From Maritimibacter dapengensis (GTDB taxonomy: Bacteria; Pseudomonadota; Alphaproteobacteria; Rhodobacterales; Rhodobacteraceae): a stretch of DNA of 34,505 nt. A program made the translations under genes and the position numbers. The stretch is taken from assembly GCF_019218265.1 (NCBI RefSeq), contig NZ_JAHUZE010000009.1:1-34505 (forward strand). Direction: 5' to 3'. Below, one piece after another: positions 1-34,505 of the stretch. How positions within the stretch are numbered: the first letter of the stretch is position 1; each line of letters starts with the position of its first letter. The notes under the pieces were generated by a model that was not told the origin of the DNA, did not search any database, and was given only the letters and a program-made list of their open reading frames with translations.

Positions 1-119
1 CCTGTCTCAGGTTTAAGGGCAAAAATATCGGATTTAAAGGCAAAATATCATATTTAAGGGCAAAGCAAGGCCGTTGATTTCGTTGGATTTCTCATCTCAC
101 AATTAAGGGCTACGCGACA
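1..119. mobile_element. Terminus of an IS21-like insertion sequence (body outside window)
   Basis: The minus strand reading outward begins TGTCGCGTAGCCCTTAA at 119. It is followed by repeated blocks: on the plus strand TTTAAGGGCAAA at 12-23, TTTAAAGGCAAA at 33-44, TTTAAGGGCAAA at 53-64 and a variant at 101-112. Multiple short repeats behind a TGT tip are typical of IS21-family ends. The same tip occurs in inverted orientation at 34387. No transposase lies inside the window, so the family call rests on end architecture only. Confidence 0.6.
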
Positions 120-765
120 CCAGGCCTTCGTCCATCAGACGATAGATCTCGGTCAGCATGGCGAACTGGATCCGGTTCACAAGAAAGCCTGGACGTTCGA
201 GGATCGCGACACCGACATGTTCGATGTTCTGCACCAGCATGCGGCTCCATGCCACCAACTCCGCTGGCGTATCGGCCGCATGGATCAACTCGATTACGGG
301 AACGATATGACCCGGAGTAACATAGTGAATGCCCATCATCCGCTCTTTGCGTGTCATTTGAGCGGCGATGTCGGAGATTAGGAAGGACGAGGTATTGGTC
401 GCCAGCACCACGTTTTCCGGACAGATCCTTTCGAGTTCCGCGAACAGGGCCTGTTTGACTTCCAGGGATTCCTGCACTGCTTCATGCACGAGGAAGACCC
501 CTTCGATCGCGCTCGCAAGATCCGGCTCAAGTGTCACTCCGGCTAGCATGGCCTCCGATGCATCCGAATCCTCGACCAGTCCTGCCGCGATCGGGCGGGC
601 CCGCTCTACGTAAGTGTCAAGCATGGTCTGATTGCTGTCGCAGATCACCGCATCATAGCCGTGATGCGCATAGAGTGTCGCGATGACACATCCCATGAAT
701 CCGGCCCCGACGACGCAAATCCTACCGGACCCGGGCGGCTCCGTACCGAACGCAAATTCCTTCAA
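103..765 (-). pseudogene. 3-hydroxyacyl-CoA dehydrogenase, C-terminally truncated by IS
   Basis: This NAD-dependent 3-hydroxyacyl-CoA dehydrogenase-type protein would oxidise a 3-hydroxyacyl-CoA to the 3-oxo form. The N-terminal Rossmann motif GAGFMG is at residues 20-25. The segment GIHYVTPGHIVPVIEL (about 144-159) matches the family's catalytic-His region, although the usual N-P is T-P. Only about 215 native residues remain of the usual 280-310. The frame runs into the IS terminus near 119 and stops at 103-105, so most of the C-terminal helical dimerisation domain is lost. The start is a TTG at 763-765 with a strong AGGAGG Shine-Dalgarno just upstream; no better ATG fits. It is divergent from the LysR gene at 1043, a likely regulator. 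It probably belonged to a catabolic operon continuing to the left. Function is doubtful in this form. Confidence 0.75.
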
Positions 766-1042
766 ACTTTCCTCCTCCCTTCAAATGGTATGAACCTTCG
801 ACTCTTCTGGACGACAGGCTTCTAGCCGACTGTATCACTCGAGCCGCTGCGATAGCCGCGCAAGGATCAGGAATGTTCCGATTGTGCGATGCCGAGCGGT
901 CTCGGGTCCAATACGCAAACGTCGACAATATATATGGCTATGGTTATGATTTAATGCCGGGCACTCAATCAATAGAGTTGATTCCTGAACTTGCCCGACT
1001 GATTTATTGTGGTTTTGGTATGCTTCCGAGCCATCAAACCGG
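766..1042. other. Divergent intergenic region, dehydrogenase / LysR
   Basis: This 277-bp AT-richer stretch separates the divergent dehydrogenase and LysR genes. It should contain both promoters and a LysR T-N11-A site. I could not settle on one site by eye. Short frames across it look like shadows. Confidence 0.4.
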
Positions 1043-2032
1043 ATGCCTGACACGGGAGAACAGGAATTGCGCAAAGATCGGCCAGAAGAACCGAACGACA
1101 CGCCGTCGAAAGACTTGCTTCGGTCGCGCAATCTCACGCTGCACAAGCTGCACGTCTTTTGCACGATCGCCAAATTCAACAGTGTAACCCGCGCGGCGGA
1201 GTATTTGAATATTGCGCAACCCGCAGTAACCGCCCACCTGCGCAGTCTTGAGAAGAGCCTTGGTGTCAAGTTGGTGCGCAAGGCCGGGCGCAACATCGAA
1301 CTGACACATGCCGGGCGTCGCACTCTTGCCTGGGCGAAGGAAACTATTCAGCGCAGCTCAGATATGTTTCTTGACCTCGCAGACATCAAGAAAGGTCTGA
1401 TTGGCCGAACGCGGATCGCCTCGTCGATGGTGGCCGGCACCTACAAGTTGTCTGAAACTATAATTGCGTTCAAAAAGGAATTCCCATCGGCCAGGATTTC
1501 GGTGTCGATGGCCAGCCCCTACCTAGCCACGGAATCAGTACTGCTTGGGGATTGCGATTTCGGTATCACTTTGGTTGATCACAATCGCGACACCTCACGG
1601 CTGGAGATTGAATTGCTCTGGCGCGAGCCGCTTTATCTGGTGGCCGCGATAGAGAGCCGACTGGTCGGCGATGTCGCTTATATCGATGAGCTAGGGACAT
1701 TGCCGTTGATCACTCCGCCGAAGGGGCAAATGGCGCGAGAACTCATCGACGAGGTGCTGCGCGCCGCAGGGGTCGTGAGAACCAACAGCGTACTAGCCTT
1801 CGGGCATCCCGAGCCGATCCTAAATGCGATTCGCGCCGATGTCGGGGCCGGTTTCGTCTTCAAGAGCGCATTGCCGAGGGACCCAGAGGCGTCGGGGCTT
1901 CGCCTTGTGCATACACCAGAGCTGGAAATTACTATGCCGCTGTTCCTGGTCTACGACAAGAAGACGGTGTTCTCCGCGCCGCAAATTCAGCTCATGGACC
2001 GAATCCGTCAATCCTTCGCCGAGCCTGCATGA
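1043..2032 (+). CDS. LysR-family transcriptional regulator
   Basis: This is a LysR-type activator or repressor of 329 residues from the first ATG (1043). The frame is open back to a TTG at 1007, but neither start has a clear Shine-Dalgarno. The winged helix-turn-helix begins near residue 30 (LHKLHVFCTIAKFNSVTRAA, then QPAVTAHLRSLEKSLG), followed by the linker helix and a full-length two-lobed effector domain to the end. Such regulators bind small aromatic or acyl metabolites. The gene is divergent from the truncated 3-hydroxyacyl-CoA dehydrogenase at 103-765, which suggests it controls that lost operon. The 18-residue hydrophilic N-terminal extension before the HTH is slightly long for the family, so the true start could lie downstream. 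The ligand cannot be told from sequence. Confidence 0.88.
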   Translation: MPDTGEQELRKDRPEEPNDTPSKDLLRSRNLTLHKLHVFCTIAKFNSVTRAAEYLNIAQPAVTAHLRSLEKSLGVKLVRKAGRNIELTHAGRRTLAWAKETIQRSSDMFLDLADIKKGLIGRTRIASSMVAGTYKLSETIIAFKKEFPSARISVSMASPYLATESVLLGDCDFGITLVDHNRDTSRLEIELLWREPLYLVAAIESRLVGDVAYIDELGTLPLITPPKGQMARELIDEVLRAAGVVRTNSVLAFGHPEPILNAIRADVGAGFVFKSALPRDPEASGLRLVHTPELEITMPLFLVYDKKTVFSAPQIQLMDRIRQSFAEPA

Positions 2033-2110
2033 TCATGTACAGAAGGCCCCGCGCGGGGACGACACTGCGAGCCACGCAAAGGACACCCTCCGAAGGGCAC
2101 GACGATGCGG

Positions 2111-2935
2111 TCAGTGGGACATGAACACCGGCACTTGGCTGCTCCTGATGACTTCGTGGGTAACGCCCCCGAACAGGTCTTGCGAAAACTTGCTGTGTTC
2201 GTAAGCCCCCATCACGATCAGCTTCGCCCCCAACTCGGCAGCGGTCCGTTGAATAACGTCAGCTATGCCGTTCTTGCCTTTGGGGCGCTCGACCTGTTCC
2301 ACGTCAACGCCATGGCGTCGGAGGTGGGTGACAATGTCTGTTCCTTCGGGCATCTTCGGCAGGCTCGCGCCAACGATTAAGATCGTGACCTTGCGCGGTC
2401 TCTCCTCCAAGATCGTCATTGCGTCGTTGAGCGCACGAGCTGCCGAGCGCTTTCCGTCCCAGGCGACGAGAGCATGTGAACCAAGTTTGTCGGTGGAGTA
2501 TCCATTGGGTACAACAAGGACTGGGCGGCCGCTTTGCAATGCCATGAGATCGGGGTTTACAGCGCGAAATTCATCGGTAGGAAGGTTCGAGTGGTAGCCT
2601 GTCACCACAAAATCAAAATTACGTGCGATTTCGGGCAAACGTAACTTTCCGATCTCGTTTGGCATAACAAAACGCGACCGTTCGGCCACTCCAGCCGCAG
2701 AAGCTTGCTCCTCAAAAAAGGCGCGAGCAGCTTCGATTTTCTCATTCCGCACATTTCCGAGTTTGTCGAGAAGGTCCTCGGTCAGGCCGAGAACATGTTC
2801 GAAGTAGGAAGAGGTGCTGCCATATACCGCCGTCAGCCATGCATCGTGCTTGGCCGCAATTTTTGTCGCATGACCTACACCACTCGGGAATCCAGCACTC
2901 CCGGAATGCGTAATAAGGATATTCTTGATGCTCAT
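2111..2935 (-). CDS. Universal stress protein, tandem UspA domains
   Basis: This cytoplasmic protein of 274 residues contains two UspA-type domains of about 140 residues each. The first starts MSIKNILITHSGS. The second starts near residue 152 (SHALVAWDGKRSAARAL) and ends with the nucleotide-binding loop region VMGAYEHSKFSQDLFGGVTHEVI and the typical last strand VPVFMSH. The loop only loosely matches the ATP-binding G-x2-G-x9-G-S/T pattern. The start ATG at 2933-2935 has a GAGG Shine-Dalgarno five bases away. It is convergent with the LysR gene and probably monocistronic. Tandem Usp proteins are common stress and aromatic-exposure genes, but nothing here defines a specific role. Confidence 0.87.
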   Translation of the reverse strand: MSIKNILITHSGSAGFPSGVGHATKIAAKHDAWLTAVYGSTSSYFEHVLGLTEDLLDKLGNVRNEKIEAARAFFEEQASAAGVAERSRFVMPNEIGKLRLPEIARNFDFVVTGYHSNLPTDEFRAVNPDLMALQSGRPVLVVPNGYSTDKLGSHALVAWDGKRSAARALNDAMTILEERPRKVTILIVGASLPKMPEGTDIVTHLRRHGVDVEQVERPKGKNGIADVIQRTAAELGAKLIVMGAYEHSKFSQDLFGGVTHEVIRSSQVPVFMSH

Positions 2936-3039
2936 CTTCGCCTCACTGATCGAACGTTAAGGCACGCTATCATCTGACTACTTAGATGTCTATGTTTTTT
3001 GCCGCACTTCAAGAGATAGCCGGGTCGCGATAACCGCTA

Positions 3040-3740
3040 GTTAAGCATCCGATAGACCCGGACATCAGCGGTGCGGTCCTGGACGAGTTTATAGGACCTC
3101 ACATGATTTGGTCGCTCTGATCGGAGCCGAACACCCGACCCGTCATTCAGCCAGAGCCGCCCCTTTTTCTTTCGCTTTTGTGGGTCCTTCAGCCCTTCGC
3201 GTCGCTAAATCCGTTCCACCCGCTTGTGGTTCACATGCCAACTCGCGTTGTTGAGCAAGCCCGTCACCATGCAATATCCATAGCGCCCATACTTATCGGA
3301 CAGCTCACTGATGCCGTCTGCCAAACGTGCCTCATCAACACGGCCCAGCGGAATTTTACGCTGCGTGGATCGGTGCTGGCCCAAAGTACGGGAGGCCCGG
3401 CGCTCGGACACGCCCAGTTCCTGCCAAACATGGTCAATGCACTTGCGGCGTCGCGAAGGGCTCAGAAGTTTCCCCTGGCTACCTTGGGCAGGATGAGCTT
3501 GTCCAAGGTCAGGTCAGACACCGCTCGACGCAGCCGCTGGCACTCTTTTTCAAGCTGCTTCAGCCGTGCGAGTAATGACGGTTGCGCCTCGCCGTACAAC
3601 TTGCGCCATCGATAGAACGTCTGTTGTGTCATGCCAATCTGTCGCACCGCCTCGGCAATCGTCGTCCCCTGCCCCTGAGGAACTTCAACCTGCCGAAGCT
3701 TCGATACAATTTCTTAGGGCTTCTCTCGTTTTCCAGCCAT
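3040..3740 (-). pseudogene. IS3-family transposase remnant (orfA + partial orfB)
   Basis: Reading the minus strand from ATG 3738-3740 gives an IS3-type OrfA: MAGKREKP, an in-frame TAA, then EIVSKLRQVEV...IAEAVRQIGMTQQTFYRWR, a leucine-rich coiled coil, and AVSDLTLDKLILPKVARGNF ending at 3462. OrfB follows in another, overlapping frame (HVWQELGVSERRASRTLGQHRSTQRK, then YGRYGY). It hits a TAG where a Trp codon is expected (3205-3207) but stays recognisable through RLWLNDGSGVRL to about 3040. There homology ends and the DDE catalytic core is missing. The first catalytic Asp position (SYDF in intact relatives) reads SYKL. The remnant is therefore dead by nonsense mutation and by deletion. A plausible outer end lies near 3778-3806. 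Confidence 0.8.
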
Positions 3741-3879
3741 CGCTGATCCTCCAAGTTATGGGGCAAATCCATCCCTGCTGGTGGACCACTTTCTGGGGTT
3801 TACTCCATGGTCACGGGTTCAATCTCTGTCACATCCCCCATTTTTCTCAACTGGACGTGCGCTGAGCAGTCCTCGTATT

Positions 3880-4821
3880 CTATGTTTGCGTTGGGCTGAT
3901 TTTCTGTGACTCGTTGATAAGAACCACGAGCAGATCAAGGATCTGATCGCTGTTGCGTTCGAGCATCATCATGTGTCCGTTTCCGGTGATGTCGTGGTCG
4001 GGTAAGTACACAAAGCGGCTGATCATCCCTTGTTCCGTCAGGAAATCGCCGATAGCGGAGTCCGTAGCGGGAGGATGATCGGGGTCGCTGTCGCCGGTGA
4101 CAATCAGCACCTGGGTTCCGGCCAGTGCATTTGGGGTCAACATCCGCAATTGCTGCCCTTCGAAATTGATACGCTCCAGAAAAAGTTGCCGGGGGACTGC
4201 CTGCAGTCCGGCAAGGTAACTGTCCGTGTGTTGACGAGGAAACTGCGTGCTTGAGCCGATTAGTTTGGCGCGGGCTGCCTCATGGCTGAGTACAACCGGC
4301 CCGTTCGGATGTACATCGAGTGGAACGCCGGCAAATTCCATGACCAATCGATCCGGGCCTTGGGACATCAGTTTGGCGGCTGGCTGGATGTTGCCTGGCG
4401 GGCCAGGCGCGACCGCGACCAAACGGCTGACCCGGCCGGCCAGCAATTCGGCAATCCGCCAGCCAATGGCGCCGCCCATTGAATGGGTCCAGAGGATGAT
4501 TTCGCCCTTGAGAGTTTTTACCGCCGCGGCGATCTGGTCGGCAACGAGCTGTCCCGTCAACTTTTCGGGCGGGACATAGCCGCTGCGGCCGCACCCCGGC
4601 CAATCGACGCATATGACGCGATCACCGGTGCGAGCGAGCCGTATAGCCCAACCTTCCCGGTTATCCGCCGTCTGCAACCAGCAGGCGCCAGTGTGCATGC
4701 CGCCGTGTACCATGACGTGCGTTCTTGCGAAATTGGTGTCAGCCGGGACAATGATGTCGGCGTAAACGCCATCCGGCCCAAGGGGGCCGGATGTTTTGGA
4801 TAGGCATGCGTCCTCAATCAT
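3880..4821 (-). CDS. Alpha/beta-hydrolase fold protein
   Basis: This 313-residue hydrolase, probably an esterase or C-C/lactone hydrolase, has no signal peptide and is likely cytoplasmic. The oxyanion-hole HGG motif is at residues 39-41. The nucleophile elbow is THSMGG with Ser114; the first Gly of G-x-S-x-G is replaced by Thr, an atypical feature. The acid is probably the Asp in VTGDSDPD, and the His is in GNGHMMMLERN near the C-terminus. The ATG at 4819-4821 has a weak Shine-Dalgarno. It lies 64 bp downstream of a second alpha/beta hydrolase on the same strand, so the two are probably co-transcribed. In a phthalate region one might suspect ester or monoester hydrolysis, but that is inference; the substrate is not visible. 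Confidence 0.82.
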   Translation of the reverse strand: MIEDACLSKTSGPLGPDGVYADIIVPADTNFARTHVMVHGGMHTGACWLQTADNREGWAIRLARTGDRVICVDWPGCGRSGYVPPEKLTGQLVADQIAAAVKTLKGEIILWTHSMGGAIGWRIAELLAGRVSRLVAVAPGPPGNIQPAAKLMSQGPDRLVMEFAGVPLDVHPNGPVVLSHEAARAKLIGSSTQFPRQHTDSYLAGLQAVPRQLFLERINFEGQQLRMLTPNALAGTQVLIVTGDSDPDHPPATDSAIGDFLTEQGMISRFVYLPDHDITGNGHMMMLERNSDQILDLLVVLINESQKISPTQT

Positions 4822-4885
4822 TGGATGCCACTACCTTCGGGCAACCTGAAGCTGCACCCTCCAGGGATCAAAGCGTTGGGACGCA

Positions 4886-5596
4886 TCAGAGGACGCTGTC
4901 GATGGCGTCGGCCAATTCGCGTGGGCGTGTCATCATTGCCTGATGGCTGCCGGGACTTTCGGCGGTTTTGGGATTTTCCAGGCGGGACGCCATGTTGCGA
5001 TAGACCTCAGCAGGCATGGCCATATCTTCTTTGAGGAAGACGTAGGCAGATCGGTGTTTCTTCGCCCAGAAGCTGTTGAGGCGGATCGGCTGATCGAGCC
5101 ATCCCATCGGGCAGGATATCAACCGCTGCGCAAGCCGGTCCAAGCTTTCCGTGTCGGCGTCCTGCATGAAAGCGTTGTCCCACAACTCCCGGGTCATGGG
5201 GACCGTGTTGTCAGGAGATACGCTGGCCATCGCGGTAAGACCTCCCACAAGTTCGGCGGGCAGTACATCATTTATGCATTCGCCATCGAGCAGGACCCAG
5301 GCGTCCACAAAGGTAATGTTTTTTACTGCATCCGGCATAGCGTCAGCCACCAATTGCGCCAGCGGGCCGCCGCCACTATGTCCGACTATTGCGAACTCTG
5401 TCCAGCCTTGGTCCTTGATCCTGCCAATGAGGTCGTCGGCCATTTTGGAAAGTGTCACCCTGGCCCTGTTGTCGTTCTTTTCGTGGCCCAACATTGTGGG
5501 GTGGAAGGTCTCATGGCCCTTCTCTTCAAGCGCTGCGGCGACGTCGTCCCACGCCCAGCCGCCCTGCCAGCCTCCATGCACCAATACGATTTTCAT
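4886..5596 (-). CDS. Alpha/beta hydrolase, methylesterase-like
   Basis: This compact 236-residue alpha/beta hydrolase resembles the plant methylesterase/EstC-like group. HGGWQGGW lies at residues 7-14, the nucleophile elbow GHSGGG has Ser74, and the catalytic His is in SPGSHQAMMTRP near residue 217. The frame is open upstream to 5665. However, the ATG at 5594-5596 has a good GGGAGGTAATC Shine-Dalgarno, and starting there places the first beta strand (KIVLVHGG) at the N-terminus as usual in this family. It is divergent from the MarR gene at 5690 and is the first gene of a probable two-gene operon with 3880-4821. Members hydrolyse small carboxylic esters, so an ester-cleaving entry step for an aromatic substrate is plausible but unproven. 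Confidence 0.85.
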   Translation of the reverse strand: MKIVLVHGGWQGGWAWDDVAAALEEKGHETFHPTMLGHEKNDNRARVTLSKMADDLIGRIKDQGWTEFAIVGHSGGGPLAQLVADAMPDAVKNITFVDAWVLLDGECINDVLPAELVGGLTAMASVSPDNTVPMTRELWDNAFMQDADTESLDRLAQRLISCPMGWLDQPIRLNSFWAKKHRSAYVFLKEDMAMPAEVYRNMASRLENPKTAESPGSHQAMMTRPRELADAIDSVL

Positions 5597-5620
5597 GATT
5601 ACCTCCCATAGCGTTATGAT

Positions 5621-5649
5621 GTTATTCAGCGTATATATGGTAGAATAAC
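5621..5649. promoter_or_regulatory. Inverted repeat in hydrolase/MarR divergent promoter region
   Basis: GTTATTC (5621-5627) and GAATAAC (5643-5649) form a perfect inverted repeat with a 15-nt spacer between the divergent hydrolase and MarR genes. It is a candidate MarR operator. TATAAT at 5667-5672 could be the -10 box of the MarR gene, giving a leader of only about ten bases. Confidence 0.45.
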
Positions 5650-5660
5650 TTCGTCCCATA

Positions 5661-5691
5661 TGCAACTATAATTAGTACCAATTGCAACTAT
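5661..5691 (+). repeat. Direct repeat TGCAACTAT, 22-bp period
   Basis: TGCAACTAT occurs at 5661-5669 and 5683-5691, exactly two helical turns apart. The second copy overlaps the MarR start codon. It may be part of the regulator's binding region. Confidence 0.4.
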
Positions 5692-6241
5692 GAAATCCGA
5701 TGAAAGCAGAAATGAGAAGGATATGGGTTTACAGGACCGCGATGCGGTCCTGAACGGTACTGAAATACCGTTCGCCTACAAAGCCTCCTATATTCTCAAC
5801 TTCTATCGAGAGCCCTTGTTCAGGGTTATTGAAAATGAGCTTGGTCTGAAGCGATCCGAGGCGATCTTGCTGATTTTTTTGTCGTTTCGCGATGGCGTGG
5901 CGGCCCAGGAAATGTGCGATCTGACCGGTCATTCCAAGACCAATGTAAGCCGCGCGGTCAACGCGCTGAACAAAAATGGCATGATCACACGAGATGTCGA
6001 TCCGGGTGATAATCGCCGCCAATTGCTCTACCTGACCGATCTGGGACGGCGTGCGTATAGTGCATTCATTCCCGAACTCATGGCCAGGGAGGCGTCCATG
6101 CTGGCGCCCCTGACAAAGGCGGAGCGGCGGCAATATATGTCGCTACTGACGAAGATCGCTGGCGGCGTTCCAGGTTGGACTGGTAAGAGCGACGATCTGG
6201 ATGCGAGCGCACGGCGCATGCGCCGTAGATTCGTTGATTAA
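5690..6241 (+). CDS. MarR-family transcriptional regulator
   Basis: This 183-residue winged-helix repressor of the MarR family has its DNA-binding domain at about residues 55-125: EAILLIFLSFRDGVAAQEMCDLTGHSKTNVSRAVNALNKNGMI, then the wing DPGDNRRQLLYLTDLGRRA. The ATG at 5690 lacks a Shine-Dalgarno and would be nearly leaderless from the TATAAT at 5667. An ATG at 5723 has AGAAGG, but only two bases away. It is divergent from the two alpha/beta hydrolases, so control of that operon and itself is the likely job, through the inverted repeat at 5621-5649 or the direct repeats at 5661-5691. The ligand is unknown, possibly an aromatic acid released by the hydrolases. Confidence 0.88.
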   Translation: MKSDESRNEKDMGLQDRDAVLNGTEIPFAYKASYILNFYREPLFRVIENELGLKRSEAILLIFLSFRDGVAAQEMCDLTGHSKTNVSRAVNALNKNGMITRDVDPGDNRRQLLYLTDLGRRAYSAFIPELMAREASMLAPLTKAERRQYMSLLTKIAGGVPGWTGKSDDLDASARRMRRRFVD

Positions 6242-6274
6242 CTCCAAGCGTCAAAGGGGCATTTCTTATCGCAT

Positions 6275-6556
6275 GTGCAGTGGGCGGCCATTTCCTTTGG
6301 AAACCTAGGGCCTTACCCGTCAGTGAAAAAAGCCGCCATTCCAATCGGCGGTGGCCAGTCAATTGGGCAGCATTTTTCTGAAGAGGTGGAGCCGCAAGAG
6401 CATGCTCTCCAAAAATCAGAAGCCATTTTGAATGCGCGCAAATTGAAGGAAGATAAAGACAACAACGAGTCGATTTTCTCCTTCAAACGTGTGACAGAAG
6501 ATTTCTTGGGCCGCGAATTTGACCTGCTCCCCATCGAGTCTTCGTTCATGAGTTAG
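6275..6556 (+). CDS. Unrecognised short frame, possible gene fragment
   Basis: This open frame of 93 codons has no convincing Shine-Dalgarno and no family I recognise. The second half is hydrophilic and charged (EEVEPQEHALQKSEAILNARKLKEDKDN, then FKRVTEDFLGREFDLLP), which looks more like real protein than the opposite-strand frame does. It stops four bases before the IS-like repeats at 6560. It may be the tail of a gene broken by insertion, or chance. It lies in the debris between the MarR gene and the IS66 remnant. Confidence 0.25.
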   Translation: MQWAAISFGNLGPYPSVKKAAIPIGGGQSIGQHFSEEVEPQEHALQKSEAILNARKLKEDKDNNESIFSFKRVTEDFLGREFDLLPIESSFMS

Positions 6557-6559
6557 CCC

Positions 6560-6632
6560 TGTTCAGTTTTTGATGTGCTACCCAACGCGCCCTCGGCCGT
6601 TATCAGAGTTTCCGCCCTTTTGCTGTGCTACC
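6560..6632 (+). repeat. IS-terminus-like double repeat
   Basis: After TGTTCAG (6560-6566), two related blocks occur about 49 bp apart: TTTTGATGTGCTACC (6569-6583) and TTTTGCTGTGCTACC (6618-6632). A TGT tip with repeated internal blocks again suggests an IS21-type end, different in sequence from the one at the window edges. It abuts the IS66 remnant. Confidence 0.4.
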
Positions 6633-7026
6633 GGAAGTGTCCCCGCTCGGGGCTAGATTTTCCGCCCTGATTGATCACGGAAGTAAGTGCTGTCAGCCTT
6701 TCTACCAGAATGCGCCGCCCATCCAAGAGGGTGATGTCGACGCGACTGGCCGACAGACGGGAAGATGAAAACGATCTTGGCGCATCGCCAGAAACGCTAT
6801 TGCAAACGACATCTCCTTCAATCTGAACATGCAGGAACGTGGCATCATTAACCGGCTTTTCCGCCTCTGGAGCAAAGAGTGGGCCCTTCAGCCACTTGAA
6901 AATAAGGTTGGCGTTGACTGCTTAGCGCTGCGCGACATGTGCCACAGACATCCCCGGCGTCATTGCCTACGCGCAAATCTCACGCCTCTCCTCGTCATCC
7001 CATTACCACTTCTTCCGCCTGCTCAT
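6628..7026 (-). pseudogene. IS66-family TnpA remnant with three in-frame stops
   Basis: The minus strand from ATG 7024-7026 stays in one frame for 133 codons. It reads as an IS66-type accessory protein TnpA: MSRRKKW, stop, WDDEERREICA, stop, AMTPGMSVAHVAQR, stop, AVNANLIFKWLK...VDITLLDGRRILVERLTAL. The HTH (VAQR-x-AVNANLIFKW) and the C-terminal DGRRILV motif are characteristic. Three nonsense codons (8, 20 and 35) inactivate it, but no frameshift has occurred, which indicates decay by point mutation. TnpB and TnpC, which should follow, are absent. Confidence 0.7.
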
Positions 7027-7153
7027 AGATTGCCTCACAGTGTCCAGCAAGAAGGATAGTTAACACTTAGATTGAACTCCTCGACACCGTTAGCTCGGGT
7101 TCAATGGACGCTCACGGCGCCAGACAAACTGCGCGCTGTTCAAGCATGAAACC

Positions 7154-7180
7154 GGCCGCCCGGATGTTCTCCGGGCAGCC
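7154..7180 (-). terminator. Hairpin downstream of the amidohydrolase operon
   Basis: GGCCGCCCGGA (7154-7164) pairs with TCCGGGCAGCC (7170-7180), an 11-bp stem with one mismatch and a 5-nt loop. It lies about 55 bp after the amidohydrolase stop. The following U-run is weak, so it is a possible rather than certain terminator. Confidence 0.45.
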
Positions 7181-7233
7181 TCGCAGCGATCCGTATATGC
7201 GTGTCCTGTTGGAAAAGGACGACGAGAACGACG

Positions 7234-8472
7234 TCAACCTTTGCCGTTTGCCTCCAGTTTCCACTCGGACATAACTGGGTCAAGATTGAACAGTTTCTGC
7301 GCGTTTCCGCCTAGAATGCTCCGCTTGGCCTTCTCGTCCAAGAACGGAAGATCATAGATCGTGCTCGGAAGATCCATATCCCAATGCGGATAGTCGGACG
7401 AATAGAGCAACTGCGATTCTGCGTTTATCATCTTGAAGGTGACCTCCAAGGCTTCGCGGTTGTCCACCAGCTCCATCGGCTGCGTAGAGTAGAACATCTC
7501 GCGCATGTAATCGCTGGGTTTTTTCTTCAAAAGCGGAGCATCGGACGTACGCATCATGTACTCGTTGTCCAGCCGTTGCATCAGGAAGGGAACCCAAGCC
7601 AGACCACTTTCGATCCACATGGTTTTCAACTTTGGGAAACGCTCGGGCATGCCGTTCATAACCCAGTTCGTCATGTGGATGATGTTACAGAAGCTGAAAC
7701 CAAGCGCGTGAACTGAGATAAACTTGTTCAGCTGTGCCAACGAGGTGTCGGCCCAGTGATAGGCCGCGTGGAAGCCAAGAGGCATCCCATGCTCTTCCAG
7801 TTTGGCATAAATACGCATGTTTGCGCTGTCATGCACCGGACGCTTGAGATAGCCAGTCGAGAGGAACCCAACGACGCCTTTCTTTTCGGCGAACTCGTCA
7901 ATCATCTTCTCGGCTTCGTGCGGCTCGTTCATGGGCAGATAGACCATGGATACGAGGCGATTGTCTTCTTCAAGAATGCGCTCGCTCAGCCAACGGTTGT
8001 AGGCACGGGCCATTGCCACCTCGACCTCGACTTGGGGGTGCGTCGCCAACAGCAGCATTGGGGTTGGGAAAAGGCACGCCATATCCGTACCCATCGCGTC
8101 CATCCAGCGCCGGGCCAAAGTGATGTCACGGTGTGGCTCTTCGGGGACAATTTCCTTGTTCCGACCCGCATAGCGCGTCACGCGCCCAGCCATGTCCTGC
8201 GAACCGATCGCCTGCGGAATCAGGCCGGCGCGGCCAACGTTACCGGCTGACAAGCCAAGATGGCGCATCACCGGGTCGTCCATGTATTGCAGGATTTCCG
8301 GCAAGGCCTCAGTCTCATAGTGGTGGCTGTCCACATCGCAAATGAAGAAGTCTTTGTAATTGCGATCTTCCGCTTGCTTACGTGCGTTCTTCAGCAGCTT
8401 GCTGGTGTTAAACTCCTGGATCGCAGGATCGTTATCCGAACTGTAGTTCATCGTGTTGCCCGTTAAAGACAT
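7234..8472 (-). CDS. Amidohydrolase-2 family metal-dependent hydrolase/decarboxylase
   Basis: This 412-residue protein belongs to the Amidohydro_2 (ACMSD-like) group, which includes aromatic decarboxylases and ring-cleavage product hydrolases. The N-terminal metal motif reads ICDVDSHHYE (residues 44-53), in place of the classical D-x-H-x-H. The C-terminal signature YSSDYPHWD (near 356) carries the metal-binding Asp. It is long for ACMSD (about 335) and closer to the roughly 400-residue members of uncertain substrate. The start at 8470-8472 has GGGGAGAGAG upstream and is preferred to the open frame back to 8514. It is last in an operon with the small protein at 8493 and the Rieske ferredoxin at 8779, under the promoter near 9200. 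A role in decarboxylating or hydrolysing an aromatic acid is inference. Confidence 0.82.
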   Translation of the reverse strand: MSLTGNTMNYSSDNDPAIQEFNTSKLLKNARKQAEDRNYKDFFICDVDSHHYETEALPEILQYMDDPVMRHLGLSAGNVGRAGLIPQAIGSQDMAGRVTRYAGRNKEIVPEEPHRDITLARRWMDAMGTDMACLFPTPMLLLATHPQVEVEVAMARAYNRWLSERILEEDNRLVSMVYLPMNEPHEAEKMIDEFAEKKGVVGFLSTGYLKRPVHDSANMRIYAKLEEHGMPLGFHAAYHWADTSLAQLNKFISVHALGFSFCNIIHMTNWVMNGMPERFPKLKTMWIESGLAWVPFLMQRLDNEYMMRTSDAPLLKKKPSDYMREMFYSTQPMELVDNREALEVTFKMINAESQLLYSSDYPHWDMDLPSTIYDLPFLDEKAKRSILGGNAQKLFNLDPVMSEWKLEANGKG

Positions 8473-8492
8473 TTTATCTCTCTCCCCTCGTG

Positions 8493-8792
8493 TTACGGAT
8501 TCAGCGTCTGCCACATGCCCAACTCGAACACCGCCATATCGGCAGCATCGAGAATGCCGGTCGCGGCTATGGCGACAGCTGTCGCCGAGACATCGTTGTC
8601 TCGTGGGAATGCGGGCAAGCCGTCATTGGTTTCGCGAAGTTTCGCATAAGCGGTCACAACATGCGAAAACAGCGCCTGAAGCTGCTCGGCGCGCAGGCGA
8701 CTCCTTTCGGGGTTGCGAAGTGCATTCAGGACAGCATCGAGCGATGCCTCCAGAGCAGGAGCTTCATCGGTTATCTGGTCAAACTTCGACAT
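8493..8792 (-). CDS. Small protein of unknown function in Rieske-amidohydrolase operon
   Basis: This 99-residue acidic, mainly helical protein (MSKFDQITDEAPALEASLDAV..., ending AADMAVFELGMWQTLNP) matches no family I recognise. It has no Cys, no signal peptide and no membrane segment. Its start overlaps the end of the Rieske ferredoxin by 14 bp, and a GGAGAGG Shine-Dalgarno is placed just upstream, which indicates translational coupling. The amidohydrolase starts 20 bp after its stop. The tight packing implies a functional link, possibly as a subunit or stability partner of the Rieske protein or the amidohydrolase. This is inferred from context only. Confidence 0.7.
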   Translation of the reverse strand: MSKFDQITDEAPALEASLDAVLNALRNPERSRLRAEQLQALFSHVVTAYAKLRETNDGLPAFPRDNDVSATAVAIAATGILDAADMAVFELGMWQTLNP

Positions 8793-9144
8793 AGACCTCT
8801 CCTCCTCTTTCCACCACGTTGTAACGTTTCATTTTGTACTTCGGATCGCCGACGGCTTCGCCCGTCGCAATCTTGAATTCCCAGCCATGCCACGGGCAAA
8901 CGAAATGCAGTTCGTCTTCGTTGAAGGTCTGCCGGAGCGTGCGCTGCTGGTCGTCGAGTTCAACGCAGACCTGCGGCATCTTTAGGCCTTCGCATACCGG
9001 GCCACCTTGGTGCGGACACACGTTCTTATATGCAACGATGTCTCCTTTGTGCCGAATGACCCCGATCTCGACCCCGTCGACTTCGCAAATCTTTGCCGTC
9101 TTGTCGCTCAAGTCCGACACCGTGCATAGCAATCTTTCTGGCAT
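8779..9144 (-). CDS. Rieske-type [2Fe-2S] ferredoxin
   Basis: This 121-residue Rieske ferredoxin is an electron carrier. The cluster ligands are C43-P-H45 (CPHQGG) and C83-P-W-H86 (CPWHGWEF). The 37 residues between the two pairs exceed the roughly 17 typical of dioxygenase ferredoxins, so it has an enlarged insert (CEGLKMPQVCVELDDQQRTLRQ within it). The ATG at 9142-9144 with GGAGG seven bases upstream is better than the frame's earlier start at 9180. It is first in the operon with 8493 and the amidohydrolase. No ring-hydroxylating oxygenase is in this operon. The phthalate dioxygenase nearby is a two-component enzyme whose reductase carries its own ferredoxin domain, so the redox partner is unclear. 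Confidence 0.88.
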   Translation of the reverse strand: MPERLLCTVSDLSDKTAKICEVDGVEIGVIRHKGDIVAYKNVCPHQGGPVCEGLKMPQVCVELDDQQRTLRQTFNEDELHFVCPWHGWEFKIATGEAVGDPKYKMKRYNVVERGGEVYVEV

Positions 9145-9182
9145 CTTAGCTCCTCCGTCTGTTGCCCAGTCTTGCTTCAAGT

Positions 9183-9201
9183 TAGTAAGATTGACTTACT
9201 A
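9183..9201. promoter_or_regulatory. MarR operator, TAGTAAG-N5-CTTACTA, over two divergent promoters
   Basis: This is a perfect 7-bp inverted repeat. On the plus strand TTGACT (9191-9196), 17 nt and TAGAAT (9214-9219) form a promoter for the MarR gene. On the minus strand TTGACA (9225-9220), 16 nt and TATAGT (9203-9198) form one for the Rieske operon. The operator covers the -35 of the first and the -10 of the second, so one bound repressor would block both. Confidence 0.75.
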
Positions 9202-9258
9202 TAAGAACAGCTTTAGAATTGTCAAGAAATAAGACATCTAAATTAGAGGGCGCAAGTC

Positions 9259-9711
9259 GTGCCGCAATCACCTTCTAGGAAACGTGGTCTTGGGGCGTCG
9301 CTCCGCCTGGCTCATCATCTATATGGTAAGCTGCTGCAGGAGCAGTTGCGCGACACCGGGCTCAGCATGGCGCAGTACATCCATCTCCGGTGTCTGAGAG
9401 AGGAAGGCAAACTAAAACAATCCGAGCTTTCCGGGTTGCTGGGCATCGAAAAGGCGTCGTCCACACGCGTCCTGGACGAACTCGAAAAGCGAGATCTTAT
9501 CACGCGAAACCGCAGCCAGTCCGACCGGCGCGTGGTTCATGTCGAACTGTCTGACGCAGGGCTTCGAGCGATAGATGGCGCGATGAAATCTGCGCGTCTC
9601 GCTGCTGATCACGCCTCGGCAGGATTTGAATCCGACGAATTGGATCACCTCTTCGCTGCAATGGACAAGCTGTTGGATAATCTCGCAAGCGCGTGTTGTC
9701 AGTCCCACTAA
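9259..9711 (+). CDS. MarR-family transcriptional regulator
   Basis: This 150-residue MarR repressor starts at GTG 9259 with AGAGGG nine bases upstream. The winged helix spans about residues 35-105 (MAQYIHLRCLREEGKLKQSELSGLLGIEKASSTRVLDELEKRDLI, wing RNRSQSDRRVVHVELSDAG). It is divergent from the Rieske-amidohydrolase operon. The perfect operator at 9183-9201 overlaps both promoters, so autoregulation with control of that operon is very likely. Its stop overlaps the stop of the convergent EamA gene by a few bases. The effector would be a substrate or product of the Rieske-amidohydrolase step, not known. Confidence 0.9.
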   Translation: MPQSPSRKRGLGASLRLAHHLYGKLLQEQLRDTGLSMAQYIHLRCLREEGKLKQSELSGLLGIEKASSTRVLDELEKRDLITRNRSQSDRRVVHVELSDAGLRAIDGAMKSARLAADHASAGFESDELDHLFAAMDKLLDNLASACCQSH

Positions 9712-10643
9712 CCAAACCTTGGCGCAAGGGCGAGAAGTGTCACACCGGTCGCGGCTAGTGCAGACGACAGGTAGAATCTGGGACCCGGGCGCCGTTCGGT
9801 TTTGAAGATATGGCCTGCGAGCCAGGCGGCAAAGAACATCTCGATTGAAGACATGATCGCGACGACGGTCACATCAGTGAACATAAGCGAAAAGAACAGC
9901 GCGACTTGTCCGGCCGTCATCGAACTGCCAGCCAGAAGTTGCCACCCGCTCGGCCGCTGAATTCGCCAGGTAAACGCGTCGCGCGATTTGAACCGGAACA
10001 CCCAGGAGACCGCAAACCACATTAGACCCGTCATCGCACCGATGAAAACTCCGGCCAGAGGGTCCGGCAAAGTCTGCATCGCGAGCTTTCGGGAGACGAA
10101 AGAGCCGCCATACCCCGCGGCGGACGCTACGGCCATCGCCCGGCCCTTGTTCTTCTCTCGAGGGTCAGGATCTCCGACCGCCAAGTCAGAAGCCGATTTG
10201 ACCGAAGCGCGTGACATCATGATTACCACGCCGCTGGTAACCAGGAAGAAGGCGATGACCACAGGTGTCGTGATGACCTCACCGAGCAGAAAGAACGCCA
10301 ACAGCGCCGCAAACACTGGTATCAGGCGTCGGATGAAACCGGTCTCGATGGCTCCGGCAAGCTCTACCGAGCGGAACAGCGTAAGACGGCCGACAACGTT
10401 GCCAAGCACCCCGGCTGCAACGAAATAGACCACACCAATGAGTACACCGCGGTTAAGTTCCGGCATCGTTGGGCCCAGGAGCAGCCAAAGCGCCCCAGAG
10501 ACAACGGCGGTCATCAGCACAGAGATAAGAACGTCGTTGCCGCGGCCCTGAACCGATTGGGAGCTCTTTGCAATGGAAACCGAACTGAAGGCGTAGCAGA
10601 ACGCTCCGAACACGGCCAAGAGGCCGCCGAACCCCGCGGTCAT
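9708..10643 (-). CDS. EamA/DMT-family transporter
   Basis: This 311-residue inner-membrane protein has about ten transmembrane helices arranged as two EamA repeats (residues 5-145 and 168-305), separated by a charged loop (VGDPDPREKNKGR). The family exports or imports small metabolites. It is the last gene of the unit beginning with the phthalate dioxygenase reductase, 28 bp after the small unknown gene at 10671, so a role in moving phthalate, a pathway intermediate or a toxic dihydroxy-acid is plausible. The ATG at 10641-10643 lacks a close Shine-Dalgarno, but the first helix begins directly after it. It is convergent with the MarR gene with a 4-bp overlap and no room for a terminator between them. 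Confidence 0.85.
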   Translation of the reverse strand: MTAGFGGLLAVFGAFCYAFSSVSIAKSSQSVQGRGNDVLISVLMTAVVSGALWLLLGPTMPELNRGVLIGVVYFVAAGVLGNVVGRLTLFRSVELAGAIETGFIRRLIPVFAALLAFFLLGEVITTPVVIAFFLVTSGVVIMMSRASVKSASDLAVGDPDPREKNKGRAMAVASAAGYGGSFVSRKLAMQTLPDPLAGVFIGAMTGLMWFAVSWVFRFKSRDAFTWRIQRPSGWQLLAGSSMTAGQVALFFSLMFTDVTVVAIMSSIEMFFAAWLAGHIFKTERRPGPRFYLSSALAATGVTLLALAPRFG

Positions 10644-10670
10644 CGCGCGTGTCGGCGCGGATTGTTCCTG

Positions 10671-11114
10671 CTACTTGTCATGGGCCAGCAACTGATCCAG
10701 GAAGTGGCCTGAAGACATAACCTCGCGAATTGGCAGCGTCTCCTGCTGCTCCATCAGCTCGGTAGAATAGGTCAAGCCCTGACCATCCCAGAACCACCAA
10801 TAGATGATCTCGCCCTGTTTGTCGCGAATCGGCATCCGGAAAATCGGGAAACTCCTTTCCGAATGCGGAATGTCCGACCGTCCGGCAAGCGCGTGCTTCA
10901 ACCCTAACCGATTCAACACCCCCGTTAGTGGGACCATGGCCATCAGTGCGGGTTTTTCGGCCAATACAGTCACATTGTCGGGCCGGTGCTCGTAAGGCCC
11001 CGGGAGGAACTTGACCACGGGAGGATAGCTCGGGTGGGTATGGGTGAGCTGCACGTAAGCCAGCCCCTTCGTTGTTTCGACCTCGACGATATCTCCGGGT
11101 GCGTACTCTTCCAT
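10671..11114 (-). CDS. Conserved-looking protein of unknown function in phthalate operon
   Basis: This 147-residue soluble protein is not recognised with confidence. The N-terminal half (PGDIVEVETTKGLAYVQLTHTHPSYPPVVKFLPG) has the look of a small beta-barrel like those in Imm26-type proteins. The C-terminal half has IIYWWFWDGQGLTYS and a helical end. There is no signal peptide, membrane segment or obvious catalytic motif. The ATG at 11112-11114 has GAGGAG nine bases upstream. It sits 13 bp after the 4,5-dihydroxyphthalate decarboxylase gene and 28 bp before the EamA transporter, so it is co-transcribed with phthalate genes. Calling it an immunity protein would be unjustified by context; a sensor or accessory role is possible. 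Confidence 0.7.
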   Translation of the reverse strand: MEEYAPGDIVEVETTKGLAYVQLTHTHPSYPPVVKFLPGPYEHRPDNVTVLAEKPALMAMVPLTGVLNRLGLKHALAGRSDIPHSERSFPIFRMPIRDKQGEIIYWWFWDGQGLTYSTELMEQQETLPIREVMSSGHFLDQLLAHDK

Positions 11115-11127
11115 TGTGGCGCTCCTC

Positions 11128-12120
11128 TTAAAGGCTGTAGGCTTCTAGGGTCGAGGGATGGAACAGTTCTTCGATCTCCACCCGGCGCGGAGACAGACCT
11201 TGACTCGCGTGGTAATCCAAAAACTTGTTCAGGACATGGGCGTTGCCGCCGACGCCATAGCTCCAGGGATCGTCTCCCATCAGCGCATGCACGCGGTTGA
11301 GATTATCCTCGACGAAGGGCATCGTTACCTTCGTTGCCGAGGTGTCAGACAGAGCTTCTTCTGCCAGCAGCTTCGATTGCGTGAACGCCTTGAGCAGGGC
11401 GGCGGGTAGGAACGGGTATTCTTCTGCGAGGCTGCGGCGCACCCCAAGAACATGCATGATCGGAAAGATCTGGGTCTTTTCGTAATAGGCTTCGGCCGTA
11501 GCGATGCTGTCTGCAAAGAGCCGACCTACGTGCGGATGCCGCTCGGCGAAACAACGCGGCCAACGCGGGCCGATGAAGCCGTCGATCTCACCGGCCTCGA
11601 GCATGCCATTCAACGTGCTGCCCACCGGCGCCTCTTCCATGCGGATATCGTCGGGCAACTGAACCTTGATCTTTTCGGGCCGGCCCGGCGTATCCATACC
11701 GCCGCGCACCCAGATGATATCGGAGGGTTTGACGCCGTATTCCTCTTCGAGAATGCCGCGCACCCAGACATTGGCAGACAGCTGGTATTCGGCAATGCCA
11801 ATGCGCTTGCCCTTCAGATCCTGCGGCGTGTCGATCCCTTTGTCGGTTCGAATGTAGACTGAAGTGTGACGGAACGCCCGGCTCAGAAAGACCGGGATCG
11901 CGACATAGTGCGGATTTCCGCGGGCGACCGAGATCGAATACGAGGACAACGAAATTTCGCTGATATCGAACGCTTCGTGGCGGAACGCCCGGAAGAACAT
12001 TTCTTCTGGGGACAGTAGCATGGGAACGGGATCGACACCGTCTATCTGCACTCTTCCATCCACAATGGCACGCGTCCGGTCATAGTTTCCCATGGCAAGG
12101 GATAGTTTGAGACTGCTCAT
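11128..12120 (-). CDS. pht5: 4,5-dihydroxyphthalate decarboxylase
   Basis: This 330-residue cytoplasmic enzyme would decarboxylate 4,5-dihydroxyphthalate to protocatechuate, the last step of the upper phthalate pathway. The N-terminal signature LSLAMGNYDRTRAIVDGRVQIDGVDP and the segment LLSPEEMFFRAFRHEAFDISEISLSSY are typical of this family, which has a periplasmic-binding-protein-like fold but no signal peptide. The length matches the family (about 330). The start codon overlaps the stop of the dihydrodiol dehydrogenase (ATGA), and a GGAGGAAC Shine-Dalgarno lies about nine bases upstream. Neighbouring dehydrogenase, reductase and oxygenase genes support the assignment strongly. A substrate-binding protein of the same fold was considered, but it would need an export signal and a transporter operon. 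Confidence 0.85.
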   Translation of the reverse strand: MSSLKLSLAMGNYDRTRAIVDGRVQIDGVDPVPMLLSPEEMFFRAFRHEAFDISEISLSSYSISVARGNPHYVAIPVFLSRAFRHTSVYIRTDKGIDTPQDLKGKRIGIAEYQLSANVWVRGILEEEYGVKPSDIIWVRGGMDTPGRPEKIKVQLPDDIRMEEAPVGSTLNGMLEAGEIDGFIGPRWPRCFAERHPHVGRLFADSIATAEAYYEKTQIFPIMHVLGVRRSLAEEYPFLPAALLKAFTQSKLLAEEALSDTSATKVTMPFVEDNLNRVHALMGDDPWSYGVGGNAHVLNKFLDYHASQGLSPRRVEIEELFHPSTLEAYSL

Positions 12121-13304
12121 CCTGTTTGTTCCTCCTCACTTGTTTTGCATTGTTGCCGCAAATCGACAGGTTGGCCGGTCGAGGCGGACTGCAGGATCGC
12201 ATGGCAAACCTCCAGGCTTGCCAGACCCCATGCGCCTGTCTGGACGGGGGCCCTGTTCTGGCGGACAGCGGCTACCAGTGCATCGTTCACGGTTCTACGT
12301 GGCGCGGGCCCGAATGTCACTTCGATGAAGCCACGCTCGGTGTCACCAAATACTTCAACTCCGTCCGGAGTCAGCTTTAGGTCGGCACGGTCGCAAAGCG
12401 CGATGACTGGGCCAAAATGCTCGTTGTGCTTTGCGTCGACCGTCTTACCGCTGCCGAATGTGCGCGTCGTCTTGAGGCGCGCCTCGTCATCGGGATCGAG
12501 GTCCATCAGCGCCCGCCTTGCATCGCCATAGGCGCCGGCGAGTTTTCGCTGCCCCAGCTCTCCGACGTCGTTCATCCAAATGTCGCTATCGAAATGGGCA
12601 TAGCCCGAATAGGTGAGATTGGCGACGCATCCACCCTCAAAGTTCATCAGCGCCGTAAAGGCGCCTTCTGTTGGACGCTTTGGATCCCATGCCCCGGTCA
12701 TGGCATAAATCTTCTCTCCCATGCCGCCCGCAAGCCGTCGGACCACGTCGATCTGGTGGATGGCCTGGCTGAACAGCACCCCTCCTCCTTCTTCGGTGCG
12801 CAGCTCCTCCGGGCGTCGGGGACGATACAGGAAGTCAGTGTAGTTAAGGGCCTGGATCATTCTCAGCTGGCCGAACTTGCCGCTCGCGATCAACTGCGCG
12901 GCCAGCTCGACCGGCGGATCGAAACTGTGGCTGGGCCCAACGATCAGGTGAACCCCCGCCTCGTTCGCGGCGGCGACCATGGTCTCGGCGTCTTCCATCG
13001 AGATCGCGAGCGGCTTTTCCACGAGAATGTGCTTTCCAGCGCGCGCCGCGGCCAGAACGTGATCTACATGCATTTGGTGCGGGGTGGCGATGTAGATCGC
13101 TTCCACAGATGGATCGGCGCATAGTTCCTCGACAGTCGGATAGGCGACACCGCCGTATTGCTCTTCGAATGCGGCCCGGCTTTCCGCCCTCGGCGCGGCC
13201 GCGGCCGTGAGCTTGACGCGTGCGTCGGCATCAAAGGTGGGGACCATCAGCATGAAAGCCCGCCCCAATCCCGCAACTCCGAGGCGGACGGGATCAGAGG
13301 TCAA
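12117..13304 (-). CDS. pht4: Phthalate 4,5-cis-dihydrodiol dehydrogenase (Gfo/Idh/MocA family)
   Basis: This 395-residue NAD(P)-dependent dehydrogenase would rearomatise 4,5-dihydro-4,5-dihydroxyphthalate to 4,5-dihydroxyphthalate. The N-terminal Rossmann motif is GVAGLGRAF (residues 9-17), the cofactor-side motif EKPLAISMEDAE is near 95, and the C-terminal Gfo/Idh/MocA domain contains GGGVLFSQAIHQIDVVRRL. I choose the TTG at 13302-13304. It has GGGGAGG seven bases upstream and puts the first beta strand near the N-terminus; the longer frame to 13337 would overlap the reductase gene by 44 bp. With the TTG, the overlap with the reductase stop is 11 bp. The 3' end overlaps the pht5 start. Pht4-type enzymes belong to this family rather than to the short-chain dihydrodiol dehydrogenases. 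Confidence 0.87.
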   Translation of the reverse strand: MTSDPVRLGVAGLGRAFMLMVPTFDADARVKLTAAAAPRAESRAAFEEQYGGVAYPTVEELCADPSVEAIYIATPHQMHVDHVLAAARAGKHILVEKPLAISMEDAETMVAAANEAGVHLIVGPSHSFDPPVELAAQLIASGKFGQLRMIQALNYTDFLYRPRRPEELRTEEGGGVLFSQAIHQIDVVRRLAGGMGEKIYAMTGAWDPKRPTEGAFTALMNFEGGCVANLTYSGYAHFDSDIWMNDVGELGQRKLAGAYGDARRALMDLDPDDEARLKTTRTFGSGKTVDAKHNEHFGPVIALCDRADLKLTPDGVEVFGDTERGFIEVTFGPAPRRTVNDALVAAVRQNRAPVQTGAWGLASLEVCHAILQSASTGQPVDLRQQCKTSEEEQTG

Positions 13305-14232
13305 GAACCAGCCTCCCCGATAGCGCGCGCGATACACAAATCATTATATGGTCGCTTTTTTCCTCTTCCATAAGCACCATGTCGCGATGGTCAGCTTCCC
13401 CTTCGAGGAGGCGGATCTTGCAGGTGCCGCATGTGCCACTTTCACAGGAGCTGGACGTTGCGAATCCGGCGTCACGCAATGCCTCCAAGATCGAACGATC
13501 TTCGGGCACCGTGACGGTTTCGCTACTTTTTTTCAGCTCCACTTCGAAAGAGACATCGTCTTGGCGCACCACATCGACGGGCTTGAAATCCTCGAAGTGA
13601 ACTCGCCCCTCCGGCCAGTGCCCGGAAACGGCCTTGATTTCATCCATCAGCGGTTTCGGACCACAACAGAAGACGTGAGTGGCACGGGGCGTGACGAGAT
13701 CGTCCCAGAAATCGTAGACTGCATCCGGAGCGCCGCCGTCATGGTGCACAATGATCCGGCCATCGAAATCTCTCATCAGTTCATCCAGATAGGCCGATTC
13801 CTCCGGACTGCGGCTGACGTAGATGATTCTGAGCATCTTGCCCTTCTTGTCGAGATACCGTGCCATCGACAGAATCGGCGTGATCCCGATACCGCCGGCG
13901 ATGAGCAGGTACTTCTGAACATCGGTTAGCGGGAAATCGTTTTCCGGGAATTCGACTGTCAACTCGGACCCGACGGTCGCCTGTTCGTGCATCGACGCGG
14001 AGCCCCCACGCGAATTCGGTTCTCTTTTGATCGCGACAACAAATTCCTTTGGGTCGCTGCCATCGTTGATCAGTGAATAGCGACGCATCGCTCCGGACGG
14101 AGTTTCCAAGGTGATGTGAGCACCAGGATCGAAACTAGGGAGCACATCGGCCCCAACCGGCACCAGGGTGAATTCGGCGATGCTCGGGGTCAAGTCACGC
14201 CGTTTCTCGACGCGCATCTTGATATTCTCCAT
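13294..14232 (-). CDS. pht2: Phthalate 4,5-dioxygenase reductase
   Basis: This 312-residue iron-sulfur flavoprotein passes electrons from NADH to the oxygenase. The domain order is that of phthalate dioxygenase reductase and VanB: an FMN domain with RRYSL near residues 50-54, an NAD domain with GGIGITPILSMAR, and a C-terminal plant-type [2Fe-2S] domain with C263-x4-C268-x2-C271-x27-C299. The start has GGGAGG five bases upstream. It is the first gene of the unit reductase, dehydrogenase, decarboxylase, unknown protein, EamA. Its promoter (TTGACA at 14293-14288) contains the putative operator at 14267-14280. The oxygenase lies upstream in a separate unit, with an FMN oxidase gene in between. 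Confidence 0.88.
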   Translation of the reverse strand: MENIKMRVEKRRDLTPSIAEFTLVPVGADVLPSFDPGAHITLETPSGAMRRYSLINDGSDPKEFVVAIKREPNSRGGSASMHEQATVGSELTVEFPENDFPLTDVQKYLLIAGGIGITPILSMARYLDKKGKMLRIIYVSRSPEESAYLDELMRDFDGRIIVHHDGGAPDAVYDFWDDLVTPRATHVFCCGPKPLMDEIKAVSGHWPEGRVHFEDFKPVDVVRQDDVSFEVELKKSSETVTVPEDRSILEALRDAGFATSSSCESGTCGTCKIRLLEGEADHRDMVLMEEEKSDHIMICVSRALSGRLVLDL

Positions 14233-14266
14233 GAGGTCCTCCCATATGGTCGTGATTGTGAATTTG

Positions 14267-14280
14267 TTTAGATAGCTAAG
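14267..14280. promoter_or_regulatory. Operator TTTAG-ATAG-CTAAG in reductase promoter
   Basis: This inverted repeat lies between TTGACA (minus strand, 14293-14288) and TAAACA (14270-14265), which are 17 nt apart. The ten bases GATAGCTAAG recur exactly upstream of the MarR gene at 21951-21960. It is one of five related sites (16977, 21094, 21947, 27712). Confidence 0.65.
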
Positions 14281-14361
14281 TTATGTGTGTCAACCGACCT
14301 TGAACTACGCAGTCATCCAAAACGTTGATCGTGCAAGCGCTACTGGCGGAGGAACCATTTA

Positions 14362-15504
14362 TTACCGTCGAATTTCGACGTTGAAATCAGAGACCGCAGA
14401 CACGGATCTTGCGCCCATAAAGGTCATGGTCCTCGTCATCTCCTCTTCAAGGATCGAAAGCGCCCGTGACACGCCCGCCTCGCCTTGCGCCGCCAAGCCA
14501 TAGAGCGGCGCGCGACCCAGCAGAATGCCCTTCGCACCCAAGGCGAGGGCTTTCACGATGTCACTGCCGCGACGAATGCCGCCGTCCAGCAGAACCGGAA
14601 ACTTCCGATCAAGAGCCGCGATGATATCTGCGAGTACGTCGATGGTGGCAGGAGCGCCATCAAGCTGACGGCCACCATGGTTCGAGACGACGATTCCATC
14701 CACACCGGCGCGTTGCGCGTCAATCGCATCTTCTGGGCACATGATACCCTTGATCAGCAGCGGGCCTTTCCATTTCTCCCGAATGCGGCGAACATCTCCC
14801 CAAGAAAACTCCGGGTTCCGCTGAGATCGGGTAAACTCGGCCAGTTCTCTGTCGCTCGCGCTGTTTCCGACAAAGTCCAAGAGGTTCTCAAGTCTGGGAC
14901 GGTGCGGCCCGAGCCATACGGAGGTCAGCCAAGCAGGATGCAGAAGCCCATCGAGAACAGTCCGAGGGCCAATGCGGATTTCGTGGGCGAAGCCGTGCCG
15001 CAGATCACGTTCGCGCTTGCCGCCCACGAGTGAATCGACAGTCAGTACCAGAGCCGAGTAACCGGCCGCCTGTGCCCGGTCGATCAGCGCATCAGCGAAT
15101 GCGCCCTTCCCCCACGGATAAAGCTGGAACCAGAGGGGACCCTTGCTCCTCCGCGCGATCTCTTCCAGCGTCGTGTTCGAGGCGGTCGAAACCGTGAACC
15201 CGACCCCGGCTCGTTCGGCCGCAGCGGCGAGGTGCAGATCTCCCTGGGGCCAGTAGAGGCCGTTCAGCCCTGTCGGCCCTATGAAAAACGGCTTCGAGTA
15301 TGTTTCCCCGAACAGCTCCAAGGTGAGATCGACGCTCCCCCCTTTGAGGATTCGCGGCGTGAGAACGATATTCGTGAAGGAACTGCGATTGTGCCGCAGC
15401 GTCACCTCCGATTCCGCGCCCCCATCCAAATAATCGAACACCACCCGTGGCAGGCGACGCCGTGCCTGCGCCCGCAAGTCTTCGATATTGATTGCTGTCG
15501 TCAT
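14362..15504 (-). CDS. FMN-dependent alpha-hydroxyacid oxidase/dehydrogenase
   Basis: This 380-residue enzyme of the lactate/mandelate/glycolate oxidase family oxidises an L-2-hydroxyacid to the 2-oxoacid. N-terminal RRLPRVVFDYLDGGAESEVTLRHN, the FMN-binding TGLNGLYWPQGD region, the catalytic SNHGGRQLDGAPA and GGIRRGSDIVKALALGA are all intact. It has no extra membrane insertion that I can see, unlike mandelate dehydrogenase, so it is probably soluble. It is downstream of the phthalate oxygenase gene in the same unit and is separated from the reductase by the promoter at 14288. It has no known step in the phthalate pathway. Together with the ThDP enzyme at 23320 and the aldehyde dehydrogenase at 26200 it could make a mandelate-like route. 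That is inference. Confidence 0.88.
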   Translation of the reverse strand: MTTAINIEDLRAQARRRLPRVVFDYLDGGAESEVTLRHNRSSFTNIVLTPRILKGGSVDLTLELFGETYSKPFFIGPTGLNGLYWPQGDLHLAAAAERAGVGFTVSTASNTTLEEIARRSKGPLWFQLYPWGKGAFADALIDRAQAAGYSALVLTVDSLVGGKRERDLRHGFAHEIRIGPRTVLDGLLHPAWLTSVWLGPHRPRLENLLDFVGNSASDRELAEFTRSQRNPEFSWGDVRRIREKWKGPLLIKGIMCPEDAIDAQRAGVDGIVVSNHGGRQLDGAPATIDVLADIIAALDRKFPVLLDGGIRRGSDIVKALALGAKGILLGRAPLYGLAAQGEAGVSRALSILEEEMTRTMTFMGARSVSAVSDFNVEIRR

Positions 15505-15631
15505 AACGCCTGTCGCCCGCCGAGCAGAATCCGTCGAGGGAAGCTATGAAAGTCCGACGGCACCACGAAAAAAGAGCCGCCCAAAACCCCTTGAGGCCTT
15601 GGACGGTTCAGGGAGGAAACATGTGCGCAAG

Positions 15632-16912
15632 TTATTCCGCCGCTTCCGTCTTGCTCGACGTGTCCACCAGTGTTCGCCAATCGACGTCCTTAGGATACAC
15701 TCCCTCGTGAGAGGCGATTACCCTTTGCGGAATCTTCGAGTCGGTGCCGATTGCCTGGCCACCTTCGGCGACTTTCTTTGCCGCATCGGCCATGAGGCGG
15801 CGGAACTCGACAATCGCCAGGTCGGAGGCCCCAAGAATGTCCGTGTGACGCTGTACGCGGCTACCCATCGAAACCCACATCACAATATCTTCGTTCGGAA
15901 TGCCGTCCACGCCGGTAAAGTGGCCCTCTTTCATCCTTTCTCGGTCCTGCTTGAAGTCGTTCTCCAACGTCCGGAGAGAGCGCCATTTGTGGTCCACGTC
16001 CTCACCCGGTACGGCATGGGCAAACTTGCGCCACTCTTCAGTGGAGGGAACGTTCGGTCCGTCGAAGGCTATGAAGTGAAACGCTGTCTCATCGTCATTG
16101 ATCGGCACGATGACGCTGGCGACCCGGTAGTTGTTGTTCGGCGGAATCAGCGAATAATAGGGCGCGATAAATTCGGTGATCCGGAGATAGTTGTGCGTCT
16201 GAGCGTTTTTGATCGGCTTACGGATCGCCGCGTAATGGAAACCGTAGCTCGTGGTTTCAGTCTGCATACGCGGAGATTTGTCTGTCGATGGGCGGTACCA
16301 TGATTTGTCGTCCGCCGCGGCGCCCTCGACCCGTGCCGGAACCATATTCGAGGAATGGAGCGATGATGAATGCGCGCTATCGATCTGGCCCTCGTGAATC
16401 TGCGCCCAGTTGGCGGGCACGCGAATCTTCAGGATCGAAACTGGGGTGTCTTCGGTTGGCGCAAAGGCCGGCGGCTGGAACTCGGGCATATCATCTTTCT
16501 CGCCGAGCCAAGCCCAGACGAAGCCGCCCCACTCCCGCACGGGGTAGGAACGATGTTTGACCTTGTCCATCAATGGACTGCCTTCCGGCTCTGAAGACAT
16601 TGCGACGACATTGCCTTCAACATCCATCTTCCAGCCGTGATAGAGGCAGCGCAGCCCACATTCCTCGTTACGGCCATAGACCAGAGAGGCCTTTCTGTGC
16701 GGGCAAAGCTCATCCAGCATTCCCAGACGACCCTTGGTATCCCGGAACGCGACATAGCTTTCGCCGAGAACTTCGACTCGAAGCGGTTTGCCGTCCGACT
16801 CTTCAACCTCTTCGATCAGGCATACAGGCGTCCAATGCTGACGCATAAGTCGCGCCATCGGGGCATCCCCCGTTACGCGTGTAAGCAGTTCATTCTCTTC
16901 GGGTGTAAGCAT
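15632..16912 (-). CDS. pht3: Phthalate 4,5-dioxygenase, oxygenase component
   Basis: This 426-residue Rieske non-haem iron oxygenase would add dioxygen to phthalate to give the 4,5-cis-dihydrodiol. The Rieske ligands are C70-P-H72 and C89-L-Y-H92. The mononuclear iron site motif D178-x2-H181-x4-H186 lies in IDSAHSSSLH. The length is close to the phthalate dioxygenase oxygenase (about 440), and it lacks a beta subunit, as that homo-oligomeric class does. The start has GGAGGAG five bases upstream. It is the first gene of its unit with the FMN oxidase and has the operator at 16977-16990. The pht-type reductase, dehydrogenase and decarboxylase nearby support phthalate as substrate; a related aromatic acid cannot be excluded. 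Confidence 0.85.
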   Translation of the reverse strand: MLTPEENELLTRVTGDAPMARLMRQHWTPVCLIEEVEESDGKPLRVEVLGESYVAFRDTKGRLGMLDELCPHRKASLVYGRNEECGLRCLYHGWKMDVEGNVVAMSSEPEGSPLMDKVKHRSYPVREWGGFVWAWLGEKDDMPEFQPPAFAPTEDTPVSILKIRVPANWAQIHEGQIDSAHSSSLHSSNMVPARVEGAAADDKSWYRPSTDKSPRMQTETTSYGFHYAAIRKPIKNAQTHNYLRITEFIAPYYSLIPPNNNYRVASVIVPINDDETAFHFIAFDGPNVPSTEEWRKFAHAVPGEDVDHKWRSLRTLENDFKQDRERMKEGHFTGVDGIPNEDIVMWVSMGSRVQRHTDILGASDLAIVEFRRLMADAAKKVAEGGQAIGTDSKIPQRVIASHEGVYPKDVDWRTLVDTSSKTEAAE

Positions 16913-17223
16913 CTGGGCTCCTCCAATGGCATCCGACTCTTTCAGTGGATGAGTGGTTTTCGACCTCTCAACTATTCTTAGCTCTCTAAGTTTTATCTGT
17001 CAACGTAACCTGCCACTTTTTTTTCCCGCGTTGTAGGTATCGACCTAACTTGTTGTCCGAAATAGCGGGTTCTGAACTAGATCAAGCTGACGAGATCGCA
17101 AAACCGAGATACTTTCGCGCAATTGTGGTCCGGAACCTCCCCGACAGCGGCTTGCCGGGCCCGTCTCTGAGGTGTCATGGCAGCCAGCCTGTGCATAAGT
17201 CGCGGCAAGCGAACCATCTCGCT
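16913..17223. other. Intergenic region upstream of phthalate oxygenase
   Basis: This stretch of about 311 bp holds the oxygenase promoter and operator at its left side (16975-17003). The rest lies downstream of the TRAP-associated membrane protein. I see no further gene or strong terminator in it. Confidence 0.5.
16977..16990. promoter_or_regulatory. Operator CTTAG-CTCT-CTAAG in phthalate oxygenase promoter
   Basis: This perfect 5-bp inverted repeat sits between TTGACA (minus strand, 17003-16998) and TAAGAA (16980-16975), 17 nt apart. Its placement relative to the -35 is identical to that of the site at 14267-14280. Confidence 0.68.
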
Positions 17224-17799
17224 TCACCGTGTGAGCCATGGACGCAATCTCTTGCCCAGAAACGGCGCAACGTAGACACCGTTCACTCCGGTGAGCACCA
17301 GCGCAACAAGAAACAGAGACACGGGACCTGGAAGGTTTTGCGTGAGCGGTTGCAGCGCGTAGTAGATAAGGATCAGCAGGGGATAGACACCCAGCATGCT
17401 GGTGACCCAGGCCTTCCAATAGCGCGGCGCGGCTGGCGGTTTCGGGTCAGTACCGTTGGCCGGCACCTGGTGCCCTACAGTCACCGAAGCGAAGCTCAGC
17501 CTCTCTTCGAGATCATGGGCCAAGGCGGCCATTCCGTCTCGGAGCGAAACGGATGCTTCTTCCCCAAGCAAGGTCACCGAAAAGATGATCTGGTCAATGC
17601 CAGTCTGATTCTGTAGGGACATGCGAGCGTCAAATCGGTTCCAATCTAGGTGATACAGAGCGGCATCGTTTATCGCCTTCGCGACGACCGCGGCCTGTGC
17701 AAGGGGTGCTCTGATGGAAACCGACAGCTCGGGGATCGCGTCGGTGCCAATACTAAGCTGTTTTGGCCCAAGTTCTTCCGGCCCCGGTGTTTCATTCAT
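17224..17799 (-). CDS. Membrane-anchored protein resembling TM-type antibiotic-biosynthesis-monooxygenase proteins
   Basis: This protein of 191 residues starts at ATG 17797-17799 (GAGG eight bases upstream); a GTG at 17850 would add 17 residues. The N-terminal soluble part has the length and pattern of an ABM-like ferredoxin-fold domain (ELSVSIRAPLAQAAVVAKAIND, then QIIFSVTLLGEEASVSLRDGMAAL). The C-terminal part begins YWKAWVTSMLGVYPLLILIYYAL, followed by a second membrane helix and a basic end (RLRPWLTR). Two-helix tails of this pattern are known on ABM proteins. It lies downstream of the TAXI-TRAP permease on the same strand, with about 200 bp between them. It may serve the transport system or process an aromatic substrate at the membrane. 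No catalytic residues are assignable. Confidence 0.65.
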   Translation of the reverse strand: MNETPGPEELGPKQLSIGTDAIPELSVSIRAPLAQAAVVAKAINDAALYHLDWNRFDARMSLQNQTGIDQIIFSVTLLGEEASVSLRDGMAALAHDLEERLSFASVTVGHQVPANGTDPKPPAAPRYWKAWVTSMLGVYPLLILIYYALQPLTQNLPGPVSLFLVALVLTGVNGVYVAPFLGKRLRPWLTR

Positions 17800-17999
17800 T
17801 TCCTGAACCTCGAAATACTTTGCGCCGGTTGCGAAGTGATCAGCTCCCACCTATGGAAGTAGCCGCCTGTGTTCCGCGTCATAGGCCGACCGGCCCGGAC
17901 CAACCTTAAAAATTGGCCCAGGCCACATGCCGTCTCTGGGTTGAATCCCTCGATGACCAGACTGCGCTTCAATCGGGTCAACCTGCTGAGGCGCCACAG

Positions 18000-19904
18000 C
18001 TAGGCACTGTCCACGCGGGCGTTTTCTGTCGTGAATGCGATCTGCCGGAATAGCATTGCGACAATCACTAAAATACAGATCGCGGATACCGCCAAGTAAG
18101 GGCTTACGGCGCCAATCGCAGCGATTGGCAGTACGCCCCGTTCGACTGCACTGAGTTGCGTCTTGACCAAGCCTTCCAGAGAGGCTGCGACCGCGAGGGC
18201 TCCGGCAAACGCACCCACGACGGCCAAGGTGTTTGCCAGGGGGCCAAGTTCTAGGAGGATACCCGGGTTCCACACGAAGGCGAAGGGCAGCAGGAAGCCG
18301 ACGACGGCTAGCCGGACTGCAGAGAACGCGATCTTGAAGGGGTCTTCGTCGGCAATCGCTGAGGCCGCGATTGCAGCCACAGCAATCGGTGGCGTCAGTG
18401 CCGAGAGAATCGCGTAGTAGAGCAGAAACATCTGGCTCGGCAACGTCGGGAAACCGAGCTTTGCCAGCGCCGGTCCGACCAGCACGGCTGCCAGGATATA
18501 CGCACTGGGCGTTGGCATCCCGAGACCGAGAACAATCGTGACGACCGCGGCGATAACGAGTGTCAGCAGTGGTTGCATGTTGCTGACAGTCAAAATGACG
18601 TTCGCGGATTTCATTCCAAGGCCGGTCATCGACAAGCCGCCAATCACAAGACCGGCCGCGGCACAAGCGCCGGCGACTGGCAGAATCTGGAGCGTAGTCG
18701 CCCCCAGCCCTTCCACCAACTGCCACAGTGACAGCCGTGTGTCTTTCAGCATCATCGCGGACAGGATGGTTACCAGAACTCCGACACCGGCTGTGAAGGT
18801 CGGGGAATACCCCAGAATGAGGGCGACGATGATGCCGATGATCGGCAGCAGGAAAACCCATCCGGTCCTGAATGTTTCCTTTGCTGAAGGTATTTCGTCT
18901 GCAGAGGGTCGAAGGTTGTGCTTGACTGACCGGAAGTGAACCTGAGCGAAGACACCCGTGTAGTATAGAAGCGCCGGCACCAGAGCGGCGAGCACGATGG
19001 CGTTGTAGGAAATGCCGGAATACTCGGCCATGATGAAGGCTGCTGACCCCATGATCGGAGGCATCGCGCTTCCGCCAGACGACGCCGCGACTTCCACCGC
19101 CCCCGCGAACCGTGCCCGATAGCCGAGTCGCTTCATGACAGGGATCGTGATCGACCCCGTTGCAACAACATCGGATGTTGGGCTCCCGGACATCGTGCCG
19201 TACAGGCCCGACGAAATGATCGCGATTTTGGCGGGGCCGCCGCGCGCATTGCCGGTCACAAGCGCTGCAAGGTTGAAAAAGAAGTCCCCTCCCCCGGCCT
19301 TGGCCAGGAATGTTCCAAACATCACGAACAGGAAAACATAGCTGGCAACGACCTGAAGCGGCACGCCAAAAAGTCCATCGGTGGTGAAAACCAGAATATC
19401 CAAGAGATAGCTGAACTCGCTGACGCGATGCCCGAATGGCGGCGGCAGAAGAGAGCCAAACAGATTATAAATCAGGAAGAGGGCGACAACGCCGGTCAGG
19501 CCTAGGCCGGTGGTCCGGCGGGTCGCTTCGATGGTCAGAAACAACAAGGCTGAGCCAAAGAAAAACTGATCGGTTGTGAATTCGTCGAGTAGACTGATCC
19601 GGTCCGCAATCGCTCCCGAGGTCACGTAGAAATACACCCCTGTGGCCAGGCTCAGCGCAGAGAGAACCCAATCATAGATCGGAATGCTGTCCGGCGCGCG
19701 CGAGGTCGCGCCGATCGCGAGGAAGAGAATCGTGAAAATGCCCGATACGAACAGAATGCCCTGAATGAGCGGATCGGAGATGATGAAGAGGTTCGAGTGG
19801 ATTACCCAAACCGCGAATGCCGCCGCCAGAACCATGACGATGGTTCTCATCGGCGAGCCTAAATTTCTACGACGACCGGTTTCTGTAAGCGAAGGAAAAT
19901 TCAT
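18000..19904 (-). CDS. TRAP transporter permease, fused DctQM type (TAXI family)
   Basis: This 634-residue inner-membrane protein has many hydrophobic helices: an N-terminal DctQ-like part (about residues 20-160) fused to a DctM-like ion transporter part. Family motifs include GLYGTMSGSPTSDVVATGSITIP and the related GLGMPTPSAYILAA, as well as AASSGGSAMPPIMG. Fused permeases are typical of TAXI-TRAP systems, driven by an ion gradient. The binding protein is encoded just upstream at 20071-21060 in the same direction. The ATG at 19902-19904 has GGGG five bases upstream; an internal ATG at residue 19 is an alternative. Phthalate or a related aromatic carboxylate is the expected substrate from the surroundings, unproven. 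Confidence 0.92.
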   Translation of the reverse strand: MNFPSLTETGRRRNLGSPMRTIVMVLAAAFAVWVIHSNLFIISDPLIQGILFVSGIFTILFLAIGATSRAPDSIPIYDWVLSALSLATGVYFYVTSGAIADRISLLDEFTTDQFFFGSALLFLTIEATRRTTGLGLTGVVALFLIYNLFGSLLPPPFGHRVSEFSYLLDILVFTTDGLFGVPLQVVASYVFLFVMFGTFLAKAGGGDFFFNLAALVTGNARGGPAKIAIISSGLYGTMSGSPTSDVVATGSITIPVMKRLGYRARFAGAVEVAASSGGSAMPPIMGSAAFIMAEYSGISYNAIVLAALVPALLYYTGVFAQVHFRSVKHNLRPSADEIPSAKETFRTGWVFLLPIIGIIVALILGYSPTFTAGVGVLVTILSAMMLKDTRLSLWQLVEGLGATTLQILPVAGACAAAGLVIGGLSMTGLGMKSANVILTVSNMQPLLTLVIAAVVTIVLGLGMPTPSAYILAAVLVGPALAKLGFPTLPSQMFLLYYAILSALTPPIAVAAIAASAIADEDPFKIAFSAVRLAVVGFLLPFAFVWNPGILLELGPLANTLAVVGAFAGALAVAASLEGLVKTQLSAVERGVLPIAAIGAVSPYLAVSAICILVIVAMLFRQIAFTTENARVDSA

Positions 19905-20020
19905 GTAGACCCCGTATAAGGCAGAGAAGAGAAAGAACCGCGATGTATGGGCCGCGCGATGACATGACGTGACATCTCACGTAGCCACCGCGGGGCATTG
20001 CTCTGTGCAGTCCATGAGTG

Positions 20021-20053
20021 GGCCGGCGCGTGTCGTTGCAGCGCGCGCCGGCC
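20021..20053 (-). other. Strong hairpin between TRAP binding protein and permease genes
   Basis: GGCCGGCGCG (20021-20030) and CGCGCCGGCC (20044-20053) form a perfect 10-bp GC stem with a 13-nt loop and no U-run. Such stems after binding-protein genes often stabilise the upstream message or partly attenuate the permease, giving more binding protein than permease. Confidence 0.6.
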
Positions 20054-20070
20054 GGATCGCGGGATCGACC

Positions 20071-21060
20071 TTACTTGAGCAGACCCAGTTCCTTGTAGGC
20101 ACGCTCCGCACCAGGATGGAACGGCAGCGTGGTCTGCGACGTCAGAAGTTCCGGTGTGAGCGCCTGCATCGCCTTATGCACGCCGCGGATCTCGTCGATA
20201 TTGGACGCGATGCTCTTTGCGAGCATGTAGCCAGTTTCTTCCGGCAGTACATCGGAAGTGATTACCATCGCACCCAGTGCGAGCGTGACGACATCTTCGG
20301 TCTGGTTCTTGTAGCTGTCGGCTGGAATTGTGAACGTGCCGGTTCCGAAACGCTCGTTGGTCGCAGCGATGATGTTTTCGGGAACGCTGAGCAACACGAC
20401 GTCATTGCCCTCGTCAACTTTACGGAACGACGAATGTCCGATGAAAATGCCGTTGATCACCATATCGGTGCGGCCGTCTGCAATCAGATCTGCTTGCTGT
20501 GACGAACCACCGCGGACAAGCACGCCGCCATTGGACTCGATCGTGGCTTCGTCGTAGCCCGCCTCTTCGAGCATGAAGGTCGTGATGTTGGCGACGATGT
20601 TCCCGGCATTGTTGTTCGCAACACGGATCGCCGCGCCGGACGTCGCGAGGTCGTCAATGCTGTCGATGCCATATTCTTCGGCAAGAGACTTCTTGATGAA
20701 GAAGTGCATCGGCGCCCAGTTGTACATGTAGCCGATGGCTTGAAGGTTCTCGATCGGCGCGTCAAACGGTTCGTCCCCTGCGAGGGCCAGCTTGATCTCG
20801 GCATCATGTGCCATCCCCAGGTCGGTCCGTTCACGGCCCAGAAGGCCGATGTTCGCAAAGCCACCACCGGTGGCCTGATAAGTCACCACGCCGCTCGGGT
20901 CATCCGCCTTGACGGCACGGTCAATACCAGCGCCCAGAAGCGACCAAAGCCCCGAGGGACTGCCGCCTGAAAGGGTCACATTAACGCTTTCTGCGGAAGC
21001 AGCGCTCGAAAGGACCGCGACGCCGATCGATGCGGCAACGGCTTTGATTGGAAATTTCAT
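20071..21060 (-). CDS. TAXI-family TRAP transporter solute-binding protein
   Basis: This 329-residue periplasmic binding protein has a Sec signal peptide MKFPIKAVAASIGVAVLSSAASA, with cleavage likely after residue 23. The mature start VNVTLSGGSPSGLWSLLGAGIDRAV matches the TAXI (TRAP-associated extracytoplasmic immunogenic) family, as does ATGGGFANIGLLGRERTDLGMAHDAE. The start has GGGAGG five bases upstream. It is the first gene of the uptake operon with the fused permease at 18000. The upstream region carries an operator-like site at 21094-21107, matching those of the phthalate units. TAXI proteins bind organic acids; an aromatic dicarboxylate is the best guess here. Confidence 0.92.
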   Translation of the reverse strand: MKFPIKAVAASIGVAVLSSAASAESVNVTLSGGSPSGLWSLLGAGIDRAVKADDPSGVVTYQATGGGFANIGLLGRERTDLGMAHDAEIKLALAGDEPFDAPIENLQAIGYMYNWAPMHFFIKKSLAEEYGIDSIDDLATSGAAIRVANNNAGNIVANITTFMLEEAGYDEATIESNGGVLVRGGSSQQADLIADGRTDMVINGIFIGHSSFRKVDEGNDVVLLSVPENIIAATNERFGTGTFTIPADSYKNQTEDVVTLALGAMVITSDVLPEETGYMLAKSIASNIDEIRGVHKAMQALTPELLTSQTTLPFHPGAERAYKELGLLK

Positions 21061-21371
21061 ATCTTCCTCCCTGTTTTGCAGTAGACATCTAATATTAGAT
21101 ATCTATCTTTAAGGCTACTAGTCTATCCACTCGCACCCGTCAACCCTGATTGATGTCGAGGCAATCGCGCAGCGAAAGCCATTCAGGACACAGTTCCTGA
21201 CCCGGAACACGCCGAAGCCGTGTGTCCGGCGTAGGTGCTTTGACGTGACGCACTATCAACCCGTGGAGCCCCGGAGCAGCAGGCCTCAAACCCCCGCCCC
21301 CATAGGCTCTCTATGTCCGCCACCGCCATTGAATGGCCCGCGCCGGACCCTCGGCACGCATGGCTCGCGAT
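21061..21371. other. Intergenic region between TRAP binding protein and MarR
   Basis: This 311-bp stretch holds the operator-like site (21094-21107) and an imperfect hairpin (21202-21229, CCGGAACACG with TGTGTCCGG) that may end the MarR transcript. It also holds one arm of an inverted repeat flanking the MarR gene (21328-21346). No gene is seen. Confidence 0.45.
21094..21107. promoter_or_regulatory. Operator-like site ATTAG-ATAT-CTATC upstream of TRAP binding protein
   Basis: It contains the 10-bp palindrome TAGATATCTA, matching the TTAG-N4-CTA core of the four other sites. It also overlaps a second palindrome, ATCTAATATTAGAT (21087-21100). It lies 34 bp before the start codon, downstream of a possible TTGACG -35 on the minus strand. 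Confidence 0.45.
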
Positions 21372-21929
21372 TCAGTTTGCTGTGTTGCCCTTGGTCGGGG
21401 GAACACGGACCCCTCTGGCGGCCGCATCCTGTTCGTCATTTTCGAGGTTCCGGATCATCACGGCAAGTGCGTGTCGCAAGTCTTCCTGAGCTTTCTTGGA
21501 CAGTCCCGCCATCGCTGCATCGTTCACTTCGAGCGCCAGAGGTTCGAGAACGTCGCGCAGCTCCAAGCCCTTCCGCGTCAGAAACGCGTGCTGGCGCCGT
21601 TTGTTGCCCTCGACGTTGCGTCGCTCTATGAAACCCAATTCTTCCATTTTGATGAGCGCGGTGTGGGCGGTGGGTTCGGTGAGATGCGCCCGGTCGCTCA
21701 GTTCGCGTTGCGACAACCCGTCTTCCTGCCAGAGGATGCGCAGGAAAATCCACTGACCGAACGTAACATTTTCCGTTTGCAGTCGAAGTTGAAGCGCCCG
21801 GTTGAACCCGCGGGCCGCCAGTCGTACCAGCCGGGCCATGCGCTCGTCGGGTTGGACAGGTACGTGGCTTGATTGCTTTTCTTTCATCGCATCGCTCACG
21901 GCCTGTCTCCACACATGGTTTTTATCCAA
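21372..21929 (-). CDS. MarR-family regulator, likely repressor of the phthalate/TRAP regulon
   Basis: This 185-residue MarR protein has its winged helix at about residues 60-125 (FGQWIFLRILWQEDGLSQRELSDRAHLTEPTAHTALIKMEELGFI, then wing RRNVEGNKRRQHAFLTRKGLELRDVL). The start is the ATG at 21927-21929; an ATG 14 codons later is an alternative. Eighteen bases upstream lies ACTTGATAGCTAAG, of which GATAGCTAAG is identical to the site in the phthalate reductase promoter. The simplest model is autoregulation plus repression of the phthalate units, the TRAP operon and the aldehyde dehydrogenase-nadC unit, relieved by an aromatic ligand. This is inference from shared sites. The gene is flanked by an inverted repeat. 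Confidence 0.88.
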   Translation of the reverse strand: MDKNHVWRQAVSDAMKEKQSSHVPVQPDERMARLVRLAARGFNRALQLRLQTENVTFGQWIFLRILWQEDGLSQRELSDRAHLTEPTAHTALIKMEELGFIERRNVEGNKRRQHAFLTRKGLELRDVLEPLALEVNDAAMAGLSKKAQEDLRHALAVMIRNLENDEQDAAARGVRVPPTKGNTAN

Positions 21930-22285
21930 ACAGCGCGCCCGCCCGGACTTGATAGCTAAGAACTCCAGAGTTGTGGCGCGCGCAACATAGGTGCCGAGCC
22001 TTGGTACAAAGTCAAGACATGGAAGCCGGGGTGCCTATCGTTGGGCCCGAGTATGGACTTTCTTCCGGGGTGGTTTTGCCCCTGTGTCGGGATTGTGCGC
22101 CGGTTGCTTTCCAGTACGCGACCATCATGCGCCGACACCTGCCTTGCACCACTGTGCCGCACAGCGCCGGGCAACCGTTGTGTAACGCCTCCGGCAAACC
22201 CGGCGCGGTTCACGGCCATTCAATAGGTGCAAGGAACATAGGCTCTGCAGTTCGGCTGTGCACACCGTTCGCGCGGAGGGGTTGG
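21930..22285. other. Intergenic region upstream of MarR
   Basis: This 356-bp stretch contains the operator at 21947-21960 and the right arm of the inverted repeat (22200-22224). The middle part (22000-22200) shows no recognisable gene on either strand; short frames there look random. It may be old mobile-element debris. Confidence 0.4.
21947..21960. promoter_or_regulatory. Operator ACTTG-ATAG-CTAAG upstream of MarR
   Basis: It shares the 10-mer GATAGCTAAG exactly with the reductase promoter site (14271-14280). It is 18 bp before the MarR start, as expected for autoregulation. Confidence 0.6.
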
Positions 22286-23320
22286 TCAGTTCAGATCGTT
22301 CAACTTTTGTCGCCAGCGTTCCACCACATCGGGGTTCCTGACATATGTCGGCAGATCACCTTTCATGATGCGTGTTGCGTTTTCGACGAGGACGTCGGGC
22401 ATGACCGTGTAGAGATCAATGGTGTGGCCCAGGATATGCGGGGTGAGGATCACCCGGTCGAGGCCGCGCAGCGGGTGGTCGGCGGGCAGCGGTTCGGTTT
22501 CCGTCACGTCCAGCCCCGCACCGGCCAGGTGTCCTGCTGTCATCACCCGCACCAGCGCATCCTCGTCAATGAGACCCCCGCGCGAGGTGTTGATCAGAAC
22601 CGCATTTGTCTTCATCGCGCGCAGTTCCGCCTCGGCAATCATGCCTCGCGTCTGCGCGTTGAGCGGCACATGCAGGCTGACCACATCGGACGTGGTCAGC
22701 AGCGCGTCGCGCTCCACCAACCGTACGCCCGCGGGTGCGGTGTCAGGTGTCAGGAACGGATCGTGCACCAGGATCTGTGCCGGCTCGAACGCCAGCAGTC
22801 GCTCGATCACCCCGGCCCCAATCCGGCCAGACCCGATCAGGCCGATCGTCCGGCCCCGCACCATCCGCGCATACATCTGCTGCGGCCGGCCCGCATTTTC
22901 GCGTAGCAGGCGTTCGGATTCATGCAGCCGGTACAGCAGCACCAGCATCAGCATCACTGTCGCCTCTGACATCGCCAGAAAGTTCTCGGGCGTTGCACCA
23001 TTGGCCACGATCAGACCACGCGCGGCACAGGCCTCCAGATCGACCGCATCCACCCCGATCGTCGGAAAGACCAGCGCCCGCAGCCGTGGTGAGGCATCCA
23101 GATCCGCCTCGCTCAGCCGCGACCGCGAGCTGGCCACGATGATATCAACGTCCGACAGCAGCGCCTGCCGTTGCTCTTCCGTCAGCCGCAGCGGAACACC
23201 CGGGGTGATCTGGGGGCCGCGAACGACCTCCCAGCCTTCGGCCCGCAGCCGATCCGTTGCGGTGTCCAACACCTCTTCCAGCACAGGATCCTGCGCAATA
23301 TAGATCTTCGGGGTCATCAT
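22286..23320 (-). CDS. D-2-hydroxyacid dehydrogenase, NAD-dependent
   Basis: This 344-residue protein of the D-isomer-specific 2-hydroxyacid dehydrogenase family interconverts a 2-oxoacid and a D-2-hydroxyacid. The NAD motif GLIGSGRIGAGV lies near residue 158. The catalytic Arg is in NTSRGGLID, the Glu in DVTETEPLP and the His in LTPHILGHT. The start overlaps the stop of the ThDP enzyme gene by one base (TGATG), so the two are co-translated. Paired with a 2-oxoacid decarboxylase-type enzyme, it probably handles the same 2-oxoacid. Two ATGs in a row begin the gene; the first has GGAG five bases away. The exact substrate, such as glyoxylate, an aryl 2-oxoacid or phosphoglycerate-like acids, is not visible. 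Confidence 0.86.
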   Translation of the reverse strand: MMTPKIYIAQDPVLEEVLDTATDRLRAEGWEVVRGPQITPGVPLRLTEEQRQALLSDVDIIVASSRSRLSEADLDASPRLRALVFPTIGVDAVDLEACAARGLIVANGATPENFLAMSEATVMLMLVLLYRLHESERLLRENAGRPQQMYARMVRGRTIGLIGSGRIGAGVIERLLAFEPAQILVHDPFLTPDTAPAGVRLVERDALLTTSDVVSLHVPLNAQTRGMIAEAELRAMKTNAVLINTSRGGLIDEDALVRVMTAGHLAGAGLDVTETEPLPADHPLRGLDRVILTPHILGHTIDLYTVMPDVLVENATRIMKGDLPTYVRNPDVVERWRQKLNDLN

Positions 23321-25089
23321 CAGTCGCTCCGCGTCAGGCCAGCGACCATGTTGGGGTTATACCCCGGCTGGACACGTGCATCGATCACTACGCTCTTGCC
23401 CGCGCGCACCATCTCGACGCCCTGTTTGATCGCCTCGACCAGCTCGCCCGCGGTAAAGACCGGGCCGATCCCTTCGCAGCCCTGCGCCCGCGCAACTCCG
23501 GCAATGTCGATATCCGGATCACCGATACGCTGGCCGATCCACTTGTTCTCGACCGGGCGGTTGCGGGCCACTGCCACGCGTTCCTGGTGCACCTCGTCAT
23601 TGTAGAACGAGCGATTGTTCGACACCACCGCCAGGAACGGAGTGCCATAATGCGCCGCCGTCCAAAATGCCGAGGCCGCCATCATGAAGTCGCCGTCCCC
23701 AAGAACCGCAACAGGCAGCCGGTCGCTGTCTTTCAGCGCCAGCGCCGCCCCGATCAGCATCCCAGGACCCGAGCCGATCCCCGCGCCGCCATCCGAACCC
23801 AGGAAGTCCAGCGGATGACGGAAGTGCCACGCCTCGCCCGCCCAACCCAACGGCCAACGCACAAAGCTGGCACAGACACCTTCCAAACCTTCGCCAAGCG
23901 CCCCGGCCAGCGTCATGATATCAAGCTCAACATCTGCATCGGGGGCGTTCAGCGCGGGTTTGACCGGCAAATCACCGGGCATCTCGCCCGCCCCTACACC
24001 CAGGGCATCGGCAATCGCATGCATCGCAACATCCGGGCCACAGGCCAGGTGCAGATCCAGCGCAGGCAGCGCCTGATGCTCCATCCCCCAGCCATTGTGC
24101 AGCTGATAATCCAGCGACGCCTGGATCACCTGCGCCGTCACTTCGCCCGCCAGTTTCAGCGTACCCGCGACATCCAGCCAGTCCAGACTCAGGATCACAT
24201 CGGCCTCGCGCAGCACCGCGCCCGCCGCGTCGTCGATGAAGAAGGCTGGTTTACCCCGATGCCGCGGGTGATCCGTCGGGAAAGACGCCCCGATCCGGAT
24301 ATCCGTCAGAACCTTCGCCCCCAGCCCCTCGACAAAGGCCACACGCCGCGCCCAATCCGCCGGATCGCGCGACACCCGCCCCGCCAGCACCACAGGCGCC
24401 TTGGCGTTCTTCAGCAGGTCCGCCGCACGTGCCACGCCTTCGGCCGAAGGAGCCGCAGGCAAAGGCGGCTGGTAACGCGCAAAATCCGGCAGCGCCGGGG
24501 CCTGCGCGTGCTGCTTTTCCTGGATCGACACATCAAAGTTCACATAGGTCGGCCCTTTCGGCTCGCTCCGCGCGATCACATCCGCACGCAACATCGATTC
24601 CAGCGCCGCCTCCATCGAGCCAGGCTGATCGTCCCATTTCACATAATTCCGGATCATCGACGCCTGGTCACGGCAGGTATGGAGCCAGTCAATCCAAGGA
24701 CGCCGCAGCGCCGCATCAACCGGCCCCGTCGCACCATAGATCAGCACAGGAACCCGATCACACCATGCGTTGAAGATCGCCATCGTCCCATGCATCAGAC
24801 CCACGTTGCTGTGCAGAATCACCGCCAATGGCTCCCCCGTCACCTTCGCATAGCCATGTGCAATCGCAACCGCATGCTCTTCGTGCAGACACAACAGCAT
24901 CTGCGGATCTTCATTACCAAGGTGGTTCACAAGGCTGTCATGCAAACCCCGAAAGCTCGACCCAGGGTTCAGCGCAACATACTTCACCCCCAAACCTCGC
25001 AACATATCCGCAAATACATCGCTACCCCAAACTCCCAAACTATCCGACGATACTGGGCGCTCAACCTGATACAGCCTGTGCTCTGTCAT
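23320..25089 (-). CDS. Thiamine diphosphate-dependent enzyme, 2-oxoacid decarboxylase/acetolactate synthase-like
   Basis: This 589-residue ThDP enzyme has the domain order PYR, central and PP. The catalytic Glu is in LCLHEEHAVAIAHGYAKVTG (E70/71). The central domain begins near residue 205. The ThDP/Mg motif GDGDFMMAASAFWTAAHYGTPFLAVVSNN is near 465-493. The sequence resembles acetolactate-synthase-like and benzoylformate decarboxylase-like catabolic enzymes rather than the biosynthetic IlvB. The start has AAGGAAAGG nine bases upstream. It is the first gene of a pair with the D-2-hydroxyacid dehydrogenase, separated from nadC by a hairpin. An aryl 2-oxoacid decarboxylase role would fit with the FMN hydroxyacid oxidase (14362) and the aldehyde dehydrogenase (26200), but that is inference. 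Confidence 0.85.
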   Translation of the reverse strand: MTEHRLYQVERPVSSDSLGVWGSDVFADMLRGLGVKYVALNPGSSFRGLHDSLVNHLGNEDPQMLLCLHEEHAVAIAHGYAKVTGEPLAVILHSNVGLMHGTMAIFNAWCDRVPVLIYGATGPVDAALRRPWIDWLHTCRDQASMIRNYVKWDDQPGSMEAALESMLRADVIARSEPKGPTYVNFDVSIQEKQHAQAPALPDFARYQPPLPAAPSAEGVARAADLLKNAKAPVVLAGRVSRDPADWARRVAFVEGLGAKVLTDIRIGASFPTDHPRHRGKPAFFIDDAAGAVLREADVILSLDWLDVAGTLKLAGEVTAQVIQASLDYQLHNGWGMEHQALPALDLHLACGPDVAMHAIADALGVGAGEMPGDLPVKPALNAPDADVELDIMTLAGALGEGLEGVCASFVRWPLGWAGEAWHFRHPLDFLGSDGGAGIGSGPGMLIGAALALKDSDRLPVAVLGDGDFMMAASAFWTAAHYGTPFLAVVSNNRSFYNDEVHQERVAVARNRPVENKWIGQRIGDPDIDIAGVARAQGCEGIGPVFTAGELVEAIKQGVEMVRAGKSVVIDARVQPGYNPNMVAGLTRSD

Positions 25090-25165
25090 GTGTTTTGGCC
25101 TTTCCTTATGAAGTGTTGATGCAGCAGCGCCCCATTTTGAAAGGCGTACGCAATAGGTATTTATT

Positions 25166-25184
25166 GCCCGCCGAAAGGGCGGGC
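25166..25184. terminator. Hairpin between nadC and ThDP enzyme gene
   Basis: GCCCGCC (25166-25172), loop GAAAG and GGCGGGC (25178-25184) form a perfect 7-bp GC stem. ATTTTGCATTT follows on the plus strand and AATAAATA on the minus strand. It lies after the nadC stop, so it likely ends the nadC transcript, although the U-run is better for plus-strand reading. Confidence 0.6.
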
Positions 25185-25221
25185 ATTTTGCATTTCAGAC
25201 GGTCTGGAGCGGTTCAGAGGA

Positions 25222-26073
25222 TCAGAAATCCAAACCGAAATCGACGGTCCCCGCCGAATGGGTCAAAGCACCGGAGGAAATATAATCCACATTTGCCGAT
25301 GCGATTTCGCGCAAACGGCCAAGGGTCACATTCCCGCTGGCTTCTGTCTTCGCCCGCCCGTCAATGCGCTTTACGGCTTCGGCCATGTCTTCGGTCGACA
25401 TATTGTCAAACATGATGACATCTGCGCCCCCGGTCTGAAGCACCTCGTCCAACTGATGCAAACCGTCGATCTCGATCTCGACCACGACCATGTGACCCAC
25501 ATTTCGCTGAACGGCTTCCAACACCTGTTTGATGCCACCAGCCGCTGCGATATGGTTGTCCTTGATCAGGATTGCATCGGACAGGGAAAACCGGTGATTG
25601 TGGCCGCCGCCATGCAAAATCGCGAGTTTCTCGACAAGCTTCAGCCCCGGTGTGGTTTTGCGTGTACAGGTGATACGTGTCTTGGTACCCGCAAGTTCCT
25701 GCACATAGGACGCTGTCAAAGTTGCCGTCCCGGACAACCGCCCGGCAAAGTTCAGGGCAACACGCTCTGCGGCAAGGATCGACGCCGCCGATCCCTCTAT
25801 ACGCATCAAGGTATCGCCCGTTTTGCAGGCCGTACCATCCGCGACAACAGTCTCGACAATAAGATCGGGATCAATCAGCCGAAACGCCAGAGAGGCCACC
25901 TGCATCCCAGAAACAACCGCGTCCTGCCGTGCACGCATTTGCGCCTTGTAGCGCGTGCCTTCAGGCAGAACGGAACGGGTTGTCACGTCGCCTGCTGCAC
26001 CCAGGTCCTCCACAATGGCGTTCCGAACCATAGGTTCGAGGATGATATCGGGGACGTTCGCAACATTGCTCAT
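25222..26073 (-). CDS. nadC: Nicotinate-nucleotide pyrophosphorylase (carboxylating), QAPRTase
   Basis: This 283-residue enzyme converts quinolinate and PRPP to nicotinate mononucleotide in de novo NAD synthesis. The N-terminal domain begins IVEDLGAAGDVTTRSVLP. The barrel motifs TCTRKTTPGLKLVEK, GGGHNHRFSLSDAILIKDNH and EASGNVTL carry the Arg, Lys and His residues expected to hold the two substrate carboxylates and PRPP. The usual Gly after HR-x is Ser here (HRFSLSD). The length is normal. No nadA or nadB is present, which is unusual. It follows the aldehyde dehydrogenase gene by 127 bp on the same strand and may share its operator-controlled promoter (27712). Phthalate resembles quinolinate, so this may be a spare or phthalate-tolerant copy. 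That role is inferred. Confidence 0.9.
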   Translation of the reverse strand: MSNVANVPDIILEPMVRNAIVEDLGAAGDVTTRSVLPEGTRYKAQMRARQDAVVSGMQVASLAFRLIDPDLIVETVVADGTACKTGDTLMRIEGSAASILAAERVALNFAGRLSGTATLTASYVQELAGTKTRITCTRKTTPGLKLVEKLAILHGGGHNHRFSLSDAILIKDNHIAAAGGIKQVLEAVQRNVGHMVVVEIEIDGLHQLDEVLQTGGADVIMFDNMSTEDMAEAVKRIDGRAKTEASGNVTLGRLREIASANVDYISSGALTHSAGTVDFGLDF

Positions 26074-26199
26074 TATTTTTCAGATCCTTGTCGGTTTGCA
26101 GAAAGGGTAGGAAGGGATGGTCTCATCCCGGCCAAAGCAATCAATAAAGAAAAAGCTTTTGGATCCCAGACCCCGTTCGCACATTACCTCTGCACCGGG

Positions 26200-27678
26200 T
26201 TACTGACCCGACAGATTGATATGCACATTCTTTTCATGGGTGAAGGAAATCAGCTCGCCAATACCTTCTTCGCGCCCGATACCCGATTGTTTGACCCCAC
26301 CGAACGGGGCACCAAGGAAATGCCGGCCAACTTCGTTAACCCAAACAAACCCGGCCTCGACACGAGCAGCCGTGCGATGAGCCGTAACCAAGTCCCGAGT
26401 CCAAATTGCGCAGGTCAGCCCCAGCTCAAGTGCGTTGACCTCGTTCAGCATGGAATCTTCGTCCGACCATTTGCGGACCGCCAGAACTGGCCCGAAAATC
26501 TCTTCGCGAGCGATACGCATCTGCGGCGTTACATCCGCAAAAATCGTCGGCGCGATGAAGCTTCCCTGTGCCAGCGCACCTTCGGTCACCGCATGGCCGC
26601 CGGTTACGGCACGCGCGCCTTCGCTCATGGCGGATTCGATGAAGTCCATGATCCGATCGAACTGTGTCCGGCTGACGATCGCCCCCATCGTGGTCTCCGG
26701 CTCTGTCGGAATGCCTGGCTTGTACCGTTCGACAGCCGCTTTGAGATGTGAGATGACCGCATCGTGGATGTCTACATGCAAGAAAGCGCGGCTCGTCGAT
26801 CCGCAAGATTGCCCGCACCAGCCGAAATTCATGCCGCCGACGATCGCATCGGCGATCTTCTTCGGATCGCTGTCCGGATAGGCGATCAGCGCGTTCTTGC
26901 CGCCGAGTTCGAGCAGCACTGGTTTGACGGTGTCGCTCGCGCTGCGCATCACCGCCCGGCCCGCGGGTACGGAGCCGATGAGTGTGACCTTGGCGACGTC
27001 GGGATGTTCGGCCAGCCCAGCTCCTGCCTCGACGCCGCCCGGCAGAACATTGAACGTGCCTTTAGGCAGCAGGCCATCGATGAGCTCCGCCAGCCGCAGC
27101 GAAGACAACGGAGCCTGAACCGGCGGCTTGATGATGACGGCATTGCCTGCGGCCAGAGGCGCTGCCATCTTTCCGCCGCAGAACATGAACGGATGATTAA
27201 AGGCAAGAATCCTTGCAACCACGCCCATCGGCTGGCGTAGGGTCATGTTGATGCGCTCTGGTCCCATAGGGATCGTATCACCCTTCATTTCGGTCACAAG
27301 ACCGGCGAAAAACTCCATCTGCGCTGCCGCAATCGCGGCGTCGCCGCGCATTTCAGTATAGGGGTTGCCACAGTTTGCAGCGTCCATCATCGCCAGTTCA
27401 TCGCCATGCTTTCGCAAGAGATTTGCGATTTCCTTCAGGATACGTGCGCGTTCCAGCGGCACAACATCCCGCCATACCTCGAACCCTTCTTTCGCTGCCG
27501 CAACCGCCGCATCGACATCGGCGCGACTTGCCGTCGCAACCGACCCGATCCGCTCGCCGGTTCCTGGGTTGAAAGTGTCTTCGTACTTTCCCTCTAGTGG
27601 CGGCACCCATGCGCCGCCGTAGTAGAGATGGGCTGGTTCTTGAAGAGAGAGCTTCGCGTCTAGTTTCAGATTTTCCAT
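26200..27678 (-). CDS. NAD(P)-dependent aldehyde dehydrogenase
   Basis: This 492-residue cytoplasmic aldehyde dehydrogenase oxidises an aldehyde to the acid. The catalytic residues are N161 (FNHPF), E257 (LELGGKNALIAY) and C292 (GQSCGST). The cofactor-loop GSVPAGRAVM is near 235, and the C-terminal PFGGVKQSGIGREEG is intact. Full family length (about 490). The ATG at 27676-27678 has GGGAGG nine bases upstream. Its promoter TTGACA-N17-TTATTA (27734-27706) contains the operator-like CTTAG-ACTT-CTAAA at 27712-27725. nadC follows. An aromatic aldehyde is a reasonable substrate, given the ThDP enzyme and hydroxyacid oxidase in the window. Sequence alone does not settle it. Confidence 0.9.
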   Translation of the reverse strand: MENLKLDAKLSLQEPAHLYYGGAWVPPLEGKYEDTFNPGTGERIGSVATASRADVDAAVAAAKEGFEVWRDVVPLERARILKEIANLLRKHGDELAMMDAANCGNPYTEMRGDAAIAAAQMEFFAGLVTEMKGDTIPMGPERINMTLRQPMGVVARILAFNHPFMFCGGKMAAPLAAGNAVIIKPPVQAPLSSLRLAELIDGLLPKGTFNVLPGGVEAGAGLAEHPDVAKVTLIGSVPAGRAVMRSASDTVKPVLLELGGKNALIAYPDSDPKKIADAIVGGMNFGWCGQSCGSTSRAFLHVDIHDAVISHLKAAVERYKPGIPTEPETTMGAIVSRTQFDRIMDFIESAMSEGARAVTGGHAVTEGALAQGSFIAPTIFADVTPQMRIAREEIFGPVLAVRKWSDEDSMLNEVNALELGLTCAIWTRDLVTAHRTAARVEAGFVWVNEVGRHFLGAPFGGVKQSGIGREEGIGELISFTHEKNVHINLSGQ

Positions 27679-27711
27679 CTAAGGTATCCTCCCGGCTTGA
27701 GGCCCTAATAA

Positions 27712-27725
27712 CTTAGACTTCTAAA
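27712..27725. promoter_or_regulatory. Operator CTTAG-ACTT-CTAAA in aldehyde dehydrogenase promoter
   Basis: It is placed in the spacer between TTGACA (minus strand, 27734-27729) and TTATTA (27711-27706), 17 nt apart. It is related to the sites at 14267 and 16977, which sit in the same promoter position. It ties the aldehyde dehydrogenase and perhaps nadC to the phthalate regulon. Confidence 0.6.
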
Positions 27726-27734
27726 TAATGTCAA

Positions 27735-28493
27735 TCAGAGAACCCGCCCGAGGGCCGATTGGACGCCAAGCAAGTGCGGCAAGTATGTTTCAATCGTCTG
27801 CTTCGGTGTCCAGCCGGCAGACGACAAACCGATATTGAGAGCAGCGACGGTCAAACCCTTGCGATCATTCAGCGGAACAGCGATTGACCGTAAACCCGTT
27901 TCCACTTCCTGGTCCACAAACGCATATCCGTCCTCTCTCGCAGCATCGATCCGGCACAAGGTCTGAACTGGGTCGAGTATTGAGAACTTGGTCCGCGGGG
28001 TAAGGTCCGAGCGTCTGACAAGCAGGTCAGCCTCTTCGCGAGGCAGCGCAGCCAACAGAACCCTTCCCATCGAGGTGCAATGGGCGGGGAGTCGTGACCC
28101 AGGCATGAGCCCGATGGACATCACACGTTTCTGCGCCGCGCGCGCGATATACACGATCTCGGTCTCATCGAGCAGTGCCACGGAACAGCTTTGACCAATT
28201 TGCTCGGAGAGTTGGTCAAGCCAAGGTTGGACAATCTGCGAGAGCGGTAGGGAAGCAAGTGCGGCCACTCCGAGCCGTAGGATGCGCGGGGTAAGAGTAA
28301 AAAACTTACCGTCATAGTCGGCGTAACCTTCGCGGTGGAGCGTCAACAGTACGCGTCGCGTAGCAGCGCGATCCAAGCCACTGGCGACGGCAGCTTCGGA
28401 TATCGAAAGACGCGGGGATGTGGGTCCGAAGGCTTCGATCACTTTCAGCCCCTTGGCGAGCGAGGCGATGTAGTCGGTGGGATTGTTCAACAT
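27735..28493 (-). CDS. pcaR: IclR-family regulator, PcaR-like
   Basis: This 252-residue IclR regulator starts at ATG 28491-28493; the frame is open to a TTG at 28529, but the ATG places the usual short lead before the HTH. The N-terminal winged helix is SLAKGLKVIEAF...ISEAAVASGLDRAATRRVLLTLHREGYA. The effector-binding domain has SCSVALLDETEIVYIARA, PAHCTSMGRVLLA and the typical ending of Pca/Pob regulators. It is divergent from pcaIJF, which it probably activates in response to 3-oxoadipate or protocatechuate, as known for PcaR/PcaU relatives. The gene symbol is by family and position; PcaU or PobR are close alternatives. Confidence 0.82.
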   Translation of the reverse strand: MLNNPTDYIASLAKGLKVIEAFGPTSPRLSISEAAVASGLDRAATRRVLLTLHREGYADYDGKFFTLTPRILRLGVAALASLPLSQIVQPWLDQLSEQIGQSCSVALLDETEIVYIARAAQKRVMSIGLMPGSRLPAHCTSMGRVLLAALPREEADLLVRRSDLTPRTKFSILDPVQTLCRIDAAREDGYAFVDQEVETGLRSIAVPLNDRKGLTVAALNIGLSSAGWTPKQTIETYLPHLLGVQSALGRVL

Positions 28494-28499
28494 GCGAAC

Positions 28500-28538
28500 G
28501 TTGATATACACATGTTGAAAAAAGATCAATATATGAAC
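28500..28538. promoter_or_regulatory. Candidate IclR operator between pcaR and pcaI
   Basis: GTTGATATA (28500-28508) and TATATGAAC (28530-28538) are near-perfect inverted arms (8 of 9) with a 21-nt AT-rich spacer between the divergent genes. IclR proteins often bind such spaced or palindromic sites here. Confidence 0.35.
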
Positions 28539-28598
28539 ATTTTACTCGCTACGGCGGTAATCTAGGGATATTTCGAAGTGAATGTAAGGAGGATCCTG

Positions 28599-29318
28599 AT
28601 GAACAAAACATCGCCCAGCCTCGCTGACGCGGTTGCGGATATCCCCGATGGCGTACAGGTTATGATCGGTGGCTTTGGAGGCTCCGGAGCCCCGATCGAA
28701 CTGATCCACGCTTTAATCGACCGCTTTCGTGCCACCGGCAGCCCCAAGAATCTTACCGTGATAAACAATAACGCGGGAAACGGCGCGATCGGAATCGCCG
28801 CGATGATCAAAGCGGGGATGGTCAGGAAGATGATCTGCTCTTTCCCGCGCAGCTCCAACGCCGAGGCATTCAACGAAAAATACCTGGCAAGCGAAATCGA
28901 GCTCGAGTTGATCCCGCAGGGTACATTGGCCGAACGCATTCGCGCGCGCGGAGCAGGCATTCCCGCTTTTTATACGCCAACTTCTTTTGGTACCGAGCTT
29001 GCCGAAGGCAAGCCGACAGAGACGTTCGACGGCAAGATGTACGTGCAAGAGTTGTGGTTGAAGGCCGACTTCGCCCTGATCAAAGGCCATGATGGTGACG
29101 AGACCGGCAACCTTACCTATCGTTTGGCTGGCCGGAACTTCAATCCGTTGATGGCGATGGCTGCCGATCGCACGATTGCGCAGGTCTCCAACCTCCGCGC
29201 ACCCGGCTCCATCGATCCTGAGGCGGTAGTTACCCCCGGAATCTTCGTCGACAAGATTGTCGAGGTTCCCGCGCCTCAACAAGAAGAAGTACTCGTGCGT
29301 AGGGGGGTGGTCTACTGA
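28599..29318 (+). CDS. pcaI: 3-oxoadipate CoA-transferase subunit A
   Basis: This 239-residue alpha subunit of succinyl-CoA:3-oxoadipate CoA-transferase makes 3-oxoadipyl-CoA in the ortho pathway. The start at 28599 has AAGGAGG six bases upstream and is preferred to the frame start at 28578. Family motifs are GGFGGSGAP near residue 26 and GNLTYRLAGRNFNPLMA, which is typical of subunit A. The stop overlaps the start of pcaJ by one base (TGATG). It is the first gene of pcaIJF, divergent from the IclR regulator. It acts as a heteromer with PcaJ in the cytoplasm. Confidence 0.93.
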   Translation: MNKTSPSLADAVADIPDGVQVMIGGFGGSGAPIELIHALIDRFRATGSPKNLTVINNNAGNGAIGIAAMIKAGMVRKMICSFPRSSNAEAFNEKYLASEIELELIPQGTLAERIRARGAGIPAFYTPTSFGTELAEGKPTETFDGKMYVQELWLKADFALIKGHDGDETGNLTYRLAGRNFNPLMAMAADRTIAQVSNLRAPGSIDPEAVVTPGIFVDKIVEVPAPQQEEVLVRRGVVY

Positions 29319-30013
29319 TGTCCGGTTTCAATTTAATGGAAGACAAACTGACGAACGCGCAGATCGCGTGGCGTGCCGCTCAGGATATCGAAGATGGTTC
29401 CTATGTGAACCTCGGTATCGGATTTCCCGAGATGATCGCCAAGTTCCAGCCCGATGGCCGCGATGTAACCTATCATACCGAGAACGGCGTGCTGGGATTC
29501 GGAAAAGCCCCTGCGGAGGGACAGGAAGACTGGGATCTTATTAATGCGGGCAAAAAGGCGATTACATTGAAGCCCGGTGCATCCTTTTTCCATCATGCCG
29601 ACAGCTTTTCGATGGTGCGCGGTGGCCACCTCGATCTGGCCGTTCTTGGCGCGTATCAGGTCGCCCAGAACGGCGATCTGGCGAACTGGCGCGTAGGCAC
29701 CAAAGGCGTGCCGGCCGTGGGTGGAGCAATGGACCTTGTGCATGGGGCCAAGCGTGTGGCGGTTGTAACTGACCATGTAACCAAGGATGGCGGCCCGAAA
29801 CTGGTCGAGGCCTGTACTTTCCCGCTGACAGGCGTCGGGTGCGTGACCCGCGTCTACACCTCTCTGGCCGTGATTGACATCGAAGATAGCAAATTCGTGC
29901 TTCGTGAAAAACTGCCGGGCATCACTTTGGACGCCTTGCAGGCGGTGACTGGCGCGACGTTGCACATTGTTGGCGAAGTTGCCGAACTCAATGTTCCCGA
30001 GGGAATCTCATGA
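29318..30013 (+). CDS. pcaJ: 3-oxoadipate CoA-transferase subunit B
   Basis: This 231-residue beta subunit carries the catalytic glutamate (E55 in YHTENGVLGFG) that forms the CoA thioester intermediate. NLGIGFPEMIAKF, GGHLDLAVLGAYQV and GAMDLVHGAKRVAV are family signatures. The length is slightly above the usual 215 residues. It starts at the last base of the pcaI stop and itself ends in ATGA shared with pcaF, so all three are translationally coupled. It forms the transferase with PcaI. Confidence 0.93.
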   Translation: MSGFNLMEDKLTNAQIAWRAAQDIEDGSYVNLGIGFPEMIAKFQPDGRDVTYHTENGVLGFGKAPAEGQEDWDLINAGKKAITLKPGASFFHHADSFSMVRGGHLDLAVLGAYQVAQNGDLANWRVGTKGVPAVGGAMDLVHGAKRVAVVTDHVTKDGGPKLVEACTFPLTGVGCVTRVYTSLAVIDIEDSKFVLREKLPGITLDALQAVTGATLHIVGEVAELNVPEGIS

Positions 30014-31209
30014 CTGACGTATACATATGCGACTACATCCGCACACCAATCGGCCGCTTTGGCGGTGCGCTTTCCTCCGTCCGCGCTGACGACCTTGCCG
30101 CGATTCCGCTTCGGGCCATTGCCGCGCGCAATCCGGGCCTCGACCTTGCCGCGATCGACGAGGTGATCTTCGGCTGCGCCAATCAGGCTGGCGAAAACAA
30201 CCGCAACGTCGCCCGCATGGCGCTGCTTCTCGCAGGCTATCCCGAGACGGTGCCGGGTACGACGATGAACCGACTTTGCGGCTCGGGTATGGATGCGGTC
30301 ATCACTGCAGCTCGGGCGATCAAATCCGGCGAGGCCGAGCTGCTTGTCGCCGGAGGGGTAGAGAGCATGTCGCGCGCGCCATTCGTGATGCCCAAGGCCA
30401 CCTCCGCCTTCTCGCGGGCCAATGAGGTCCACGACACCACTATCGGCTGGCGTTTCGTTAACAAGCTGATGAAGGAACAATATGGCGTCGACAGCATGCC
30501 CGAGACGGCAGAGAATGTGGCCGAAGATTTTGGCATCTCGCGCCCCGATCAGGATGCCTTCGCCTTGCGCTCGCAGCAGAAAGCGGCCAAAGCCCAAGTC
30601 AATGGCCGTTTGGCCCAGGAGATCGTGCCGGTTACGATCCCGCAGCGCAAAGGTGATCCTCTGGTCATCGACACCGACGAGCATCCGCGTTCCACGACTA
30701 CATACGAAGGCCTGAAAAAACTTCGGCCCTTCGTGAAAGCCGATGGCACTGTGACAGCGGGCAACGCCTCTGGCGTGAATGACGGGTCTGCCGCTTTGAT
30801 CCTTTCGACGAAAGAAGCTGCCGAAAAGCATGGGCTTAAGCCGATCGCCAGAGTGCTCGGCGGGGCAACCGCCGGCGTGGCGCCGCGCATCATGGGCTTC
30901 GGCCCGGCTCCGGCCTCGAGAAAGCTTCTGGCGCGTCTTGGCCTGCGCCAAGAGGAGTTCGCAGTGATTGAGCTTAACGAAGCTTTCGCCTCGCAGGGCC
31001 TCGCCACGTTGCGTAATCTTGGGATTGCTGATGATGACGTGCGTGTGAACCCCAATGGCGGGGCAATCGCGTTGGGTCATCCGCTGGGCATGTCGGGTGC
31101 GCGGATTACTGGCACCGCGATGCTTGACCTCAAGCCTGGTGAGAAATCGCTATCCACCATGTGTATCGGTGTAGGACAGGGTATTGCTATTGCGCTAGAA
31201 GCCGTCTGA
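30010..31209 (+). CDS. pcaF: 3-oxoadipyl-CoA thiolase
   Basis: This 399-residue thiolase splits 3-oxoadipyl-CoA with CoA into succinyl-CoA and acetyl-CoA, the last ortho-pathway step. The acyl-accepting Cys is C90 (MNRLCGSGMD), the His is in NPNGGAIALGHPLGMSGAR, and the second Cys is in CIGVGQGIA. The length and N-terminus (YICDYIRTPIGRFGGALSSVRADDLAAIPL) match PcaF rather than the generic acetyl-CoA acetyltransferase. The start overlaps the pcaJ stop (ATGA), with GAGGGA six bases away. The gene is convergent with pcaQ, with only 5 bp between their stop codons, so no terminator fits between them. Confidence 0.93.
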   Translation: MTDVYICDYIRTPIGRFGGALSSVRADDLAAIPLRAIAARNPGLDLAAIDEVIFGCANQAGENNRNVARMALLLAGYPETVPGTTMNRLCGSGMDAVITAARAIKSGEAELLVAGGVESMSRAPFVMPKATSAFSRANEVHDTTIGWRFVNKLMKEQYGVDSMPETAENVAEDFGISRPDQDAFALRSQQKAAKAQVNGRLAQEIVPVTIPQRKGDPLVIDTDEHPRSTTTYEGLKKLRPFVKADGTVTAGNASGVNDGSAALILSTKEAAEKHGLKPIARVLGGATAGVAPRIMGFGPAPASRKLLARLGLRQEEFAVIELNEAFASQGLATLRNLGIADDDVRVNPNGGAIALGHPLGMSGARITGTAMLDLKPGEKSLSTMCIGVGQGIAIALEAV

Positions 31210-31214
31210 CTGGC

Positions 31215-32132
31215 TCAACGACGGGCGCAATCCTCTTCAACCCGCCGGTGCAGAAGCCGCGCCAGCAGATCGGCATGGCTGTCTTCGTCGAACGTGAACT
31301 TGCGTGTCAGACCAACCGCCCCGGCCATGTAATCCGACTTTAGATCGAGCGCAGCAAGGCTGCCGCGCGCAATTTCCCGCGCCACGACGCCGCGCGAGAT
31401 GAACCAGAGCATCTCAGAACCTTCGAGAAGCGTTTGCGCCGCCGGCAGGGCCACCGTCTCGAACACCGGTGTGAGATCGGATAACCCCATCGCGGCAAGG
31501 TATTGATCCACGCTCTGACGAATGATCGCACCGGGGTTGGGCAGGATGAGGGGATAGTGTAGCAGAGCGTCGGTCACCGGCAGATCCAGCGCTGGATGTC
31601 CGGCGCGCGCCACCAGCAAGATCGGCTCGTCATAGAGATACTCGAAAGACAGGCCTGCCATGTCGGCTGCCCGTGGCATGCGCCCGACCATAAGGTCAAT
31701 CTTGCCGCCGCGCAGTCGTTCGAGCAGGTAGTGGTTCGGCCCAGTGATTATACCGATCCGCGCATCCGGGCGCGCCTGCGAGAATGCAAGAGCGACCGAG
31801 GGGAAGAACCCACCGGCCACGGTCGGCAGCAACCCAACCTTCACCAGCCCCGCCGCCACCTGCCCCGACAGGTCGCGCACCCCTGCCTCGAGGCTTTGCA
31901 GCGCGGCGCGGGCATGAGCACGAAAATTCTCACCTGCCGGGGTTAAGACGGCCCGCCGCCCTGTACGCTCGAAGAGATGCGCGCCAAGCAGCCCCTCCAG
32001 TTCCGAGATCGTTTTTGACAATGCCGGCTGCGACACGTTCCGTTGCCGCGCCGCAGCAGAGATTGTTCCGGCTTGAGCAACGGTCAGGAAAGCTTCGAGA
32101 TGGCGCAGTTTCAGACCATTAGGTATATCCAT
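31215..32132 (-). CDS. pcaQ: LysR-family activator PcaQ
   Basis: This 305-residue LysR regulator starts at ATG 32130-32132, giving MDIPNGLKLRHLEAFLTVAQAGTISAAARQRNVSQPALSKTISELEGLLG, the usual PcaQ-like N-terminus; the frame is open to 32243. The two-lobed effector domain is complete. PcaQ in alphaproteobacteria activates pcaDCHGB when 3-carboxymuconate or 4-carboxymuconolactone accumulate (known for relatives). It is divergent from pcaD here. A PcaQ-like site (ATAACC-N4-GGATAT on the minus strand, 32140-32125) overlaps its start region, consistent with autoregulation. Confidence 0.9.
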   Translation of the reverse strand: MDIPNGLKLRHLEAFLTVAQAGTISAAARQRNVSQPALSKTISELEGLLGAHLFERTGRRAVLTPAGENFRAHARAALQSLEAGVRDLSGQVAAGLVKVGLLPTVAGGFFPSVALAFSQARPDARIGIITGPNHYLLERLRGGKIDLMVGRMPRAADMAGLSFEYLYDEPILLVARAGHPALDLPVTDALLHYPLILPNPGAIIRQSVDQYLAAMGLSDLTPVFETVALPAAQTLLEGSEMLWFISRGVVAREIARGSLAALDLKSDYMAGAVGLTRKFTFDEDSHADLLARLLHRRVEEDCARR

Positions 32133-32140
32133 TTGGTTAT
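32125..32140 (-). promoter_or_regulatory. PcaQ-type binding site
   Basis: The minus strand reads ATAACC-AAAT-GGATAT. The described PcaQ consensus is ATAACC-N4-GGTTAA, so the first half is exact and the second matches 4 of 6. It is centred about 75 bp before the pcaD start, a normal LysR activation distance. Confidence 0.55.
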
Positions 32141-32207
32141 AGCTTTTGGCCAAGATCATATTTTTGTAAAGGGAAAAGTTATGCCAAATTATCGACAGGA
32201 GGATACC

Positions 32208-32990
32208 ATGCAGGCATTGAAACGCGATTGGGGCACCACGCATCTGCGCGCCACTGACGGCGAAGGTGTCGCGCTTGTCTTCATCAATTCGCTCGGCACA
32301 GACCTGCGGATGTGGGACGATGTCGTCGCGCTTCTACCCGCGGGCTGGTCGAACTTGCGCATGGACAAGCGCGGTCACGGGCTGAGCAGTACCGCGCCGC
32401 GGGGATATGGCATTCCAGAGCTGGCCGAGGACGTGCTGGCCGCGATGGACCATATCGGTCTCGCTCAGGCGGTGATCGTCGGTTGCTCCATCGGCGGCCT
32501 GATCGCGCAGCACATCGCGCTCATGGCGCCGGATAGGGTGATCGGCTTGGTGCTTTCGAATACCGCCCCAATGCTGGGAAATGCGGATAGCTGGCTGAGT
32601 CGGATCGAGGGTGTACGCACTAATGGCATGGCGGCAATGGCAGACGGCATCCTACAGCGGTGGTTCGGCCCCGATATGCTTGCGACTCTTGAAACCGATC
32701 TGTGGCGGGCGCTGCTCACCCGGACAGATACGGAAGGCTATATAGCCACTTGCGCGGCGATCGCCGGCACCGACATCACCGACCGCCTTCGCGAAATCAC
32801 CCAGCCCGCGCTGGTGATCGGCGGCTATCACGATCAGGCGACGCCGCCGGACGTGGTCGAAAAGCTCGCCGCCGCCCTGCCCCGCTCCGATTTAGTCATG
32901 TTCGACCGCTCCGGCCATCTTCCTGCGGTAGAGCAGCCAAAGGTATTTGCCCACACCCTGATGAATTTCGTGGAAAGGATCATCCCATGA
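32208..32990 (+). CDS. pcaD: 3-oxoadipate enol-lactonase
   Basis: This 260-residue alpha/beta hydrolase opens the enol-lactone ring to 3-oxoadipate. The nucleophile elbow is GCSIGG with Ser94, and MDKRGHGLSS (52-61), GGYHDQATPPD (Asp) and RSGHLPAVEQP (His) complete the family pattern. The start at 32208 has AGGAGG five bases upstream; an ATG at 32181 is in frame but lacks a site. It is the first gene of pcaDCHG and its stop overlaps the pcaC start (ATGA). It is controlled by PcaQ in relatives, with a candidate site at 32125-32140. Confidence 0.93.
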   Translation: MQALKRDWGTTHLRATDGEGVALVFINSLGTDLRMWDDVVALLPAGWSNLRMDKRGHGLSSTAPRGYGIPELAEDVLAAMDHIGLAQAVIVGCSIGGLIAQHIALMAPDRVIGLVLSNTAPMLGNADSWLSRIEGVRTNGMAAMADGILQRWFGPDMLATLETDLWRALLTRTDTEGYIATCAAIAGTDITDRLREITQPALVIGGYHDQATPPDVVEKLAAALPRSDLVMFDRSGHLPAVEQPKVFAHTLMNFVERIIP

Positions 32991-33367
32991 CAGAGACGTT
33001 CGACAAAGGCATGCAAGTGCGCCGCGAGGTGCTGGGCGAGGCCCATGTGGACCGGGCAGAGGCAGGCAAGACCGAATTCGACTTGCCGTTTCAGTCGTTG
33101 ATCACCGAAAGCGCATGGGGAACTGTTTGGGCGTCGGAGCGGATCACCCGACGCGAACGCTCGATGTTGACCCTCGCACTGCTGGCCGCGACAGGAAATT
33201 TCGAGGAAATTCCAATGCATATCCGGGCTACCGCCAATACCGGTGCCTCGAAAGCGGATGTCGCCGAGGCGCTGCAACACGTCGCGATCTATGCTGGCGT
33301 GCCGAAAGCCAACCACGCGCTAAAGCTGGCCAAGCAGACTTATGCGGAAATGGAGGAAAGTATCTAA
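32987..33367 (+). CDS. pcaC: 4-carboxymuconolactone decarboxylase
   Basis: This 126-residue CMD-family protein decarboxylates 4-carboxymuconolactone to the enol-lactone. Typical features are FDKGMQVRREVLGEAHVDRA at the start, the SAWGTVWASERITRRERSMLTLALLAATG core, and the catalytic region EIPMHIRATANTGASKADVAEALQHVAIYAGVP. The length is normal. The start overlaps the pcaD stop by four bases and the stop shares its last base with the pcaH start, so the cluster is tightly coupled. No PcaD fusion (PcaL) is present. Confidence 0.93.
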   Translation: MTETFDKGMQVRREVLGEAHVDRAEAGKTEFDLPFQSLITESAWGTVWASERITRRERSMLTLALLAATGNFEEIPMHIRATANTGASKADVAEALQHVAIYAGVPKANHALKLAKQTYAEMEESI

Positions 33368-34095
33368 TGACTGACCATGGACCACTGATTCCGCGCAACC
33401 GCGCGATCCACCCCGAGCCCTATGATCCTGGCTACAAAACGAGCGTCGCGCGCTCGCCCTTCCTGCCGTTGCTTTCGATGGAGAGCACTCCCTCGGAAGA
33501 GACTGGTCCGAGATTCGGCCACACGAAGCTCGGCGCGCTCGACAACAACCTGATCTTGAACTGGACAAAGGGTGCTGCTCCCGCCGTGGGCGAACGCATC
33601 CTGGTGCATGGCCGCTTGCTGGACGAGATGAACCGCCCGATACCGAACGCGCTAATAGAGATCTGGCAGGCTAATGCGGGTGGGCGCTACCGGCACAAGA
33701 AAGACACCTATTTCGCACCGCTCGACCCAAATTTCGGCGGCTGCGGTCGGACCATCACGGATGAAAACGGATACTACGAATTCTTGACCATTCGTCCAGG
33801 GGCTTACCCCTGGCCTAACCGTGCCAATGACTGGCGTCCGATGCACATCCACTTTTCGATATTTGGCCACAGCTTCGGCCAAAGGTTAATCTCGCAGATG
33901 TATTTCGAGGGCGATCCGCTCATCAATCACTGCCCGATCGCCGCGACCATCAAGGATCGCAGCCAGCTCGACCGGCTGGTCGCGCCGCTCGATTTCTCGA
34001 AATCGCGCCCACTCGATTTTCTCGCCTATAAATTTGACATTGTTTTGCGGGGTCGCCGTCAGACCATGTTTGAAAACAAGCTGGAGGGCATGTGA
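33367..34095 (+). CDS. pcaH: Protocatechuate 3,4-dioxygenase beta subunit
   Basis: This 242-residue subunit carries the non-haem Fe(III) and, with PcaG, cleaves protocatechuate to 3-carboxy-cis,cis-muconate. The iron ligands Y108, Y147, H160 and H162 fall at exactly the positions known in the Pseudomonas enzyme (408, 447, 460 and 462 in its numbering). They are visible in GGRYRH, PGAYPW and PMHIH. N-terminal dioxygenase_N and dioxygenase_C regions are complete. The start is coupled to pcaC with GGAGG about nine bases upstream. The catalytic subunit is intact, but its partner PcaG is truncated, so an active enzyme is doubtful. Confidence 0.95.
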   Translation: MTDHGPLIPRNRAIHPEPYDPGYKTSVARSPFLPLLSMESTPSEETGPRFGHTKLGALDNNLILNWTKGAAPAVGERILVHGRLLDEMNRPIPNALIEIWQANAGGRYRHKKDTYFAPLDPNFGGCGRTITDENGYYEFLTIRPGAYPWPNRANDWRPMHIHFSIFGHSFGQRLISQMYFEGDPLINHCPIAATIKDRSQLDRLVAPLDFSKSRPLDFLAYKFDIVLRGRRQTMFENKLEGM

Positions 34096-34096
34096 A

Positions 34097-34444
34097 ATGG
34101 TTCAGAAACTTGAAACACTGATCGAAAGCGCCTCGCAAACGGCGGGTCCTTATGTCCATATCGGCCTGATGCCTACCTATGCGGGAAACGCAGGATACTA
34201 TGACGAAGAGATTGGCACCACGCCTTTTCTGGATGAAAGCAAGGCCAAGGGTGAGATCGTTGAGATCGTTGGCTCCGTATTTGACGGCACCGGCTGGGCG
34301 ATGCGAGATGCGTTGATCGAGAGCTGGCAATGCGATGCTGGGGGCGTGTTTCCGGGCGATAAAAGCGCCGATCCGGCCTTTACAGGTGTCGCGTTGCCCT
34401 TAAATCTGAGACACGACGCGTTCGGGGATATTTTTTGCCCTTAA
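34097..34444 (+). pseudogene. pcaG: Protocatechuate 3,4-dioxygenase alpha subunit, truncated by IS
   Basis: This is the start of the structural alpha subunit: SASQTAGPYVHIGLMP, then GSVFDGTGWAMRDALIESWQCDAGGVFPGDKSADPAFTG, which follows PcaG closely. Native sequence ends at about residue 97 (34387), where the IS tip TGTCGCGTTGCCC begins. The frame then reads 18 foreign residues to a TAA at 34442-34444. The normal length is about 200, so half the subunit, including the later beta strands, is lost. GGAGGG precedes the ATG (34097). pcaB, which normally follows, is absent from the window. Protocatechuate cleavage is therefore probably lost unless another copy exists. Confidence 0.92.
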
Positions 34445-34505
34445 TTATGAGATTCCACTGCCATCGCGCCTATGCTTTTCGCGCGCTGCCGGGCGATGTA
34501 ATCAA
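34387..34505. mobile_element. Terminus of an IS21-like insertion sequence (body outside window)
   Basis: The sequence begins TGTCGCGTTGCCCTTAAAT, the inverted counterpart of the left edge (one mismatch over the first 17 bases). Repeated blocks TTGCCCTTAAA (34394-34404) and TTTGCCCTTAATT (34434-34446) follow. Beyond about 34450 it differs from the left edge, so the two edges are probably opposite ends of one IS type, or two related elements. No transposase is inside the window. Confidence 0.6.

Follow-up and report, generated by a model that had tools for sequence, protein, structure and literature searches.

A second nadC gene among phthalate genes of Maritimibacter dapengensis, probably encoding an accessory quinolinate phosphoribosyltransferase

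The window analyzed here is a stretch of 34,505 nucleotides from Maritimibacter dapengensis, a member of the Rhodobacteraceae, and corresponds to the entire contig C9 of the 3.96 Mb genome. It contains an intact nadC gene, hereafter nadC2, which is located between genes for an aldehyde dehydrogenase and a thiamine-diphosphate enzyme, and a set of genes for the degradation of o-phthalate. The neighbors were named by superfamily, PDB match or the annotation of a relative, as most NCBIfam equivalog names scored below their cut-offs. The genes are:

26200..27678, minus strand: aldehyde dehydrogenase, upstream of nadC2 on the same strand with a gap of 126 bp; a relative in CP031591.1 is annotated phdK (2-formylbenzoate dehydrogenase)
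25222..26073, minus strand: nadC2, accessory copy of quinolinate phosphoribosyltransferase (carboxylating nicotinate-nucleotide diphosphorylase), assigned by TIGR00078 and ligand residues
23320..25089, minus strand: thiamine-diphosphate enzyme of the benzoylformate-decarboxylase type, downstream of nadC2; all NCBIfam matches below cut-off, a relative annotated mdlC
22286..23320, minus strand: D-2-hydroxyacid dehydrogenase family protein
21372..21929, minus strand: MarR family regulator, also found in most related clusters
20071..21060, minus strand: TAXI-family solute-binding protein of a TRAP transporter (TIGR02122, above cut-off)
18000..19904, minus strand: TRAP transporter fused permease (TIGR02123, above cut-off); listed ORF start, the real start may differ
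15632..16912, minus strand: oxygenase component of an o-phthalate 4,5-dioxygenase, pht3/ophA2 type, by PDB matches; a relative annotated pht3
14362..15504, minus strand: FMN-dependent alpha-hydroxyacid oxidase/dehydrogenase (lldD family)
13294..14232, minus strand: phthalate dioxygenase reductase type protein; a relative annotated ophA1
12117..13337, minus strand: Gfo/Idh/MocA dehydrogenase, pht4 type; a relative annotated pht4
11128..12120, minus strand: 4,5-dihydroxyphthalate decarboxylase, pht5 type; a relative annotated pht5
8779-9180: Rieske ferredoxin gene
2111-2935: gene with a relative annotated as universal stress protein

The open reading frame of nadC2 encodes 283 amino acids, and its product scores 307.9 bits against the nadC model TIGR00078 (cut-off 198.4). 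In an alignment it carries R104, R138, K139, H160, R161, K171, E201, D223 and N224, the first of which we also count, as an assumption, among the ligand or catalytic residues. The other eight were matched by motif to eight of the residues listed in PMC3633916, which also names a glutamine. nadC2 is thus a member of the NadC family of quinolinate phosphoribosyltransferases and is predicted to be catalytically active. A previous reading, made from the sequence only, had described a complete nadC without nadA or nadB; the reading frame is as described, and none of the ORFs of the window that were searched against NCBIfam or Pfam matched NadA or NadB. Likewise, tblastn with NadA and NadB queries gave no match in a 20.8 kb stretch of Salipiger bermudensis (L004) with near-identical genes. 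In the whole genome, nadA is matched only once, on contig C1, where a second nadC directly follows nadA and nadB in a nadABC operon. Its product, NadC1, is 65% identical to nadC2 and contains the motif HRYSLSD in place of HRFSLSD. The sequence-only reading had regarded a single nadC in the genome as incompatible with its proposal; because NadC1 exists in nadABC, nadC2 is a spare copy rather than the sole nadC of the genome.

The assignment of the region to phthalate, also made in that reading, is borne out by the PDB matches of the oxygenase, which aligns with 7fjl (and also with 7v25 and 7v28; all listed as Rieske domain protein) at an E-value of 6e-174 and with 7fhr (listed as putative phthalate 4,5-dioxygenase subunit alpha) at 7.4e-60. 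We take 7fjl, 7v25 and 7v28 to be the phthalate dioxygenase of Comamonas. The phthalate cluster spans 11128-21060, and the window contains two MarR regulators. Beyond the cluster, pcaI, pcaJ, pcaF and a gene of the protocatechuate dioxygenase family are found on the other strand. The alpha-hydroxyacid oxidase (14362-15504), the genes at 22286-25089 and the aldehyde dehydrogenase (26200-27678) accompany the phthalate genes; enzymes resembling benzoylformate decarboxylase and 2-formylbenzoate dehydrogenase occur in many relatives, the alpha-hydroxyacid oxidase in fewer. These three enzymes could, as a prediction, convert 2-carboxymandelate or phthalonate via 2-formylbenzoate to phthalate.

The aldehyde dehydrogenase gene ahead of nadC2 had been noticed to share an operator-like motif with the phthalate genes, and counting supports this. 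With at most one mismatch, the palindrome TTAGANNTCTAA occurs seven times in the window, compared to 0.25 expected, a number reached in 0 of 100 shuffles; with up to two mismatches, 11 sites are found versus 4.34 expected. All seven sites are located 21-66 bp upstream of a start codon, and the zones 15-75 bp upstream of listed starts make up about 5% of the window. One site each precedes the genes for the aldehyde dehydrogenase, the Rieske oxygenase, the reductase, the Rieske ferredoxin and the gene at 2111-2935, and two precede the TAXI gene:

27713..27724, plus strand: palindrome TTAGACTTCTAA, without mismatch, 35 bp ahead of the start of the aldehyde dehydrogenase gene
21081..21106, plus strand: two palindromes that precede the TAXI gene by 21 and 35 bp
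16978..16989, plus strand: palindrome upstream of the oxygenase gene
14268..14279, plus strand: palindrome upstream of the reductase gene
9230..9241, plus strand: palindrome upstream of the Rieske ferredoxin gene at 8779-9180
2982..2993, plus strand: palindrome upstream of the gene at 2111-2935

This arrangement looks like a MarR regulon that comprises transport, oxygenase, reductase, ferredoxin, aldehyde dehydrogenase and the gene at 2111-2935, and the MarR protein encoded at 21372-21929 is a candidate for the regulator that recognizes the palindrome. The aldehyde dehydrogenase-nadC pair of Thioclava is again closely preceded by a perfect site, whereas in genome G001 nadC follows the oxygenase gene and a site is found ahead of that oxygenase gene; thus, the position of nadC varies, yet the same operator is kept. 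Clusters that lack nadC contain the palindrome as well (two sites in Marinibacterium, four in Roseivivax), which marks it as an operator of the phthalate regulon rather than of nadC. nadC therefore appears to have joined a phthalate regulon marked by this putative site. No site was found in 19 kb around the housekeeping nadABC operon, where 0.04 would be expected by chance, which indicates only that nadABC is outside the regulon. Between 22200 and 28600, a sigma-70 promoter scan returned no hit versus 2.4 expected and four terminator-like sites were found versus 4.9 expected, and the two scans are therefore uninformative on transcription units. Readthrough from the aldehyde dehydrogenase gene into nadC2 across the 126 bp gap is assumed, and the one observation behind an induction of nadC2 by phthalate is the common operator-like palindrome.

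The sequence-only reading had further predicted that nadC co-occurs with phthalate genes in other genomes, and this is indeed the case, though far from universally. Among the best 80 of 577 confirmed NadC loci, all 80 from named genomes, 75 have nadA and/or nadB adjacent, two lie with phthalate genes and three are at contig ends with neither. Two nadC genes above the cut-off were detected in 3 of 120 genomes of the phylum, namely that of M. dapengensis, G456 and G548. In a sample of 398 genomes of the phylum, four others carry pht5; nadC lies near it in G456 (at 5.7 kb) and G810, and not in G800 and G524. In one family of the same phylum (f87), pht5 is present in 17 of 275 genomes, and 11 of these 17 contain an intact second nadC 3.2-4.1 kb from pht5; it is broken in two and missing in four. 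None of the nine pht5-negative f87 genomes tested, out of 258, has two nadC genes (eight have one and G817 has none). The broken accessory genes (L224 in G1052 and L225 in G1071) lie beside phthalate genes and have an in-frame TAG in one matched piece each.

On plasmids, nadC was found in 10 of 23 regions around pht5, five of which had been picked with nadC already known; a second batch of 14 regions contained it in only two. These 23 regions were examined among 60 records listed of 75 with pht5, and they span 14-18 kb on each side of pht5, less at record ends. The nadC-containing regions belong to Thalassospira, Thioclava, Limimaricola (where the gene is unannotated and cut by the record end), Phaeobacter, Polaromonas, Neptuniibacter, Sphingobium, Acidovorax, Novosphingobium and Massilia. 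The 13 regions without nadC, a few of which are not clearly full phthalate clusters, are from Cupriavidus, Martelella, Rhizobium (two), Sulfitobacter, Roseivivax, Variovorax, Pseudomonas luteola, Roseomonas, Caballeronia, Methylocella, a Comamonadaceae strain and Marinibacterium. Since nadC is absent from 4 of 17 f87 genomes, 13 of 23 plasmid regions and G524, its presence near pht5 is helpful at most. Near-identical clusters reside on Phaeobacter and Salipiger plasmids. Genome G004 carries the phthalate cluster twice; one copy (L117, 7440-10109) gives only partial matches to nadC2 and to the thiamine-diphosphate gene, and nadC2 of the other copy is intact. On plasmid pLX02 of Thioclava nitratireducens, PLSDB predicts a BKC-1 beta-lactamase (L143, 28189-28401) at the record origin, about 11 kb from pht5; this is an annotation only.

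A phylogenetic analysis suggests that the cluster copies do not share a single origin. In a quick tree of 100 rows, in which all NadC not found beside phthalate genes were treated as housekeeping and support is given by SH-aLRT only, all nine cluster copies from Rhodobacterales group in a single clade (SH-aLRT 100), which is nested in housekeeping NadC proteins of mostly Roseobacteraceae and Paracoccaceae. Other cluster copies are found elsewhere in the tree: in Thalassospira, in Sphingobium, in a Polaromonas/Acidovorax/G456 group and in an f87/Neptuniibacter group. The starred branches force at least four changes of label, and parsimony gives five, or six with two more cluster rows. A single mobile nadC lineage that spread together with the phthalate genes, and hence one clade of all cluster copies, was rejected by AU tests (p 8.9e-5 and p 3e-51). 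Pairs chosen after the tree had been seen were rejected as well, namely Rhodobacterales with Sphingobium/Novosphingobium copies (p 0.003) and Rhodobacterales with Thalassospira copies (p 0.0004). Thus, nadC has likely been recruited repeatedly from housekeeping genes, the label changes being gains or losses. nadC2 appears to descend separately from the other sampled cluster copies, and the likeness among cluster NadC proteins would then reflect role, not descent. Two metagenome-assembled contigs labelled Propionibacteriaceae and Sulfopaludibacter (L074 and L082) contain nadABC with a NadC that groups among alphaproteobacterial ones, and they are probably mis-binned.

If a spare NadC protects de novo NAD synthesis, phthalate degraders without this pathway should not need one. 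Rhodobacteraceae are suited to such a comparison, as no TIGR00078 match was found in 40 of 51 pht5-positive genomes of the family. The count was limited to the 23 genomes with pht5 at 57% identity or more; the best match in the other 28 is at most 46% identical and may represent other decarboxylases (one nadC each in G050, G130, G136, G215, G246 and G396, none in the other 22). A cluster nadC is present in 3 of 3 nadA-positive genomes (G000, G004 and G208, with the M. dapengensis genome among them) versus 1 of 20 nadA-negative ones (G393), which corresponds to a one-sided Fisher probability of 4/1771, or about 0.002, if the kinship of the three is ignored. However, the three are not independent: they share a nearly identical mobile NadC2, one is the genome under study and two belong to the same genus. 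Of the 20 nadA-negative genomes, G165, G228, G270, G279 and G390 are less than 90% complete; G129, in which the surroundings of pht5 showed no oxygenase gene and a different contig carries a broken nadC, was kept; in G175, a contig end is reached and the oxygenase was not seen there. G001 and G002 were left out since they had been found through their NadC2; the biased count that includes them is 5 of 5 (p 1.1e-4; 0.013 with one genome per genus). The association of cluster nadC with nadA in phthalate-positive Rhodobacteraceae is therefore suggestive only. Among the nadA-negative genomes, G376 is the clearest case and G393 the exception. The cluster of G376 is 87-99% identical to the window gene by gene, and only nadC is missing at that place, the gap between the aldehyde dehydrogenase and thiamine-diphosphate genes being about 190 bp, compared with 1.1 kb in the window; searches of this genome gave no nadA and no nadC. 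In G393, nadC2 is split into two overlapping fragments, both at contig ends (L233, 3-578, and L254, 2-412), and no nadA or other nadC was found there. The neighbors of this copy are mostly 95-100% identical to the window, which is consistent with a recent arrival.

Competition of phthalate with quinolinate is known from published work. According to PMC4726147, human QPRT binds phthalate with a Kd of 5.2 uM and quinolinate with a Kd of 4.8 uM; phthalate is described as a competitive inhibitor of the human enzyme in PMC7890081, and structures of the Mycobacterium and yeast enzymes with phthalate and PRPP are mentioned in PMC3633916. The statement that phthalate is a ligand of the NadC active site, on which the sequence-only reading had built, is thereby confirmed by the human Kd values and these structures. 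Against this background, nadC2 is most probably an accessory NadC which is made together with the phthalate genes and adds capacity against a phthalate block of NAD synthesis. Phthalate would enter through the TRAP transporter and fill the quinolinate site of the housekeeping NadC, thereby slowing NAD synthesis, while the phthalate pathway itself would consume NAD(H). nadC2 would be expressed from the aldehyde dehydrogenase promoter, whose MarR-type operator is shared with the phthalate genes, and would raise the total NadC capacity so that NAD synthesis continues. The intact second gene, the linkage to phthalate genes in multiple lineages, the common operator-like site and the link to nadA are observed; the competition of phthalate for the site comes from the literature, and induction, NAD limitation and rescue by nadC2 are inferred.

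The sequence-only reading had left it open whether the gene is an inducible spare or a resistant NadC, and the two halves of this proposal fared differently: nadC2 is a spare, is linked to phthalate and shares the operator, but the case for resistance is weakened by unchanged ligand residues. It is conceivable, though doubtful, that nadC2 itself tolerates phthalate because it has evolved a preference for quinolinate, and is not just a matter of dosage. R138, K139, H160, R161, K171, E201, D223 and N224 are unchanged in all 24 aligned cluster copies; in a Massilia copy added later, outside these 24, the motif reads LLDDF, and Asn224 thus seems to be Asp. Since the listed residues are invariant in the 24, the cluster copies probably bind phthalate too, and more enzyme is therefore the simplest remedy. 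The serine of HRFSLSD, which had been pointed out as unusual and was considered as a mark of tolerance, proved to be ordinary: it is present in 61 of 168 NadC rows not beside phthalate genes and in NadC1, and the 24 cluster copies have Gly in 15 cases, Ser in eight (all Rhodobacterales) and Arg in one. Two other positions would fit tolerance. Adjacent to Asp223, which binds the ribose, 166 of 168 non-cluster rows have Leu at position 222, whereas this residue is replaced in cluster copies from separate places in the tree, by Phe in 8 of 8 distinct Rhodobacterales NadC2, by Val in Thalassospira and by Cys in Sphingobium and Novosphingobium. Furthermore, Arg145, found in 165 of 168 non-cluster rows, is Lys in 8 of 8 NadC2. 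However, Leu222 is retained in the f87, Polaromonas, Acidovorax, G456 and Neptuniibacter copies, and position 222 was picked post hoc after all columns had been inspected. Induced extra dosage accounts for the facts without resistance and is the likelier of the two. It is tempting to speculate that after several recruitments, four or more by the tree, several copies evolved discrimination against phthalate, for instance by the change of Leu222 to Phe, Val or Cys, and that such inhibitor-tolerant copies are kept mainly in hosts with de novo NAD synthesis; this wider scenario is regarded as rather unlikely.

An improbable alternative is that the phthalate dioxygenase oxidizes quinolinate as a side substrate, thereby draining it, and that extra NadC competes for quinolinate. 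Relatively high activity on quinolinate is reported in PMC13040137 for the 3,4-phthalate dioxygenase of Rhodococcus erythropolis S-1; however, this enzyme belongs to another class than the 4,5-dioxygenase encoded here. A quinolinate drain predicts the same genome pattern as extra capacity against a phthalate block, and the two are not separated by the present data. It is very unlikely that nadC is a passenger, that is, a redundant housekeeping gene carried along by a mobile catabolic cluster without any link to phthalate. The mobility of the cluster, near-identical on plasmids of two genera, the truncated nadC in the second cluster of G004 and the many phthalate clusters without nadC fit a passenger, but several NadC lineages, varied positions within the cluster, a common operator and dependence on nadA would all be unexpected. 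The use of external quinolinate by nadC2, supplying NAD to hosts without nadA and nadB, would suit G393 but is hardly credible, as nadC2 is missing in 19 of 20 nadA-negative phthalate genomes and present in 3 of 3 nadA-positive ones, the opposite of what it predicts.

If nadC2 is accessory NadC capacity against a phthalate block, the wider pattern suggests that a single published case represents a recurrent evolutionary solution, in which a mimic of a cofactor precursor is met by a spare target enzyme. The tie to nadA further suggests that phthalate is a real inhibitor of NAD synthesis in nature, and it predicts which degraders of phthalate should benefit from added nicotinate, a point of relevance to strains used in bioremediation. 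Should any of the copies be selective, it would show how to tell quinolinate from phthalate, which human QPRT does not.

That published case is OphE. Chang and Zylstra (J Bacteriol 181:3069) reportedly described in 1999 a second, dissimilar quinolinate phosphoribosyltransferase, OphE, among the phthalate genes of Burkholderia cepacia DBO1, which is said to be induced by phthalate and whose loss is said to slow growth on phthalate. PMC6051330 states that OphE of this strain enhances growth on phthalate, and it also describes phtD of Sphingobium yanoikuyae SHJ, a nadC in an o-phthalate cluster with oxygenase, dehydrogenase, decarboxylase and MarR regulator genes. The idea of an accessory NadC is thus already published; several NadC lineages and a dependence on nadA were not found in the open-licence PMC literature searched. 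By description, nadC2 resembles OphE, as it lies among o-phthalate degradation genes in a genome with a dissimilar housekeeping nadC, the 65% identical NadC1. In contrast to the Burkholderiales cluster copies of Polaromonas, Acidovorax and Massilia, however, nadC2 groups with housekeeping NadC of Rhodobacterales, and it sits behind an aldehyde dehydrogenase gene and a MarR-type palindrome. Like phtD, nadC2 is part of an o-phthalate cluster with a MarR regulator, but the two are only 47% identical and belong to different NadC lineages, their joint grouping being rejected (p 0.003). NadC1 is of the same enzyme family as nadC2 and shares the motif HR[FY]SLSD, but is encoded beside nadA and nadB with no palindrome in the surrounding 19 kb. 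Taken together, nadC2 looks like a further, separately evolved example of the accessory NadC enzymes represented by OphE and PhtD.
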